This document shows positions 1-64,000 of a DNA stretch of 64,000 bases, piece after piece; the stretch's first letter is position 1; every line of letters starts with the position of its first letter. The stretch is from Nitrospira sp. Its GTDB lineage: Bacteria > Nitrospirota > Nitrospiria > Nitrospirales > Nitrospiraceae. Location: assembly GCA_024998625.1 (NCBI GenBank), contig JACOEL010000019.1, positions 37,156-101,155 of the forward strand, written 5' to 3'. The notes beneath the pieces are model-generated. The model was not told the DNA's origin. It saw nothing but the letters and a program-made list of their open reading frames with translations, and ran no database searches. The position numbers were made by a program, and so were the translations under genes.

Positions 1-267
1 TTCCCATTCGGCCTTGATGCCCATGGACTCGATCCGCTTGACCGGGTGGCTCTCCGTCGGTCCCAGATCGATAATGAGCACCTGATCTTCTCGCTGATCG
101 ATGATTTCCGTCAAGGCGGCCTTCATTCGCACCAGATCAATATCCGGCAGATCACATTGAAACACGGAAAATTGGAGATGCGCTCCGAAGCCTTTCATGG
201 TCTTAAACACGCGCCGCAAACGCTTGGCATCACAGATATCGTAGGTGACCAGGTAGTGGCGACGCAT
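1..267 (-). CDS. cas2: CRISPR-associated endoribonuclease Cas2, 3' end cut by the window edge
   Basis: Cas2 is the small dimeric ferredoxin-fold partner of Cas1 in the spacer-integration complex. The reverse strand from 267 reads MRRHYLVTYDICDAKRLRRV, and the YLVTYDI strand with its Asp is the standard Cas2 opening. It continues through GFGAHLQFSVFQCDL and ends inside the gene at position 1, after 89 codons. The start lies 3 bases after the stop of the cas4-cas1 fusion, so the two are one adaptation operon. The missing C-terminus and probably a CRISPR array lie beyond the left edge. The identity is secure; only the 3' end is missing. Confidence 0.93.
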   Translation of the reverse strand, partial: MRRHYLVTYDICDAKRLRRVFKTMKGFGAHLQFSVFQCDLPDIDLVRMKAALTEIIDQREDQVLIIDLGPTESHPVKRIESMGIKAEWE

Positions 268-270
268 GTC

Positions 271-1971
271 TTACCTTGTGGTAAACGGAGGCAGTTCAGG
301 AATTTCTCCGAGTAAATAACGTCCCAGCAACCGGGCCTGCACTTCCAGCACTCGGCGGTAACTGATCTGATATCCGAACACCGGGTGGGTAATCTCCTGG
401 CCCATGCGCCGCTCGTAGGTTTCGATCAAGCGACGGCGGCCCTCCGGCGTGAGCGTGACTGATCCCATGCGTTCAAACCAATCGCTCTGCTGAATCTCGC
501 CGTTGTTGATAGCGGTCAGGACAGCGGAATCGGCAATGAGCGGACGGAATTCTTCCATCATGTCGAGTGCCAAGGCCGGTCGCCCGTAGCGCGGTTGGTG
601 ATAAAAACCCAAATAAGGATCGAGCCCCACGCTCTGCAGGGTGACGGTCCACTCGCGCGCCAGCATGGAATAGAGCAGCGACAGCATGGCATTGACTGGG
701 TCACGTGGCGGGCGGCGATTGCGCCCGTCGAAATCGAAACGTGCCCCAGGCTCGGCCTCTTTCAACATGCCAGAGAATTCTGAAAAATACCGGCGTGCCG
801 CTGTGCCTTCCACGCCCAGGAGTGACTCCAGGGATTCAGTGACACCGGCGTGGGTCTGATCATTTTTCAGATCCTGAATGACCGTGTCCGGCGCCGCCCG
901 GTGATTACGCCGCAGCAACGTACGACAGTTGGCAATCTTAGCCTGCACGAATCGCCTCGCGAGTTGCAGACAGCGTTCACGATCTGCCGCAACTGCGTAT
1001 TGCCTCCGTCGAAGCTCCACATGTTTGTGCAGCAAGCCGGTCGTCATGCCGTAGAACCAACCGCCGCTGGAACAGTACACCAGCGGAATATTGCGCTTGC
1101 AGAGTTCCTGTACCACCTGCGTGCTCACCTGCACCGCGCCGTACAGCACAACTTGCGACGTTTCGACCAGCCTGGCTTCGCCGATCACGTCATCGTGATC
1201 TTTGACCTTCAAGCACTCCCCGTCTTTGCCCAGCTTCGCGCCGGGTGTCTGGATATAGAGCGGCAAGGCATCGTCGTTGGTGGGGATGAGCTTTCGAAGC
1301 ACCGGCATGTCGTCATTGTGCGGTTGCCGTAACCAGCCAACCTCGTCCGGCAGACAGAGGCCTACGAGCGAGCAACGCGGGCACTTGGGGCTGTCTACCA
1401 AGGGCGGCGGCGCAATCGTTGCCTGCGTCATTGTCCGCATGCCGTCGAGGAGTTCCTGCGTCCGCGTAACCAACTCATCGTCGAACGGCACTTCCACTCG
1501 CTCGCGCGAGCCGACAAAGTAGAGCACTCCGCGCTCGCAGGTGAAGCCTTGTTCACGAAGCAACAACCCCTGCACACAGAGTTGTACCCTTTCCGGTTCC
1601 CACGCGCCTTGCGCCGTATGCGGCCGCTTGCCGCGCTTGTAGTCCACTGGAACGACCGCCTGGCCCTCGCCTTCGACGAGGTCGATCTTGGCCGTCACAC
1701 CGAGGCCCTCCGAAGACAACCAGACGGAGCGTTGATGGATCGTGGTTTCTCCCGACTCCTGACTCTCAGTCTGTCTCGATTTCCGGACCGGTGCCTGGTC
1801 CACGCGCCGGTGGTGAAATCGCCCCTCGGTGGTTTCCGCGTTGTCGGCGAACTCCCCGTCTACCCACTCGAAGTAGGCCAGACGTGGGCAGTAGGCACAC
1901 TCGTTGACCATCCGGGCGGGGAGCAACGGGATGTCGCCCCCCGTGGATGGCCCCTGTGATTCAGTGTCCAT
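271..1971 (-). CDS. cas4-cas1: Cas4-Cas1 fusion protein, CRISPR adaptation
   Basis: A 566-residue fusion. The N-terminal Cas4 half (about 1-215) processes prespacer ends next to the PAM. It shows the iron-sulfur cysteines C25, C28 and C197, C200, C206 (CPRCSLVGLC) and a RecB-type nuclease motif with D97, D110 and K112 (VDYKRGK). The Cas1 integrase starts near residue 236. Its metal ligands fit the usual Glu-His-Asp set: E388 (GVEGTAARRYF), H458 (GFYHQPRYGRPALALD) and D470. Cas4-Cas1 fusions are typical of type I-G (I-U) loci, as in Geobacter, which agrees with the effector genes upstream. The gene starts next to a divergent small antitoxin gene; the 116-base gap probably carries promoters for both. 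All key residues are present. Confidence 0.95.
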   Translation of the reverse strand: MDTESQGPSTGGDIPLLPARMVNECAYCPRLAYFEWVDGEFADNAETTEGRFHHRRVDQAPVRKSRQTESQESGETTIHQRSVWLSSEGLGVTAKIDLVEGEGQAVVPVDYKRGKRPHTAQGAWEPERVQLCVQGLLLREQGFTCERGVLYFVGSRERVEVPFDDELVTRTQELLDGMRTMTQATIAPPPLVDSPKCPRCSLVGLCLPDEVGWLRQPHNDDMPVLRKLIPTNDDALPLYIQTPGAKLGKDGECLKVKDHDDVIGEARLVETSQVVLYGAVQVSTQVVQELCKRNIPLVYCSSGGWFYGMTTGLLHKHVELRRRQYAVAADRERCLQLARRFVQAKIANCRTLLRRNHRAAPDTVIQDLKNDQTHAGVTESLESLLGVEGTAARRYFSEFSGMLKEAEPGARFDFDGRNRRPPRDPVNAMLSLLYSMLAREWTVTLQSVGLDPYLGFYHQPRYGRPALALDMMEEFRPLIADSAVLTAINNGEIQQSDWFERMGSVTLTPEGRRRLIETYERRMGQEITHPVFGYQISYRRVLEVQARLLGRYLLGEIPELPPFTTR

Positions 1972-2087
1972 AACACCCCTATCGGTCAGAGGTCTGGAAA
2001 TATTCAGTTGTCAAAGAACCGTCAACGCCTGAAGAGATCAGACGTTCTGTTATAAGGAATGCCATTGTCAGAATTCGGGAGGCCCAC

Positions 2088-2291
2088 ATGGAATATCCGA
2101 TCGTCATCGAACCAGACCTCGAGGCCGGCGGTTATGTCGTGTCCTGTCCGACCTTGAAAGGATGCATTTCACAAGGCGAGACCGAAGAGGAAGCCTTGGA
2201 GAACATCAAGGATGCTATCAAAACCTACCTCGAAAGCATCGAGGATCTGAAGCGCCTCAAAAAGTTACGCACTGTCGAAGTCAGCGTATGA
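2088..2291 (+). CDS. hicB: HicB-family antitoxin, short form
   Basis: A 67-residue protein with the HicB partial RNase H-like fold. It begins MEYPIVIEPD, followed by GGYVVSCPTLKGCISQGET and EEALENIKDAIKTYL, the standard HicB pattern. In the family, HicB neutralises the mRNA interferase HicA and can repress its own operon. It has no C-terminal DNA-binding domain. A start codon overlaps its stop (ATGA at 2288), where HicA would be expected, but the following frame closes after 22 codons, so the toxin is missing or wrecked. The gene is plus strand, opposite to all cas genes around it. Confidence 0.8.
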   Translation: MEYPIVIEPDLEAGGYVVSCPTLKGCISQGETEEEALENIKDAIKTYLESIEDLKRLKKLRTVEVSV

Positions 2292-2356
2292 CGAAGCTGC
2301 CGCAGATTCTGGAAGCCGCAGAGATCCCGGCAGACCGGTTCAAAGAGCTGCTCTGA
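2288..2356 (+). pseudogene. 22-codon reading frame overlapping hicB, possible hicA remnant
   Basis: The frame begins MTKLPQILEAAEIPADRF and stops at 2356. MTKLP is how many HicA toxins begin, and the ATGA overlap with hicB is how hicBA pairs are often joined. The rest does not look like HicA and lacks its catalytic histidine. It may be the scar of a deletion that removed the toxin, or an unrelated fragment. Confidence 0.35.
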
Positions 2357-2414
2357 AAATTTTCCCCTACGCCTTATAGGGTCCGTCCGCACACTCTCAT
2401 GGCCGCTGCGCGCC

Positions 2415-2480
2415 ATGTATTCCCGGGCGGGCATCCCAGGGTACTGGATCGTCAATCCCGCCGATTGCTGTCTGGGGGTG
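2415..2480 (+). pseudogene. Fragment of an Uma2-family (DUF820) nuclease-fold gene
   Basis: Plus-strand translation from 2415 gives MYSRAGIPGYWIVNPADC. It closely resembles the conserved YARAGIPEYWIVD segment of Uma2-like PD-(D/E)XK proteins. Only this segment is visible, and no long frame runs through it. I read it as debris of a deleted gene between hicB and the helicase gene. Confidence 0.45.
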
Positions 2481-2553
2481 ACTCAACGCATACTCATCGC
2501 TCATCACAGTTAGAACTTGCTCCCTCTACGAGTCATACGTAACTCCGGCCGTT

Positions 2554-5500
2554 CTACGCTTGCGGCGGCTCGCGCCTTTGGGAAGAGCAAGCGGCCAGCT
2601 GTTTGTTGATAGACCGTTCCAGTTTCTCGGTTTCCCGTTCTGGGTCGATCCACCAGTCCGTTGACCATACCCGATGCAGCGTCCAGCCCAGACCTTCCAG
2701 AACGAATTGACGTAATCGATCCCGGTCACGTGCAGTGGGCAACGAGTGGTATGTCGCCCCGTCGCACTCAACGCCCAGAAGATATTTTCCCTGCTCGTGC
2801 GGATGAACGACGGCCATGTCGATCCGGTAGCCGGAACAGCCGACCTGCGGATGCACGGTCCAGCCTTTGCTACGCAAGGCGCGGATAATCTCGGTTTCCA
2901 GCGGACTCTCAGGCTCCAGACCTGTCGGTAGAACCTGCTCTACGATGGCGCGTGGACCTTTGATAGCGAATTCGAGGTAATTTTTCAGATCGGTGACGCC
3001 TGCCGAGCGGGTTTTCGATAGATCGATGTCGTCGGGCCGGATGGAACTGAAGATCGTCACGCCGGTCCGTGCCCTGGTGATTGCGACGTTCAACCGGCGC
3101 TGTCCGCCTTCCTGGTTTATCGGGCCGAAATTCATGGCCATTTTCCCTGCAGCGTCTTTCCCATAAGTAATCGAGAACAGGATGAGATCGCGCTCGTCAC
3201 CCTGCACGTTCTCGAGGTTCTTGATGAACAGCCGTTCCGATCCATGCTCCGCGATGCGCTGCTCAATCTCGGGATGCTTGCGCAATTCCTCGTCCAGCAG
3301 CGTTTCGATGAGTCGCTGCTGAGTCTGGTTGAACGTCACCACCCCCATCGTCAGTTTTCGCCGCGACTCATCAGAAAAGTGCGCGACGATTTCTTTCACG
3401 ATGGCGTCGGCTTCGGCCCGGTTCGTACGGGCGGCGCCCCGATCGTAAATACCGCCCACCAGATTCAGTTTCACCGCCAGGTCATTCGTAACGGGGGACG
3501 GAAAAGTGATCAATCTGGAATCATAGTAGCGGTGGTTCGAAAACGTGATCAGGCTTTCGTGGCGACTGCGATAGTGCCATTCCAGCCGTATGGCCGGGAG
3601 TCCGGCCCCCAGGCATTCATCCAGTATGCTTTCCAGATCCTGGACCGGTGCGTCTTCTTCATTACCCAGAGCGGTATTTTCGGCATCGTCTGCCCGATTG
3701 AAAAAGTTGGTGGGAGGAAGTTGCTTGGGATCGCCCACCACGATGAGTTGCTTGCCGCGCGCGATGGCGCCGACCGCGTCCCAGACAGGAATCTGGGACG
3801 CTTCGTCGAACACCACCACGTCGAAGTTCGAATGCGCAGCGTCCAGGTATTGCGCGACCGAGAGCGGCGACATGAGCAGGCACGGTTTGAGCCTTGGAAG
3901 CAAGTTGGGAATGCGGTGGACCAGTTGCCGCACCGGCAGGTGCGCTCGCTGCTTTGCCAGCTCGCGCAACACAAGGGCCATTTCCTGGTCGGGTCTTTGC
4001 CCCGCCTGCTGCCGTGGCACCTTTCCCGCCAGGACTGCCACGATATATTGCTCGGTAAGTTTCTGGAACCGTTCGTCGGCCTGCCGGAACTCGAGGATTT
4101 TCCGGTCGTGATCGGCGCTCGCGAAATTGCGCAGGGCCGGTTCGCGGTCAATCACGGCCTTTAACCACCAGCTCTGGTAAGAATACTCGGCATAGGCATA
4201 GAGATCCTGGGAAGATGTCCGGTCCTCCTCCAGAGCCCGAACGACAGCTTCCAGTCCAGCAGACAGAGCCTGTCCACGCAACTGCCTCCACCGGCACCAC
4301 AACCTCAGCCAGCGACGGAACGAGATCCATCCGCTCATAATTGCTTTTATCCGGCTGGGCAGCCCCGCGACGGTAGGTCCTTCTGCCAACGCCTGCCCGG
4401 CACATGAAAGTTCAGCGACGGTTGCGATCTGATTCTTGAAGGCATGCCAGGCATCGCGGAATGCAGTCAGGCTACCGCTGACCGTGCCTGTAGGAAGAAG
4501 CAGGTTACGCTGTTCGCTGACTAGCGTGCGCAACTGCTTGGTCATAGCGACCATGGTAGTCTGGTCGTCACCATTCGCGAACCGTCCAATCGCTTCCTCG
4601 AAGCGGCTTCCCCATTGCTCGTACCGCTGCACTGCCGCCCAGTCTGTGTCCGTGCCTTTGTATTCGGAGTCCAGTAGTTCGAGGCATTGGATCTCGGAAG
4701 ACTTCATTGCCTGATCTTCAATATTCAACCCGCGCAGGGCTTCAAGCAGGGCTGGCATTTCTTCCGCTGCCGGTCGCTTTTGATCGATGGTATAGAGCGC
4801 CAGGCAACCGGCTACAGCTCGCTGTGCGAACCATCGCTGTGGCCACCAGGTGGCGGACGCCACCCTCCAGTCCTTCGTCAACTGCTCGCCGTTGGCCGCG
4901 GAGATCTCCGGCTTGAATTTGCCAGCCAACTGACGCCAATGAGCCTGCTGACGTTCTCCATGTTCGCGAATGATCTGCATGCGGGCACGAACGGCTGTGT
5001 TCCCACCGTGGACGGCGAATCCTTTGGGTACTTGCGGTGCCTGCAGCAGAACGTCGATCAGTCCGTCGACGGCGTCCAGCAAGGTCGCCGAAGGCGCATC
5101 CAGCTTGATGCCCAGTACCGGAGCAATGGCAACGGCGACTGCCTGAAGTCGGTCAGTCGCTGCCTCCAGGGTTGCTGCCTCCTTGAGGAGGCGTTCTTCC
5201 CAAGCGTTTGTCCACTCGGTGTGCCACACCAGGGAAAGAGGGTGATTGCCGAGGCTGCCCAGCTCGCTCACGACTGACTGCATGGTCCGCACCGTGTCGC
5301 GGATTCGGTCGAGCGCTTCCTCGTCATGCGTGTCGGGATCCGCCCACGGCATGCGGGCCGGCCTCCACTCGCGATACCGGATTGCGGTGTCAGTTGCCCC
5401 TCGCACGGTCAATCCGTTGCGATACCGCTTGTGTAGCGCCCGCACGAAATCATTCAGGTCGGCGCGCAGCCTACCGACGCGTTCCGCCTCGCGCTTCCAG

Positions 5501-7845
5501 CCAGATGCCGTCTGACCTTGCGCGGCATCCATTGCCGCCCGCAACTGGGCAAGGACCTCGATCTTGCGCGCCTTGGCCGAATGTAGCTCGAGGCAGAACG
5601 GGCCCAGACCGATGTTCTTCAGACGGCGCTCCACGACATCGAGGGCTGCCATCTTCTCCGATACGAACAACACCGTCTTGCCATGCCCTAGAAAGTGCGC
5701 GATCAGATTGGTAATGGTCTGCGACTTCCCCGTGCCGGGTGGTCCCTCCAGCGCGAAGTCGTGCCCCGCACCGGCGCGGCTAAGCGCATTCAGTTGTGAG
5801 GAGTCGGCGAGCAGCGGCGCAAGCAGGCTCTCCGGCGCGTGCCGTTCGTCGAGGTCTTCACGCTGGGATAGATCTTCACGGATTCCGATCGATTCCCGCA
5901 GCCGCTCGATGAGGTGATCAACCACCCGGTTCTGCTTGAGCTGCGCGGTGCGGTCCTGCAGATCCTTCCACATCAGGTACTTCGTGAAGGAGAAGATGCC
6001 GAGGTAGACGTCTTCCTTCACTTCCCATCGAGGAATTTCCTTCACCGCGAGGCGGAAGATCTGCCAGATTTTCTTCACATCCACGCCGTTTCCATCTGTC
6101 GGCAGAGGATCGAGCCCCCTCAACGTCAACTGGAAATTCTCACGCAGTAACTGGACCAGGGTCGGATTGACAATGGTTTCGTCGTCGTGCCGCTTAATGG
6201 TATAGCCCGTTCGCACCGACTGGCGCGTGAGCGTGACCGGCACCAGCAGGATCGGGGCGAGATGAGTTTTCTCCGCCCGCTCGTCCTCGGCCCAGCGCAG
6301 AAATCCCAGCGCCAGGTAAAGCGTGTTGGCGCCGCCTTCCTCCAATCCGAGCCGTGCAGCGCTGTAGATCTCATAGAGTCGTGAATCGAGGACCTTGGGT
6401 TCGACGGCGGCGAGCAGTTCCTTCTGCTGCATCGCTTGCTTCGCGGCGGCCTCGACGGGGTCCTCTCCGGTGCGCTTTGCGGCGACGGCAGCGACACGCG
6501 GATCGTCGCCCTGCATGATCTGCAGCAGAGGACGGAACTTCCATTCCTGTCCGTCGGCGAGGGCGTCTTCCAGGTGCGCCGGGTCCGGCACCCGCAACGG
6601 CAGCATGATCTTCGTCGGTTTGAAATTGATCAGGCGGTTGCGCAGCGTAAGATCGAGCAGTTTCGATTTCCAGCGGGCGAGCCGCCCTTCCGGCGTTTCC
6701 GGACGCGCGTTCTCATCGAGCAGGAACGCCTCGCCGTCCAAAGGCGGCAGCGCCGGCGACGGCTCGATTCCTCGATCATCAACCTGTCCCACCATCTTTT
6801 CCTCTGGCGCCGCCGCCTCGACTTTGCTCGGCAGCGGCCTCACCTGTTCGATGCGTGCGCGCTTGACATCGATTGCAAACAGGAATTCACCTTCCTCCTG
6901 CAGGTGCTCCAGCCCGAGCTCGCAGGCCGCGCGCAACGAAGGCCTTGGCTGGTGGGTCAACACTGTGGTTTCGAACGCAATCAGCTCGCCACTGGCCACC
7001 CGCTTGCGCACCGCCTGACCATCGTCGAACGTCGGCGTCGGAAACGTCGTGTTGATCAGCCAACAGCCGACCCACGCGTGCCCCTTCTTGATCAGAACGA
7101 CCGGGTTGAGGCCGGCCTGTTCGAGGCAGGAAGCAAGCAGCATGGCGAGGTCCATGCAGGTCGCGATGCCGCCCGAGAACACCCGGTCCGGCGTGCGGAT
7201 CTTCTGGCCGTCATTGGTGAACGAGGCCGGCGGCTCGCTGTAATGCAGACCAGAGGCTCCGATCGCGCTATAGAGCGCTGAGATCTGCGCCCACACGTCC
7301 TCGCGGTTCTTCGACTGGTAGCCGTTCATTGAACGACCGCCGCCAGCCTTGGCCAGCAGCTCACCGGCCTGGAAGATCATGCGGTCGACGGCTGGATTGT
7401 TCGGAAGGGAAAACGCTGCCAGTAATTCAGGCAAGGCACGGGCACCGGCCCATTGATCGTAGGCCAGCACGTCCACCGGGTGATCGGTGCGGGCAAGCTC
7501 CACTCCCGCCGAACTGACCCGGATGATCACACGGCCGCGCTCAGCCTCGTTCAGCTCCGCAAGATACTGATGCCGGAACTTCAGGTCCAGCGAATCGACA
7601 CGCCGCGTTTCCTTCGAGTCCAGACGCTCGAACTGCAGACGCATCGCATCTGCGAATTCGGGCTCGCAGCACACAGAGATTTCGACATCGCGCAGCGGCT
7701 CATCGGCAGCATTGGTGATACTCAGGCTGCGGAGGAGAGGGACGTTGTTCTGATAGGAGGCGTAGCTGACCGTTGGGTCAGCGAAGATCTGGATGACGGC
7801 CGGGGCCTGAGTAGGCTCAGCTCTGTCGGTTGTCCCGTCGTTCAT
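2554..7845 (-). CDS. Giant superfamily 1 helicase with transglutaminase-like and Vsr-like nuclease domains (DUF4011/DUF3320 type)
   Basis: A 1763-residue multidomain protein. Near residue 230 is a transglutaminase-like core (ATCMDLAMLLASCLEQAG, then GHAWVGCW) with candidate catalytic Cys and His. A DUF4011-like stretch follows (LTLRNRLINF). The SF1 helicase core has Walker A near residue 700 (LEGPPGTGKSQTITNL) and Walker B near 1348 (VVVFDEASQIP), then VVGDPKQLPP and GDERDLILFS. The last ~100 residues look like a Vsr/DUF559 PD-(D/E)XK nuclease (YRIDMAVVHP, LLGVECDGATYHS, WSTDWW). The family occurs in bacterial defence islands, so a nucleic-acid-cleaving defence role is an inference. It starts 35 bases after csb2 on the same strand, with a good ribosome site (GGGAAGG), which places it inside the CRISPR operon. 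It is not a known part of type I-G. Confidence 0.85.
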   Translation of the reverse strand: MNDGTTDRAEPTQAPAVIQIFADPTVSYASYQNNVPLLRSLSITNAADEPLRDVEISVCCEPEFADAMRLQFERLDSKETRRVDSLDLKFRHQYLAELNEAERGRVIIRVSSAGVELARTDHPVDVLAYDQWAGARALPELLAAFSLPNNPAVDRMIFQAGELLAKAGGGRSMNGYQSKNREDVWAQISALYSAIGASGLHYSEPPASFTNDGQKIRTPDRVFSGGIATCMDLAMLLASCLEQAGLNPVVLIKKGHAWVGCWLINTTFPTPTFDDGQAVRKRVASGELIAFETTVLTHQPRPSLRAACELGLEHLQEEGEFLFAIDVKRARIEQVRPLPSKVEAAAPEEKMVGQVDDRGIEPSPALPPLDGEAFLLDENARPETPEGRLARWKSKLLDLTLRNRLINFKPTKIMLPLRVPDPAHLEDALADGQEWKFRPLLQIMQGDDPRVAAVAAKRTGEDPVEAAAKQAMQQKELLAAVEPKVLDSRLYEIYSAARLGLEEGGANTLYLALGFLRWAEDERAEKTHLAPILLVPVTLTRQSVRTGYTIKRHDDETIVNPTLVQLLRENFQLTLRGLDPLPTDGNGVDVKKIWQIFRLAVKEIPRWEVKEDVYLGIFSFTKYLMWKDLQDRTAQLKQNRVVDHLIERLRESIGIREDLSQREDLDERHAPESLLAPLLADSSQLNALSRAGAGHDFALEGPPGTGKSQTITNLIAHFLGHGKTVLFVSEKMAALDVVERRLKNIGLGPFCLELHSAKARKIEVLAQLRAAMDAAQGQTASGWKREAERVGRLRADLNDFVRALHKRYRNGLTVRGATDTAIRYREWRPARMPWADPDTHDEEALDRIRDTVRTMQSVVSELGSLGNHPLSLVWHTEWTNAWEERLLKEAATLEAATDRLQAVAVAIAPVLGIKLDAPSATLLDAVDGLIDVLLQAPQVPKGFAVHGGNTAVRARMQIIREHGERQQAHWRQLAGKFKPEISAANGEQLTKDWRVASATWWPQRWFAQRAVAGCLALYTIDQKRPAAEEMPALLEALRGLNIEDQAMKSSEIQCLELLDSEYKGTDTDWAAVQRYEQWGSRFEEAIGRFANGDDQTTMVAMTKQLRTLVSEQRNLLLPTGTVSGSLTAFRDAWHAFKNQIATVAELSCAGQALAEGPTVAGLPSRIKAIMSGWISFRRWLRLWCRWRQLRGQALSAGLEAVVRALEEDRTSSQDLYAYAEYSYQSWWLKAVIDREPALRNFASADHDRKILEFRQADERFQKLTEQYIVAVLAGKVPRQQAGQRPDQEMALVLRELAKQRAHLPVRQLVHRIPNLLPRLKPCLLMSPLSVAQYLDAAHSNFDVVVFDEASQIPVWDAVGAIARGKQLIVVGDPKQLPPTNFFNRADDAENTALGNEEDAPVQDLESILDECLGAGLPAIRLEWHYRSRHESLITFSNHRYYDSRLITFPSPVTNDLAVKLNLVGGIYDRGAARTNRAEADAIVKEIVAHFSDESRRKLTMGVVTFNQTQQRLIETLLDEELRKHPEIEQRIAEHGSERLFIKNLENVQGDERDLILFSITYGKDAAGKMAMNFGPINQEGGQRRLNVAITRARTGVTIFSSIRPDDIDLSKTRSAGVTDLKNYLEFAIKGPRAIVEQVLPTGLEPESPLETEIIRALRSKGWTVHPQVGCSGYRIDMAVVHPHEQGKYLLGVECDGATYHSLPTARDRDRLRQFVLEGLGWTLHRVWSTDWWIDPERETEKLERSINKQLAACSSQRREPPQA

Positions 7846-7880
7846 ATGCCTTCCCTGCGGTTTTGTTCTATTTCAAGTCT

Positions 7881-9485
7881 TTATGTGCCATCTGCTACCG
7901 GAACGAACTGACCGAGGCCGAAGTGGGAAGAATGGCCCAACGCAATAGGGCCACGGACAGGGTTAGGGAAGATCAGTCGAAACGACCCGGCCAGGCGACG
8001 GCCTCCGTCGTCTGTCGCTTTGCGACGAAAACGTTGGAATTGAATAGGGCGCCACTGTCCGCGAATCCTGAACACGTGGTTCTCATCCCATAGCGGCTCA
8101 ACAATCACCGCCGATGTTCCCTCTATTACGAGGTCATGCCGTAAGGAAGCCAGCTGCGCATGAAGATCATCCTGAAGGAACGTGGCACGAGCCTCAGGTG
8201 AGCCCAGGTCAACCCGATCCCGTCCCCTTGTTTTGGCGTAGCGGGTAGCAAGATAGGGTGTCGATGATACCCATATCCTCGACGTTGGCAACGGACCTGG
8301 GACATACTCGTTAGATGTCCCCATCCCCAACAGCAGGAGGCGAAGCAAATGACGCTCTTCACCCTCCCAGCCCATCTTTAATTCTCTAAGGCGGTCGAGT
8401 GCACGCCGCTCATCTGGACCAAAACCTGCCGCAGCATAAACCGTAAGATGGTCCAGACGGCCGTCCCCATCTTCATCAGTCGGTAAATAATAAGCATGGC
8501 GGTGGTTGATTAACCGTTGCCCTTGCTGGTCTTTTCCAGACAAGACATCGGACCGCCCTCGAATGCCATTCTGCTCTGTCAATCGACCATGAATGCCCAT
8601 CAACGTACGTCTTGCAGCCTCCGCCACAGACAGGGTGTCAGTAACCAGCGGCAGCACGATTGAGTCGAGGGAGTAGCGGATAATTTGAATACGTTGGCGA
8701 TGAGCTGTTGGTCTCAGCCGTGCCTTGGGTTCGATCTTGAAGCAATCACGGGGACGGGTGTAGGGCACCCAGCGCGAACCAGGCGGGTCAGACCATCGTT
8801 CTTTGTGCAATTGAAGGGTCTCCATGCAGAGATTCCACGCAGGGTCATAGATGGTGGAGCGCTCCTCTACGGTTTGCTTGTTTTTCCCGCGCCCAGCCGT
8901 TTCCCTCGTGACGGTGACGACGGAGTCATCGGCAAAGGCGCTCGTGGGATCAGGACAAAGCAATCTGACAATCTCGTGTTTGGCGGGCGCGTCGCCTTGA
9001 AGCCGACGACACATCTGCCCTTTGGTATTGCCTGTTGTATCTTCAAGATCGGCCTCACACCACGACTCGGACCTTCCAAGTGTATTGAGATTACGAAGGA
9101 GGTTAGTCAGCACACTGCGTTGCTCATCATCGAGTATTGCATTCGGCCATTGGACGCGAAGCGCCGCATCACGGGGGATAGCAACGAAGGTATCAAAGAC
9201 GAGTGTACGGTCTTCTGGTCCTTTCTTGAACCATGGCATGAAATGGCGAGTATGGCCTGTTGAAGCAGGAGGCAGAAGAAATTCAGGCGGCTGGGCTAGA
9301 GAACGAAGGATCGGCGCGACCCGCTGCTCGGGCAGTTCGTGTAACGTGCGCTTCCACACAGCCACAAGCGCGCGCAGAAGCCGCCAGGGTGAAGGAGGCC
9401 ATTCAACCGCGCCTTCATTGACGTGTCGTCCCCACGGTGTCGCGTGATAGCGACCTGCAAGAAACTTAATAGATATTGTGATCAT
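7881..9485 (-). CDS. csb2: Csb2, type I-G Cas5-Cas6 fusion
   Basis: A 534-residue protein of the GSU0054 family. It opens MITISIKFLAGRYHATPWG, followed by EWPPSPWRLLRALVAVW, the typical Csb2 start. In type I-G, Csb2 combines the Cas5 role (holding the crRNA 5' handle) with a Cas6-like domain that processes the pre-crRNA. A His-containing segment (INHRHAYYLPTDEDGDGRLDHLTVYA) fits the Cas6-like part, but I cannot assign the catalytic residue. Its start codon overlaps the csb1 stop (ATGA at 9482-9485), so translation is coupled. Confidence 0.92.
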   Translation of the reverse strand: MITISIKFLAGRYHATPWGRHVNEGAVEWPPSPWRLLRALVAVWKRTLHELPEQRVAPILRSLAQPPEFLLPPASTGHTRHFMPWFKKGPEDRTLVFDTFVAIPRDAALRVQWPNAILDDEQRSVLTNLLRNLNTLGRSESWCEADLEDTTGNTKGQMCRRLQGDAPAKHEIVRLLCPDPTSAFADDSVVTVTRETAGRGKNKQTVEERSTIYDPAWNLCMETLQLHKERWSDPPGSRWVPYTRPRDCFKIEPKARLRPTAHRQRIQIIRYSLDSIVLPLVTDTLSVAEAARRTLMGIHGRLTEQNGIRGRSDVLSGKDQQGQRLINHRHAYYLPTDEDGDGRLDHLTVYAAAGFGPDERRALDRLRELKMGWEGEERHLLRLLLLGMGTSNEYVPGPLPTSRIWVSSTPYLATRYAKTRGRDRVDLGSPEARATFLQDDLHAQLASLRHDLVIEGTSAVIVEPLWDENHVFRIRGQWRPIQFQRFRRKATDDGGRRLAGSFRLIFPNPVRGPIALGHSSHFGLGQFVPVADGT

Positions 9486-10507
9486 TCGTTCTCGCCTTCA
9501 TCGTCTGCCGTATTTTCATCGACAGATTCGTCTTCGCCCTGGTCCTTCTTAGCCCTGGATTTTTTGTTCTCAGGCTTCCATTCGACGTTCGTGACGGAGG
9601 GGGCGGCAAACAGAGGCTTGCACGTCGTGATCAGCCTCTTACATTCATTAAGAAGAGCCTTCTCGTCGGCAATCACAAACTCCTTTGGCCGTGTGACTGT
9701 CAAATCACCATCCACTTCTAGGTCACATGCCGTGCGCAAACGCAGCCCAGTGGAGAGAAAACGGCGGACCTTAAAAAGCGAAAGGGCGATCAGAAGATTG
9801 GTCGCATCAGCGCTCAGACCGTGGCCGCGGAGCAACGCTAGGTCAAGGTTGAAGTATGCCTTGATCTCCTTGGCAACAAATTCAGTGCGATGAAAAGGAA
9901 CGTTTCCTTCTCCCCCTTTCAGGTCCGGTTGGACAATATTATTTTTCACACCTCCGCTCTCAGCAACTAGGACATCGCGTGCTTCAACAAACCCAGAGAG
10001 GGCTCTTGTCACGCGCAGACGTCCTCCGATTTCCTCCAAAAAGCAGCCATGAATAAGGCTGTTCGGATCGTACTTAAACAGACTCGAATGAAACCTTTGC
10101 CAATCAACGCGACCATCTTTTTCGTACCTGATTTCATTCGCAAATCTGTCATGAAAATTTCTCGCATACTCTGAGTTGATGCGATGCGCTTCCAACAGCG
10201 AGTTACTCAGTTGTCCATTGTTAGCGGCAATAATCTTGAGATATGGGAGTCCCTGCAGGTCTGAGATGAGGTCTTGCACGGCAGTCTCCCAACAAGCCAG
10301 CTCCATCCGGTTGGCGACGGACTGGACGGATTCGACCAAAAGCATCTCAGTCCCATCTGGAAGTGTGTAGCGCGCTGGGCCGAGATCGGCAAAGCCTGTC
10401 GGCTGGAAACGATGCCCCTGAATGGGCTTGAGCCTTGCTTCCATGAGCAAGCGCGGAGCATCTTGAAGCGTTTCATAGTCGATCTTCCATTCTGTCGCCA
10501 TCACCAT
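9482..10507 (-). CDS. csb1: Csb1, type I-G Cas7 backbone subunit
   Basis: A 341-residue protein of the GSU0053 (Csb1) family, the Cas7-like RAMP that coats the crRNA spacer in type I-G Cascade. The family's conserved N-terminus is visible: GHRFQPTGFADLG, then TEMLLVESVQSVANRMELACW. A charged Lys/Glu-rich tail ends the protein. AAGGAGG lies just before the ATG at 10507; a second ATG two codons on is possible. It lies 16 bases after csx17 and overlaps csb2 by four bases. Confidence 0.93.
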   Translation of the reverse strand: MVMATEWKIDYETLQDAPRLLMEARLKPIQGHRFQPTGFADLGPARYTLPDGTEMLLVESVQSVANRMELACWETAVQDLISDLQGLPYLKIIAANNGQLSNSLLEAHRINSEYARNFHDRFANEIRYEKDGRVDWQRFHSSLFKYDPNSLIHGCFLEEIGGRLRVTRALSGFVEARDVLVAESGGVKNNIVQPDLKGGEGNVPFHRTEFVAKEIKAYFNLDLALLRGHGLSADATNLLIALSLFKVRRFLSTGLRLRTACDLEVDGDLTVTRPKEFVIADEKALLNECKRLITTCKPLFAAPSVTNVEWKPENKKSRAKKDQGEDESVDENTADDEGENE

Positions 10508-10523
10508 GTCCCTCCTTCAACAG

Positions 10524-13034
10524 TCATTCGTACACTGGTATTAATCTCTTCACCTTGGTCTCATCACCATAAACGATGAGCCGAACCAATTGATTCACGG
10601 CCTCGTCAGTAATCGGGATGAGGAGCGCCGCTGCCAGCCGCCGCAAGTCCAGCCCAGCAATACCCATACGATCCAATTCTCGCCAATCATCGTCACGAAC
10701 ACGATGACCACGAATCGGCTTCGGCATCGGGGCGAGGCCAGAAGCACGGAGACGTCGTATGGCAATGATGCACGCTTCGCCTAGCCGTCCCGCGCGAAGC
10801 AAAGGCAGGATGGATGATTCGGGGCGGATGATAACCCCTCCTGTTTCGTTGCGTCGCAGTAAACGAGCGAACAGGGTCCCATCAGTCTGTTGCTCCACGA
10901 AAAGCGGTCGAGGCAGAAAGAGCAGTTTCAATAATGCGTAGGCCCGCACCACTAACGCGTCATCTGTTCTTTGACGAACTTGGTTCCGATGGCCTCGGTC
11001 CTCCATCAACATCAGTCCCCACAGCAAATCGCTGATACGTTGGTGATCGAGTTCGCCGGCGAGGAAAGCCTCAACTATGTCCAACGATACCGCGAGGCGG
11101 GAAGTTAGAGGGAGTTGCGTACACCCAGATCTTTGACCATCCATCATCCGCCGTTGGAGAACATCAGCCAGATTGATTGCTAAGTCGCCGGCGTTCCAGA
11201 CGACAGCACGGTCCCTTTCGGCCCAAGCGCGGCAGCGCTTCTTCCAATCTACGGATTCGAGGTTAGCCCGGAACGGGCCGATTTTCACTTCTGGGTCATG
11301 AATGGAAACCAGTGCACACGCAGCGGCGAACTCTGCCGAACCGTCATCGGCTGCGCGCATCCATTCTGAAGATAATTGCGAGATCGGATTTACAGACTTT
11401 CTTTTAAACTGTCCTTGCGTAACGGCAAGCTCCCGCTCAGCCTGTCCAAGAGCGATGATAATTTCTTGAAAGAGTCGAGGCCCGCCGTACTTGCAGAACT
11501 CAAAAATAGCCGAGTCAATGCCGTTGAGCGTCAAAAGAATACGCTTCGGAGCTTCCTCCTTGTCACGACCCCGAGCACACTTCCACCGAAAATCACCCAT
11601 CCAGCGGTCAATCTGACGAAGAAGATGGACTTCAGAGCGTCCGATAACCTCGAACCGCCCTAGTGGGGCCGCAAAAAAGGCCTTACCACTACGTTTCAGG
11701 AATCCAACTCGATTGAATCTCACGATCCCGCGATCGACACCAAGCTCAGCCACGGCACGGGCAAAATCCGTTCCGTCTCGCGCAGCCCTGCCCGACACTT
11801 GTGCTCGTCCTTCGCCAAAGAGCTGGCGAAGCTCGCCGGTGCTGGTCGGACGTGCCCAGAGGGGAAGCCACACTTCGCCGCGAGACTCGGCTTCATCTTT
11901 GGTTGCCGCTGAATCGAACCCTGAAGCCACGGAATGAACCGTGAAGGGAAATGAAGCGCGAGAATTGCTGACATCGCCAAAGCGTCGAACAACAGCCCCA
12001 GCCAGCAATAGAGCCCCTTCCATCATTAAGACGAAATCCCATATATTGTCCGTCGAATCACCCTCCATGCCTTGCGTCGCATTTGGCCCACCTGCACGGC
12101 CTGGCGCGAACTGGCCCACACTGCCCTTATCAAATGTGGCCGGAGTTGCAAACAAGGACTGTTTCAACAAAACAACTGACTTGTTATCTATTGCATTTTT
12201 CTTATGAAGACCTAGCGCGACGATTCTCTGCATGAAGTTTTGCGTGAAATCAAGCCGCCCATCATTCCCTCCTGTGCCAAGTAAAGGCGCAAAACCTTGT
12301 CCGTCTTGCCGTAACACCATCGCCGCATCCATCCAGGTGACAACTTCATTGGGCAGCTCTCGCCGATATCGTCGAATAAGGCGTACCTTGTCTTCGTCCT
12401 TCGGTTTATCCCCAACGTTTTCTTCTTTGATGATCTTATGGACAATCTGGATCGTCTTCGCGTAAAGATCGACCCGTAGCGTTCGACTCTTGCCCAATTC
12501 CTCAACTGCCTTCTTATTATCTTTCTTAAAGAAACCAGAGCCTCCTGCCCAGGGCGCCACAATGGGCGTTGGCTTGTATTCTTCTAGGAAGAATTTCGTT
12601 AATGCATTGCGCTTGGCTTCTTCACTGGCTGCCCCTTCGAATAGCTTTGGTGCCCGCAGCCAGAACACGTCGTTCCTCCACCAACCTCTGGCATCTTTGT
12701 CCTTCTGTTCGCTGAGCAACCGTAGGATGCCCAGTGCCTTGAGATAGGCCATCAACGGCTCCGGTGTACAGCCTTTCAGCTCCATGTCATGAGCGGCATC
12801 GCCATTTCCATACTCAGCTTGAGGTTCTTTTACACTCACACCTTGCAGAGGTTCGCCGTACTCACCTGACGGTGCTGCACCTAACACTTGCGCTATGTCC
12901 TGCATTTCCTCGATGGCGAGCAGGATTTTTTCCAATGGCAATTGTGCCCAGCGACGAAGCTGTTCGCGGCGCGAGCCCTCGAAGCTGGTCACGCGCCAGT
13001 CGAATTCTGGGGTGTGTGGTTTATTTTCCTCCAT
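10524..13034 (-). CDS. csx17: Csx17, type I-G large subunit (Cas8g)
   Basis: An 836-residue protein matching Csx17, the Cas8-like large subunit of type I-G effectors, which recognises the PAM and recruits Cas3. The family landmark ELKGCTPEPLMAYLKALGIL is present near residue 86, and a GTGGNDGRLDFTQNFMQR segment also fits. The start overlaps the end of the nucleotidyltransferase gene by 14 bases, so the two are co-translated. Length and position (between cas3 and csb1) are normal for the subtype apart from that extra gene. Confidence 0.92.
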   Translation of the reverse strand: MEENKPHTPEFDWRVTSFEGSRREQLRRWAQLPLEKILLAIEEMQDIAQVLGAAPSGEYGEPLQGVSVKEPQAEYGNGDAAHDMELKGCTPEPLMAYLKALGILRLLSEQKDKDARGWWRNDVFWLRAPKLFEGAASEEAKRNALTKFFLEEYKPTPIVAPWAGGSGFFKKDNKKAVEELGKSRTLRVDLYAKTIQIVHKIIKEENVGDKPKDEDKVRLIRRYRRELPNEVVTWMDAAMVLRQDGQGFAPLLGTGGNDGRLDFTQNFMQRIVALGLHKKNAIDNKSVVLLKQSLFATPATFDKGSVGQFAPGRAGGPNATQGMEGDSTDNIWDFVLMMEGALLLAGAVVRRFGDVSNSRASFPFTVHSVASGFDSAATKDEAESRGEVWLPLWARPTSTGELRQLFGEGRAQVSGRAARDGTDFARAVAELGVDRGIVRFNRVGFLKRSGKAFFAAPLGRFEVIGRSEVHLLRQIDRWMGDFRWKCARGRDKEEAPKRILLTLNGIDSAIFEFCKYGGPRLFQEIIIALGQAERELAVTQGQFKRKSVNPISQLSSEWMRAADDGSAEFAAACALVSIHDPEVKIGPFRANLESVDWKKRCRAWAERDRAVVWNAGDLAINLADVLQRRMMDGQRSGCTQLPLTSRLAVSLDIVEAFLAGELDHQRISDLLWGLMLMEDRGHRNQVRQRTDDALVVRAYALLKLLFLPRPLFVEQQTDGTLFARLLRRNETGGVIIRPESSILPLLRAGRLGEACIIAIRRLRASGLAPMPKPIRGHRVRDDDWRELDRMGIAGLDLRRLAAALLIPITDEAVNQLVRLIVYGDETKVKRLIPVYE

Positions 13035-13530
13035 CGTCTTCCAACCTCATACGCAAGTGTTCGATATCGATCCTGTCCTGCTCCCGTCCTGCCACTTCTT
13101 TCATCTTAATCAGCGTGGGAATGCTGACGAACCGAACATCGATGGCCCCATACAGCGGCTTAATCAATGCGTTGGCATACTCCTCCTCAAACGGAAACGG
13201 CTCATGTACGAATATGTCAATCGATGTTTCTCGGTGTTGATCGCTCCAGAGCTGCAATACCTGCATGTTCTTGTCGCGTATCCACCCTTCACGCGTGACT
13301 GGATCGGCAAACTGTTCGGCCGTAACCGGCGCCAGCGGTTTATAGCCAAGTGTCCCCAGCGCGGTAAAAACCCGTTTGACATTGTCCGGTACCAACTGAA
13401 TGACAAAGTCGGCATCCTTGGTAAAGCGCAGAAAACCATGGGCGTTCACCGCGAGTCCTCCGGCAATCAGATAACGTACACCGGCCTCGTTGAGTGCACG
13501 GACAATGGCTTCGAAGCTGGCTAGCTTCAC
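13021..13530 (-). CDS. AbiEii-like nucleotidyltransferase embedded in the CRISPR operon
   Basis: A 169-residue minimal nucleotidyltransferase. The fold signature is clear: IAGGLAVNAHGF at 22-33, then TKDADFVI with metal ligands D39 and D41, and a third Asp at D105 (TSIDIFVHE). The tail REQDRIDIEHLR is also typical. Relatives include toxins that modify tRNA or nucleotides, usually paired with an antitoxin; none is visible here. The start is GTG and overlaps the cas3 TGA stop (GTGA), and the 3' end overlaps csx17. Such tight packing implies that cas3, this gene and csx17 are translated together. A role in CRISPR immunity or as an operon-guarding toxin is inference only. Confidence 0.85.
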   Translation of the reverse strand: MKLASFEAIVRALNEAGVRYLIAGGLAVNAHGFLRFTKDADFVIQLVPDNVKRVFTALGTLGYKPLAPVTAEQFADPVTREGWIRDKNMQVLQLWSDQHRETSIDIFVHEPFPFEEEYANALIKPLYGAIDVRFVSIPTLIKMKEVAGREQDRIDIEHLRMRLEDDGGK

Positions 13531-16115
13531 GATGCTACCTCCCGTTTTCCGTGCGGAGATACTGGGTCATGCTGTTTCGCCACTGCTCTCTGTTCCGCAT
13601 CTCGACTGGCCCTCATATCCGCTGCCCGAAGGATGGCTTCAAGATAGGCCAGCCGGAAGGGGCCAAGCGTGTCACGTAAACCGATCATGCGCTCAGCCCA
13701 TGAAGGTAACCCGTGGAACGGCTCCTCCTCGCACAACCCCAACTCCATCGGCTCCAGTGAGAGCCTAACAGCTGGCGCAATTACCTCAATACCATTTCCA
13801 CCTAGGTTTGCAGCAGGAAGCTCATCATCGTCCCATATTCCTCTAGCAAAACGGCGATTGCTATCTGGACGCTTTTCATTTGGTAGCGAACGGATAGACA
13901 GGCGCACCTTCCCATGATGTGAGGCGACGAGATAGGCAACAATGTCACGTAGTTCGCTGGGAATCTTGTCATTCCGTGGATCGAGGACTGACAGCGCAGA
14001 GGCAAGTTCATGGCGAAAGTGCCGACGGTCGTACTTCTTCCATTGTCCTGGCGCCTTTGCCCAAAATTTTTCAGGATCTGGTGAACCATCGGGCAATGCC
14101 TTTCTGAAGACTTCATGCGCCTTTCCTCTATCATGCCAACGCGCCGCAAGACGAAGTGGTTTTCCTTCGTTCAGTTGTTCGGCTAGCGCGTCCAAGATGT
14201 CTTCCACTTCCTGGCAAAGTTCATCCGTATGCTTTGCAATGGTTTGCCAGACACCGATGTGAGAGAGCGGGTCATTGTCCGTGGCATCTTGGGCATCGCC
14301 GCTTGCCTCTACCAGCGACGGAATCGGAACAACTATGGTATTGCTATCCGGATGCCAACCCCTTTCCGTCGAATATCCTCTGGCCTTGGCCTGAATCAGA
14401 AAGACGTGTCCTGGTGCGACTTTTCCTGCATCGACCTTTTCCCATTTTTTATCAAGGAAGTTCCATCGCCAAACCTGACCCATGTGTTTTCTTACGAAGT
14501 CTTGGAATTCTTCGATCGGGACGGGACACAATTCATCACGCCGAGGTGCAGGCTCAGGTTCTTTATCGTCCAACTCATTAGGCGTCTTGTCATAGTCCCG
14601 CCAAAAGACGCGCACATCACTTTTCTCGACATCGCGAATGAAACGATCGATGTCAATGTCGTTTCCCGCAAGATCCGGCGTGGTGTCAAAGAGATCGATC
14701 AGATCCTTGCGGCGTATCACATGCGTGTGTTCAAAGCGTAACGGCAATGATTGATCGCGTAGAGTTCTCAACCCCACGTCAGACAGTTCTTTCTCGGACA
14801 GTTTTTCTAACTGTTCGGCTGCGGTCTTCAGATCCATCAGGTCATAGGGGGCAACCACCTTTTCTGCGCCCGAACCCTTCGTCGGCATGGTAATCCAGTG
14901 GACCGCGGCACGATCGTTTTCTGCCCCACGTCTATTACATCTGCCGAATCGCTGGACCAGCGATGCCCATGGGGCCAACTCCGTAAACAAAGTCGTCGCA
15001 CTGACATCCACGCCGGCCTCAATCACCTGCGTGCTGACGACGATCGTTCCCGGCTCGTCGGACTTGATCTCCGCAAGTGCTTTGTCCACCTGCTTCTTGC
15101 GGTCTCCTGGCCTGAAACGCGAGTGCAGCAGTACGATACGGGGACTGGATTCTTTGCCAGCATCCTTGTACAAATCTTCGAGCTTTCCAACCAACGCGCA
15201 GGCCCGCTTCACCGTATTGACGATGACGATCGTCCGCGTACCGGGTTTATGTATGTGGGCCTTGTGAATCTCCTGGGCGAGTCCTGACTCATCGCCCATG
15301 ACTGCCTTTGTCTTCACCAGCGGCTTCCTGGCCCGCCAACGATCTTCCAAAGCTTGGCGAGCCTTCTGATTCTGCCCGGAATTGTTCATCTCTTGCTCAA
15401 AATCGAATGCTATCTGCTGCGCCTCATCGAGAAACGGCACAAAGTCCACGGTCTTGAGCCACTCTCTTCGCAGCGTCGCGGACATCCATACACTTCGACA
15501 ACCATGGCCGTTCTTGGCTCTATCCGAATCCTTGTCTGGGAGCAAACGCCGGAACGCTTCAAGCTGTGTAGTGGTTGCCAGTCCCGTCCCCATCAACTGA
15601 ATCTCGTCAAACACCCATAGGCAATCCGTGTTGAGCAACCCAAATTTAACCGGCCAGCGGGACCGAGTAGCGGCATAGCCACGATTGAGCGCGCGTGAGA
15701 GCAACATATCCTGAGTCCCAATAATGATCTGATCGCACTCGGGATAAATGTCCCAATCTTCTTCGTCTTCTCCACCCATGAGAATATGGATATTAAGCGG
15801 ATGTGTCATTTCTTTGGGATAGTGTTTCTCCAGTTCGGCGATCCATTTATTTGCTTCACTGGCTGTCTGTTCAACTAACACTCGCATGGGCAAGCAGTAC
15901 ACCAACCGCCTAGGGGTTGCCTTCCTAACTTTCACTTCACCAAACCGCCTCCTCCACAGCCACCCCAGCACTGCCATCGCGGTCTTCCCCATCCCCGTCG
16001 GCACATCCACAAGCTCAGGTAGCTCCGGTTCACAGGCGAAGCGAATCTGGAATGGGTAGGGTTCATTCCCCGTGGCGCGTGCGAACCAGTTTGCAAACTG
16101 ATGGATTTCACTCAT
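13527..16115 (-). CDS. cas3: Cas3 helicase-nuclease, type I-G arrangement with C-terminal HD domain
   Basis: An 862-residue protein that unwinds and degrades target DNA after Cascade binding. The SF2 helicase comes first: Walker A VPTGMGKTAMAV (K44), DEIQ box at 170-173, motif III MSATLRREW and motif VI FGRCNRRG. The HD nuclease is C-terminal (ARWHDRGKAHEVF, RHELASAL, YLVASHHGKVRLS), the reverse of most Cas3 proteins and characteristic of type I-U/I-G. An AAGGA sequence precedes the ATG. The stop overlaps the GTG of the nucleotidyltransferase. It is the first recognised cas gene of the operon; two small same-strand genes lie 43 bases upstream. Confidence 0.95.
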   Translation of the reverse strand: MSEIHQFANWFARATGNEPYPFQIRFACEPELPELVDVPTGMGKTAMAVLGWLWRRRFGEVKVRKATPRRLVYCLPMRVLVEQTASEANKWIAELEKHYPKEMTHPLNIHILMGGEDEEDWDIYPECDQIIIGTQDMLLSRALNRGYAATRSRWPVKFGLLNTDCLWVFDEIQLMGTGLATTTQLEAFRRLLPDKDSDRAKNGHGCRSVWMSATLRREWLKTVDFVPFLDEAQQIAFDFEQEMNNSGQNQKARQALEDRWRARKPLVKTKAVMGDESGLAQEIHKAHIHKPGTRTIVIVNTVKRACALVGKLEDLYKDAGKESSPRIVLLHSRFRPGDRKKQVDKALAEIKSDEPGTIVVSTQVIEAGVDVSATTLFTELAPWASLVQRFGRCNRRGAENDRAAVHWITMPTKGSGAEKVVAPYDLMDLKTAAEQLEKLSEKELSDVGLRTLRDQSLPLRFEHTHVIRRKDLIDLFDTTPDLAGNDIDIDRFIRDVEKSDVRVFWRDYDKTPNELDDKEPEPAPRRDELCPVPIEEFQDFVRKHMGQVWRWNFLDKKWEKVDAGKVAPGHVFLIQAKARGYSTERGWHPDSNTIVVPIPSLVEASGDAQDATDNDPLSHIGVWQTIAKHTDELCQEVEDILDALAEQLNEGKPLRLAARWHDRGKAHEVFRKALPDGSPDPEKFWAKAPGQWKKYDRRHFRHELASALSVLDPRNDKIPSELRDIVAYLVASHHGKVRLSIRSLPNEKRPDSNRRFARGIWDDDELPAANLGGNGIEVIAPAVRLSLEPMELGLCEEEPFHGLPSWAERMIGLRDTLGPFRLAYLEAILRAADMRASRDAEQRAVAKQHDPVSPHGKREVAS

Positions 16116-16158
16116 TCGACTGTTCCTTTCAGTCAGGTCACTCGCCCTTAGTGCTCCT

Positions 16159-16392
16159 TCACACCGCCTCCCGCTTCTTCAAAAACGTGGCATCATCCAT
16201 CGCAGGCATACGCCTGAGTATGCAGACGATCCTGGGTTTCTGGCTAAGTGCTGCATCAGGCAACTCGGTGCGCTTCCGTGTCTTTGTTTCCTCCGCCGCA
16301 ACCAATGGCCTAAGCGGCTGCACGGTCGCCAGCATGGCCATCGCCACGATTGTCTTGCCGAGACTTCTCCGGTTGAGTTCTCGTGATGACAT
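16159..16392 (-). CDS. Small exported protein with a twin-arginine-like leader, function unknown
   Basis: A 77-residue basic protein. I chose the ATG at 16392 because a perfect AAAGGAGG lies 9 bases before it; a longer frame has no such site. The N-terminus has RR followed by a hydrophobic stretch (GKTIVAMAMLATV) and a possible signal cleavage near LVAAEET, so it may be exported, perhaps by Tat. The mature part is Lys/Arg rich and has no motif I know. It lies 66 bases after a zinc-finger-like gene and 43 bases before cas3, all on one strand. Confidence 0.6.
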   Translation of the reverse strand: MSSRELNRRSLGKTIVAMAMLATVQPLRPLVAAEETKTRKRTELPDAALSQKPRIVCILRRMPAMDDATFLKKREAV

Positions 16393-16458
16393 GAACGTGC
16401 GCCTCCTTTCAGTTGCCAACTCTGCCCGCACTCGCCGTTACTGCCCTGACTTCGACTC

Positions 16459-16728
16459 TTATCCATATGGCGGATCTGCCCTGCCAACGACATAGTGCGA
16501 ACCATCAGGATCGACCTGCCGTTCTGGCCGCAGTACCAGTACGGCGATGCAATGGTCAGCTTCGCGATGCCGGATGAATTCTTCTTCCGTCAAAGCCAGG
16601 TGCACATCTCGATCGCACTCGGGGCAGTGTCGAACTCCTTCCTCTGCGGTCGGCTGGAGACGGTCCCACCGTCGAGGGCACTTAAACGAAAACCGGCAAC
16701 TGATCCGAGCTTCTTCATTCCAACTCAT
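16459..16728 (-). CDS. Small Cys-rich, zinc-ribbon-like protein
   Basis: An 89-residue protein. The start at 16728 is supported by GGGAG before the ATG. It has CRFSFKCPRRWDRL and then VRHCPECDRDVHL, two cysteine pairs that could hold zinc. The CPxxWDxLxPT...VRxCxxC pattern is one I have seen in uncharacterised bacterial proteins. No enzyme motif is visible. It shares strand with the exported peptide and cas3, so co-transcription is possible. Confidence 0.6.
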   Translation of the reverse strand: MSWNEEARISCRFSFKCPRRWDRLQPTAEEGVRHCPECDRDVHLALTEEEFIRHREADHCIAVLVLRPERQVDPDGSHYVVGRADPPYG

Positions 16729-17210
16729 CGTGTTCTCCCAACGCCGCCGCACTGTAGCAAGGATAGGGATAGTCGTCATCGGAGAATATCGACAAAACGA
16801 ACTAGGTCTATACCTAGGGCCTGCCTGCTCATCCCACCTGAACCGCGCACCCTGCACCGTGTTCCGTCGGGTTCGGGCCTCGTTCGAAATTATGCATGAA
16901 TGCTCCTGACTCGCACCGTGACCCGAACAACGCGTCACGACCTTCCCCCTCGACTATCCGCCATACCCCATCAGCTCTTCATCGTGGCACCCCGACCCTA
17001 CCACTGCGGTGTGACATCCGGGGTCACAGTTTGGGGTGATGTTGGTTTTTTTCTCACGACAGGATGTTCCCCTCCCGCCGCGCGTTCAAATACCAGCATT
17101 TACCCCCCCCCACTCCGTTGACAGATTTCTTCGTAACGATTACCGTACCGCCATCTTTTTGATCATCGAACGTTTTATACTCACCCATCTCGCCCGCCAA
17201 GGAGGTACGT
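16729..17210. other. Intergenic region between the CRISPR-side genes and the caspase gene
   Basis: 482 bases without a convincing gene; short frames here lack ribosome sites and family resemblance. It should hold divergent promoters. Two small inverted repeats are present: CTAGGT/ACCTAG at 16802-16817, and TGTGACATCCGGGGTCACA at 17010-17028, followed by a T-run. A run of nine C lies near 17104. TATACT at 17176-17181 could be a -10 box for the caspase gene, but I find no matching -35. Confidence 0.5.
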
Positions 17211-18122
17211 ATGGCAAAGACCACGTCGTCATCCAGCAGCACACCGAAGGGCCTCTCCCTGCACATCGGCCTGAACGCCGTGAGCCCTGCCGCATACGGT
17301 GGTTGGAGCGGCGAACTCGCGGCCTGTGAATTCGATGCCAAGGACATGGCGGCGATCGCCAAATCACGCGGCATGAAATCCACCGTGCTGCTGACCAAGC
17401 AGGGCACGCGGGCGAAGATGCTGGCCGCGATGCGCAAGGCCGCGAAGCAGTTGAAGAAGGGCGATCTCTTTTTTCTGACCTATTCGGGTCACGGCGGCCA
17501 GGTGCCCGACGTCACGGGCGAGGAAGCGGACAAGAAGGACGAAACCTGGTGTCTGTACGACGGCCAATTGATCGACGACGAGTTGTATTTCGAATTGAGT
17601 CGTTTTGCGAGCGGCGTACGGATTCTGGTGCTCTCAGACAGTTGCCATAGCGGCACCGTCACCCGAGCCACGCCCCCGCAATTCGACGGGACCCGGCCAG
17701 CCGGGCGCTCGAAGATGATGCCGTTCTCCGTCGGCCTTCGCACCTATCGCGAGCACCAGACGTTTTACGACAAGCTACAACAGGACGTGGCCAAGGCCGC
17801 CGGCAAGGCCGCGGCGGCGGACCCGGACAGCATGCTTGCGCAACTGGCCGTCAGCCCGCGGCTGACCGCCATCGCCAAGCAGTTCAAGCCGTCCGTGATC
17901 CTGATCTCCGGCTGCCAGGACAACCAGACCTCTCTGGACGGCGAACAGAACGGGGCGTTCACCGAACAGTTGCTGAAGGTCTGGAACCACGGGAACTACA
18001 ACGGGAACTACGCCAAGTTCCACGCCGCGATCAAAGCGGGATTGCCGGCCAGCCAGACGCCGAATCTGTTCACTCTCGGGGCAGCCGCGCGTTTTGTGCG
18101 CCAGCGACCCTTCAACGTCTAA
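17211..18122 (+). CDS. Caspase-family cysteine protease (orthocaspase, peptidase C14)
   Basis: A 303-residue protein with the caspase-hemoglobinase fold. The catalytic dyad is visible: H94 in YSGHGGQ and C145 in LSDSCHSGT. These proteases cut after basic residues in prokaryotic relatives and are linked to stress responses and cell death. There is no signal peptide or membrane segment, so it should be cytoplasmic; it is a bare protease domain without obvious adaptor or repeat domains. The start has an ideal AAGGAGG site. Downstream, 41 bases away, is a small exported protein on the same strand, which may be a partner. The substrate is unknown. Confidence 0.9.
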
Positions 18123-18163
18123 CGACAACGACCGCCGTGCCCCATTATCCGGAGGATAGGGAC

Positions 18164-18682
18164 ATGAACAGCAAGCGTCTTGTCGGCATGGCAGTGATGG
18201 TCATGGGGCTGGTCTTGTCCGACGCCATTGAAGCGGCGGACCTGACGGGCGCATGGAAAGGGCTGCTCAGCAGCGCCGACGGCAGTCAGGCTGAAGTGCA
18301 GATCGATTTCAGCCCGCAGGGCTTTCCCCTCTATTCATACACCAACAATAAGGGGCTGACGCGACAGGTGGAGTTGTCGCAGGTCGGTCAAACCGTGGAA
18401 TACGTCCCGCCGGGAGGCGGCGTGCAACGGATGGTCGTGGAGCGCGTCGAGCAGGGGCCAGGGCGATTGTCGGTCGGGATCGTCGGTTCCTTCGAGCGGG
18501 CAAGCCAGGGCTATCTGGATCAGCGACAGGAAGCGGCGCTGTTCGAGTATGCCCTCGTCCCCGGCGGCCTGAAGATGCGGGTGACCACCAGTTCGACCTC
18601 TCACTTCGGCGACAAGGACTTGCTGGTCGGAGGCGATCCGGACGCCGTTGTCGCGGAGGGGGTCCTACAGAAGCTGCGTTGA
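18164..18682 (+). CDS. Exported protein of unknown function
   Basis: A 172-residue protein. The ATG at 18164 follows GGAGGA with good spacing; an earlier in-frame ATG at 18137 lacks one. Residues 1-25 form a signal peptide (VGMAVMVMGLVLS...IEAA) and the mature part begins near DLTGAWKG. The rest looks beta-rich, with regular alternating hydrophobics, and ends DAVVAEGVLQKLR. No family is recognised. It follows the caspase gene by 41 bases and could share its transcript. Confidence 0.7.
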   Translation: MNSKRLVGMAVMVMGLVLSDAIEAADLTGAWKGLLSSADGSQAEVQIDFSPQGFPLYSYTNNKGLTRQVELSQVGQTVEYVPPGGGVQRMVVERVEQGPGRLSVGIVGSFERASQGYLDQRQEAALFEYALVPGGLKMRVTTSSTSHFGDKDLLVGGDPDAVVAEGVLQKLR

Positions 18683-18703
18683 CGCGGCGCGCACGAAACC
18701 GGA

Positions 18704-18802
18704 TCAGCGGCCCTTCTTCGCGTTTTTCTCAGCGCGTTTTTCCATCATCGTCTTCGCCGGCTTCTTCTTGGTCGCCTTTTTCTGTTGCATACCCTTCGCC
18801 AT
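18704..18802 (-). CDS. 32-residue very basic peptide
   Basis: A short frame beginning MAKGMQQKKATKKKPAK and ending AEKNAKKGR, with about half its residues Lys or Arg. A strong ribosome site (GGGAGG) lies just before the ATG at 18802. The gene sits alone between convergent and divergent neighbours. Its composition suggests nucleic acid or ribosome binding, but nothing more can be said. The ribosome site and clean composition bias argue that it is real. Confidence 0.55.
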   Translation of the reverse strand: MAKGMQQKKATKKKPAKTMMEKRAEKNAKKGR

Positions 18803-18896
18803 ACCCCACCTCCCGTGTTAAATGAATACGCCCCGTGAATGTCGGGGATGCACGTTCTTACACGCAATCCGGACAAAATGGAATAGGTGCGATCCC

Positions 18897-19136
18897 ATGG
18901 CAGACCCCTCGCACGTGTCTTTCTCCGACTCGCTCACCTTGGCGCGACGCACCGCCTTCTATGAACGGCACCAGCGCATCGCGGTGGTGATGATCCTGCT
19001 CGTCTTCCTGCTCCCGTTCTTCGGCGTCTATGTGCGCGGGGTACTCGGCGCCGCGGCGGGCGTGATGGTGTCGGTCTTGTGTTATTACCTCACGCCCTAC
19101 CTGGTGCTCACACTCGGCGGCCGGGCAGACCGCTAG
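18897..19136 (+). CDS. Small two-helix membrane protein
   Basis: A 79-residue protein. The likely start is the ATG at 18897 (MADPSHVSFSDSLTLARR); a longer frame exists but adds an unlikely Cys-rich leader. Two hydrophobic segments are visible: AVVMILLVFLLPFFGVYV and LGAAAGVMVSVLCYYLTPYL. No family is recognised. Confidence 0.6.
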   Translation: MADPSHVSFSDSLTLARRTAFYERHQRIAVVMILLVFLLPFFGVYVRGVLGAAAGVMVSVLCYYLTPYLVLTLGGRADR

Positions 19137-19256
19137 CCCCGCACGGGTACCACTACCGGAACGGCTGCAGAAATTCTGTCTTTGCTATTCCGATCAGCCC
19201 ACCTGCCATACAATGCCTGCTGTACGTGAGCTGGTTCACGACAGGAGGGATCTGGA

Positions 19257-19742
19257 ATGTTTCTGCCCGCGCGATTGTTCGGCTCGAAAAACCGTCGCAC
19301 TCCCCTGCCACTGACTCCACGCCGGCTTGCCGGGCAATCCGTGGACGAACAGCTCCGGCGCCTCCAGTCGGCATGGGGCGATGTCCTCTCGTTGCCGATG
19401 TGTCTCGGCGCTTTGGCTCTGTATGAATGGTGGCGCTGGTTGTTCTCCATCCCCTCGAATCCCTTGCTTCTCACCATCGTGGCCGCCGTCGCCATTCATG
19501 CCACCTGGCGGCGCCGCGCAGTCTATAAAGCCGAATTGAGGTTGCTGCGCCTCGGTCGCGGCGATGAAGCGACCGTCGCCCAAGCGGCAGCGCTGCTGCG
19601 ATTGACCGCCGCTCGCCTTGTGCAGCACATTTCGAACATCCGTATCCCCTCAACGATTCTGTCCCCGATCCGCCGTGCGCTCTCGCCGGCGAATGGACTC
19701 GCCAAACGTCTCGCGACGGCATTCATGAATAATCCGGGGTAG
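19257..19742 (+). CDS. Membrane-associated protein of unknown function
   Basis: A 161-residue protein preceded by AGGAGGGA. The N-terminal 40 residues are basic. Residues about 45-80 contain hydrophobic stretches (LPMCLGALALYEWW, NPLLLTIVAAVAIHATW) that look like a membrane hairpin, and the rest is Arg/Leu-rich and helical. No enzymatic motif is seen. Confidence 0.65.
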   Translation: MFLPARLFGSKNRRTPLPLTPRRLAGQSVDEQLRRLQSAWGDVLSLPMCLGALALYEWWRWLFSIPSNPLLLTIVAAVAIHATWRRRAVYKAELRLLRLGRGDEATVAQAAALLRLTAARLVQHISNIRIPSTILSPIRRALSPANGLAKRLATAFMNNPG

Positions 19743-19849
19743 TCCCCGCGAGGGACGTTTGACGTTTCACGCTTGACGCTCATCCTGCCCGGGAGGGCCC
19801 GCCCCCGTCTTGCTTGACAGTCCGAAAGCCCATCCACGACAATGCCGCC

Positions 19850-20779
19850 ATGGCATCGCGCATCATCATTGAACGCCTGGAGTGTTATGGCCGCTGCGGC
19901 GTCACGGAAGAGGAACGCCGCCAACCGCAGTTGATCGCGATCGATGTCGAGCTGGAAGCGGCGGTCGAGGCCGCCGGACTCTCGGATCGCCTCGATGAGA
20001 CGATCGATTATGCCCGGGTCGCGGAACGTCTCGTGGCGCTCAGTGGCTCGTTGACCTGCCGGCTCCTGGAAACCCTCGCGGAGCAGCTGGCCGGAATGCT
20101 CTTCGCTGAATTCCCGGTCGACCGGGTGCAGCTCTGGATCCGCAAACTCCACGCACCGTTGGCGATGGTCGCCGGTTCAGTCGGTGTGCGCTTCGAACGG
20201 ACTCGCACCGTGCAGCAGGCAGGACCGGGCCCCGCGCCGTTCCTGACACAGCAGCTTGGGCGCCTCCCGAAAGGCCGGGTCCTGGATGTCGCGGCGGGCC
20301 GTGGACGCAATACCCTGCATCTGCTGTCCCACGGCATGGAAGTCGAAGCCGTCGATCGAGACAGTCTCGCGCTGGCGGCGCTGAAAGAGGCCGCCGAGGA
20401 GCGGCGCCTCTCCGGCCTCACGACGCGGGTGCTGGATTTGGAAGAAAAGCCCGACCACCCCCCGAGCCTGGGCCGGGAATGTTATGATGCCATCGTCGTC
20501 TTTTTTTACCTGCATCGTCCCCTCTTTCCCGTGCTGATGGACGCGCTGAAACCGAACGGCATCTTGATCTACGAAACCTTCAGCATCGAGAATTACTTCC
20601 GTCACCAGCATCCGCGCCGATGGGAATTCTGTCTGGCGCAGAACGAACTCCTCCGATTGACCGCCCCGCTTCGCGTGCTCCATTACGACGAGGGCGAACA
20701 TGACGGGGGCCATGGCAGCGGGCCATGCTACACCGCGCGCTTGGTCGCGCAGAAAGCGGGGCCTGAACGACCACGATGA
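19850..20779 (+). CDS. folB: Dihydroneopterin aldolase (FolB) fused to a TehB-like SAM methyltransferase
   Basis: A 309-residue fusion. Residues 1-120 are FolB, which makes 6-hydroxymethyl-dihydropterin for folate: the active-site Glu lies in GVTEEER (19-23), with DYARVAERL at 53-61 and K99 in IRKLHAPL. From about 130 a class I methyltransferase follows, with SAM motif VLDVAAGRGRNTLHL at 144-158 and EAVDRD; it resembles TehB/UbiE-like small-molecule methyltransferases. The methyl acceptor is unknown. I chose the ATG at 19850 because the FolB homology begins there. The 3' end overlaps the PHP gene (ATGA). Both domains keep their key residues, so both may be active. Confidence 0.82.
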   Translation: MASRIIIERLECYGRCGVTEEERRQPQLIAIDVELEAAVEAAGLSDRLDETIDYARVAERLVALSGSLTCRLLETLAEQLAGMLFAEFPVDRVQLWIRKLHAPLAMVAGSVGVRFERTRTVQQAGPGPAPFLTQQLGRLPKGRVLDVAAGRGRNTLHLLSHGMEVEAVDRDSLALAALKEAAEERRLSGLTTRVLDLEEKPDHPPSLGRECYDAIVVFFYLHRPLFPVLMDALKPNGILIYETFSIENYFRHQHPRRWEFCLAQNELLRLTAPLRVLHYDEGEHDGGHGSGPCYTARLVAQKAGPERPR

Positions 20780-21624
20780 GTCGCATCGACCTTCACCTCC
20801 ATACCACCCATTCGGACGGCAGCTTTTCCACCCGCGACGTGCTGGCCTTTGCCAAGCAGGCCGGCGTGACGGCGCTCGCGATCACCGACCACGACATTGT
20901 CGAGGGGATTGCGGAAGCCACGGCCATCGGGGCCGAACTCGGTATCGAAGTCGTCCCCGGCGTCGAAATCAGCTCGCGCCTCGGCGAGAGCGAACTCCAT
21001 ATCCTCGGCTATTTCCTGAACTGGACCGATCCGCTCCTGGCCCAACGTCTCAGCACCTTGCGGGACAGCCGCCATACGCGCAATCCGAGGATCGTCCAAC
21101 GCCTCAACGAGCTGGGTATCCCGATCACCTATGAGGAAGTGCGGGCACTGGCCGGCACCGAATCGGTGGGCCGCCCCCACATTGCCCGGCTCTTGATGGA
21201 GAAGCAATTCGTCACCTCGGCCAAGGAAGCCTTCGATCGCTATCTGGCAAACGGCCGCCCGGCCTTTGTCGAGCGTGAGTTGCCGGAACCAGCCGAGGCA
21301 GTGCAATGGATTCGTGAGGCCGGCGGCGTACCGGTGCTCGCGCATCCCACCTGGGTCAGAACGTCGGCGGACGGGTTGCGCACCCTGGTCCGCGACCTGA
21401 AAGCCGCCGGACTGGGAGGCATCGAAGTGCACTACAGCACCCATACACCCAGCCAAACCACTGAGTACCTTGAGCTGGCCAAGCAGTGCGACCTCCTCGT
21501 CACCGGGGGAAGCGATTTCCACGGAGTCACCAAACCGGACATCGAGGTCGGCATCGGCCGGGGTCAGCTGAAGGTGTCCGAGAAACTGCTCGATCCGCTC
21601 AGAAAAGCCGCGACCTCGAACTGA
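20776..21624 (+). CDS. PHP-domain phosphoesterase (TrpH/RNase AM-like)
   Basis: A 282-residue metal-dependent phosphoesterase. The PHP motifs are complete: DLHLHTTHSDG at 5-15, ITDHD, PGVEISS, LAHPTW and a final GGSDFHG. Relatives such as E. coli YciV remove 5' nucleotides from RNA or hydrolyse 3',5'-nucleoside bisphosphates. The start overlaps the stop of the FolB fusion, so they are co-translated, though a link with folate metabolism is not obvious. Confidence 0.88.
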   Translation: MSRIDLHLHTTHSDGSFSTRDVLAFAKQAGVTALAITDHDIVEGIAEATAIGAELGIEVVPGVEISSRLGESELHILGYFLNWTDPLLAQRLSTLRDSRHTRNPRIVQRLNELGIPITYEEVRALAGTESVGRPHIARLLMEKQFVTSAKEAFDRYLANGRPAFVERELPEPAEAVQWIREAGGVPVLAHPTWVRTSADGLRTLVRDLKAAGLGGIEVHYSTHTPSQTTEYLELAKQCDLLVTGGSDFHGVTKPDIEVGIGRGQLKVSEKLLDPLRKAATSN

Positions 21625-21713
21625 TCTTCCGGCGGGAACCCAACAATCACCGCATCGCCTTCTTCGGGACCGCTCACTCCCCGGTCTCCCGAGTGCACTA
21701 TTCCCTCGTTTCG

Positions 21714-21741
21714 TTGACACTCCCGGACCTTCCGTTACACT
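21714..21741 (+). promoter_or_regulatory. Sigma-70-type promoter of the kinase-phosphatase-FHA operon
   Basis: TTGACA at 21714-21719, a 16-base spacer and TACACT at 21736-21741. The kinase ATG is 28 bases further on, which fits a short leader. Confidence 0.65.
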
Positions 21742-21769
21742 GGGACACAACCACGCACGACTCCAACAC

Positions 21770-23179
21770 ATGACCACATCCTGGGGCTGGATCGGCCCAT
21801 ATTTGATCGTCATCATCCTTGCGATTATGGTGGGCCCGCTCTTGGCCACCCTTCCGCTGTTCACGCACACGTTCCTCCCGCCGTTACGCATGAACGCCGC
21901 GCAGGCTGTACGGCTGATCGCCGACGGGATCTGTCTGTTGATGATCTGGCTCACCGCCGCCCGGGCCAGGCAGGATCTGCGCGACAACGGCAAGGGCCAA
22001 ACTTTTTTCCGCGCGATTCTGTTTCCCTCCGCGCTCCTCCTGATCGTCCTCGTGGCCACTCGCGCCTATGAGACCCACGGGGTTCCGGTGCTCGGCCCCC
22101 CCAAGCAACCGCTCTACAACTGGCTGATCACCGGCGGACTGATCGGCGCGGCCATCTGGCTGACGTTCGCCTGGGTTCGTCATGCCGACGCGTTGACCCA
22201 GGCCTTCACCGGTCGTCCACGCCGTCGTACGGTTGAGGAGGAAGAGACGCCGGCAGAGGCGAGCGGAGAGACCCGCTCGACCGCCGACGCGGTCACTCCC
22301 AACCAGGCCCGTGCAGCCGGCACGGTGATCGTCCGCAATGGTGCCGCCGTTCCGGAGACGCTGGGCCGCTATCAGGTCGTCAGGGAACTCGGTCGTGGCG
22401 CCATGGGCGTCGTCTACCTGGGCAAAGACCCGACGATCCAACGCCACGTCGCCATCAAAACCATGCGGCTGGACGATATCGCTCACGAGGAAGAGCTCAA
22501 AGAATTCCGGGACCGCTTCTTTCGCGAAGCCGAATCGACCGGACGGCTCTCACACCCCAGTATCGTCACCGTCTATGACGCCGGTGAGCAGGAGGGTCTC
22601 GCCTATATCGCCATGGAATACCTCGAGGGCACCCTGCTCAGCTGCTATTGCCAGAAATCCACGATCCTGCCGGCCAAGCAGGCCCTGCAGATCGTGGCGA
22701 CGGTCGCCGATGCCCTGGACTATGCACACAGCCAAGGGGTCGTCCATCGCGACGTGAAGCCACCGAACATCATGATTCTGAAACAACGCCTCGTGAAGGT
22801 GATGGATTTCGGCATCGCCAAGATGGCCAGCGGGTCGAAGACCCAGACCAGCATGATTCTGGGCACGCCGCGCTACATGTCGCCCGAGCAGGCGACGGGG
22901 AAAGATGTGGACGGCCGGTCCGATATATTTTCCCTCGGCATCGTGCTCTTTGAATTGTTGACCGGCGAACGTCCGTTCAACGCGGAGAACATGCCGGCGC
23001 TCGTCACGCGCATCGCCAAGGCGCCGCATGCCCCGCTGCTCAAATACCGTCGCGATCTTCCCAGCAGGGTCCAGGCCATCCTCGATCGCGCGCTCCAGAA
23101 AGAAATCCCGAATCGATACCGACACGCCAGCGATATGGCGCAGGACCTCCGTGACGTGTTTCAGGTGATGCCGAGATAG
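21770..23179 (+). CDS. Membrane-anchored Ser/Thr protein kinase (Hanks type)
   Basis: A 469-residue protein with about four transmembrane segments in residues 8-135, a charged linker and a C-terminal cytoplasmic kinase domain from 201. Kinase motifs: glycine loop LGRGAMGVVYLG (207-218), ATP-binding K230 (VAIK), catalytic HRDVKPPN (D328), DFG at 346-348 and GTPRYMSPEQ for the activation and substrate region. All are intact, so it should be active. Unlike PknB-type kinases the membrane part precedes the kinase and there are no PASTA repeats. It is followed 8 bases later by a PP2C phosphatase and then an FHA protein, a self-contained phospho-Thr circuit. Confidence 0.93.
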   Translation: MTTSWGWIGPYLIVIILAIMVGPLLATLPLFTHTFLPPLRMNAAQAVRLIADGICLLMIWLTAARARQDLRDNGKGQTFFRAILFPSALLLIVLVATRAYETHGVPVLGPPKQPLYNWLITGGLIGAAIWLTFAWVRHADALTQAFTGRPRRRTVEEEETPAEASGETRSTADAVTPNQARAAGTVIVRNGAAVPETLGRYQVVRELGRGAMGVVYLGKDPTIQRHVAIKTMRLDDIAHEEELKEFRDRFFREAESTGRLSHPSIVTVYDAGEQEGLAYIAMEYLEGTLLSCYCQKSTILPAKQALQIVATVADALDYAHSQGVVHRDVKPPNIMILKQRLVKVMDFGIAKMASGSKTQTSMILGTPRYMSPEQATGKDVDGRSDIFSLGIVLFELLTGERPFNAENMPALVTRIAKAPHAPLLKYRRDLPSRVQAILDRALQKEIPNRYRHASDMAQDLRDVFQVMPR

Positions 23180-23187
23180 GCCCGACC

Positions 23188-24024
23188 ATGCACTCCTTGC
23201 ACGTCACACATGGAGCGACCTCCGACGTCGGGTTGACCCGCGCGCACAACGAAGACCGCTTTCATGCCGATCCTTCCGCCGGTCTGTTCCTGATCTGCGA
23301 CGGAATGGGCGGCCACCGTGCAGGTGAAGTCGCCAGTAGCCGCGTCATCGACATCATTCCCCGCCACCTGGCGGAGGCCGAGGCCGACCCGTCTCTCCCC
23401 CTGATCGGCGCCGTACGACCGGAGTTCTCCTCAGCCACCAACCGGCTGGCGAGCGCCGTCCGGCTGGCCAATCACAAGGTGCATCAGGAGGCGGCGCGGC
23501 ATGCCGAATACGCCGGCATGGGCACCACGGTCGTGGCGGCCTGGCTGGTCGGGCCGATCCTCTCGATCGCCCATGTGGGCGACAGCCGCCTCTATTTGAT
23601 CCGCGGCGATGCGCTGCAACTCCTGACGGCAGACCATTCTCTGGTCCAGGAGCAGGTGCAGTCCGGCCTCCTGACCGCCCATGACGCGACACGCGCGCCG
23701 CACAAGCATGTGTTGACCCGCGCCGTCGGCGTGCATCCTCTGGTGGAAGTCGAGCTGGGAGAGCTCCCCGTTTTGGACGGCGATATGTTCCTCCTCTGCT
23801 CCGACGGCCTGACCGCCGGCGTTTCGACCGAGACGATCCTCCGCGTCGTACAGGAGTCTTCCGATCCACAGACCGTCTCCGACCGTCTCATCGCCCTGTC
23901 GAATGCCGCCGGGGGCACCGACAATACGACCGTCATCCTGGCGATGCTCAGGCACCGCAAGCCGGGCATGTGGCATCGCATGTGCGCACAGTTGTTCGCC
24001 ACACCGACCACCGAATCATCCTAA
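23188..24024 (+). CDS. PP2C-type Ser/Thr protein phosphatase (Stp-like)
   Basis: A 278-residue soluble PPM/PP2C phosphatase. Metal-binding motifs are present: TRAHNEDRF at 17-25, CDGMGGH at 37-43, GTTVVAAW, VGDSRLYLI, LCSDGLT and GGTDNTTVI. It presumably reverses the neighbouring kinase. It lies 8 bases after the kinase and 9 before the FHA gene. A C-terminal extension of about 30 residues after the domain carries no motif. Confidence 0.93.
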   Translation: MHSLHVTHGATSDVGLTRAHNEDRFHADPSAGLFLICDGMGGHRAGEVASSRVIDIIPRHLAEAEADPSLPLIGAVRPEFSSATNRLASAVRLANHKVHQEAARHAEYAGMGTTVVAAWLVGPILSIAHVGDSRLYLIRGDALQLLTADHSLVQEQVQSGLLTAHDATRAPHKHVLTRAVGVHPLVEVELGELPVLDGDMFLLCSDGLTAGVSTETILRVVQESSDPQTVSDRLIALSNAAGGTDNTTVILAMLRHRKPGMWHRMCAQLFATPTTESS

Positions 24025-24033
24025 GGAGCGACC

Positions 24034-24765
24034 ATGTCCCAGCACCACCCCGCATCACCTACGCTCCTCGTGAAAGCGCCGCAGGGCGGCACACGAGAAC
24101 TCGAGGTCTCGCGCACGCCGTTCACGATCGGGCGGACGCACGACAACGATCTCTGCCTGGAAGACCTCGCTGTCTCCGCCCACCATGCGCGGATCGTCCA
24201 GGTGCAGCAAGTGCTGTTTCTCGAAGATCTGACCAGCACCAACGGCACATTCGTGAACGAGCTGAAAATCGACCGGCGACAACTGCGTGACGCAGACAGC
24301 ATTCGTCTTGGCACACACCGGTTGATTTTTCGGGAGGCGTACCCGATCACAGCGGAAACGGCCGGCACCGGCGAGAGCCTGATCACCGACCACACGATGG
24401 TGGTGTCGCGTCCGATGGGCGGCGAGCGTCCGCCGGCGGAACAGAAAATCGGTATGGTGGAGATTCTCTCGGGAAAGAGCGGGCACGCACAGTATTACCT
24501 GACGAAACACGTGTCGCTGATCGGCGCGCAGGACGACGCCGTGATCACATTGACCGGGTGGTTTGCGCCGAAAACAGCCGCGACGATCAGTCGACGCGGC
24601 GAGGGATACGTGGTGAGCCAGACCGAGAGCGGAAAACGTATCCTGGTGAACGGCCGTCACATTCAGGGGGAACACGCGCTTCGCAACGGAGACGTGGTGG
24701 AAGTGGCCGGTCTCACCATGCGCTTTCTGCTGCGCGACCCGAAGGGGAGTCTCGTCGCGGGTTAG
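24034..24765 (+). CDS. FHA-domain protein with a second, degenerate FHA-like domain
   Basis: A 243-residue protein with AAGGAGCGACC before its ATG. Residues about 10-100 form a canonical FHA domain that binds phosphothreonine: TIGRTHDNDLCL, SAHHARI and TSTNGTFVN. The second half (about 140-243) repeats the layout (LIGAQDDAVITL, SRRGEGYVV, ILVNGR, LRNGDVVEV) but lacks the GR and SxxH signature, so it probably does not bind phosphothreonine. It ends the kinase-phosphatase operon and probably reads out the kinase. Its TAG stop lies on the end of the palindromic element that follows. Confidence 0.88.
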   Translation: MSQHHPASPTLLVKAPQGGTRELEVSRTPFTIGRTHDNDLCLEDLAVSAHHARIVQVQQVLFLEDLTSTNGTFVNELKIDRRQLRDADSIRLGTHRLIFREAYPITAETAGTGESLITDHTMVVSRPMGGERPPAEQKIGMVEILSGKSGHAQYYLTKHVSLIGAQDDAVITLTGWFAPKTAATISRRGEGYVVSQTESGKRILVNGRHIQGEHALRNGDVVEVAGLTMRFLLRDPKGSLVAG

Positions 24766-24977
24766 CCCGCATTATTCACGAGAGTCCGTCACGAAACCAC
24801 GGAGACGCCTTGCGAGACGGGCGCGTGGAGCCTCTCGGGGCCGAGGCATACTTGAACCAGTATGGTGAGGCCCCGAGGGGCGAGCCCGCCCGCTTGGGTG
24901 CGAGCATCTCGCAGCCAAGCTTGTCACAGCGGCGTGTCGGTGGTTGCAGTAGGAGTCCTCGTGAATAATGCGGGCTA
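24763..24977. mobile_element. 215-bp palindromic MITE-like or REP-type element
   Basis: The ends are a perfect 20-bp inverted repeat: TAGCCCGCATTATTCACGAG at 24763-24782 and its complement at 24958-24977. Between them are further imperfect inverted segments, including CTCGGGGCC against GGCCCCGAG near 24835-24882, so the whole unit can fold on itself. It has no coding capacity. The outermost TAG of each end serves as the stop codon of the flanking convergent genes. It could move by transposase help in trans or act as a bidirectional terminator; neither is shown. Confidence 0.65.
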
Positions 24978-25586
24978 GTTGAGCAACCGACCCCGTTTCG
25001 GCAGGAGTTGAAAACACTGGTCCGAGACTTCCTGGGCATGCGATTCCAGACACTGCACCATCGCCCCGCCGCCTAGCGGCACCTCCCGACAAAACTGCCT
25101 TCGGTCCGCCTCACAAGCCGTACGCAGCTGTTGCATCGCCTCTTTCATTCGCACGAGCCGTTCCCGCAACATCGGCCGGCATGGGGCGGAGAGTTGCGCC
25201 GCCTTGCGTTGCAGACAGGCGCGCCGCTCCCCTTCCTCCTCGGGACACAGCGCCTCGATTTCGAGGTCGCATTTCAGATCCCGCCCGAACGGCGCGCGTA
25301 CAGGCTCAGTCGGAGGATGTTCCCGGGCTTCGGTTTGTACGATTGGCGCCGGCTCCCGCACCACCACCGGTTGCGAAACCGACTCCGGTGTCGGCTGGGC
25401 CGGAACACCGATATGTACCGGGGAAGAAGATGTCGCAGGCTGCGGCGGGGAGGAAACCGGTGTCGGTTCGGGGGCCAGGTCGCTCTGCGGCAGCGTATAG
25501 AGCACCAGACTCCAGACCGCGCCCAACACCGCACAACTGAGGACTGTCACGATTACGATGGACCCGAGTCGGGATGGGCCAGCCAA
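24975..25586 (-). CDS. Membrane-anchored Cys-rich protein (GLG1-like repeats)
   Basis: A 203-residue protein starting at TTG (25586) with AGGAG upstream. It has one N-terminal membrane segment (IVIVTVLSCAVLGAVWSLVLY), a Pro/Ser-rich linker to about 90 and a Cys-rich C-terminus. The pattern CDLEIEALCPEEEGERRACL, then CEADRRQFCREV and MVQCLESH, resembles the Cys-rich repeat of Golgi protein GLG1, which in bacteria is periplasmic and uncharacterised. A second protein of this type is encoded at 52269-52625. Confidence 0.7.
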   Translation of the reverse strand: MAGPSRLGSIVIVTVLSCAVLGAVWSLVLYTLPQSDLAPEPTPVSSPPQPATSSSPVHIGVPAQPTPESVSQPVVVREPAPIVQTEAREHPPTEPVRAPFGRDLKCDLEIEALCPEEEGERRACLQRKAAQLSAPCRPMLRERLVRMKEAMQQLRTACEADRRQFCREVPLGGGAMVQCLESHAQEVSDQCFQLLPKRGRLLN

Positions 25587-25707
25587 GGAGCTCCTACTGG
25601 ATATGAGATCGATCCTGCTTGATCAGCGGGATGTGGGAAGCGGCTTCCCATGGCCCGTTCGACACGTGCGACGGTGCGGCACGCCTAGGATTATCCGGCA
25701 ACCGCCC

Positions 25708-26721
25708 TCAGTTGTCAGGCGCTTCGACGATGTGGTTCTCGAAGCGGGTGCACCCTTCGGCCAACAATCGATTGGTTAGCATTTCCCCCGGCCATTCGAT
25801 CGGGAGGTCGGCCGTGAACACCCATACGTCGGGCGACGTCCACACGGGACCGTGGTCTTCCGGCAACTCCGGATCGAAGAGATCGGTCCAGACCGGCATG
25901 TACACGCCGTTGCCACATTGCGTGTGCAGGTGGACGATCGTGCGCGCCCGTACCATGGGGTCTAAATCCCGCCAGACTGCGGCGGTTTCGTCGGCCAACC
26001 GGTGCAATCGCACCGCATTCTGCGCGTCGAACAAGGCATAGGATGCGTAGACCGGCACCTCCAGGGTGTCCGGGGCCAGCGCCAGCTCGGCGCATTGCGC
26101 GACCAGACCTTCCAGCAGCGCCCGACGCTCCGGTTCCTCCAGGGAATCGGGCAGGCCCGGATCAGGCATGCCGATCAATTGAAAGAACAGGAACGCGGTG
26201 TTTTCGACCGGCGGATACAGGCGCGACGCAATCGCCTGAGTGCGCTGAGAATCCGCGATGCTCACGAGATGTTCGTTCAACGTCTGGAGGGTCAACCCTT
26301 CGAGGGTCGCGTCGGTCAGGAGACGGGGTTCCACCCGCACGACCGCGCCGGCCGGAATCTGCAAATGTCGATGCAGCAGATCCGCCGTCGCGACGGGGTC
26401 GATCTTCAACCCAAGCGGCTGGCCCAAGTTGGCTTGAAGCGGCAACTCCAACGCGGCCATCAAGGCATAGGCACCCTTGTCGTCATCCGGCCCGTCCATG
26501 ATGACGGCGCACGAGGCCTCCGCCACCAAATCAAACATCCATTCGGCCATCTCCTCGTCAAGCGCCGCCAGAACGGTCAACAGATCCTGCTCGCGTCCCT
26601 GCTCGATAAACGCTTGCAGGGTATCGATCGCGGCATCCGTGTCCCCGTGGTCGTGGCGACGGGCGTTGATCAAGTGAATCAAATCCCTCGTCAGCGGATC
26701 CGGTCGTGACCAACTCAACAT
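25708..26721 (-). CDS. Conserved-looking protein of unknown function
   Basis: A 337-residue soluble acidic protein. The ATG at 26721 follows GGGAGG. There is no signal peptide, membrane segment or recognised motif. The N-terminal half is helical, with phrases such as LLTVLAALDEEMAEWMFDLVAEA and a possible metal-binding DGPDDDKGAYALMAALELP; the C-terminal half is Trp/Pro-rich. It is a single gene between a Cys-rich protein and YjbQ. Confidence 0.7.
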   Translation of the reverse strand: MLSWSRPDPLTRDLIHLINARRHDHGDTDAAIDTLQAFIEQGREQDLLTVLAALDEEMAEWMFDLVAEASCAVIMDGPDDDKGAYALMAALELPLQANLGQPLGLKIDPVATADLLHRHLQIPAGAVVRVEPRLLTDATLEGLTLQTLNEHLVSIADSQRTQAIASRLYPPVENTAFLFFQLIGMPDPGLPDSLEEPERRALLEGLVAQCAELALAPDTLEVPVYASYALFDAQNAVRLHRLADETAAVWRDLDPMVRARTIVHLHTQCGNGVYMPVWTDLFDPELPEDHGPVWTSPDVWVFTADLPIEWPGEMLTNRLLAEGCTRFENHIVEAPDN

Positions 26722-26883
26722 GGCCGGCCTCCCATGTCGATGCGACGTCTTGCTGAATGGTCTGTGTTCATCCTGTCGTCCATGTTGCCAAACTTTCCAG
26801 AACGTGGCAAGCGCGAATGCGGTTCTTCATCGATCTCACCGGGGGTTCCGTCGGAGACACCTTACCGGCAGATCTTCGACGCA

Positions 26884-27297
26884 TCACTCCCCGATGACCT
26901 TCACCAGCACACGCTTGCGCCGCCGTCCATCAAACTCTCCGTAAAATATTTGTTCCCATGGCCCGAAGTCCAGCTTCCCATCCGTAATGGCGACCACCAC
27001 CTCCCGCCCCATGAGCTGCCGCTTGATGTGCGCATCGCCGTTGTCTTCACCGGTGTCGTTGTGGCGGTACGTCGCCTCGTGCGGCGCGAGACGCTCAAGA
27101 AAATCGTCATAGTCGCGCAGCAACCCCGCCTCGTCGTCGTTGATATACACGCTGGCGGTGATGTGCATGGCGTTCACCAGCACCATCCCCTCCCGCACCC
27201 CGCTTTTTCGCACCACGGCATCGACCTGCGGCGTAATGTTCACATACGCGCGCCTGGTTTTCGTTTCAAACCAGAGTTCTTCTCGATAGGACTTCAT
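26884..27297 (-). CDS. yjbQ: YjbQ-family protein (UPF0047), secondary thiamine-phosphate synthase activity
   Basis: A 137-residue protein matching UPF0047/YjbQ. The metal- and phosphate-binding motifs are visible: [34 protein letters not shown] and [22 protein letters not shown]. coli YjbQ has weak thiamine phosphate synthase activity, but the true role of the family is unsettled. Length is normal. It is transcribed alone. Confidence 0.9.
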
Positions 27298-27772
27298 CGG
27301 CCGTCACATCAGGGGTGGTGCGCGATTCTGCAACGAGGATGTTGGAACTTGCAAGCCCTCGCGCATCGAGTCAGCCCTGCACGCGCTCCACCTCCGCGGC
27401 CGCAATCGGTTCGACATTTCAGACCTAGGAGCCTGTCCGGCATTGCCTTCGTAGCGAGGCGAAGGAGGCGCGGCGAGACGCTAGGCCGCAGGCCCGGAAA
27501 AACCGGAAGCGTATTCCCTGGAATACGTTGAGGATTTTTTCGGGCCGAGAACGACGCAGATGATCGCGGATCGTTTGCCGCAGTAGAACGGTCAATGTCG
27601 GACAGACTCCTAGAATGCGCATCCGCCGGCACCCCCGGCCGGCCGGTCCTTGTCGCAGCGCCTTCACGCCGCCTGCCGCTTTGTCGAACAAAATTGACAG
27701 GCTGTGGGACGGGTGATAAGTACCTACGAGTAGACAGACCCGCGCCATTGTTTCGAATGAGGAGGTCCTCCG
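27298..27772. other. Intergenic region holding a palindromic element and the SH3-protein promoter region
   Basis: 475 bases without a convincing gene. The middle (27425-27613) is a repeat element described separately. The right part holds TTGACA at 27694-27699 with GATAAG 15 bases later, a modest promoter candidate for the plus-strand gene at 27773. Confidence 0.5.
27425..27613. mobile_element. 189-bp palindromic REP/MITE-like element
   Basis: The 21-bp ends are inverted repeats matching at 19 of 21 positions: CTAGGAGCCTGTCCGGCATT at the left (27425) against CTAGGAGTCTGTCCGACATT read inward from the right end (27613). The centre carries a hairpin, GCGTATTCC/GGAATACG, at about 27510-27526. 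No reading frame is credible. Its ends differ from the element at 24763, so it is a second family. Confidence 0.6.
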
Positions 27773-28546
27773 ATGGTTTCATCTACGGGCATTCCTGCCA
27801 TACGCAGTGAGTGGACGAACTGGCCTCTCCTGTTCGCAAGTCAACCGGAGCCGGATCTGGAATTCACCGAGGAAGACCTGGATGAATCGGTGCCGCCCCC
27901 TGCGCCGCCGATGAACTCGCCCAAACGATCCGGCAAGAAGCCGTTGCTCTGGATTCTGCTGCTCCTGCTGGTGGGAGGAGTCGGTTATGTCGCCATGGAC
28001 CCCGATGGAGCGATGCAACTGATTGAACCCTACCTGGATCGCGGCGCAGAGCCCGTTCAACCCGTGATCCAGAAACCGCCGGTCAAAGATCAGGCTTCGA
28101 AACAAGCGCCGACGGTGGCACCACCCGCGCCACCGGTGGTGGCCGACAACAGCACCCCGGCCCCGGCCGACGTGCCCGCGCCATCGTCCGCCATGCCTGC
28201 TCCTGCGATACCCGCTCCTGCCACGCCGGCTCTGCAGCCCGCAGCTCCGACCCCCAAGTCCGCGACTCCGGCCTCCAAGCCCGCGACCTCGGCCATACTC
28301 GTCGCCGGTCCGCTCTATGCGGAAGGTCAACGGGTGACGGTCATCGCCGACCCGACCAGGCCCAAGTCCCCCATACCGCTCTTCGTTGATGCCGTCGGTA
28401 CCAAGACCAGCACGACGGTGCTGGCGGGCGCCACGCTCACGATCCTGGATGGCGATTACCAAAAGCGCGGCTGGGTCTACTCGGTACGAGCTCAGGATGG
28501 CCGAAAAGGCTGGATCCCTGAACGTAGCCTCAGGCTGAAACGCTAA
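27773..28546 (+). CDS. Membrane-anchored SH3-like domain protein with Pro/Ala-rich linker
   Basis: A 257-residue protein with AGGAGGTCC before the ATG. It has a cytoplasmic acidic N-terminus, one membrane segment (PLLWILLLLLVGGVGYVAM, about 60-78) and a long Pro/Ala/Thr-rich linker (about 95-180) containing repeated PAP/ATP units. The C-terminus has an SH3-like fold, with TVLAGATLTILDGDYQKRGW and RKGWIPERSLRL typical of bacterial SH3b domains. It probably binds cell-wall material in the periplasm. A terminator follows. Confidence 0.72.
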   Translation: MVSSTGIPAIRSEWTNWPLLFASQPEPDLEFTEEDLDESVPPPAPPMNSPKRSGKKPLLWILLLLLVGGVGYVAMDPDGAMQLIEPYLDRGAEPVQPVIQKPPVKDQASKQAPTVAPPAPPVVADNSTPAPADVPAPSSAMPAPAIPAPATPALQPAAPTPKSATPASKPATSAILVAGPLYAEGQRVTVIADPTRPKSPIPLFVDAVGTKTSTTVLAGATLTILDGDYQKRGWVYSVRAQDGRKGWIPERSLRLKR

Positions 28547-28574
28547 ACACACGATCGTTTTCCATGCCTCGTAT

Positions 28575-28614
28575 GACGGCCCGTTCCTCAGGGGGACGGG
28601 CCGTCGTCTTTTCT
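28575..28614 (+). terminator. Rho-independent terminator after the SH3-domain gene
   Basis: A perfect 10-bp stem, GACGGCCCGT with ACGGGCCGTC, an 11-base loop and a following GTCTTTTCTT tract. Confidence 0.7.
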
Positions 28615-28704
28615 TGTCGGCACGCCCTTGTTATAATGCCGCGCCCACACGACCGACGGCCCGACATTCAACGAACTACGCACAGGGATGCCCGCACAAC
28701 GACC

Positions 28705-29412
28705 ATGAGCGACCTACGCGCCATCATTTTTGATTTTGACGGAGTCATTGCCGACACCGAGCCCCTGCACTTTGCCGCCCTGCGGCAGGTCCTGGCCGGC
28801 ATCGAGATCTCCCTCACCGAAGCGGAGTACTACACCGACTACCTCGGGTTCGACGATCGCGGCTGCTTCCTGGCGGCCTTGCAGTCCCACCAACGCCAGG
28901 CGTCTCCCAGGCTCCTTGGTGAATTGATGGAGCACAAGGCCCACGCCTACCTGGCCGCCGTCAAACAACATCTGGCGATCTTCCCCGGCGTGCGCGAACT
29001 GGTTCATGAGGCCGGCGCCCGATATCCGCTCGCCATCGCCTCCGGCGCGCTGCGGCATGAAATCGAATTGATTCTGGAAGAGGCCGGTCTTCGGAAGGCC
29101 TTTCTGCACATTACCAGCGCCGAAGACGTGACCCGCGGCAAGCCGGCGCCTGATCCCTTCCTCCACGCGATGGCCGGCCTGAACTCACAACCGAACCAAC
29201 CCGCGCTGTCCCCGAACGACTGCCTGGTCATCGAAGATTCCCTGCCCGGCATCAGAGCCGCCCGCGCCGCCGGCATGAAAGTGCTGGCTGTCGCCAATAC
29301 CCACACGGTGCAGGATCTCGGAGAAGCCGATGCCATTACCCATTCGCTTGCAGACACCAGCCTGCAGGACCTGCAGGCGCGCCTGTGGGGAGCGGCTCAA
29401 GGCCGCCCATGA
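28705..29412 (+). CDS. HAD-superfamily hydrolase (phosphatase or beta-phosphoglucomutase-like)
   Basis: A 235-residue HAD subfamily IA enzyme. Motif I is IIFDFDGVIADTEP (nucleophile Asp and acid Asp two residues on), motif II IASGA, motif III lysine in RGKPAPDPF and motif IV VIEDSLPGIRAA. The cap region fits Gph/CbbY/PgmB relatives. The substrate cannot be told. The ATG at 28705 was chosen because the HAD fold starts at once; an earlier frame start crosses the upstream terminator. The stop overlaps the next gene (ATGA). Confidence 0.86.
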   Translation: MSDLRAIIFDFDGVIADTEPLHFAALRQVLAGIEISLTEAEYYTDYLGFDDRGCFLAALQSHQRQASPRLLGELMEHKAHAYLAAVKQHLAIFPGVRELVHEAGARYPLAIASGALRHEIELILEEAGLRKAFLHITSAEDVTRGKPAPDPFLHAMAGLNSQPNQPALSPNDCLVIEDSLPGIRAARAAGMKVLAVANTHTVQDLGEADAITHSLADTSLQDLQARLWGAAQGRP

Positions 29413-30344
29413 GAATTTGTTCGCTGGTGCCGGGCGCCACGGAAGTCGTCGCAGCCTTGGGGCGCCAAGACGATCTCATCGGTATCAGCCATGAATGTGA
29501 CTTTCCGCCGAGCCTCGCACAACTCCCGGTGATGGTGCGTCCGCGCATCGAGAGCCATCACCTCTCCAGCGTCGAGATCGATCAGCAGGTGGGCGCGCTG
29601 GTGGCCGCCGAGGCAGGGCTCTATGACTTGGATGAGACCCGGCTCTTGGCCGCACGACCGGACCTGATCATTGCCCAGGCCCTGTGTGATGTCTGCGCCA
29701 TCACCCCGTTACAATTGGAGCGGGTCGTGCAGGCACTCTCGCCGCCGCCTCGCATGCTCACCCTCAGTCCCGGGCGACTTAACGACATCCTGCGGGACAT
29801 TGAAACGATCGGAGCAGCCATCGGGCGGGAAGAAGCTGGAACACAGTTGTCCGCGGCGCTCCGCAGCAGGCTCGACACCGTACGGGCCACCGTGGGCGCT
29901 CCAGCGACCCGCCCTAGAGTCGCCTGTATCGAATGGCTCTCGCCGCTCTACACCGCAGGCCATTGGGTTCCCGACATGGTGGCCGCTGCAGGGGGCATCG
30001 ATGTCCTGGCGCAAGCCGGCACGGTCTCCCGAAAAATGGACTGGGACACACTCGCGGCCTCTGAACCGGACGTGATCGTCCTCATGCCCTGCGGATTTAC
30101 CGTCTCGCGCACGAAACCCGAACTTGCATCCTTGACGGCACATCCACAGTGGCAACATCTTCCTGCCGTTCGGATGGGAGAGATCTACCTGGTCGATGCG
30201 CTCTCGTACTTCAGCCGCCCTGGCCCACGACTGATCGACGGCGTGGAACAACTCGCCGCCATTTTGCACCCGGCCCGTTATGGCCGACAGCTTCCCGCGT
30301 CCGTCGAACGACTTCAGGGACAGACGACGCACTCACACTCATGA
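29409..30344 (+). CDS. BtuF-like substrate-binding protein, cobalamin-binding type
   Basis: A 311-residue protein with the helical-backbone fold of class III periplasmic binding proteins (RICSLVPGATEVVAALG, DLIIAQALCDVCAI, WLSPLYTAGHWVPDMVAAAGG). It matches BtuF-like cobalamin-binding proteins, but it has no signal peptide and no ABC transporter partner here, as in the many cytoplasmic BtuF-like proteins of unclear role. The start overlaps the HAD gene, and hpnD follows within 4 bases. Confidence 0.82.
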   Translation: MRICSLVPGATEVVAALGRQDDLIGISHECDFPPSLAQLPVMVRPRIESHHLSSVEIDQQVGALVAAEAGLYDLDETRLLAARPDLIIAQALCDVCAITPLQLERVVQALSPPPRMLTLSPGRLNDILRDIETIGAAIGREEAGTQLSAALRSRLDTVRATVGAPATRPRVACIEWLSPLYTAGHWVPDMVAAAGGIDVLAQAGTVSRKMDWDTLAASEPDVIVLMPCGFTVSRTKPELASLTAHPQWQHLPAVRMGEIYLVDALSYFSRPGPRLIDGVEQLAAILHPARYGRQLPASVERLQGQTTHSHS

Positions 30345-30348
30345 CACG

Positions 30349-31224
30349 ATGATGACACCAGCTGAAGCTCAAACCTACTGCACGAATCTCACGAAAAGAA
30401 GCGGGAGCAATTTCTACTACTCCTTCTTGTTTCTGCCGAAAGCCCGCCGCGAAGCGATGTACACGGTCTACGCCTTCTGTAAGGAAGTGGACAACGCCGT
30501 GGACGAGCCGCCGCCCGGCAGTCATCCGCAGGAGGAACTGGCGCGCTGGCGACGCGAGCTGGCCGCCGCCTACGACGGCACACCGACGTTTCCCGTCACC
30601 ATCAGCCTCGCCCGGCACGTACGGGAGCTGTCCATTCCGCAGGCCTATTTCGAAGAACTCATCAAGGGCGTCGAGATGGACCTCACGACCACGCGATACG
30701 CCACCTTCGACCAACTGTCCCTCTACTGTTATCGGGTGGCGTCGGTGGTGGGATTGATCTGCCTGCACGTGTTCGGCACCACCTCCCCGCGCGCCCAGGA
30801 TTATGCCGTCAATCTCGGCATGGCCTTTCAATTGACCAATATTCTTCGCGACCTGGGCAACGATGCGGAATGCGGTCGCGTCTATGTGCCGCAAGAAGAC
30901 CTCGCGCGCTTCGCCTACCGGGAGGAGGATCTCCTGCACCGGCGGTACAAGCCGGAGTTTACCGAATTCATGCGGTTTGAAGTCGGTAGAGCAAAGGAAT
31001 TTTACGCCAAGGCGGCGCGGGCACTCGATTCGCTGCCGCGCGCCGAACGCCGGGCCTTGACGGTGGCGGAAATCATGCGCGGCGTGTACAGCCGGATCCT
31101 GCAACGGATCGAGCAGTCCGGTTACCGCGTCTTGGGAGATCGGGTCACGCTGGCTCCGAGCCATCGGCTGGCTGTGGCAGCGGGCGTGTGGTTGCGCTCC
31201 CGTCTTCCCTCTTCGACTCCATGA
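30349..31224 (+). CDS. hpnD: Presqualene diphosphate synthase HpnD
   Basis: A 291-residue trans-isoprenyl diphosphate synthase that joins two farnesyl diphosphates to presqualene diphosphate on the bacterial route to squalene and hopanoids. The two Asp-rich motifs are present: FCKEVDNAVDE and MAFQLTNILRDLGNDAECGRVYVP, and SGSNFYYSFLFLPKARR is the usual N-terminus. The start is at the ATGATG of 30349/30352. It overlaps hpnE by four bases. HpnC, the partner that makes hydroxysqualene, is not in the window. Confidence 0.92.
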   Translation: MMTPAEAQTYCTNLTKRSGSNFYYSFLFLPKARREAMYTVYAFCKEVDNAVDEPPPGSHPQEELARWRRELAAAYDGTPTFPVTISLARHVRELSIPQAYFEELIKGVEMDLTTTRYATFDQLSLYCYRVASVVGLICLHVFGTTSPRAQDYAVNLGMAFQLTNILRDLGNDAECGRVYVPQEDLARFAYREEDLLHRRYKPEFTEFMRFEVGRAKEFYAKAARALDSLPRAERRALTVAEIMRGVYSRILQRIEQSGYRVLGDRVTLAPSHRLAVAAGVWLRSRLPSSTP

Positions 31225-32531
31225 ACCGGACAGTGCTCATTCTCGGCGGCGGGATCGCCGGTCTGACGGCAGCCTTGCACCTCGCCGCCGACGGCCATAC
31301 CGTCACCGTGATCGAGCAGGCCGACCGCCTGGGAGGGCGACTATGTCCGGCGCCTCCGCCGCTGCTCCTCGAAGCCCACACAGCCACCTGGTCGCTGCTC
31401 AAGACCCTCGGCAAAGACACCGTCACCAGGCGGCTTCGGCATACCCCGCTTGAATTTCTTCAGACGACGGGCGCTCGCATCCAATTTCTCCACCTTCCCC
31501 TGCCGTCCCCGCTCAACACCCTCCTCGGAACCACCCTGTTCCAGGGTCTGTCGATGCGGGACCGCTGGCATCTCCTCTCCTTCCTTGAACGCACATGGGA
31601 ACAGGACCCTCCGTTGCCGAACGACCTCGACACACGAGCGGCAGACGAATGGCTCGCGAGCATCGGCCAGTCGGAACAGGCCCGGCACGGTGTTTGGAAC
31701 AGCCTTGCCCGCTTGTTGCTGGGGATGGCGCTTCCACAGGTCTCCGCTGGGCTCTTCATGCGCACACTGCGACGCTGCTTTCTGACCGGGGCCCGCGCCA
31801 CGAAGGTGATCATTCCGCCCCACGGACTCGATTCATTCTTGCTCGCGCCGCTCCGAGCGCAACTTGACCGGGTGGGAGTCCGGTCCCGGCTGAACATGAT
31901 GGCGACGCAACTACACTTCTCCCAGGATCGTGTCGCCCATGTCGAACTGGCAGACCGCACCCGACTCACCGCCGATTGGTATATCGCTGCGCTGCCGCAC
32001 CATCGACTCACGCCGCTCTTGCCGGAACGGGTCGTGACGCACTATGCCTATTTCCAGCAAATCAGCCGCTTGAGCGAGTCTCCCCTGGTGATCGTTCGCC
32101 TGCACCTGGCGCAGCCGATCGAACACACACAACTCATCCTCCTGGAGCGCAACCGGTTTCATTGGATGATCCGGCACGCAGACGAGGAACGGCACGAGCA
32201 GGCCGCTGTGTTGTGGGCCGTCGCAGTCGATGAGCCGGATCTGTTGCCACAATCGAAAGACGACCTCGTTCAACTGACCCTGAAAGACATGGAGAGAGCG
32301 TTCCCCGGCGGCCCGCTTCCCAGGCTCATCGAGGCGGACGTCATTCGTCTCCCGTCGGCCATACTCACCGCTAAACCAGGCACACAGCAGTGCCGACCGC
32401 TCTCATCCAGTCCGTTTGCCAATTTTCTCGTCGCCGGTGCCTGGACGGACACCGGCTGGCCGGCCAATCTGGAGTCCGCAATTCTCAGCGGCCAACGCTC
32501 TGCCGCACTCGTTCCCGCCGACGCATCATGA
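31221..32531 (+). CDS. hpnE: Hydroxysqualene dehydroxylase HpnE
   Basis: A 436-residue flavin enzyme that reduces hydroxysqualene to squalene. The FAD dinucleotide-binding motif is at the N-terminus (VLILGGGIAGLTAALHLAADGH, then VIEQADRLGGRL), and the C-terminal FAD motif is FLVAGAWTDTGWPANLESAI. Length is usual. The ATG at 31221 overlaps the hpnD stop. A uracil-DNA glycosylase follows about 90 bases later. Confidence 0.92.
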   Translation: MNRTVLILGGGIAGLTAALHLAADGHTVTVIEQADRLGGRLCPAPPPLLLEAHTATWSLLKTLGKDTVTRRLRHTPLEFLQTTGARIQFLHLPLPSPLNTLLGTTLFQGLSMRDRWHLLSFLERTWEQDPPLPNDLDTRAADEWLASIGQSEQARHGVWNSLARLLLGMALPQVSAGLFMRTLRRCFLTGARATKVIIPPHGLDSFLLAPLRAQLDRVGVRSRLNMMATQLHFSQDRVAHVELADRTRLTADWYIAALPHHRLTPLLPERVVTHYAYFQQISRLSESPLVIVRLHLAQPIEHTQLILLERNRFHWMIRHADEERHEQAAVLWAVAVDEPDLLPQSKDDLVQLTLKDMERAFPGGPLPRLIEADVIRLPSAILTAKPGTQQCRPLSSSPFANFLVAGAWTDTGWPANLESAILSGQRSAALVPADAS

Positions 32532-32622
32532 CTCGTTCGATGCGCGAAAAGGCTCGCGACATCACGTTGACAACCCCTGCCACCGCGACTAAGATTTGGC
32601 CCTTCACTCGAAGGGAACGCCT

Positions 32623-33294
32623 ATGCCTTCATCCCTGACCACCCTGCAAGAACTCGCCGACTCGCTCCACAATTGCCAACGCTGCCCGCTCGCCAAGCTC
32701 GGTCGACGCCAGGTCGTCTTCGGAGTGGGTAATCCTCATGCATCCGTCATGTTCGTAGGGGAGGCGCCGGGATTTCACGAGGATCAGAAGGGGGAGCCGT
32801 TCGTCGGGGCAGCCGGGCAATTGCTCAACGACCTGCTGGAATCAGCGGGGCTCTCGCGCGCGGATATTTACATCGCCAACGTGATCAAATGCCGCCCGCC
32901 GAATAACCGCGACCCCGAACCTCAGGAGGTCGAGACCTGCAAGCCGTTTCTCTTGCAGCAAATCGCCATGATTCGGCCGAAGCTGGTCTGTTCGTTGGGC
33001 AATTGGGCGACGCAAACACTTCTGGAGCGCAAGGTCGGGATTACGAGAGTACGCGGGCAGGCGTTTTATCTGAAGGAATTCGTGCTGTTTCCCCTGCTTC
33101 ATCCAGCCGCAGCGCTACACCAGGGCACCATGCTGCAGCCTTTGCGAGAGGACTTCCAGAAGCTGAAGGAGTTTCTCGACCGGCACAGTCAACCTCCTGC
33201 AACGCAGGAGGGAGCCGCTTCGGGCCCCACCGGAACATTGCGGATCGATCCCCCGGCTACGACCGCGCAACAAATGGATTTGTTCGGGTCATAG
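32623..33294 (+). CDS. Type 4 uracil-DNA glycosylase (iron-sulfur)
   Basis: A 223-residue enzyme that removes uracil from DNA. It has NCQRCPLAKLGR near the N-terminus and later cysteines in VIKCRPPNNR and VETCKPF, the four ligands of a 4Fe-4S cluster. Active-site motifs are MFVGEAPGFHED, FVGAAGQLL and the C-terminal LHPAA. A nonconserved tail of about 40 residues ends QMDLFGS. The start at 32623 follows GAAGGGAA. Confidence 0.92.
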   Translation: MPSSLTTLQELADSLHNCQRCPLAKLGRRQVVFGVGNPHASVMFVGEAPGFHEDQKGEPFVGAAGQLLNDLLESAGLSRADIYIANVIKCRPPNNRDPEPQEVETCKPFLLQQIAMIRPKLVCSLGNWATQTLLERKVGITRVRGQAFYLKEFVLFPLLHPAAALHQGTMLQPLREDFQKLKEFLDRHSQPPATQEGAASGPTGTLRIDPPATTAQQMDLFGS

Positions 33295-33363
33295 TAACAA
33301 CGCTCCCAAGAAACTGAATCAGGAACGACAGCCCGTCCTGATCCGTCACAAGTGCTGTTCAGT

Positions 33364-33819
33364 TCAGGTGCGGGCGGGATCCTTCACGGTATCGGGGGTT
33401 GCCGCCTCATCAGCCGTGGCTACTTCCGGCGACTCCTCTTCTTCCGGAGCGCCGAACCAGGCGACCAGCATCTCTTCCCACCAGGCCTCATCGATTTCAG
33501 GGCCGGGATCGACACCGAGAAACGCCACATCGTCGGCAGAAATGCCCTCTCCGACCAGATGCGGCTGGAACTTCGCGCGATCGATCACTTCCTTCGTGGC
33601 GTACCCGCCCAAGATCCAGGAATCCGGATCCGCCCGCCTGGACTTGTACGCCTTGAGGTTGAGCTTCAGGTACATGAAGACTTTCTGCTGGAGTTCGTCT
33701 CCGACTCCGCTCTGAGGCAAGCTCAGGGTCTTCTCGATCTTTTTTCTCCAGTGCCGGTCCTCATATCGCGAGGTGATCAACTGCAGCATGGTCTTTCCGA
33801 ATTCGGCATCAAGAGACAT
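33364..33819 (-). CDS. Protein of unknown function
   Basis: A 151-residue soluble protein, ATG at 33819 with AGGGAA upstream. It has a Trp-containing middle (DPDSWILGGYATKEVIDRAKF) and an acidic C-terminus (IDEAWWEEMLVAWFG followed by an EEEE tail). No motif or family is recognised. It may share a transcript with the next minus-strand genes upstream or end alone. Confidence 0.65.
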   Translation of the reverse strand: MSLDAEFGKTMLQLITSRYEDRHWRKKIEKTLSLPQSGVGDELQQKVFMYLKLNLKAYKSRRADPDSWILGGYATKEVIDRAKFQPHLVGEGISADDVAFLGVDPGPEIDEAWWEEMLVAWFGAPEEEESPEVATADEAATPDTVKDPART

Positions 33820-33855
33820 AGTCTGTTCCCTTACTCTATTCTGATGATTGTTCGC

Positions 33856-34413
33856 TTACCGGCCGTAGGTGCCGGTGAAGGATGCTTTTCCGATGGCGTT
33901 CTGATTGAGATAGTACCCGACCATCGCACCGGAGGCCTCTTTCTTGAGCGGCAAGTGATCCACCTTCAGTGCGAACACCGTGAAGATATACCGGTGGGGC
34001 TTATCTCCCGGCGGTGGACAAGGCCCGCCAAAGCCGGGCTGGCCGAAATCCGTCATGCTCTGAATGCTCCCTTGAGGCGCGCCGGTACTCTCCGGCTGTC
34101 CTGCTCCGGCCGGCAGATGGGTCACGCTCGGAGCAATATTGAAGATCAGCCAATGCCACCAACCGCTTCCCGTGGGGGCGTCCGGATCATAGACCGTCAC
34201 GGCAAAACTCTTCGTGTCCTTCGGCGCGTGATCCCATCGCAACTCAGGCGACACATTGCCGCCCGTGCAGCCAAACCCGTTAAATACATGCTCATTGCGG
34301 ATCGTGCCCTGATCCTTGATCGTCGGGCTTGCCACCTGAAATTCCGCTGCCCTCCCGACCGCCGGAACCAGCAGCAGGGCGCAGATCATCGAGGTCATCA
34401 GTCGCCGCATCAC
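33856..34413 (-). CDS. YbhB/YbcL-family PEBP (Raf kinase inhibitor-like) protein, exported
   Basis: A 185-residue protein with a signal peptide (MTSMICALLLVPAVGRAAEF). The phosphatidylethanolamine-binding protein core shows SPELRWDHAPKDTKSFAVTV, DPDAPTGSGWWHWLIFNI and GFGGPCPPPGDKPHRYIF. Its bacterial function is unknown, possibly ligand binding in the periplasm. A GGGGG site lies upstream. It follows the pmbA gene by 16 bases on the same strand. Confidence 0.9.
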   Translation of the reverse strand: MMRRLMTSMICALLLVPAVGRAAEFQVASPTIKDQGTIRNEHVFNGFGCTGGNVSPELRWDHAPKDTKSFAVTVYDPDAPTGSGWWHWLIFNIAPSVTHLPAGAGQPESTGAPQGSIQSMTDFGQPGFGGPCPPPGDKPHRYIFTVFALKVDHLPLKKEASGAMVGYYLNQNAIGKASFTGTYGR

Positions 34414-34429
34414 TTACCCCCTTCGCAAC

Positions 34430-35788
34430 CTAGTTCCCTGCCAGCGTCATCTCCGCGAGCTTCACAGTGGGGCTGGCGATCCGTCCACGAAACACGAGAT
34501 CCGTGCCGATCGTCTCGATATTGGCATACATCTGTTTGAGATTTCCGGCGATAGTGATCTCCTCAACCGGGTAGGCCAACTCGCCGTTTTCAATCCAGAA
34601 CCCGCTTGCCCCGCGAGAGTAGTCGCCGGTCACCATGTTGATCCCGAACCCGATCAGATCCGTCACATATAGACCTTGCTTCACAGACGCCAGGATATCT
34701 TCCGGACTGGTGGTGCCCGGGACCATATAAAAATTCGTCGGCCCGGCAGAGGGACTTTCTCCGATGCTTCGCGCGGCATTTCCGGTGGAAGGCAGTCCCA
34801 ACTTCTTCCCTGAATAGGTGTCCAGGATATAACTGGCCAGACGGCCACGCTCGACCATCGCCTGCTTCCTGGTCGGCAGCCCCTCACCATCGAATGGACG
34901 CGTCCCCAAACCGCCGGACATCCGTCCGTCGTCATAAATAGTGACAAAGTCCGGCGCGATCTGCTGGCCCAGTTGTCCGATCAGGAAGGATGCGCCTTTA
35001 TACAAGGCATAGCCTGAGAGGGCACTGCAGAGGTGGCTGAGTAAACTCCCTGCCACTTCCGGATCGAAGATCACCGGCACACGGCAGGTGGAGACTTTCC
35101 GCGCGCCGAGCTTCCGAACCGTCCGCCTCGTTGCTTCCCGGCCGATGGCTTCCGGACTCTCCAGTTTCGCGAACGCGCGATTCACCCCGTACCAATAGTC
35201 CCGCTGCATCCCGGCCGCATCCGACGCGATCGGCGAGACGGACAGGGAGAAACTACTGTTGGCATAGTGCCCCACAAATCCGTGACTGTTCGCCAGGATA
35301 ATCCGGCCTGATGACGAGTCGCACTCGCCGCCTTCGGAATTCGTGATACGCGAATCGGCGGCAAACGCGGCCCGCTCGGCACGCAGCGCCAGGTCGATCT
35401 GCTGATCCGTCTGAAGTTTCGTGGAATCGTGAATATTCAACTCAGGGAAGTCGGTGGCGAACTGGCCTGGCTCCGGAAGTCCGGACACCGGATCTTCGAC
35501 GACCGCTTGCGCCAAGGCGCAGGTTTCGGCGACGAACCGCTCCAGGGACTCGCGGGAAAAGTCGGAGGTCGACGCGCTGGCGGACCGTTGACCGAAAAAG
35601 ACCCGCAGGCCGAGCCGCTTTTCACGCGCCTTCGTGAGTCGATCGACGGCGCCCATCCGGACCTGCACCGATAGGGTTTCCCCGTCGGCCACCATCACGT
35701 CCGACGCCGTCGCGCCATGTTTCGCCGCACGTGTCAGCAAATCCTGCGCGATATTCGTATAGTCCTGTTCCGCGATCACACGTGTCAT
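34430..35788 (-). CDS. pmbA: PmbA (TldE), partner of the TldD metallopeptidase
   Basis: A 452-residue protein of the PmbA/TldD family. In the TldD/E heterodimer TldE lacks the catalytic zinc site, and indeed no HExxxH is seen. Landmarks include GLRVFFGQRSASASTSDFS, ANSHGFVGHYANSSFS, MVTGDYSRGASGFWIENGEL and a late EMTLAGN. The complex unfolds and cleaves small proteins such as CcdA and matures some peptide natural products. It starts 2 bases after the tldD stop. Confidence 0.92.
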   Translation of the reverse strand: MTRVIAEQDYTNIAQDLLTRAAKHGATASDVMVADGETLSVQVRMGAVDRLTKAREKRLGLRVFFGQRSASASTSDFSRESLERFVAETCALAQAVVEDPVSGLPEPGQFATDFPELNIHDSTKLQTDQQIDLALRAERAAFAADSRITNSEGGECDSSSGRIILANSHGFVGHYANSSFSLSVSPIASDAAGMQRDYWYGVNRAFAKLESPEAIGREATRRTVRKLGARKVSTCRVPVIFDPEVAGSLLSHLCSALSGYALYKGASFLIGQLGQQIAPDFVTIYDDGRMSGGLGTRPFDGEGLPTRKQAMVERGRLASYILDTYSGKKLGLPSTGNAARSIGESPSAGPTNFYMVPGTTSPEDILASVKQGLYVTDLIGFGINMVTGDYSRGASGFWIENGELAYPVEEITIAGNLKQMYANIETIGTDLVFRGRIASPTVKLAEMTLAGN

Positions 35789-35790
35789 GG

Positions 35791-37227
35791 TTATGCTTTC
35801 GTCCCGCCGACAGTGATTTCGTCAATTCGAATGGTCGGCAGGCCGACGCCGACCGGCACCGACTGCCCTTCTTTTCCGCAGGTTCCGATACCTTCGTCGA
35901 GCTTCAAATCGTGCCCCACCATCGAGACCTGCTTGAGAATGTCCGGTCCGCTGCCGATCAGGGTTGCACCTTTCACCGGCTTGGTGATCTGCCCGTCTTC
36001 AATGAGGTAGGCCTCGCTGGCGGAGAATACGAACTTCCCGTTGGTGATATCGACCTGCCCGCCGCCAAACGAGACGGCGTACAACCCCTTCTTCACCGAC
36101 TTGATGATGTCCTTCGGATCTGATTCTCCGGCCAACATGAAGGTATTCGTCATCCGCGGCAACACGACACTTTGATAACTCTCACGTCGGCCATTGCCCG
36201 TCAGCGGAATGCCCATCAGCCGGGCGTTCAGCTTGTCGGTGATATACCCGCGCAAGACGCCACGTTCGATCAGGACCGTGCGGCTGCTGGGCGTACCCTC
36301 GTCGTCCACATTGAGCGAGCCGCGCCGGAAGGGAAGCGTCCCGTCATCCACGATCGTGCAGACTTCCGAAGCGACTTTCTTTCCCAGCAGATTCGAGAAT
36401 GCGGAGGTTTTCTTCCGGTTAAAATCGGCCTCCAGCCCATGGCCGATCGCTTCGTGCAGTAGGATCCCCGGCCATCCTCCGCCCAACACCACCGGCATGA
36501 CACCGGCCGGCGCATCGACCGCGCTCAAGTTCAGAATGGCTTCCCGCGCCGCTTCTCTGGCGAACTGCAGATATCGCTGATCGTTCTGGAAATACTCCAG
36601 CCCGATTCGTCCTCCGCCACCGAACGTCCCTACCTGCCGATTGCCGTTTTCTTCGGCGATACAGGTGACCTGGAGCCTCGACAAGGGTTGGATATCGCCG
36701 ACCATCAGACCATCGGACGTCGCCACCAGCATGACCTTGTATTCGGTGTTGTACGCCGCCATGACGTTCTTAATCCGGGGATCGTACCGCCTGGCTTCGG
36801 CATCGATCGCGTTGAGCAGCGTGACCCGGTCGCATGTAGCGACCTCAATATCGGCCCGGTCATGGGGATACAGATTACGTGCGAGGGCGGGGCGGTGGGT
36901 GATCGGAACCGGTGCCGTTCCCTGGGCGCTATTGGCGATATACCGCGCCGTATCGGCGGCAATATTCAAATCTTTGGGGGTCAGTTCGTCGGAATAGGCA
37001 AAGCCTGTTTTCTCACCGGCGGTTGCCCGAACGCCAACGCCCTGCCCGACACTCTTCGTGGCCCGCTTGACGATCCCCTCTTCCATGGAGACCGACTCGG
37101 ACTGGCAATACTCAAAATACAGGTCCGCATAATCGACGGTCGAGACCTTGACCCGTCCCAGCGCCTGCTCGATTGCTCGATTGGTTACCCCGAAACGCGC
37201 CAGTGCGCCGGACTCGTCATTGGACAT
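35791..37227 (-). CDS. tldD: TldD zinc metallopeptidase subunit
   Basis: A 478-residue catalytic partner of PmbA. The zinc motif HEAIGHGLEAD (HExxxH) is at about residue 260, with the usual ILLHEAIGHGLEADFNRKKTS context, and the C-terminal GTCGKEGQSVPVGVGLP is conserved. The ATG at 37227 was chosen for AGAGGAGC before it; a longer frame adds 22 unlikely residues. Adjacent tldD-pmbA genes are common and imply a stable heterodimer. Confidence 0.93.
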   Translation of the reverse strand: MSNDESGALARFGVTNRAIEQALGRVKVSTVDYADLYFEYCQSESVSMEEGIVKRATKSVGQGVGVRATAGEKTGFAYSDELTPKDLNIAADTARYIANSAQGTAPVPITHRPALARNLYPHDRADIEVATCDRVTLLNAIDAEARRYDPRIKNVMAAYNTEYKVMLVATSDGLMVGDIQPLSRLQVTCIAEENGNRQVGTFGGGGRIGLEYFQNDQRYLQFAREAAREAILNLSAVDAPAGVMPVVLGGGWPGILLHEAIGHGLEADFNRKKTSAFSNLLGKKVASEVCTIVDDGTLPFRRGSLNVDDEGTPSSRTVLIERGVLRGYITDKLNARLMGIPLTGNGRRESYQSVVLPRMTNTFMLAGESDPKDIIKSVKKGLYAVSFGGGQVDITNGKFVFSASEAYLIEDGQITKPVKGATLIGSGPDILKQVSMVGHDLKLDEGIGTCGKEGQSVPVGVGLPTIRIDEITVGGTKA

Positions 37228-37254
37228 GCAGATGCTCCTCTCGTACGGTGGGTG

Positions 37255-37284
37255 AGTATAACGCACTCTTTTCCGGAGGCGCAA
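37255..37284 (-). promoter_or_regulatory. Candidate promoter of tldD-pmbA
   Basis: On the minus strand TTGCGC (37284-37279) is followed after 18 bases by TATACT (37260-37255), 27 bases before the tldD start. The -10 is strong, the -35 weak. Confidence 0.4.
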
Positions 37285-37335
37285 TGCAAACACGCTCGAA
37301 CCATCTGCAAATACAGCGAAATTGGGAAATACTGT

Positions 37336-37364
37336 TTGACTTTCCCTGACCTCACCGCTAGACT
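37336..37364 (+). promoter_or_regulatory. Sigma-70-type promoter of the uppS-cdsA-dxr-rseP-proS operon
   Basis: TTGACT at 37336-37341, a 17-base spacer and TAGACT at 37359-37364. It lies 54 bases before the uppS start and back to back with the tldD promoter. Confidence 0.6.
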
Positions 37365-37418
37365 CGCCTTACTTCCCCGAGGATCCACATAGTCTAAAAA
37401 AGGTGCACACGCCGTTCC

Positions 37419-38204
37419 ATGAACGATTCTCGATCACGCGATATCGAGCCTGCCCCCGACTCTGATCTGCTCTCGCAACTCGAACCGGACCTGCTGCCGA
37501 AACATCTGGCCGTGATTATGGATGGCAACGGCCGCTGGGCCGAGCTACGGAACCTCCCGCGTATTGCCGGACACCAGGAAGGTATCAAGTCCGTACGGGA
37601 ACTGATCTCGCTTTCTCTGGAACTGGGGATCAAGGTGCTCACGATTTATGCATTTTCCCAGGAAAATTGGAACCGGCCCGCCCAGGAAATCACCGCATTG
37701 ATGGGCCTGCTGGAACATTATTTGTCCACCGAACGATCCAGCCTGGTTGAAAAAGGCGTGCGCTTTCAGACCATCGGCCGGGTCACGGCCCTTCCCCCGT
37801 CCGCTTTACAATGGGTCCGCACCACGGAGCAGGAAACCGCCCACTTGGACAAACTGATCCTCAATGTGGCCTTGAGCTACGGTGGCCGTGCAGAGCTGGT
37901 CGATGCCGCCAAAGAACTCGCCCGGGCCGTGCAGAGCGGCCGGCTTTCGCCGGATCAGATCGATGAACAGGCCATGCAACAAGTCCTGTACACCCATAAC
38001 CTTCCCGATCCGGATCTTCTGATCCGCACCAGCGGCGAAACGCGCATCAGCAATTTCCTGTTGTGGCAACTGGCCTATACGGAACTGTACTTCACCCCGA
38101 CACTCTGGCCCGATTTCCGGCGGCGCGAAACGTTGGTCGCGTTGATCGAATACCAGCGGCGTGAACGCCGTTTTGGCCGAGTGTTCAGCAGCGTCTCCTC
38201 CTAG
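37419..38204 (+). CDS. uppS: Isoprenyl transferase (undecaprenyl diphosphate synthase)
   Basis: A 261-residue cis-prenyltransferase that builds the C55 lipid carrier for peptidoglycan. Catalytic D35 lies in HLAVIMDGNGRWA, with AGHQEGIKSVRE, YAFSQENWNRP and a C-terminal LIRTSGETRISNFLLWQLAYTEL. A short acidic N-terminal extension is unremarkable. It leads the operon uppS-cdsA-dxr-rseP-proS. Confidence 0.95.
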   Translation: MNDSRSRDIEPAPDSDLLSQLEPDLLPKHLAVIMDGNGRWAELRNLPRIAGHQEGIKSVRELISLSLELGIKVLTIYAFSQENWNRPAQEITALMGLLEHYLSTERSSLVEKGVRFQTIGRVTALPPSALQWVRTTEQETAHLDKLILNVALSYGGRAELVDAAKELARAVQSGRLSPDQIDEQAMQQVLYTHNLPDPDLLIRTSGETRISNFLLWQLAYTELYFTPTLWPDFRRRETLVALIEYQRRERRFGRVFSSVSS

Positions 38205-38247
38205 CCTCTCCGTGGTGAAACCAGGAGCGTTCCAGTGCGAGAAGAAC

Positions 38248-39096
38248 ATGCCGACCCCCTTGGACGCCGCTCGACCACGATCTTCATCCGAAACGGTTCG
38301 TCGTGTACTGGCGGCAGCGGTGTTTCTGCCGATCTTTTATTACCTCGTCCACGACCTTGGTCCGATCGCCTTCTTCGGCCTGGCCGCCATGGCCGGCATG
38401 CTCGCAGTTGGGGAGTTTTATCGGCTCCATTTGGGACAGGCCCCTTGGCCCTGGTGGTGCTGGCTGGGCGTCGGGGCGACCGGTCTCTTGATCAGCAGCG
38501 CGCAGTGGCCGACCCTCGTCACCGACCGTGCGGTATTGCTTGGGACTCTGGCGATTGCGCTCTGCATGCCCCTGCTCTCAGGAAAGTCGCTGCGCGACTC
38601 ACTCGCGGACGGCATGGTGCTGTTGATGGGCGTGCTCTATCTCGGCCTCACCCTCAGCTATCTCGTGCTCACGAGAGGGTTGCCGGACGGCGCCCTGCTT
38701 ATTTTCTTTGTTTTTCTCGTCACCTGGGCCGGTGATACCGGCGCCTATGTGGCGGGAAAGTCCATGGGACGACACGCGCTGGCGCCGGTCATCAGCCCGA
38801 AGAAAACCTACGAGGGATTGGCCGGTGGCCTCGTTCTCGCCTGCCTGATGGCCGTCGTCGCGCGCGCCTGGTTCCTACCCGCTTTCTCACTCGTGGATTG
38901 CCTGGCACTCGGGGTGATCCTCACCATCGCCGGCCTCATCGGCGACTTGGCGGAATCGGCCATGAAACGCAGCGCAGGATTCAAAGACTCAGGGGCCCTG
39001 ATCCCGGGCCATGGAGGTATGCTGGATCGCCTGGATAGCCTCTTGTTCACCGGCCCGGCCTTTTACTACTATGTCACGATCGTCAACAACGGGTGA
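38248..39096 (+). CDS. cdsA: Phosphatidate cytidylyltransferase
   Basis: A 282-residue integral membrane enzyme making CDP-diacylglycerol for phospholipid synthesis. It has about eight hydrophobic segments and the CdsA signature: TWAGDTGAYVAGKSMGRH, SPKKTYEG and GDLAESAMKR, ending HGGMLDRLDSL. The ATG at 38248 was chosen over an earlier one inside uppS. It overlaps the start region of the dxr reading frame. Confidence 0.94.
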   Translation: MPTPLDAARPRSSSETVRRVLAAAVFLPIFYYLVHDLGPIAFFGLAAMAGMLAVGEFYRLHLGQAPWPWWCWLGVGATGLLISSAQWPTLVTDRAVLLGTLAIALCMPLLSGKSLRDSLADGMVLLMGVLYLGLTLSYLVLTRGLPDGALLIFFVFLVTWAGDTGAYVAGKSMGRHALAPVISPKKTYEGLAGGLVLACLMAVVARAWFLPAFSLVDCLALGVILTIAGLIGDLAESAMKRSAGFKDSGALIPGHGGMLDRLDSLLFTGPAFYYYVTIVNNG

Positions 39097-39128
39097 CAGA
39101 TGATTGTCCGCCCGTTCTGGAGCATGCC

Positions 39129-40289
39129 ATGAAAAACATCGTCATTCTTGGTTCGACCGGCTCGATCGGAACGAACACGCTCGATATCGTGAACCGGTTT
39201 CCGCAGGAGTTTCGGGTGGTCGGCCTGACTGCCGGCTCGAACGACGAGAAACTCGAAGTGCAAATCCGTAAGTTCCGTCCTGCCTTCGCGGCGCTCGCCA
39301 ACGAGGCGGCGGCGGCACGACTACGTGATCGTTGCGCCGACCTCCCCGTCAAGATTCTAGCGGGCAACGAAGGCGTGGCGGAAGTGGCGCAGTCGCAGGA
39401 TGCGGAACTGGTCATTTCCGCGATCGTCGGCGGCGCAGGACTGCTCCCGACCCTGGCGGCCATTCGAGCCGGCAAACAGATCGCGCTTGCCAATAAAGAG
39501 CCGATGGTCATGGCCGGCGCATTGATGCAGGCGGAGGCCAAGAAACATCACGTCCGCATTTTCCCCATCGACAGTGAACATAGCGCCATCTTCCAATCGC
39601 TCGAAGGACACCGGCGCGAGGACGTCAAACGCCTCATTCTGACCGCGTCCGGTGGCCCGCTCTGGGGCTTCTCCCGCGAGCAACTTCAAGACGTCAGTCC
39701 TGAGCGCGCCCTGCAGCACCCGAACTGGAAAATGGGCTCCAAGATCACCATCGACTCGGCCACACTGATGAACAAAGGGCTGGAAGTCATTGAGGCGCGC
39801 TGGCTCTTCGATATTCCGGAGGCGCAAATCGAGGTCCTGGTGCATCGCGAGAGCATTATCCATTCTCTGGTAGAATATAGAGATCGGTCGGTGATTGCGC
39901 AGCTGGGCCTTCCCGACATGCGAACACCGATCTCCTATGCCATGCGGTATCCTGAACGGATGCCGTTAGACCTCCCCTCGCTCGATCTGACGGAGATCAG
40001 TACCTTGACGTTTTTCAAGCCCGACTATGATCGATTCCCCTGTTTGCAGCTCGGGTATGAGGCGTTACGTATCGGTGGAACGATGCCGGCCACGATGAAT
40101 GCCGCCAACGAAGTGGCCGTGGAAGCATTCCTTCAGAACGGAATTCGTTTTCTCGATATTCCGGACATTATTCGGAGTACAATGGAGGCTCATGCGCCGC
40201 GTCCGATCGACGCCCTCGATGGTGCGCTGGAAGCCGATCGCTGGGCGCGCGACAAAGCCGAGTCTCTTGTACATACCTTGACGCGGTAA
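39129..40289 (+). CDS. dxr: 1-deoxy-D-xylulose 5-phosphate reductoisomerase
   Basis: A 386-residue enzyme of the MEP isoprenoid pathway. The NADPH-binding N-terminus is IVILGSTGSIGTNTLDIV; metal and substrate motifs are PIDSEHSAIFQSL, LTASGGPLWGFS, NWKMGSKITIDSATLMNKGLEVIEA and the late NAANEVAVEAFL. All expected blocks are present. The ATG at 39129 begins at the fold start. Confidence 0.96.
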   Translation: MKNIVILGSTGSIGTNTLDIVNRFPQEFRVVGLTAGSNDEKLEVQIRKFRPAFAALANEAAAARLRDRCADLPVKILAGNEGVAEVAQSQDAELVISAIVGGAGLLPTLAAIRAGKQIALANKEPMVMAGALMQAEAKKHHVRIFPIDSEHSAIFQSLEGHRREDVKRLILTASGGPLWGFSREQLQDVSPERALQHPNWKMGSKITIDSATLMNKGLEVIEARWLFDIPEAQIEVLVHRESIIHSLVEYRDRSVIAQLGLPDMRTPISYAMRYPERMPLDLPSLDLTEISTLTFFKPDYDRFPCLQLGYEALRIGGTMPATMNAANEVAVEAFLQNGIRFLDIPDIIRSTMEAHAPRPIDALDGALEADRWARDKAESLVHTLTR

Positions 40290-40314
40290 TACCCTGAACC
40301 CAAGGAGTGTTGTT

Positions 40315-41706
40315 GTGGGAACAGCCTTTGCCTGGTCTCCTGATGTGGTGTCGCTTCTGACGCATTGGGCGCTTCCGTTCCTGGTGGTGCTGGGCGTCCT
40401 CGTCGCCTTTCACGAAATGGGACATTTTCTCGCTGCGCGCTGGGTCGGGGTGAAAGTCCTGAAGTTTTCGCTCGGGTTTGGGCCAAAGATTTTCGGGCGC
40501 CAGATCGGGGAAACGGAATATCTGTTATCGGTCGTGCCCCTGGGCGGATATGTGAAGCTCTTCGGCGAAGACGAGCACGAAACCCTGACGCCGGAAGACA
40601 AGAAACGGGCGTTTGTCCACCAATCGTTGTGGGGCAAGACGCTCATCGTCGCGGCCGGTCCGATCTTCAACTTCATCCTCGCTTATCTGATCTATACCGC
40701 CTATATCGGGCTCGGCTATACGCTGCCGGTGCCCAGCTTCAAAGACATTATCCCTGAAATCGAAGCCGTACTCCCTGGATCGCCGGCCGACCAGGCAGGG
40801 TTGAAACCCGGTGACCGCGTCATCCGGGTGAATGAGAAAGAGATCTCGACCAACACTGAACTCCTGAAATACATCGCTCAAAGCAACGGAAAACAACTCA
40901 CCCTGGACCTGACGCGCGGGGAACAGATCAAAACCGTCCTCGTCACCCCGAGCAAAACGACCGTGCAGGACAACGGCAAACCGACGACCATTTTCCAGCT
41001 TGGTATTGAGGAACGGGCGCCGGTCATCACGGCCGTCATCCCCGGATCCCGCGCGCAGGCAGCAGGCCTGTCGGCAGGGGATCGCGTCGTCCGAATCGAT
41101 GGGCACGACATCTTCACCTGGTCGCAAATGACCGCCCTCGTGCGGGAAAGCCCGAACCGCGTGCTCCAATTTGATGTTCAGCGGGGCGGCTCCACGCAGA
41201 CGCTCGCCGTGACTCCGATGGGCGAAAAGGCCACCCTAGAGGGAAAGCCGACTGAAGTCGGCAAGATCGGCATTTCGGCCCAAAACCAAACTATTCTCCA
41301 AACGAACGAACCGCTCAAGGCCCCGTGGCTGGGCGCGCAAGCCACCTGGGGCTGGACCGAACTAACGGTGGTGGGCATCTACAAAATCATCACAGGGGAC
41401 ATCTCCCGCAAGAACATCGGCGGACCGCTCACGATTGCCAAGACCGCTGGGGACGCCGCTGAACAGGGCACCTCCAGCCTGGTGTTCTTGATGGCCATGC
41501 TCAGCATCAATCTGGGCGTGCTCAATCTCCTACCCATTCCCATTTTGGACGGCGGGCATCTTTTATTTTTCTTTATTGAGGCCATTCGTAGAAAACCACT
41601 TGAAGATCGGCAGCGAGAACTGGCACAACAGGTGGGGCTGGTTCTCCTGGTCGGCATCATGATTTTTGCCTTCTGGAACGATATCGAGCGACTGATTTCC
41701 CCATAA
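40315..41706 (+). CDS. rseP: RseP site-2 intramembrane zinc protease
   Basis: A 463-residue membrane metalloprotease that cuts anti-sigma factors in the envelope stress response. H33-E34-x-x-H37 (FHEMGHFLAARW) is in the first membrane helix and the third zinc ligand region LPIPILDGGH is near the C-terminus. Two PDZ domains lie between (GSPADQAGLKPGDRVI and GSRAQAAGLSAGDRVV). It starts at GTG with AAGGAG 7 bases upstream and is followed by proS after 6 bases. Confidence 0.95.
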   Translation: MGTAFAWSPDVVSLLTHWALPFLVVLGVLVAFHEMGHFLAARWVGVKVLKFSLGFGPKIFGRQIGETEYLLSVVPLGGYVKLFGEDEHETLTPEDKKRAFVHQSLWGKTLIVAAGPIFNFILAYLIYTAYIGLGYTLPVPSFKDIIPEIEAVLPGSPADQAGLKPGDRVIRVNEKEISTNTELLKYIAQSNGKQLTLDLTRGEQIKTVLVTPSKTTVQDNGKPTTIFQLGIEERAPVITAVIPGSRAQAAGLSAGDRVVRIDGHDIFTWSQMTALVRESPNRVLQFDVQRGGSTQTLAVTPMGEKATLEGKPTEVGKIGISAQNQTILQTNEPLKAPWLGAQATWGWTELTVVGIYKIITGDISRKNIGGPLTIAKTAGDAAEQGTSSLVFLMAMLSINLGVLNLLPIPILDGGHLLFFFIEAIRRKPLEDRQRELAQQVGLVLLVGIMIFAFWNDIERLISP

Positions 41707-41712
41707 ACCCAC

Positions 41713-43419
41713 ATGCGCGTTTCCGAAACTCTTATCCCCACATTGCGAGAAGATCCAGGCGAGGCTGAAACGGTCAGCCATCGCCTCATGCTCCGCGCCG
41801 GCCTGATCCGGAAAGTCGCGGCCGGAATCTACACCTATCTCCCGCTGGGCCTGCGAGTGCTCCGTAAAATCGAGCGCATCGTTCGCGAAGAGATGAATCG
41901 GGCGGGAGCGCAGGAACTGCTCATGCCCGTCGCTTCTCCGGCGGAGTTGTGGCGAGAAACCGGACGTTGGGACTTCTATGGCAAGGAATTGCTCCGGTTC
42001 AAAGACCGGCACGAACGCGATTTCTGCCTCGGCCCGACACACGAGGAAGTGATCACTGATCTCTTTCGCCGGGAAGTTCGCTCCTACCGGCAAATGCCGT
42101 TGAATTTCTATCAGATCCAAACCAAATTCCGGGACGAGATCCGTCCACGCTTCGGGTTGATGCGCGGCCGCGAATTCATCATGAAAGATGCGTACAGCTT
42201 CGACCGGGATGAAGCCGGGGCCAGGCTGAATTATCAAAAAATGTACGACGCGTACAACCGCATCTTCACGCGCTGCGGCCTCACCTTCCGTCCTGTGGAA
42301 GCCGACACCGGGTTAATCGGGGGCACCTCTTCGCATGAGTTCATGGTGCTGGCGGAAACCGGCGAGGAAACGATCGTCTATAGCGAAGATGGCACCTACG
42401 CCGCCAACGTCGAACGCGCCGAGGTCCTCCCGCCGGATACCGCCGACAATTCGGCTCACCGTCCGCTCACGCCGGTCTCCACCCCGAACCGTCGAACCGT
42501 CGAGGAAGTCACGGGGTTCCTGAAAATAGAGCCGCGACAGCTGGTCAAGACCCTGCTCTACAGCACGGGCCAAGAGACGGTCGCCGTCCTGGTCCGTGGC
42601 GATCATGACGTCAATGAGATCAAGGTCAAACGCCTCCTGGGTGTACCGGAGATTGAGCTGCTGAAACCCGAGCTGGTTCCAGGCCTCACCGGCGCACCGG
42701 TCGGATTCGTTGGGCCGGTCGGATTAAAGCAGGTCCGGATCCTTGGCGACTGGGCCGTCAAAGCCATGGCCAACTTCGTCGTCGGAGCCAACCAGTCCGA
42801 CACCCATTTCGTCGACGCCAACTGGGAGCGCGATTTCAAGGTGGATCAGTTTGCCGATCTCCGCAATGCACGCGCCGGTGATTGTTCACCCCGCAAAGAC
42901 GGCACCCTGAAAACGGCCAAGGGCATTGAAGTCGGACATGTCTTTATGTTGGGAACCAAATACAGCCAGGCGATGAAGGCCACCTTCCTGGATGCACAGG
43001 GACAGGAACAGCTGGCAGTCATGGGCTGCTATGGAATCGGCGTGAGTCGAACGGCTGCAGCCTCGGTTGAACAAAATCACGATGCGAAGGGCATTAAGTG
43101 GCCGATTCCCATCGCGCCCTTCCATGTCACCCTGTTGCCGCTCAGCCAGTCTCAACCAGTCACGCAATTAGCCGATACCCTCTATCGCGCCATGCAGGAG
43201 GCCGGTATCGAAGTCTTGTGGGACGATCGTGACGAGCGGGCCGGGGTCAAGTTCAACGACGCCGATCTGATCGGTGCACCCTATCACTTGGTCATCGGAG
43301 AGAAAGGCTTGGCACAAGGCCAGGTCGAGCTCAAGAGCCGTCACACCGGCGAGACGCAAAAGATCGCTCCCGACCAGGTGGTCCCACAGCTGTCCTCATT
43401 CCTGAAAGCTGCTTCCTAG
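41713..43419 (+). CDS. proS: Prolyl-tRNA synthetase, bacterial type with editing domain
   Basis: A 568-residue class II synthetase. Motif 1 lies in MNRAGAQELLMPVASPAELW, motif 2 in FCLGPTHEEVITDLFRREVRSYRQMP and motif 3 in CYGIGVSRTAAASVEQNHD. Between motifs 2 and 3 is the full INS editing domain (about 225-395), including the anticipated VLVRGDHDVNEIKVKRLLG. Length is normal. Confidence 0.97.
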   Translation: MRVSETLIPTLREDPGEAETVSHRLMLRAGLIRKVAAGIYTYLPLGLRVLRKIERIVREEMNRAGAQELLMPVASPAELWRETGRWDFYGKELLRFKDRHERDFCLGPTHEEVITDLFRREVRSYRQMPLNFYQIQTKFRDEIRPRFGLMRGREFIMKDAYSFDRDEAGARLNYQKMYDAYNRIFTRCGLTFRPVEADTGLIGGTSSHEFMVLAETGEETIVYSEDGTYAANVERAEVLPPDTADNSAHRPLTPVSTPNRRTVEEVTGFLKIEPRQLVKTLLYSTGQETVAVLVRGDHDVNEIKVKRLLGVPEIELLKPELVPGLTGAPVGFVGPVGLKQVRILGDWAVKAMANFVVGANQSDTHFVDANWERDFKVDQFADLRNARAGDCSPRKDGTLKTAKGIEVGHVFMLGTKYSQAMKATFLDAQGQEQLAVMGCYGIGVSRTAAASVEQNHDAKGIKWPIPIAPFHVTLLPLSQSQPVTQLADTLYRAMQEAGIEVLWDDRDERAGVKFNDADLIGAPYHLVIGEKGLAQGQVELKSRHTGETQKIAPDQVVPQLSSFLKAAS

Positions 43420-43520
43420 CTCCATCAGGCGGTTCCATCGTTCACTCCCCGACAGAACTTCACTCCTGCGGATACGTCCTCACACGACCTGCACAAGCGG
43501 TATGGGAAAGTGGCTTTTCC

Positions 43521-43548
43521 TTGCCTTGACTGCGCGTTGCGATACACT
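43521..43548 (+). promoter_or_regulatory. Promoter of the GAF-PilB/GspE gene
   Basis: TTGCCT at 43521-43526, a 16-base spacer and TACACT at 43543-43548. The gene starts 82 bases downstream. Confidence 0.5.
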
Positions 43549-43630
43549 GACTCACACGGAAGAAGCCCGGCATTCGAATTCCGGTCGACGCCGCAACCGC
43601 CCTCTGCGCAAGCCGTTTGGAGACACCTTG

Positions 43631-45943
43631 ATGCAGCCCAAGCCCCCGCTGCCCGGTCTAGGCGACGCGACGCTCAAATCCGGCAACGTGGAAAACGTCA
43701 AGCGGATCAGCGTACAAATTCTCGCCGCAGCCGACGTCGACCAGATCTTGCTGGATCTGCGTCATGAGATCTTGAGCTGTTTCGACGCGGAAGATCTCAC
43801 CCTGTTTGTGGTGGATTCGGAAAAGAAAGAGATCTTCTCTAAAATTCCCCATCTCGATACCGTTCAGGAAGTCCGTACCCCGATCACCGAACAGAGTCTT
43901 GCCGGGTTCTGTGCCAAGTACCTTCGTCCGGTCAATGTCGGCGACGCCTATAGTGCGGTCGAACTGAGTGCGATCCACCCCTCGCTCACCCACGATGCCT
44001 CCTACGACAAAAACACCGGCTTCAAGACCAAACAGGTGCTCACCTACCCCGTCGTCGCCGAGAACAAATATCTCATGGGGGTCATCCAGCTGCTCAACAA
44101 GAAGAGCGGCGGACGGTTCACGCGCAAAGACGAGGAGTGTGTCGCCGAGATCGCCAAGGCACTAGGCACGGCCTTTTATGCGCTCAGGAAAACGTCGAAA
44201 AAGCCTCCCTCGAAATTCGACTATCTGCTGACCAACGGAAAACTGTCGCAACACGATTTGGACAATGCGCTCGCGGAGGCGAAAAAAGGGACCACCGACA
44301 TCGAGTCGCTGCTCATCGAAAAATATAAAGTCCCAAAAGCGGAGCTCGGCAAGTCGCTCGCCAATTTTCACAAATGCCCCTACATCGAATACAACGAGCG
44401 GACGATTGTCGACATCGAACTGCTCAAAAATCTCAATGTCGACTACCTCAAGAAAAATCACTGGATGCCGCTCAAGCGGGACCGCGCGGCGATTGAAATT
44501 CTGACCGACGATCCCGGCGATCTGGATCGCGTCCAGGACATCAAACGCACCTTCCCCGGCCTGAACATCCGCTTTGCGGTCAGTCTTCGCCGCGATATTT
44601 CTCTCTTCCTTGCGAGCACGACCGGCACTCCGGACATCACCAACAAGATGAACGAGAATGTGTCGGACATTCTCGGCGAACTGGTGAACGAATCCCAACT
44701 TGAGGCTCAGGAAGACGCGTCCAGCGCAGGGCTCGACGAAAACGACAATGCCATCGTGCGTCTGGCCAATCAGATCATCGCGGACGCATTCCGGCAAGGC
44801 ACCTCCGATATTCACATCGAACCCTATGGTGAAAAGCGCGATACCCTCGTGCGGTTCCGGGTCGACGGCGATTGCTTCGAATACATGAAAATTCCACCGA
44901 GCTATCGTCGCGCCATCGTCTCCCGGCTGAAGATCATGGCCAGTCTCGACATTGCCGAACGGAGAAAGCCGCAGGACGGAAAGATCAAATTCAAGATCGG
45001 CGACAACAAGGAAATCGAGCTGCGCGTCGCCACCATTCCAACCGCCGGCTACAACGAAGACGTGGTCATGCGTATTCTGGCCGCGAGCGAACCGCTGCCA
45101 GTGGACAAGATGGGATTCTCGGAACGGAATCTGCGTGAAATCAAAAGTATCGCCGAAAAGCCGTACGGCATCATTCTCTGTGTGGGACCGACCGGATCAG
45201 GCAAAACCACCACGCTGCACTCAGTGCTGGGGTACATCAATACGCCGGATATCAAAATCTGGACAGCGGAAGACCCGGTCGAAATCACGCAATACGGACT
45301 TCGGCAAGTGCAGGTGCATTCCAAAATCGGATTCACCTTCGCCGCCGCCATGCGCGCGTTTCTCCGGGCCGATCCGGATGTCATCATGGTCGGAGAAATG
45401 CGGGACAAAGAAACCGCGGACACGGGCATCGAGGCCTCGCTGACCGGTCACCTGGTGCTCAGCACCTTACACACCAACAGCGCCGTGGAAACCATCACCC
45501 GCCTGCTCGATATGGGCTGCGACTCGTTCAGTTTCGCCGACGCCATGCTGGGAGTGCTCGCCCAACGTCTGGCCAGACGGATCTGCAAAGATTGTCGGGA
45601 GGCGTATCAGCCGTCAAAAGAAGAGTACGAAGAACTGCGTTTGGGATATGGTCCTGAATACTGGGACACGCTGGGGATCAAATTCGACGCCAATTTCAGG
45701 CTGTACCGGGGGAAGGGCTGCGACACCTGCAATCGGACGGGGCTGAAGGGTCGCGTGGCATTACACGAACTGCTCCTGGGCACTGACCAGATGAAGAAGC
45801 TGATTCAAAACAAAGCGAAAACCGATGAAATGCTCAAGGTCGGCATGTCGGAAGGTATGACGACTCTGGTCCAGGATGGGATCCAGAAGGTGCTGCAGGG
45901 CCACACAACGTACAAAGAGGTCAAAGCCGTCGCCATTAAGTAA
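43631..45943 (+). CDS. PilB/GspE-family secretion or pilus ATPase with N-terminal GAF domain
   Basis: A 770-residue protein. Residues about 20-180 form a GAF domain (LLDLRHEILSCFDAEDLTLFVV, YPVVAENKYLMGVIQLLNKK), an unusual addition. A MshEN/GspE N-domain follows (FDYLLTNGKLSQHDLDNAL). The ATPase core has Walker A GPTGSGKTTTLHS near 520, Walker B DPDVIMVGEMRD, LSTLHTNSAVETITR and a four-cysteine zinc site (CKDCREAY, CDTCNRTG). It powers a type IV pilus or type II secretion machine. The GAF domain could tune activity to a small ligand; this is inference. The start at 43631 follows GGAG. Confidence 0.92.
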   Translation: MQPKPPLPGLGDATLKSGNVENVKRISVQILAAADVDQILLDLRHEILSCFDAEDLTLFVVDSEKKEIFSKIPHLDTVQEVRTPITEQSLAGFCAKYLRPVNVGDAYSAVELSAIHPSLTHDASYDKNTGFKTKQVLTYPVVAENKYLMGVIQLLNKKSGGRFTRKDEECVAEIAKALGTAFYALRKTSKKPPSKFDYLLTNGKLSQHDLDNALAEAKKGTTDIESLLIEKYKVPKAELGKSLANFHKCPYIEYNERTIVDIELLKNLNVDYLKKNHWMPLKRDRAAIEILTDDPGDLDRVQDIKRTFPGLNIRFAVSLRRDISLFLASTTGTPDITNKMNENVSDILGELVNESQLEAQEDASSAGLDENDNAIVRLANQIIADAFRQGTSDIHIEPYGEKRDTLVRFRVDGDCFEYMKIPPSYRRAIVSRLKIMASLDIAERRKPQDGKIKFKIGDNKEIELRVATIPTAGYNEDVVMRILAASEPLPVDKMGFSERNLREIKSIAEKPYGIILCVGPTGSGKTTTLHSVLGYINTPDIKIWTAEDPVEITQYGLRQVQVHSKIGFTFAAAMRAFLRADPDVIMVGEMRDKETADTGIEASLTGHLVLSTLHTNSAVETITRLLDMGCDSFSFADAMLGVLAQRLARRICKDCREAYQPSKEEYEELRLGYGPEYWDTLGIKFDANFRLYRGKGCDTCNRTGLKGRVALHELLLGTDQMKKLIQNKAKTDEMLKVGMSEGMTTLVQDGIQKVLQGHTTYKEVKAVAIK

Positions 45944-45972
45944 CCTCGACGGTCAAGAAGCGGCTAGACACC

Positions 45973-46929
45973 CTACCGGCCAGACCTGGAGGGAGTCAGA
46001 CCGTTCAACTCCTTCTCCAGCCGCGCAACCTCATCGGCCCGCCCCAATTTCCTCGCGCAGTCCACCGCAGAAGTGAGCGCCGCAATCGCCTGAGCCTGAT
46101 TCCCTTGCGCCAGATAACTGCGGGAGGCCCGCTCGGAATAGGCCAGCCCACGATCGGGAAATCCCCGCCGTTCCGCAACCCGGCCGAGCCGCAAAAGATC
46201 GGCGGCAATTTCCGCCCGCCGCTCCGCAATCTTGTCCAACTCCAGCGCTCGTTCAAATTCCCGTTCCGCGACTTCGTACTCGCGGCGCTCCTCCGCCAGA
46301 ATCCCAAGGTTCACATGATTGCTGGCTTCGGAAGCGGGCTGCCCCGCGGCCTGATTCAGGGCCATCGCCTGCCTGAACAATTGTTCTGCCTGTCCGACAT
46401 CACCCGCCGCCTGCCGGACCAGCCCGAGGTTATTCCGGAGGATCGCTTCGGTATGCTGGTCTGCCACCCGCAACAGAAGATCCAGCGCCTGTTGATAGCG
46501 CCGACCTGCCTCCTCCGTCAGTCCCTCCTGATATTCTGCCGCTCCCAATGATGCGAGACCAACGATCAAGAGGCCCGTCTCCCCGAACTGTTGCGCCAGG
46601 GAGACGGCCCGCCCATGAAGCTGGATTGCCTCATGCCCGGCCCCACGGCTAAGCGCAACAGACCCAAGATCGTTCAGCGCACCGATGAGCCCCTTCACAT
46701 CATCAAGACTTTCGGCCAACCGGCGAGCCTCTTCATAGGCTTCCCCGGCACGTGCCAGGTCGCCCCTGGCCATCCAACGACCTCCCTGTAAGCGCAAAGA
46801 GTCAACCTGGACGCTTAAAGGCCTGGACGCGGGGACGGGAGGAGGTGGCGGAGCAGCCGTGCACCCCAGCAGCAAGCAGAACAGCACCCCCCAGAAGCCT
46901 GAGGAACGACCATGCCCTCTGACGATCAT
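45973..46929 (-). CDS. TPR-repeat lipoprotein of the Mla-like operon
   Basis: A 318-residue protein with a lipobox (LLLGC, Cys23) after a hydrophobic leader, so it is probably a membrane-anchored lipoprotein. About six tetratricopeptide repeats fill residues 45-300 (ARAGEAYEEARRLAES, AGRRYQQALDLLLRV, AEREFERALELDK). The start overlaps the stop of mlaD (ATGA at 46926-46929), and this coupling indicates that it works with the transporter, perhaps as an adapter. Confidence 0.82.
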   Translation of the reverse strand: MIVRGHGRSSGFWGVLFCLLLGCTAAPPPPPVPASRPLSVQVDSLRLQGGRWMARGDLARAGEAYEEARRLAESLDDVKGLIGALNDLGSVALSRGAGHEAIQLHGRAVSLAQQFGETGLLIVGLASLGAAEYQEGLTEEAGRRYQQALDLLLRVADQHTEAILRNNLGLVRQAAGDVGQAEQLFRQAMALNQAAGQPASEASNHVNLGILAEERREYEVAEREFERALELDKIAERRAEIAADLLRLGRVAERRGFPDRGLAYSERASRSYLAQGNQAQAIAALTSAVDCARKLGRADEVARLEKELNGLTPSRSGR

Positions 46930-47915
46930 CGACGCACGTGATCCCCGCGCAAACTCGGGGGAGCCGTGGGTGACAGGGCGGCCTCCGGCTTCGGCGCCGG
47001 CCCGGCGTTCTGCGCGAATCGGTTAAAGGGAAATGTCTGCTTTGCGCCACGCACCAGGATGGAGACGTCTGCCAGCGTGGTCTCCGCCGTGTGAACGACA
47101 GGCAGCAGCTCATGGCTCACCTCCTCCACGGAATCAGAGAGGCGCTTCACGCTGGTGAGTGTGGATTGAGCACTGTCCAAGATAGCCGGCAATCGACTCG
47201 TGGTCCGCTGCATGTCTGCCGTGACACGATCCACCACCGCCAACGTGCGCTGAACTGAGCCGGTCATGGCGGGAAGGGCCGTCGCCGTTTGCTCGATCGA
47301 GGCGATGGTACGTTGAACGGATGCCACGACCGCCGGTAAATCCTGCGTCGCCACCGCCACTTGCTCTAGAGCCTTACCGCCGGCTTTCAACCCGCCCTGC
47401 AGGTCCTGCGTAATGGTTTCGACACGCAGCAGTGTCTGCTTCACTGCCATCAGCACCGGTTCAACCTCATTGAGCAGGTCTCCGATATCTCTCGGCTCAA
47501 CCGCGCGAATGGTCGCGCCATCGGTCAACATCGGGCTGCTGGCGGTTCCTGCCCCGATCTCGACTTGGGTCTGACCGACCACGACACCGCTCTTGGTGAT
47601 GTGCAGTTCCGAATTGCCCTTCACCATCTCCTGGTAGCGGGCCGACAGTTGCAGCATCAGATCGACCGTTCCGCGCTCGTTGAGGTCCACCTGCTTCACT
47701 CGCCCGACCCGAATCCCCGATACGACAACCGGCGCGCCCGGCTCGAGACCGTACGACTTGCTGAGGCTGGCCATCAAGTGGTACTTCGGCTCGAAGAGAT
47801 GCTCTGTCTTCGACATCCAGAAGCCGGCCACCGCCAGGATCAGGACGGGAATCAGCACGAATGTGCCGACAATCTGAGCCAACCGCCCGCTGGATAACCG
47901 ATGTGAATAGTGCAT
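46926..47915 (-). CDS. mlaD: MlaD/MCE-domain substrate-binding subunit
   Basis: A 329-residue protein with one N-terminal membrane segment (IVGTFVLIPVLILAVAGFW) and an MCE domain (about 38-115; YGLEPGAPVVVSGIRVGRVKQV). It is followed by a long helical region rich in regularly spaced hydrophobics (VQRTIASIEQTATALP), typical of MlaD proteins that form a lipid tunnel. I prefer the ATG at 47915 because GAGAGG is well spaced from it; a GTG two codons upstream is possible. The ATPase gene (47959) lies 43 bases upstream. Confidence 0.88.
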   Translation of the reverse strand: MHYSHRLSSGRLAQIVGTFVLIPVLILAVAGFWMSKTEHLFEPKYHLMASLSKSYGLEPGAPVVVSGIRVGRVKQVDLNERGTVDLMLQLSARYQEMVKGNSELHITKSGVVVGQTQVEIGAGTASSPMLTDGATIRAVEPRDIGDLLNEVEPVLMAVKQTLLRVETITQDLQGGLKAGGKALEQVAVATQDLPAVVASVQRTIASIEQTATALPAMTGSVQRTLAVVDRVTADMQRTTSRLPAILDSAQSTLTSVKRLSDSVEEVSHELLPVVHTAETTLADVSILVRGAKQTFPFNRFAQNAGPAPKPEAALSPTAPPSLRGDHVRR

Positions 47916-47958
47916 CCCCACCTCTCAGTCTTGCCGGACCGCCTCGGCAGAACGCGGT

Positions 47959-48690
47959 CTATTCTACATACCTTCTGAGCGACTCGGGCACCGCGCCGGC
48001 CACCGCATGCCGTGCCCCCTCGGCGACCACCCGCCCATCCCGAAGCACCACCAGACGATCCGCCGCTTCGATAAATGGAGAAAAGGTACGCAAGGCCGCG
48101 ACCACGGTGAGCGGGTGGTGGGCCCGACGTTCTTCGATGCAGGCCCTGAGGGCCAACACCATCTCGGCATCCAGCCCGGCCACGGGATCGTCCAGAAGCA
48201 GCACCGCGGGATCCAACATCAAGGCCCGCGCAATGGCCGCCCTACGCACTTCGCCTTGATTGAGTTCGGCGGGAAACCGGTCCCGCATCGGCGCGACGCC
48301 CAGTCGTTCCAGCTGCGCCATCACGGCTTGCTCCCGACTTCGCTCCGGCATCGCGCCATGATGGTACCGGAGCGGCAGGAGCACGTTATGAAAGAGGGTC
48401 ATATTGCTCAACAACCCCGGTTGCTGGAGCACAGTCCCCACTCGAAGCCGCACTGGAGTCTGCTCAGTCTCCAAGACGTCGTTCCACTCATGGCCCAAGA
48501 GAACGACCCGACCTGCTTCCGGTCGCACCAATCCCGCCGCCAGCTCGATCACCAGGCTTTTCCCCGAGCGGCTCGGACCCACCAGCGCGACAAATTCGCC
48601 CGCGGCAATCCTCAGATCGACATCGAGGACATGAAGACTGCCCGCCATCGGCGTCCGGACCTGCTCCAGAACGAGGGCTGCCTTATTCAT
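47959..48690 (-). CDS. mlaF: MlaF-like ABC ATPase with altered catalytic motifs
   Basis: A 243-residue ABC ATPase whose ATG at 48690 overlaps the mlaE stop. Walker A is GPSRSGKSL and the Q-loop VLQQPGLL, both normal. Three motifs differ from active ATPases: the signature reads LNQGEVRR, Walker B ends LLLDDP (Asp where the catalytic Glu should be), and the switch histidine is missing (VVAALRTF). It probably binds ATP but may hydrolyse slowly. A longer frame in the same register upstream is antisense-like shadow over mlaE and was ignored. Confidence 0.85.
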   Translation of the reverse strand: MNKAALVLEQVRTPMAGSLHVLDVDLRIAAGEFVALVGPSRSGKSLVIELAAGLVRPEAGRVVLLGHEWNDVLETEQTPVRLRVGTVLQQPGLLSNMTLFHNVLLPLRYHHGAMPERSREQAVMAQLERLGVAPMRDRFPAELNQGEVRRAAIARALMLDPAVLLLDDPVAGLDAEMVLALRACIEERRAHHPLTVVAALRTFSPFIEAADRLVVLRDGRVVAEGARHAVAGAVPESLRRYVE

Positions 48691-49466
48691 AGGTACAACG
48701 GCACCGTAACCACGACGTCGATCAGCAGACAGAGGACAAAGGAATTGATCATCGCCCGGGTTGTCTGTTGCGGCACTTCGGTGAAGGAGGACCGAACAGC
48801 CAGGCCATGGTAACAACAGATGGCCGCCACGGCCGACCCGAAGGACAATCCTTTGATGGCCGTCATCAGGACATCCGTCGTCGATAACGCCTTCGTGATG
48901 CTCTCGACGAACGCGTAAAACGGAATGGTCAGTTGCGCGTCGGCGATGAGATAGCCCCCCAATACCGCCACCACATCGAAATACAGCGTCAGACAGAGCA
49001 TCGAGAGGACCATACCGACCATACGAGGCATAATGACAAATCGGCTGATGGAAATCCCCATGAGCCGGAGCGCCACGACCTCGCGCGTCACGGACATATT
49101 GCCCAACTCGGTCGCGATGGCCGTGCCTGACCGCCCGACCACAATGAACGCCGTGATCAACGGGCCCAGCTCGCGAATGACGGTCACAACGATGATGCTC
49201 CCCACCAGTCCACCGGCCCCAAGCCGCGGAAGCTGTGTCCCGGCCTGCGTGACAATGATGATGCCGAGCAGGAGCGCAATGACGGTCGTCACGGGCAACG
49301 CATCGACCCCCGTGAACAGAATCTGCCTGACGAGTACCCGAAGCGTCTCCCCACGGCCTTGGCGTGTGGGGAGCACAAGGTCCAGCACGGCTTGCGTAAA
49401 GAGTGTCGCCAGCGCCGCCAGGTACGTATACCCCGCAATGGCCTTGCGCCCCACCCACTCGATCAT
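48687..49466 (-). CDS. mlaE: MlaE-family lipid transport permease
   Basis: A 259-residue integral membrane protein with about five helices (VTTVIALLLGIIIVTQAG, LGPLITAFIVVGRSGTAIATELG, FVLCLLIDVVVTVPLYL). The RELGPLITAFIVVGRSG stretch is the MlaE signature. With mlaF and mlaD it forms an Mla-like phospholipid transporter between membranes; mlaB and mlaC are not seen. First gene of a four-gene minus-strand operon. Confidence 0.93.
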   Translation of the reverse strand: MIEWVGRKAIAGYTYLAALATLFTQAVLDLVLPTRQGRGETLRVLVRQILFTGVDALPVTTVIALLLGIIIVTQAGTQLPRLGAGGLVGSIIVVTVIRELGPLITAFIVVGRSGTAIATELGNMSVTREVVALRLMGISISRFVIMPRMVGMVLSMLCLTLYFDVVAVLGGYLIADAQLTIPFYAFVESITKALSTTDVLMTAIKGLSFGSAVAAICCYHGLAVRSSFTEVPQQTTRAMINSFVLCLLIDVVVTVPLYL

Positions 49467-49685
49467 GCCTTGTCAGCCGTCTTTTTCATGGAGCAACACC
49501 GTCGGGCTAATCAAGATTCATATCGCATCCCGCAAAATTGTAGGGGAAGGGTCCGAAACAAAGCAATGAGTCACCCTCCCGGCGACGTCTCGAAACGGCG
49601 CAGGCGAGAGAAGAGACCATGTGGTCTGGTCAGCATGGACGAGAACGGCGGAGCAACAGCAGGAGGGAGAAACGTGGGACGAGGC

Positions 49686-50018
49686 CTATGACAACGGCCT
49701 GGCCTTGATGACGAACTGCTGAATGCGCTGGAGTTGCGCGGGGCGTATCGCCAGAAACTCCACACCGAACTCCCCGCCTCGCGCCCATCGAACCACGGCT
49801 TCATCCACTCGGACCGGCCAATCATGCCCATCCGACAAAAATAAAGACACCTTCATCTGAAGCCCCGGTGGCATCCGGCTATCCGACTTGGCCATACAAC
49901 CGGTAGAGGAAACATCCAGCACCTCCGCCTCCCCGACTACCTCGTCTTCCCCGGTAAATTCCAGTCGGCAATCGGTTGCGACCCGGCGAGATTTTCTCGG
50001 CGTTTTCGTCTGTTCCAC
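49686..50018 (-). CDS. Single-domain PilZ protein
   Basis: A 110-residue protein. The PilZ c-di-GMP site is present: RKSRR near the N-terminus (RxxxR type) and DVSSTGC (D/NxSxxG). It is likely to bind c-di-GMP and act through an unknown partner. One of three PilZ genes in 2.5 kb. Confidence 0.8.
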   Translation of the reverse strand: MEQTKTPRKSRRVATDCRLEFTGEDEVVGEAEVLDVSSTGCMAKSDSRMPPGLQMKVSLFLSDGHDWPVRVDEAVVRWARGGEFGVEFLAIRPAQLQRIQQFVIKARPLS

Positions 50019-50069
50019 CTGCGCTCCTTTCTCAGCTCCTCCCCAGCCTCATCGGCCCCCATGCCGGCC

Positions 50070-50444
50070 CTATTCGGGACCGGTGGATGCGAGAAACCGG
50101 CGGATCCGAGTAAGTTCGGTTGTCCCCATGGAGACAAATTCCACACCAAAATGCAGATCACGCCCCCATCGCACCAGGGCCAGATCAATGGTCGTCGGGC
50201 ATATTTCCCCCGGAAGGAGGATGATCAACGACATCGCATCGCCCACAATCACTCCTGCGTCGCTGCTGATTTTGCACCCGCCGGCGGACAGGTTGATGAC
50301 GACACCTTCGCCTTCCGCATCACCGTTAAAACTGATGGTCGGAGCAAAGGGTGCGAAGGAGAGCAGGCATGTCGGGGGCACAACACACCGCTGGTGTTGC
50401 CGGAGTTCAATGCGCGCAGAAGAGAGGTTGTCGGATTGATCCAT
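50070..50444 (-). CDS. Single-domain PilZ protein
   Basis: About 124 residues from an ATG at 50444; a GTG at 50471 would add nine residues and neither has a clear ribosome site. The c-di-GMP motifs are intact: RQHQR and NLSAGG. The rest is a PilZ barrel (RWGRDLHFGVEFVSM). It lies between the first PilZ gene and the acyltransferase on the same strand. Confidence 0.75.
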   Translation of the reverse strand: MDQSDNLSSARIELRQHQRCVVPPTCLLSFAPFAPTISFNGDAEGEGVVINLSAGGCKISSDAGVIVGDAMSLIILLPGEICPTTIDLALVRWGRDLHFGVEFVSMGTTELTRIRRFLASTGPE

Positions 50445-50581
50445 GGCGGAGCGGATGCTGCGATCGTGCACGACATTCAGCCACGATCAGTATAGCGCAA
50501 GGAGCGGGAGACGCCGAATACTTCTCATCATTTTGCCAGAGGCCCGCGTTGAATACGCGCGACAGCGTGATGGACAGCGAC

Positions 50582-51520
50582 TTAGCGTCGATAGATCGGC
50601 GGCTCACCAGGAGGACGGCTCTTGAAGCGGCGATGCTGCCAGAAGTATTGTTCCGGAACTCGACGCACCGCACCTTCGATCAGCCGATTGATGCGTGCGG
50701 CATCCTCCACCATTTCACCGGACGGAAAGTGCTCGAGCGCTGGCCCTACTTCAATGTCATAACCGGATCCATCGGCCCTTCGATAGTAAAAGCAGGGTAC
50801 CACCGCGGCTCCGCTGACCTTCGCCAATCGCGACGTGGCCGTCAGGGACGCGGCCTGTACACCGAAAAACGGGGCGAAGACGCTGCGCTTGGAGCCCGCG
50901 TCGATATCCGGGGCATACCACACCACCTGATTCCTGGCTAAGGCCCGTAGGATTCCTCGCATATCCCGGTGCTGAATCAACTCGGAATAGTACCGGCTCC
51001 GGCAGCGATTCGCGACAGTTTCGGCGACCACATCGTTCTGTGGACGGTAGACGATCGCCACCGGCTGCTCCAGCGCCATGAACCGACCAGCCAATTCCGC
51101 CGCATGCAAGTGGGCGCCGCAGAGCAACACGCCTCGTCCCTGACGGAGCGCCTCGCGGATATGCTCCAATCCCTTGATGGTGCAGTCGCAATAGGTGCGA
51201 GGATCCTTCGCCCACCAGGCCATCGCGATCTCCAACACCCCCATTCCCATGGACTCGAAGCAATGGAGCGCGACCTGATTGCGCTCAGCCGGTTCCTGCT
51301 GGGGAAAACAAACGGCCAAGTTCACCCGGACGATATCGCGCCGCTTGGTCAATAAACCATGCAGCAGGCGCCCACATTGCCGTCCGAATGCGAGTTGCCA
51401 GCGATAGGGAAACAGGGACAGCAGGCGAAACAATCCGAGGCCGACCCATGTCGGCCAATACAGCGGATGGTAGGAACTATGCGGCCGCTGCCGCCTCTTT
51501 CGTGTGTTCGTACTGGACAT
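50582..51520 (-). CDS. LpxL/HtrB-family lysophospholipid or lipid A acyltransferase
   Basis: A 312-residue membrane-bound acyltransferase. The HxxxxE motif is GAHLHAAE, and a second block is VVWYAPDIDAGSKRSVFAPFFG (PD motif typical of LpxL). It has one N-terminal hydrophobic segment. It probably adds acyl chains to lipid A or a similar amphiphile. No other lipid A genes are nearby. Confidence 0.87.
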   Translation of the reverse strand: MSSTNTRKRRQRPHSSYHPLYWPTWVGLGLFRLLSLFPYRWQLAFGRQCGRLLHGLLTKRRDIVRVNLAVCFPQQEPAERNQVALHCFESMGMGVLEIAMAWWAKDPRTYCDCTIKGLEHIREALRQGRGVLLCGAHLHAAELAGRFMALEQPVAIVYRPQNDVVAETVANRCRSRYYSELIQHRDMRGILRALARNQVVWYAPDIDAGSKRSVFAPFFGVQAASLTATSRLAKVSGAAVVPCFYYRRADGSGYDIEVGPALEHFPSGEMVEDAARINRLIEGAVRRVPEQYFWQHRRFKSRPPGEPPIYRR

Positions 51521-51721
51521 GGCCGAATGGGGAAGCCATTGTAGGGAAACGGAGCGGCGAGCGCAATCTCGAAGCTATGCGGGGAGTCGCCACAACGGGA
51601 GCTGGCGAGGGGAAGCGGTTGGGACTGACGCACCACAGCCACAATGCCGGCTCGGTGAGGGCTTTGCGCAGTTCAGTGCGCCTCAGTTCTGCTGCGCCGG
51701 GCAGATCCCCGTAACATACGG

Positions 51722-52096
51722 TTATGTCCCCGGCTTCGTCGCGATGGTAATGAACTTTCGCAGGCGCATCTCGGCCACCGGTGACAGATCGACAAACTCC
51801 AGTCCGTACACCTGCTCTCTCTCCCAGCGCACCGTCGCTTCCTCCACCGTCATCGGGGACACCTGATTGGGCAAAGCAAGCGTCACCGAGACCCGGTCGC
51901 CGCGCTGAATACCGGACTCACTCATCACTTTGGCCCCTCGCATCGACACATCGAACACAACCCCGATGCCGTCCCCTCCGCGCCCAAGCCATTTGGCCAA
52001 GCCAAGGCGGGAAAAGGAACAGACGAACGGTGCCGAAACGCGCAAACGTGGATGCTGCCGCAAATCGACGGAGAACTGTCCCGTAGTGCCATCCAT
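51722..52096 (-). CDS. Single-domain PilZ protein
   Basis: A 124-residue protein; the ATG at 52096 follows GGGAGGG. PilZ signature RQHPR plus DVSMRGAK, then VRWEREQVYGLEFVDL. This is the third PilZ gene of the group and lies upstream of the acyltransferase. Confidence 0.78.
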   Translation of the reverse strand: MDGTTGQFSVDLRQHPRLRVSAPFVCSFSRLGLAKWLGRGGDGIGVVFDVSMRGAKVMSESGIQRGDRVSVTLALPNQVSPMTVEEATVRWEREQVYGLEFVDLSPVAEMRLRKFITIATKPGT

Positions 52097-52268
52097 ACGT
52101 ACCCTCCCGTATGTAATATGGCCACTGTATCGCACCTGCGCCGGTTCGAACAATAAATTGAGAAAACCAACCGGACGCAACGGAACAAAAAGAGACGGTG
52201 CCGGACGTGACCTGACCGATCACAATCTTCACGACACCTCACTTCCATCCGCCCCAAGCCAGAGGGAT

Positions 52269-52625
52269 CTACCGGCGTTTGCCGCGTTGACGAATCATGT
52301 CGGAGCAGGTTTGCGAGAGTTCCGCCGCATGGGCCTTCAAGCACTGGACGATTCGCCCTTCTCCCGCTTTGCCCCCCGGGCAGAGTTTTTTCACATCCTC
52401 GGCGCAGGCCTTCCGCATGCGATGGCCTCCAAAGCCCTTTTTCTCAGCCCCAGCTCCGGGACTGCCGGAAGACTCGGACGGAGCAGTGGATTGGTCCTGA
52501 CCGGCTGCCGTTGCTGGATCAGATACCGACCAGGCGGGTTCATAGAAACCAAAGACCTCGACCGCCAGTCCGCTCAAGACCACCATCCCCATCGCCTTTC
52601 TTAGAACCCTACAATCAACCCGCAT
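52269..52625 (-). CDS. Exported Cys-rich protein (GLG1-like)
   Basis: A 118-residue protein whose ATG at 52625 follows AAAGGGGGAAGG. It has a signal-like N-terminus (MGMVVLSGLAVEVFGFY), a low-complexity middle and a Cys-rich end: CAEDVKKLCPGGKAGEGRIV, then QCLKAHAAELSQTC. That matches the Cys spacing of the protein at 24975-25586, so the two share one family. Confidence 0.65.
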   Translation of the reverse strand: MRVDCRVLRKAMGMVVLSGLAVEVFGFYEPAWSVSDPATAAGQDQSTAPSESSGSPGAGAEKKGFGGHRMRKACAEDVKKLCPGGKAGEGRIVQCLKAHAAELSQTCSDMIRQRGKRR

Positions 52626-52866
52626 CCTTCCCCCTTTCGGAAATAAATGACCGCACGAGGTCCACTCTCCTTCCGCACCCACGATGACTGCGTGCGGGCC
52701 TGTTACCGACACAGTGACTCAACGCCTCCGCAGGAAAACGGTTGACGATCACACTCGGCCACCGCCGGCTCCGGGCAAGGGCGGCCACAACAAATCTGCG
52801 GTCCATCGACCGTACGGCACCGACCAGCCACTTGCGAAAACCCGCCCGCTTGACTATTGTAGCGAC

Positions 52867-53736
52867 ATGCAACAAATCGCCCCGAGTACGGTTCCAACCG
52901 ACATTGTCCATCGTGTTCACCACAAATTCTGGACCTACCTCCTATTCTGGTCAGTCGTCGCGGGTTCCGTGATCGCGGTCCCGGGCTATGGGCTGATCTA
53001 TGGATACTCCTGGCTGGATTGGACGATGTTCGCCATCCTCTATGTGACTACCGGGCTGGGGATTACCGTGGGCTACCACCGGCTGCTGACCCATCGCAGT
53101 TTCGAATGTCCCGACTGGGTGAAGGCCTGCCTATTGGTGGCGGGAGGCTGGGCGCTGCAGAACTCCGGCGCAAAATGGACAGCCGATCATTTGCGACACC
53201 ATGCGCATTGCGACGATCCGGCCGATCCCTACAACGCGAAACGGGGGTTCTGGTACAGCCACTGCGGCTGGCTGCTCGACCCCGTGCCGTGCAACGATGA
53301 ACGATTCGGCTCCCGCGTCATGCAGGACCGGGTCGCCATGTGGCAACACCGCTACTATGCGGTGATCGTCCTTGTCGGCCTGGCGCTCCCCTTTGTCGTG
53401 GGTTTCCTGCATAACGGCTGGAAGGGCGGAATCGGTGGCTTCATGCTGGCCGGCGTCGGACGCACCTTTGCCGTACTGAACTCCACCTTCTGCATCAACT
53501 CCGTCTGTCACCTGTGGGGCGAGCAGCCCTACGGTACCGCCGATTCCAGCCGCAATTCCTGGTTCGTCTCACTGCTGACCTTCGGCGAGGGTTACCACAA
53601 CTATCACCACACCTATCCGAGCGACTATCGCAACGGGCCGCTGTGGTACAACTTCGACCCGTCGAAGTGGTTGATCTACACCTTATGGAAGTTGGGACTC
53701 GCCTCCTCACTCCGGACGGCCTCTTCCGGCCACTGA
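52867..53736 (+). CDS. Membrane fatty acid (acyl-CoA type) desaturase
   Basis: A 289-residue di-iron membrane enzyme. The three histidine boxes are HRLLTH, HLRHH and HNYHH (GEGYHNYHHTYPSDY), with a conserved CHLWGEQPYG before the last. Several transmembrane segments are present. It most likely makes a cis double bond (delta-9 type) in acyl chains for membrane fluidity. The ATG at 52867 was chosen because homology begins near it; the longer frame has an odd leader. Confidence 0.9.
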   Translation: MQQIAPSTVPTDIVHRVHHKFWTYLLFWSVVAGSVIAVPGYGLIYGYSWLDWTMFAILYVTTGLGITVGYHRLLTHRSFECPDWVKACLLVAGGWALQNSGAKWTADHLRHHAHCDDPADPYNAKRGFWYSHCGWLLDPVPCNDERFGSRVMQDRVAMWQHRYYAVIVLVGLALPFVVGFLHNGWKGGIGGFMLAGVGRTFAVLNSTFCINSVCHLWGEQPYGTADSSRNSWFVSLLTFGEGYHNYHHTYPSDYRNGPLWYNFDPSKWLIYTLWKLGLASSLRTASSGH

Positions 53737-54097
53737 GCCACGCCCTTGTGTGCCACGCCGCGGAACGACCGGATCACCACCATAGGTGAGGCAGAGGCGC
53801 GTGAAGGCTCTTCGTACAACGATCGACCGCATCGGACCGATATAAACTATTTTCGCCCTGTCCGTGAATCGTGTAGCAATCCCCCAATTCATCTGTTAGG
53901 ATGCAGCGTGATCTCATGACGGGCCGCATGAGAATCATGGTTCTGGATGGCTCATCACCGATGTTGTTTGTTACCGAGAAGTTGATCGGAAGTCAGACCC
54001 AAGTCGCCTCAATCATCGCGCCTTCGGCCCGCTCATTCCCCTCATATGCCTGTTCTCGTGTCGCCGACAATGTCACTATTCAAAAGGAGAGACCCCT
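53737..54097. other. Long leader region upstream of the RRM gene
   Basis: 361 bases without a credible gene. A short reading frame at 53901-54155 lacks a ribosome site and overlaps the RRM gene out of frame. The region probably holds the promoter and a long 5' leader of the RNA-binding protein, but I find no clear hexamers and no structured element with confidence. Confidence 0.4.
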
Positions 54098-54418
54098 ATG
54101 GGTACTAAATTGTATGTCGGCGGACTGCCGTATGCTGCAACTGAATCACAACTGAGCAACTTGTTCTCCGCTCACGGCACCGTTGAATCGGCGCGCGTGA
54201 TCACGGACAAGTTCACCGGACAATCGCGCGGCTTCGGCTTCGTGGAAATGTCCACGGCAGAGGAAGCGAAGGCAGCCATCACGGCGTTGAACGGCTCGGA
54301 CATGGATGGCCGGCAGCTCACCGTCAATGAAGCGAAGCCGCAAGAAGCTCGCTCCGGTGGCGGCGGGGGTGGACGGTTCGGCGGCGGTGAAAACCGCGGC
54401 GGACGCAACCGCTTCTAG
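54098..54418 (+). CDS. RRM-type RNA-binding protein with Gly-rich tail
   Basis: A 106-residue protein. RNP2 is LYVGGL and RNP1 is RGFGFVEM, so the RNA recognition motif is intact; the last 25 residues are Gly/Arg-rich. Bacterial proteins of this type (Rbp) are often cold-induced and bind structured or U-rich RNA. AAAGGAG is well placed before the ATG. A strong terminator follows, so it is a single-gene unit. Confidence 0.92.
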   Translation: MGTKLYVGGLPYAATESQLSNLFSAHGTVESARVITDKFTGQSRGFGFVEMSTAEEAKAAITALNGSDMDGRQLTVNEAKPQEARSGGGGGGRFGGGENRGGRNRF

Positions 54419-54448
54419 GTATTGACGGGATTTGTCTCGTCTCCGGAA

Positions 54449-54481
54449 GGGGCGCTTCAGCTGAAGCGCCCCTCCTTTTTT
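54449..54481 (+). terminator. Rho-independent terminator after the RRM gene
   Basis: A perfect 12-bp stem, GGGGCGCTTCAG and CTGAAGCGCCCC, with no spare loop bases, then TCCTTTTTTT. It is probably the end for both this gene and the convergent arfB gene in reverse. Confidence 0.85.
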
Positions 54482-54499
54482 GTTCTGCGTCTGGTGGGA

Positions 54500-54916
54500 C
54501 TACTGCTCGTCGGGCTTTCCCCGCAACGATTTCAGACGCGCTCGCTTGGTCTTGCTGTCCAGCCTTCTCTTGGTCGATCCCTTCGTCGGCTTTGTTGGAC
54601 GACGGGGCGGACGCAGCACTGCCACTGACTGAATCAATTCTTGCAGACGATCCAACGCCAACGCCCGGTTGCGCTCCTGACTCCGTGAGTCCTGCGCCTT
54701 AATAATAATGGTGCCTCCACCCGAGATTCTATGGTCCCGCAAGGCCAGCAACCGCTCTTTGTAGAACGGCGGAAGGGACGACGTGAGAATATTAAATCGA
54801 AGATGGATCGCGGAGGAGACCTTATTGACATGCTGTCCGCCGGCGCCTTGCGCCCGCACAGCGGTCAATTCGATCTCCTCATCCGGGATCGTCACGTGCG
54901 CGGAAATAGACAACAT
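54500..54916 (-). CDS. arfB: Alternative ribosome-rescue hydrolase ArfB
   Basis: A 138-residue peptidyl-tRNA hydrolase that frees stalled ribosomes. The GGQ motif is in AQGAGGQHVNKVSSAIHLRF; ISGGGTIIIKAQDSRSQERN is also typical, and the basic C-terminal tail (TKRRLDSKTKRARLKSLRGK) enters the mRNA channel. I chose the ATG at 54916 to match the family length; an earlier one at 54982 is possible. Confidence 0.92.
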   Translation of the reverse strand: MLSISAHVTIPDEEIELTAVRAQGAGGQHVNKVSSAIHLRFNILTSSLPPFYKERLLALRDHRISGGGTIIIKAQDSRSQERNRALALDRLQELIQSVAVLRPPRRPTKPTKGSTKRRLDSKTKRARLKSLRGKPDEQ

Positions 54917-55114
54917 GGCAATTGGGTCCTGCACCAGACAGAGAAGAGAACCTACTTGGGAAACAGGGCGAGAGTCAATCACGTGAACACGCTACACCTT
55001 GTTCGTGGCCCGACATTCACCCGATCATACGCCTCACCTACCGGATAGATCTGTCTATATGAATGGGGTATGATAGTAAGGTTTTACCCTTTACTCCCCT
55101 GACACAAGATTGCG

Positions 55115-56887
55115 ATGGAACCTGCGCTAAACAATGCGCCCGCCAAGACCGGCTTAGCATCAGACAGAAGTAGATCGACCCAAGGGGGCCTCCCGCTGGT
55201 CCTTCTCCTCTGTTTTGTCATCGCGACGGCACTCGGACTCTATGCGTTGTCGTTCTTGCGAGGGGTGCTGGTCTCAGAACGGGGAAGAGAGTTGGCCATG
55301 AATGCCGCCGCAGTCGCGGATACGCTCGACCGCGTCATGTTCGAACGGTTCGGCGATATCCAGCTATTTGCGAATGACGGCATACTCCGGGACGGCACCG
55401 CGCCTGAAAAGACCGCCCGGCTCCTGGCCTACAAACAACTCTATCAATATTACTCCTGGCTGGGAGTCGCCGATGAGAACGGGCAACTCGCAGCCGCCAC
55501 CGACGCGCTGCCCGCGCAGGGCACGCAAGGCTTGAACCCCGAGTCGTTCGAGTTGGTGCGCAAGACAGGGAAGGTTCACTTCGAAGACATGCAGCCATCC
55601 CTGGCATCGCATAGAAAGATGGCTATCGGATTCACGGCGCCTATCTATGGGCCAAAAGGAGAGTTTCGTGGGGTGGTGGCCACCCGAGTGCCGTTTGAGC
55701 ATCTTCAGTCGGTTTTCGAGCAGGAAGGCAGGCTGCGATACGGAGAAAGCGCCTATGACTGGCTGTTGCTCGACCAGGAGGGAACGGTCCTCAGCGAAAA
55801 AAAGCGACCCTCGAATCTGAACGGCAGTCCGGTGAAGATAGATTTGCCTTCGCAAGCCCAAGCCGTCATTGATCGAGAGCACCCCGGTTTCGTGCAAGAA
55901 ACCCACCGTCGCCGAGGAAACGCCGTCGTCACCGGCTATGCATGGACCAGAGGGTATCGTAACTTTCATGGATTCGACTGGCTGGTCCTGTTTCGCTTAG
56001 ACCGTGATCAGATCTATGCTCCGGTCGATCGACTGATATGGATGGTGGGAGGAATTGGATTGTTGGTCATCCTCCCCCTCACCGGCTACGGCATCTGGGT
56101 CTCCTGGGAACTGGGACGGGAGAAAAATGAGCTGGTCGAGGCACGGCAAAAGTTGGAGGAGTCCGTGGCGGAGCTAGGCCGCTCGAATGCCGACCTTCAA
56201 CAATTCGCCTATGTGGCTTCGCACGACTTGCAGGAACCCCTCCGCATGGTAAGCAGCTACACGCAACTCCTTGCGAGGCGCTACAAGGGGAAGCTCGATG
56301 CGGATGCGGATGAATTTATCGCCTTCGCCGTGGACGGCGCCAATCGCATGCAACGGCTCATTCAGGACCTCTTAGCCTATTCGCGAGTCAATACGGGAGG
56401 CCGACAATTCGAACCGACAGCCATGGAGACGGTTCTACAGGCTGCACTGGACAATCTCACCAACGCCGTCAAGGAGAGCCAGGCCTTCATCACACATGAT
56501 CCGTTGCCGGCAGTGATGGGCGATGACAAACAATTGGTGCAGTTGTTCCAGAATCTGCTGAGCAATGCCGTCAAGTTCGGCGGGGCACAACCGCCGCGCA
56601 TACACATCTCCGCGAAACAAGCCGACGGGGAATGGTTATTTTCCGTTCGCGATCACGGCATCGGAATCGACCCACAATATGCGGATCGGATTTTTGTCAT
56701 TTTCCAGCGGCTCCACACGAGAGAAGAATACCCAGGGACCGGCATCGGCCTGGCCATTTGCAAGAAGATCGTCGAACGCCACGGCGGACGTATGTGGGTG
56801 GAATCCGAACTCGGCAAGGGAGCGACGTTTTATTTTACCATGCGCGACGAGGAACCCGCCCCATCGACGCAGACGCTGAATCGCTGA
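55115..56887 (+). CDS. Membrane sensor histidine kinase (dCache-like sensor)
   Basis: A 590-residue kinase. TM1 is about 27-47 and TM2 about 310-333, flanking a periplasmic dCache-like sensor domain. The HisKA dimerisation helix carries [12 protein letters not shown] (phospho-His near residue 370); the HATPase domain has [10 protein letters not shown] (N box), DHGIGIDP (G1) and [13 protein letters not shown]. The DLQEPLR sequence resembles phytochrome-linked kinases. It is followed by an Rcp1-type response regulator 23 bases later, its probable partner. Confidence 0.9.
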
Positions 56888-56910
56888 CGGAAGGAAGGAG
56901 CAGGAGTTGT

Positions 56911-57372
56911 ATGGTACCTGAGTTGGTGAAACCCATCGAGATTCTGCTGATCGAGGATAACCCGGGCGATGTTCGCCTGACGATGGAAGCGTTGAAGGAA
57001 GCCAAGGTCGTGAACCATCTGACCGTGCTGAAAGACGGTGAGGAAGCCTTGACCTATCTGCGCCGACAGGGTCCCTACGCCCACGCGACGCGACCCCACC
57101 TGATCCTGCTCGACTTGAATCTACCTCGAAAAGACGGTCGGGAAGTGCTGGCTCAAATCAAGGCCGAGGAGCCGCTGAAACGCATCCCGGTGGTCGTGCT
57201 GACGACCTCAGAGGACGAACAGGATGTGCTGAAGAGTTACAACCTTCACGCCAACTGCTATATCACGAAGCCGGTGGACCTGGATCAGTTCATTCGGGTA
57301 GTGCGGTCCATCGAAGATTTTTGGCTCGGGATCGTCGTGTTACCGGTTCCACCACAAAACGGAACCAGATGA
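56911..57372 (+). CDS. Single-domain response regulator, Rcp1-like
   Basis: A 153-residue receiver domain: [10 protein letters not shown], phospho-acceptor Asp in [19 protein letters not shown] and the Lys in YITKPVDL. The short [16 protein letters not shown] insertion before the Asp is characteristic of the Rcp1 family that serves phytochrome-type kinases. The ATG at 56911 follows AGGAG. The 3' end overlaps the hybrid kinase start (ATGA). Confidence 0.9.
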
Positions 57373-60300
57373 GCACCGGTCCCACGCATATCCTGCTGGT
57401 CGAAGACAATGCCGGGGACGCGCGCCTGCTCCGGGAACTTTTGAAGGAAGCCGGCGCCGGTCGGTTCGCCCTGACGCATGTCGACCGGCTCGATGCCGCC
57501 ATCCGATGCCTGACTCAGGCCGCATTCGACATCATTCTCCTGGATCTTTCGTTGCCGGACAGCCAAGGTGCCGAGACCCTAGTCAGGATGCATTCGGCGG
57601 CGCAGGGGATTCCGATCGTGCTGGTGACCGGACGGGAGGATGAGGAATTGGGCCTACAGCTCATCCAGGCGGGAGCCCAGGACTATCTCGTGAAAGGGCA
57701 GACGACCGCCCCGCTCCTGGCACGCGCCCTGAAGTATGCAGTCGAGCGCAAGCGGCTAGAAGAAGAACTGCGGCAGAAAACGCGCTTTCTCCAGTCCGTG
57801 CTGGACAACATGGCCGAAGGCGTGGTGATGGCCGACGAAAGGGGAACGTTCCAAGTGTGGAACCAGGCCGCTGAACGTATCATCGGAAGCGGTCCTGCGG
57901 ACATAGGAATCGCAGAATGGTCCAGGCATTACGCTCTCTTCTTACCGGACCGGGTAACACCATTCCCGACCGATGACCTACCGCTGGCAAGAGCGATCCG
58001 TGGAGAATCCGTGACCGATGTCCTAATCTTTTTTCACCGGCCGCATTGGCCGGGCGAAGCCTGGCTCAGCGTTACAGCCAGGCCGTTGCTGGATGACAGC
58101 GGGCATCTCAGCGGAGGGGTAGCCGTCTTTCGAGACATCACCGCTGCAAAGCGAACCGACGAAGCACTCCGGGACAGCCAAGAACGATACCGGTTATTGG
58201 TCACCAACGCCAACGACATCATCTACAGAACAGATGCGTCTGGCCGGTTCACCTTCGTGAACCCGGTCGCCATGCGCATCATGAAGTATACGGAACCGGA
58301 ACTGTTGGGACGTCGGTTCATCGAGTTGATTCATCCCGATCATCAGCCGGCGGCCGAACGATTTTATGGGCGGCAATTCATCCGGCAACGGCCGAGTACC
58401 TATTATGAATTTCCAGCCGTCGCCAAGGACGGCAGCGAGGTCTGGATCGGCCAGAACGTACAGGTCCTTCTGGAAAAGGGACAGGTTATCGGCTTCCAGG
58501 CGGTGGCGCGGGATATCACCGAGCGTAAGCGAGTTCAAGCCGCGCTCTCCACGAGCGAAGAACGGTTCCGCTCGCTGCTTTCCAACCTTCCAGGGGCCGT
58601 TTACCGCTGTACCTGCGATCCCGACTGGACGATGGAGTTCCTCAGCAACCCGATTGAGCACCTCTGCGGATATCCAGCCTCGGAATTCACCGGTCGCGTC
58701 AGGTCCTATGCCAGCGTGATTCATCCGGATGACCGGCAAATGGTCGAGCGGATGGTCCTCGCCGCGGTGGCGAAGCACCAGCCTTTTGCCATCGAGTATC
58801 GGATACTCCACAAAGACGGCGGTATCCGGTGGGTGTATGAGAAGGGACAGGGCGTATTCGCCACCGACGGCCTAGTCCTCTGGCTTGATGGGGCCATCTT
58901 CGACGTCACAGATCGGAAGCGAGCGGAGGAGGCGTTGCTGGAAAGTGAAGAGCGGTCGCGGTCGATCGTGCAATCAACCGGCGATGCGATCATTCTGATG
59001 GATACCCAGGGGCAGGTGGCGTTCTGGAACAGGGGCGCAGAAAAGACGTTCGGTTATACGGCTGAGGAGATGGTCGGCCAGCCGATGACCCGCATTATTC
59101 CCGAACGATTCCGCGAGGCCCACCAACGAGGTGTCGAACGGGTTGCCGCCGCCGGACGATTGACCATACAGGCCGACATGTTTGAACTGACTGGCTTGAG
59201 GAAAGACGGCACGGAGTTTCCCTTGGAATTCAGTCTGGCAGCTTGGACAGCCAAGTCAAAACTGTTCATTACCGGCATTATTCGCGATATCAGCGAGCGC
59301 AGGCAGGCAGAGACGGCATTACGCGAAAGCGAGGAACGGTTCCGAGCGATCATGGACAATAGCCCGGCCCTGATTTTCATCAAAGACGTTGAGGGGCGCT
59401 ATCTTCAGGCCAATCGACAGTTTGAAACCCTCTTCCATCTACCCCATGGCGCTATCGTCGGCAAGGCCGACGAGGACGTCTTTCCACCTGAGCAAGCCGC
59501 TGCATTTCTCGCCAACGACCGAAAAGTCCTGGCGGCCGGAACTCCGATGGAGTTCGAAGAGGTAGCCGCCCATGATGACGGTCCCCATACCAGCCTGGTC
59601 GTGAAGTTTCCCCTGCTCAATGCGCAGGGCCGGTGCTATGCCTTGTGTGGCATCGCCACCGATATTACCGACCGGAAACGGGCGGAAGAAGACAGACAGA
59701 AGCTCGCGAAGGATCGTTTGCTGCTGCTGGAATCCACCGGGGAAGGGATTTATGGCGTCGACCACCAAGGCCGCTGCACCTTCATCAATTCAGCTGCGGC
59801 ACGCATGCTGGGCTATCTCCCGGATGAGCTCCTCGGACGGGATATGCATGAGCGGATCCATTATTCGTTCCCGGATGGCACCGCATACCCCCGTGCGGCC
59901 TGCCGTATCCAAGAAACGCTCGAGCGCGGGAAAGGTCGGAAGGTCGATGATGAAGTCTACTGGCGCAAGGACGGCACAGCATTTCAGATCGAATACTCCT
60001 CGTTCCCCGTCCTGGAACAGGACCGCATCACAGGAGCCGTGGTGGTGTTTCTTGACATCACCGAGCGCAAACTAGCCGAGCAACAGCTGATGCTCTCGCA
60101 CGATCAACTCAGAAAACTGACCGCGCGGCTCGAATCGGTCCGTGAAGAAGAGCGAATTCTGATCGCCCGTGAGATCCACGATGAGTTGGGCCAAGCGTTG
60201 ACGGGCGTGAAACTCGAACTCTGCCTGTTACGCGATCAGATCGCCGAAGTCTCTCCCATGATGCGGAAAAAGCTGGAGTCTATTTCCACACTGATCGATG

Positions 60301-60755
60301 GGACGATCCAGTCGGTCCAACGGATCGCCACCGAGCTGCGCCCTGTCGTCCTCGATCAACTCGGCCTCATCCCTGCCATCGAATGGCAGGCCCATGAATT
60401 TCAAGCACGCACAGGGATTCAATGCACGCTCGACGTCTATCTGCGCGCGGTCACATTGTCTCATGCCGGCTCGACGGCCATGTTCAGAATTTTTCAGGAA
60501 ATCCTGACGAATGTGGCGCGCCATGCTCAGGCCTCCGTCGTCCATATCACCCTCCAAGAGCAGGCCGGCAGCCTTGTGCTTGACGTACGAGACAACGGGC
60601 GCGGCGTCACCGATGCTGAATTGGCCGACCCCCATTCCCTGGGCCTGGTGGGGATGCGTGAGCGAGCCCTGCTTCTGGGAGGTGAAACCATCTTCACCGG
60701 GAGTCCTGGGACAGGCACGGCAGTGCGCGTCCGGATTCCTCTTGATCAACCGTAG
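57369..60755 (+). CDS. Hybrid histidine kinase: receiver, six PAS domains, HisKA_3 kinase
   Basis: A 1128-residue soluble kinase. It begins with a receiver ([17 protein letters not shown], Asp in [12 protein letters not shown], Lys in LVKGQT; about 4-120). Six PAS domains follow at roughly 140-255, 268-385, 398-515, 526-640, 655-768 and 780-898. The catalytic end is NarX/DegS type: HisKA_3 at about 928-1000 ([14 protein letters not shown]) and HATPase to 1125 ([31 protein letters not shown]). It probably drives the NarL-type regulator downstream. Confidence 0.92.
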
Positions 60756-60833
60756 TCGGCCCGGCACCGGAACGCAACTCGGGCCACTGCGCATTCAGCC
60801 GCTCAGGCGCACCAGCGGAAGGAGCAACATGTT

Positions 60834-61478
60834 GTGACAAAAATTCTCGTTGTGGATGATCACGCCGTCGTCCGGCAGGGCGTCAAACAAATTCTCAGCG
60901 AACAGTTCCATGGGGCCGTCCTCGGCGACGCTCAAAACGCAGAAGAGATGATCGCGCAGGTCGGGAAGCACAGCTGGGATATTGTGATTCTCGATGTCGG
61001 TATGCCCGGGAAGAGCGGACTCGATGCACTCAAAGAGCTCAAACAGGCCCGGCCGAAACTCCCCGTCCTCGTCCTGAGCGGTTATCCGGAAGACCAGCTG
61101 GCGTTACGAATGTTGAAAGCAGGCGCGGCGGGCTACCTATCGAAAGACAGTGCGCCGAATGAATTAGTGCAAGCCATCCGGAAGATTCTCGGCGGCGGCA
61201 AATTCGTCAGTGCCGCAGCGGCGGAACTCCTGGCCATGAATCTGGAGAGTGATTGGGAAAAACCGCTGCACGAGCAATTGTCTGATCGCGAGTACCAGGT
61301 CATGTGTTTAATCGCGGTGGGAAAAAGCTTGAAAGACATCGCCGATGATTTGTGCGTCGGTGTCAGCACCATCAATACCTATCGGGCGCGCATTCTCGAA
61401 AAAATGCAACTGAAGAACAACACCGAATTGACGCATTACGCGATAGAACATCGTCTCGTCAACCGACTTATCAGATGA
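60834..61478 (+). CDS. NarL-family response regulator
   Basis: A 214-residue regulator. The receiver has ILVVDDHAVVRQGVKQIL, the phospho-acceptor Asp in IVILDVGMPGKSG and the Lys in GYLSKDSAP. The LuxR-type HTH is LSDREYQVMCLIAVGKSLKD followed by GVSTINTYRARILEKM. The start is GTG at 60834 with AAGGAG upstream. It lies 79 bases after the hybrid HisKA_3 kinase, its likely partner; the regulated genes are unknown. Confidence 0.93.
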   Translation: MTKILVVDDHAVVRQGVKQILSEQFHGAVLGDAQNAEEMIAQVGKHSWDIVILDVGMPGKSGLDALKELKQARPKLPVLVLSGYPEDQLALRMLKAGAAGYLSKDSAPNELVQAIRKILGGGKFVSAAAAELLAMNLESDWEKPLHEQLSDREYQVMCLIAVGKSLKDIADDLCVGVSTINTYRARILEKMQLKNNTELTHYAIEHRLVNRLIR

Positions 61479-61749
61479 GATCCTTCCTCTCTGTCGTTAT
61501 TGCCTATCCATTCCCGCTCCCCAAGCTCCCTGCGTAGCATAAACGTCGACATATCCCTCGGCAAACCGGCGACGCGTAAATTGCGTAAAAGGCTATGCTT
61601 CTCGGAACCTGCTTCCGGTACACATAGCACCGCCGCGGCGATCTGGTTGCGAGACTGTTCGCCCCGTCGTTCGCAAGAAAGGACCGGGTGGCATGGTTGG
61701 GCTGGTCCCTCCTTATAACTCAGATGATGACCGGTCAGAGGGGAATCAC

Positions 61750-62037
61750 ATGACCGATGTCTATACGACAGGGGCGCTCATAGCCCGAACGCTGGAACGG
61801 CAGGGGCCCTGCACATTGGATGCACTGGCCTATAGACTCCCAGCCTGCACCTGGAACCAGATATTCATGGCGGTCGATGCCCTGTCTCGGGAAGGAACGA
61901 TCTCCCTCCAACCCCGCGCTCGCTGCCAATACCTGGTTTCTCTCGCGTCTGTCCGCATACACACCTTGCGCCACTTCGATCCAGACAGGTGTGTCGCGGA
62001 CACCCGACAGCGCACCGGCGGTTCGTACGGGAGATAA
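61750..62037 (+). CDS. Small winged-helix-like protein
   Basis: A 95-residue protein; the ATG at 61750 follows AGAGGGG. The sequence TLDALAYRLPACTWNQIFMAVDALSREGTISLQP resembles a winged-helix DNA-binding fold. No family is named. It leads a string of small genes (61750-63311) between two regulators. Confidence 0.6.
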   Translation: MTDVYTTGALIARTLERQGPCTLDALAYRLPACTWNQIFMAVDALSREGTISLQPRARCQYLVSLASVRIHTLRHFDPDRCVADTRQRTGGSYGR

Positions 62038-62052
62038 GAGGGAGGCCGACAC

Positions 62053-62640
62053 ATGAGCGCGACCATGAACAACACCAGACTGACCGGAAGATCCCGTGTC
62101 ATGATCGTCGATCCTGAATTGCAATTCGGCCTCAAACTGGCGGATTGCCTCGCGACCAATGGGTACCATGCAGTCCTCGTTCGAGACCTTCAATCCATGC
62201 TCGCCGAGCTCGGGGAGATCCAGCCGGAGGCCATCCTGCTGAGCTCGGAGTCTTGCGATGAGGAACGGGTGACCGCTGAATTTGACACCCTCAGGGCCCT
62301 CATCGCCCTCTGCCCACAGGCGCCGGTGTTGACAGTCACCGAACCGATACGAGATGCGTCCAGCGCCCTCTGCCCCCCAATCGATACTCGAGCAAGTCGT
62401 CAGGCTCCGCTCGTGTACAATCGCATCGAGGAGCTCCTGCGATCAACGCTCGGCATTCCATGCGTACGCGCATCCCTAACGCGAGGCGCTCATCTTGGGA
62501 AGAACACTACTCACTCGGACTCAACAGGGAGGTTCAGTCATGGCACAGCGACGATTACGGGCCATCGAAGACAGCGTACGGATGCCGGGTCGATCCACGA
62601 CGGAGGTGGGGACCTCGGCACGACAACGGTCGGGTCCTAA
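62053..62640 (+). CDS. Receiver-like protein lacking the phospho-acceptor Asp
   Basis: A 195-residue frame. Residues about 15-115 resemble a receiver (VMIVDPELQFGLKLADCLATNGYHAV) but the site normally holding the Asp reads ILLSSES, so it cannot be phosphorylated in the usual way. After about residue 150 the composition becomes odd (Thr/His/Gly-rich) and overlaps the DUF2934 gene by about 100 bases; the true C-terminus may end earlier or a frameshift may be present. Confidence 0.55.
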   Translation: MSATMNNTRLTGRSRVMIVDPELQFGLKLADCLATNGYHAVLVRDLQSMLAELGEIQPEAILLSSESCDEERVTAEFDTLRALIALCPQAPVLTVTEPIRDASSALCPPIDTRASRQAPLVYNRIEELLRSTLGIPCVRASLTRGAHLGKNTTHSDSTGRFSHGTATITGHRRQRTDAGSIHDGGGDLGTTTVGS

Positions 62641-62866
62641 GAGCCCGCTACAGCAGGCCGACAGTGAAGCGACGCACGGGGAAATCAGAAGGCGCATCGA
62701 GAAGCTGGCCTATGAGCTCTATCAGCAACGAGGGCGGCAGGACGGGTACGACCGTCAAGACTGGCTGGAAGCCGAACGATTAACGCTCGAGGCACCGCCG
62801 CGCGCGCGCCAAGACAGCTCTGACGACCTTCCGGCTTCGTCCCCGGCGTCACGCGTGGGACGATGA
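62540..62866 (+). CDS. DUF2934-domain protein
   Basis: A 108-residue protein; the ATG at 62540 follows AGGGAGG. Residues about 50-85 match DUF2934 (EIRRRIEKLAYELYQQRGRQ, then WLEAERLTL), a short helical domain of unknown function. The ends are disordered and basic. Confidence 0.7.
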   Translation: MAQRRLRAIEDSVRMPGRSTTEVGTSARQRSGPKSPLQQADSEATHGEIRRRIEKLAYELYQQRGRQDGYDRQDWLEAERLTLEAPPRARQDSSDDLPASSPASRVGR

Positions 62867-62906
62867 GAAGAGCGCACAGAGAAGATCCTGCACGGAGAAC
62901 AGTACG

Positions 62907-63311
62907 ATGCTCTGCCCAACCACCAACTGCGGCCAACTAATGACACCTGATTACCGTGCAGGCTATGACGCACGCACAGGTCTTGAATGCCTTCATTGTG
63001 GACACTGCGGGCATCGTGGGATGAGGGCACGAGAAGGGCTGCAGCTGTTGTTCTCCGGGCAGCATGAATATGTCTTCAGCTATGGTCCGTCCCTCTCGTA
63101 CCTCAAGGTCGTGCTGTCGACGGTTGCGCTGAATCTGTTCAACACCCAAGGCCTGGAACCGGTCCGACTGGCAACCCACGTCGCCGAATGGGCACTCCTT
63201 ATGGGACAGGTCTGTGGCACGGTTCGCCCATCAGGCGACCTCGTCCTGTCCAGCTGTTACGAGTATTGCCGACGACAGGCGGTGCACCATTCCGGCATCT
63301 CACCGCGGTAA
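62907..63311 (+). CDS. Protein with N-terminal Cys-rich (zinc-ribbon-like) segment
   Basis: A 134-residue protein. Residues 1-36 hold CPTTNC and CLHCGHCGH, a possible zinc site. The rest is helical without motifs. Function unknown; it lies between the DUF2934 gene and a LuxR-type regulator. Confidence 0.5.
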   Translation: MLCPTTNCGQLMTPDYRAGYDARTGLECLHCGHCGHRGMRAREGLQLLFSGQHEYVFSYGPSLSYLKVVLSTVALNLFNTQGLEPVRLATHVAEWALLMGQVCGTVRPSGDLVLSSCYEYCRRQAVHHSGISPR

Positions 63312-63332
63312 GGCTGCGGATCCGAGGACTGA

Positions 63333-64000
63333 TTGATTCACGAACGAGGATCGGGCTCTGCCCTCATTACCATCGCGATCGTCAGCCAGAATCAGCTCCT
63401 GCGGCTTGGGCTGCGCGCCGTCATCGCACCGCATGAGCACATCCGGCTGATCGGAGAGGCGACGAACACGCTGCAGGCGGTACGCATCGTCTCGCAAGAG
63501 AAGCCACATCTGCTCATCGTTGAACTGGAGCCCGGCATGGACATCCTCGGGCTGGTTCGAAAAGTGAAGGCTTCGCTTCCGTCCATACGAATCATCGCCC
63601 TGCATGGAATCGAAGACAGCCGAGCCGGGATGGAAGCCTTGTCGTCAGGAATAGACAGCATGGTATTGACCACCCAGCCGGGAGTCGTGCTGCTTGCCAG
63701 CATCGAGTATCTCTGTCGGCTTCAGGCAAACGTGGCACGCTGTTGCCCTTGCGACACGAACTCGTTGGAGAGCACCGGCGCAGAAGACGGCTTCGACGAC
63801 CGGATCCCCGCTCTCCCGAATGGGTGCGAGGAGCTCACAAAGCGTGAGCATGACATCATCAACTTGATCGGAGAGGGCCTCTCCAACAAAGACATTGCCT
63901 GTCGACTCAGCATTGGCAGCACGACCGTGCGGCATCACCTCACCAGCATTTTTGGTAAACTCGATGTGCACAGCCGCCAGCAGCTCCTGATTCGAGCGCA
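63333..64000 (+). CDS. LuxR/NarL-type regulator with degenerate receiver, 3' end cut by window
   Basis: The frame lies 21 bases after the previous gene; TTG at 63333 directly follows an in-frame stop and has GAGGA upstream. The receiver-like region reads ITIAIVSQNQLLRLGLRAVI, without the usual acidic pair, and LLIVELEPGMD has Glu at the phospho-acceptor position. The HTH is canonical: LTKREHDIINLIGEGLSNKD then STTVRHHLTSIFGKLDVHSR. It runs to position 64000 without a stop. It probably binds DNA without phosphorylation control. Confidence 0.72.
   Translation, partial: MIHERGSGSALITIAIVSQNQLLRLGLRAVIAPHEHIRLIGEATNTLQAVRIVSQEKPHLLIVELEPGMDILGLVRKVKASLPSIRIIALHGIEDSRAGMEALSSGIDSMVLTTQPGVVLLASIEYLCRLQANVARCCPCDTNSLESTGAEDGFDDRIPALPNGCEELTKREHDIINLIGEGLSNKDIACRLSIGSTTVRHHLTSIFGKLDVHSRQQLLIRA

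Follow-up and report, generated by a model that had tools for sequence, protein, structure and literature searches.

A gene of the ProA anti-phage family next to csb2 in a type I-G CRISPR locus of Nitrospira

The window, that is, the whole stretch of 64,000 nucleotides of Nitrospira sp. DNA analyzed here, is part of a 101-kb contig in a genome of 4.4 Mb and 37 contigs, and among named organisms Nitrospira has the closest relatives of its Csb2 and ProA proteins. The window contains a type I-G CRISPR locus (Table 1), whose genes are read from the minus strand in the order cas3g, a nucleotidyltransferase (NTase) gene, csx17, csb1, csb2, proA, cas4-cas1 (cas4-1) and cas2. Apart from the two overlaps of the NTase gene, csx17 and csb1 are 16 bases apart, csb1 and csb2 overlap by 4 bases, and proA is followed after 582 bases by cas4-1. 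The genes cas3g, csx17, csb1, csb2 and cas4-cas1 were all present and open, as expected of a type I-G locus, and a cas2-like ORF running off the window and, beyond it, at least 27 repeats complete it. The gene order, strand and coordinates given in an earlier note on this DNA, together with the 35-base spacing behind csb2 and a separation of 5.9 kb between csb2 and cas4-1 (5909 nt), were all confirmed. Absent from that note were the NTase gene, about 84 additional residues at the start of Csx17 and a HicB-like gene on the plus strand, which breaks the same-strand run between proA and cas4-1.

Table 1. Features of the type I-G locus; positions are those of the window unless preceded by L002
Feature	Position	Strand	Evidence or remark
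cas3g (Cas3 helicase/HD nuclease, type I-G)	13527-16115	-	NCBIfam TIGR02621, 781 bits (cut-off 400); PADLOC Cas3g
NTase gene (MenT-like predicted fold)	13021-13530	-	shares 4 bases with cas3 and 14 with csx17
csx17 (Cas8g large subunit)	10524-13034	-	TIGR04113, 709 bits (cut-off 150), residues 85-820
Csx17 N-terminal 84 residues (NTase partner, in frame)	12783-13034	-	
csb1 (Cas7g)	9482-10507	-	TIGR02570, 91 bits (cut-off 38)
csb2 (Cas5-Cas6 fusion)	7881-9485	-	TIGR02165, 180 bits (cut-off 45)
csb2-ProA linker, 35 nt	7846-7880	-	ribosome-binding-like GGGAAGG
proA, 1763 aa	2554-7845	-	NF058533 antiphage_ProA; PADLOC PDC-S37; Pfam
HicB-like antitoxin gene	2088-2291	+	PF15919, E 2.9e-12
cas4-cas1 fusion	271-1971	-	NCBIfam NF049935, 816 bits (cut-off 560)
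cas2	1-267, continuing past window edge	-	by position and likeness; 96 aa at L002:12133-12423
CRISPR array	L002:9973-11922, beyond window		36-nt repeat in 27 or more copies

Several further elements were seen around the locus. A caspase-domain protein (Peptidase_C14, E 2.3e-22) is encoded divergently at window 17211-18122 (+), 1.1 kb from the cas3 start. The stretch upstream of cas3 at window 16436-16822 is 80% identical to a cas3-upstream stretch of genome G042 (L112:4892-5281) and contains a small ORF with paired cysteines and without a Pfam match. Near the far end of the array there is a HipA-like gene (PF07804, E 6.8e-42; L002:6836-7897, +). Two identical 30-nt repeats were also found beyond the array, at L002:8742-8832. 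They look like a type I-E remnant.

The giant protein encoded behind csb2 was identified as the anti-phage protein ProA of NCBIfam (NF058533), with 2128.8 bits against a cut-off of 1500 over residues 27-1759, and was assigned by PADLOC to PDC-S37 with 1264 bits. An identity as Hhe (NF042953) was rejected, the score of 914.6 bits being below the cut-off of 2000. The reading frame is open over the 1763 codons, with no internal stop. DUF4011, AAA_11, AAA_12 and the Vsr-like MTES_1575 domain passed the Pfam cut-offs in this protein, and the order DUF4011, SF1 helicase, MTES_1575 nuclease was matched in all 18 ProA family members scanned. When the ProA family profile was compared with the PDB, the best matches were Upf1, SMUBP-2, Sen1 and Nam7, followed by Dna2, and the Walker A, Walker B and nuclease-region residues are present in the window's ProA. 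The putative anti-phage role of ProA is taken from the NCBIfam family name; a literature search revealed no report testing ProA among the matches listed.

The helicase and the Vsr-like nuclease described in the earlier note were thus supported by Pfam, whereas its third domain, a transglutaminase-like one, is less sure. The label is applied because C230, H256 and D275 are invariant across 39 aligned ProA sequences and because weak profile matches were obtained in some of the 18 family members scanned, namely DUF553 in six (best E 0.0024) and Transglut_core in three (best E 0.0049), all of them in relatives and none in the window's ProA, which gave no transglutaminase profile match at E<=1. Residues 12-128 are predicted to form an Ig-like sandwich, as in transglutaminase barrels. 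In a fold search of the ProA N-terminus the listed matches covered this Ig-like domain and not the transglutaminase catalytic part, and the core of a putative transglutaminase is unproven.

Since the genes overlap and the csb2-ProA linker has 35 nt, an effector operon from cas3 through proA is predicted, and proA is likely to be co-transcribed with the I-G effector genes. A linker like the window's, which holds the ribosome-binding-like motif, also precedes ProA in genomes G084 (as a scar), G129 and G134. No promoter-like site was detected within the 35-nt linker, which is a weak test; the promoter scan found 2 promoter-like sites where 6.6 were expected by chance, and the terminator scan 20 terminator-like sites where 17.1 were expected, so that both were uninformative. 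One of the two promoter-like sites, a 10/12 match in the orientation of proA, falls within csb2 (8291-8264), about 420 bases before proA, and may provide proA with a promoter of its own. The earlier note saw in the giant gene a possible second defence layer expressed together with the CRISPR system; of its two proposals this one has the better support, in view of the anti-phage-named family and GGGAAGG in the linker, although the site inside csb2 leaves room for separate expression. On the other side of proA, conservation extends about 50-70 bases upstream of cas4-1, the nucleotide matches ending near window 2019-2042 in loci without HicB at that position, and cas4-1 may be expressed apart from the effector genes.

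The occurrence of ProA beside type I-G genes was determined by scanning genome contigs with the csb2 alignment. This confirmed 325 places, and the best 80 of them were examined. ProA was found in none of these 80 other I-G loci, 52 of which were informative: in 40 the sequence behind csb2 extended as far as a cas4-1 on the same strand, and in 12 more it covered 6 kb or more. In line with the earlier note, ProA is not a general component of type I-G. It did not behave as a core I-G accessory either, being represented at other loci by one scar and one probable scar. Among 175 genomes of the family, csb2 was found in 15 (E<=1e-3, some matches weak) and ProA in four (E<=1e-200), the window's genome included; the same four genomes were the only ProA carriers among 395 genomes of the phylum at that threshold, and csb2 stands beside ProA only in the window's. 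The other three (G134, G129 and G103, all Nitrospiraceae) carry ProA on contigs without a csb2 match, and within 19 kb around their ProA no match to the window's I-G proteins was obtained. The ProA genes of G129 and G103 occupy one flagellar-gene site, with a broken frame in G103, and that of G134 lies elsewhere between other genes (neighbours named by eye in each case). In sibling genomes such as G072 the flagellar site lacks ProA, and the same flanks are separated by 131 nt.

Plasmids contained ProA relatives (E<=1e-200) in four records, all below 60% identity, and neither csb2 (E<=1e-10) nor the NTase (E<=1e-15) was found there. A csb2 scan of viral contigs gave one pattern match and no relative. 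In metagenome protein data, the longest contigs of P0191 and P0244 both measured 9502 nt (chance mean 0.02) and those of P0105 and P0174 both measured 12452 nt (chance mean 0.18), the chance of equal longest contigs being gauged against shifted lengths. These two pairs may represent further intact csb2-ProA loci and are only hints.

The csb2-ProA join is not unique to the window's genome. In G084, which belongs to another Nitrospiraceae genus, a scar of 171 nt was 85% identical to window 7925-7755 and contained the last coding bases of a window-type csb2, the linker and the first ProA codons. The scar stands between a csb2 that is 23% identical to the window's and a cas4-1 that is up to 87% identical. 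The locus of G084 keeps relatives of cas3, csx17, csb1 and csb2 as well as cas4-1 and cas2, and most of proA has been lost. The scar indicates that a window-like csb2-ProA join once stood in G084, and the effector genes of this genome would have been replaced after the join formed. Recurrence beside I-G genes in other genomes, a point raised in the earlier note, was therefore observed as a scar in a second genus but not as a second intact csb2-ProA locus among the loci fetched.

A probable second trace was found in G129, where ProA is solitary: 31 columns before the linker matched the csb2 tail with a score of 30, which was reached in 0 of 2000 shuffles, and this csb2-like tail is embedded in sequence without an alignment to the sibling genomes. 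The same test, in which mononucleotide shuffles of the csb2 tail were compared with targets of 122-136 nt, gave a score of 16 (p 0.22) for G134 and of 13 (p 0.76) for G103, so that the latter, at the same flagellar site as G129, is without csb2-tail signal. The ProA gene of G129 probably came out of a csb2-ProA locus, although this is not proven. Beside the scar of G084 there is also a short NTase-like ORF without a Pfam match (L108:13196-13438), and a similar ORF fills the slot of L065.

Base composition and divergence were compared on the two sides of the csb2/cas4-1 boundary. GC3 was 0.72 for proA and 0.71 for cas4-1, against 0.54-0.57 for cas3, csx17, csb1 and csb2. In eight other Nitrospiraceae loci with both genes, cas4-1 was 72-90% identical to the window's (best segment) and csb2 23-76%; within Nitrospiraceae, the effector genes differ in divergence from cas4-1 and cas2. 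Other genes often stand at the boundary as well, and the description in the earlier note of an operon split by the giant gene was therefore overstated. A HicB-like gene occupies the interval from csb2 to cas4-1, or its edge, in five of nine Nitrospiraceae loci (the window, L022, L111, L114 and L117), in L117 inside a partial repeat of the cas4-1 start. Boundary genes elsewhere that were tested with Pfam comprised a MNT-HEPN pair (L111), an ERCC4/XPF-like gene (L037), a Fic gene (L043) and DUF5615 (L100); the boundary ORFs of L065 and L108 had no Pfam match. Some loci are without cargo: the csb2-cas4-1 gap was below 600 nt in 26 of 40 loci and at least 750 nt in the other 14. In the Thioalkalivibrio sulfidiphilus I-G locus, the legend of Figure 1 in PMC9638904 places five genes at the boundary, including two toxin-antitoxin systems and an xpf-like gene. 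Cargo can be accommodated at the csb2/cas4-1 boundary, frequently in the form of toxin-antitoxin-like genes, and ProA is a new kind of occupant, among those observed, of a known sort of slot.

A second HicB copy was seen beyond the array, in 244-nt direct repeats that are 87% identical (L002:8096-8339 and window 2062-2305). Between these repeats lie cas4-1, cas2 and the array, as would be expected had the adaptation part been transferred in one piece. An NCBIfam search of HicB gave no meaningful match.

The NTase encoded between cas3 and csx17 has 169 aa, and its predicted model (pLDDT 83) showed MenT1 as best PDB match (Foldseek E 1e-5, TM about 0.6). Residues D39, D41 and D105 were invariant in five of five sequences, in keeping with an NTase fold with a DxD...D pattern. 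The scores of NTase family profiles were below cut-off (DUF6036, 20.8 against 23.6, for the window's protein; AbiEii, 20.0 against 22.5, for the relative in L109), and an NCBIfam search of two NTases and two partner sequences gave no meaningful match. A sequence likeness of the partner to the MenT1 antitoxin was considered and rejected, the PDB matches having E 0.35 or worse.

Relatives of the NTase were found in 38 of 175 family genomes (E<=1e-20). In 11 of the 30 loci retrieved, the NTase is followed by a separate partner ORF of 67-88 aa (L150-L158, L163 and L164; the NTase match is partial in two of them, and two further loci are weak), and in two of the 30, the window and G011, the partner is the Csx17 N-terminus. 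The overlap between NTase and partner is 14 bases in both the free pair of G107 and the window. The fused partner was present in nine of 55 candidate proteins, the window's included, and all eight others passed the Csx17 cut-off. Outside close relatives, the arrangement cas3, NTase, extended Csx17 was seen in Dokdonella (L101) and, by eye, in L023. It is rare, since among the 80 I-G loci (best 80 of 325) the NTase was found in three and the partner in two. The window's Csx17 has an in-frame Met 4 residues ahead of the Csx17 motif. Ten other fused sequences were inspected, L023 being excluded for want of a motif match; none has a Met within 30 residues of the motif, but valines, which are possible GTG starts, stand in that interval in all ten. 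In unselected loci, 37 of 42 Csx17 frames were open for at most 51 residues before the motif. Partner and Csx17 are likely, though not proven, to be translated as one fused protein.

From their size, overlap and predicted fold, the NTase and its partner may be a toxin and its antitoxin. If so, the CRISPR effector itself would be the antitoxin, and a phage or mutation removing or blocking Csx17 would free the toxin. The whole would form a self-guarded unit, in which the NTase toxin is held by the Csx17-fused antitoxin and ProA, made from the same transcript, adds another defence at the level of DNA; we regard this combined reading as tentative and unlikely. No report of such an NTase-partner/Csx17 fusion was found among the matches listed in a literature search.

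Two further observations concern the NTase genes. Short cas3 5' fragments were seen around NTase-partner pairs in L153, L154, L155 and L116; they look like traces left where cassettes were exchanged repeatedly at the start of cas3. In many Nitrospiraceae there is also a second NTase family (35-39% identical; L162, L165-L177) with its own ORF of about 70 aa shortly downstream.

Taken together, ProA is probably carried by the I-G locus as cargo, a second defence complete in itself that is predicted to share a transcript with the effector genes and would unwind and cut invading DNA alone. For this reading we infer co-transcription, anti-phage activity of the window's ProA and independence from the Cas proteins. 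According to PMC9638904, Csb2 and Csx17 serve crRNA-guided targeting with Cas3 in type I-G; ProA would act on foreign DNA by itself through its helicase and Vsr-like nuclease. In its make-up the locus resembles a mosaic, with an effector cassette, a cargo slot and an adaptation module as its pieces. Since its composition is like that of the adaptation side, ProA would have been trapped behind csb2 during cassette exchange, and it would be kept because the operon expresses it. Against the cargo reading stand the promoter-like site inside csb2, the want of a second intact csb2-ProA locus among those fetched, and the little room that most I-G loci have at the boundary, as the 26 of 40 gaps below 600 nt attest. 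A functional accessory, which finishes DNA opened by Cas3 or makes fragments for Cas4-Cas1 capture, would agree with the common strand, the 35-nt linker and a join that has left its scar in G084 and probably another in G129. An XPF-like nuclease gene at the same boundary in L037 and in Thioalkalivibrio (PMC9638904) points the same way, and a functional partnership would also explain why the join persisted across genera. However, ProA was absent from all 80 I-G loci (best 80 of 325; 52 informative), its nearest relatives in G134, G129 and G103 are encoded without csb2 on the contig, and G084 lost most of proA, yet keeps its I-G gene set. The role in target destruction or spacer capture that the earlier note had offered as its other option is thus not supported, no hint of a part for ProA in interference or in spacer capture having been found, and we consider it quite unlikely.

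Cargo kept for its expression has also to be weighed against a chance landing of ProA behind csb2 without any operon advantage, a pairing that would be lost again as in G084. The single intact locus, the G084 scar, the solitary ProA genes elsewhere and the promoter-like site inside csb2 are all compatible with such an event, but a similar linker with start signals precedes three other ProA copies or scars (G084, G129 and G134) and the frame of 1763 codons has stayed open, and a mere chance landing seems unlikely to us. That the join is an error of assembly between unrelated contigs might be suspected in a draft genome of 37 contigs; it lies within one 101-kb contig, however, and the same join sequence recurs as the scar in G084, which makes this explanation extremely improbable.

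In this locus a gene from a family of innate anti-phage helicase-nucleases stands immediately after CRISPR effector genes, and the sequence scars allow the csb2-ProA join to be traced, made and broken, among related bacteria. The csb2/cas4-1 boundary is a place to look for new defence cargo. The anti-phage gene and the CRISPR type are each of a known kind; the unexpected part is the Csx17 fusion, which is the boldest lead. If the fused partner is an antitoxin, the fusion would amount to a guard made of protein, directed against the loss of CRISPR or against anti-CRISPRs.

The window's ProA shares helicase and nuclease parts with Hhe, a DUF4011 anti-phage protein, and differs in its setting from the ProA/PDC-S37 family, the window copy sitting behind csb2 of a CRISPR operon. 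Longer ProA relatives (about 1970-2000 aa) carry a DUF3320 tail, which the window's ProA lacks. In a 2013 HEPN survey (PMC3710099), giant transglutaminase/SF1 helicase/Vsr (MTES_1575) proteins were described and a modification-independent DNA defence was proposed for them; their core architecture is like that of the window's ProA, whereas the HEPN and wHTH domains described in the survey had no Pfam match in it. The Thioalkalivibrio sulfidiphilus I-G locus has a populated boundary too, but no giant helicase-nuclease is mentioned in the part of PMC9638904 that describes it. The predicted fold of the NTase is like that of MenT1 of the MenAT1 toxin-antitoxin pair (PDB 8an4, 8an5 and 8rr5), with about 21% identity, and the window differs from the MenT1 system in that the NTase partner is continuous with Csx17. 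As in the guard proposed here, the toxin of the CreTA guard of Cascade is checked by the intact effector in the account given in the review PMC12737573; CreTA, however, is an RNA pair, whereas in the window the NTase is a protein and its partner is joined to Cas8g.
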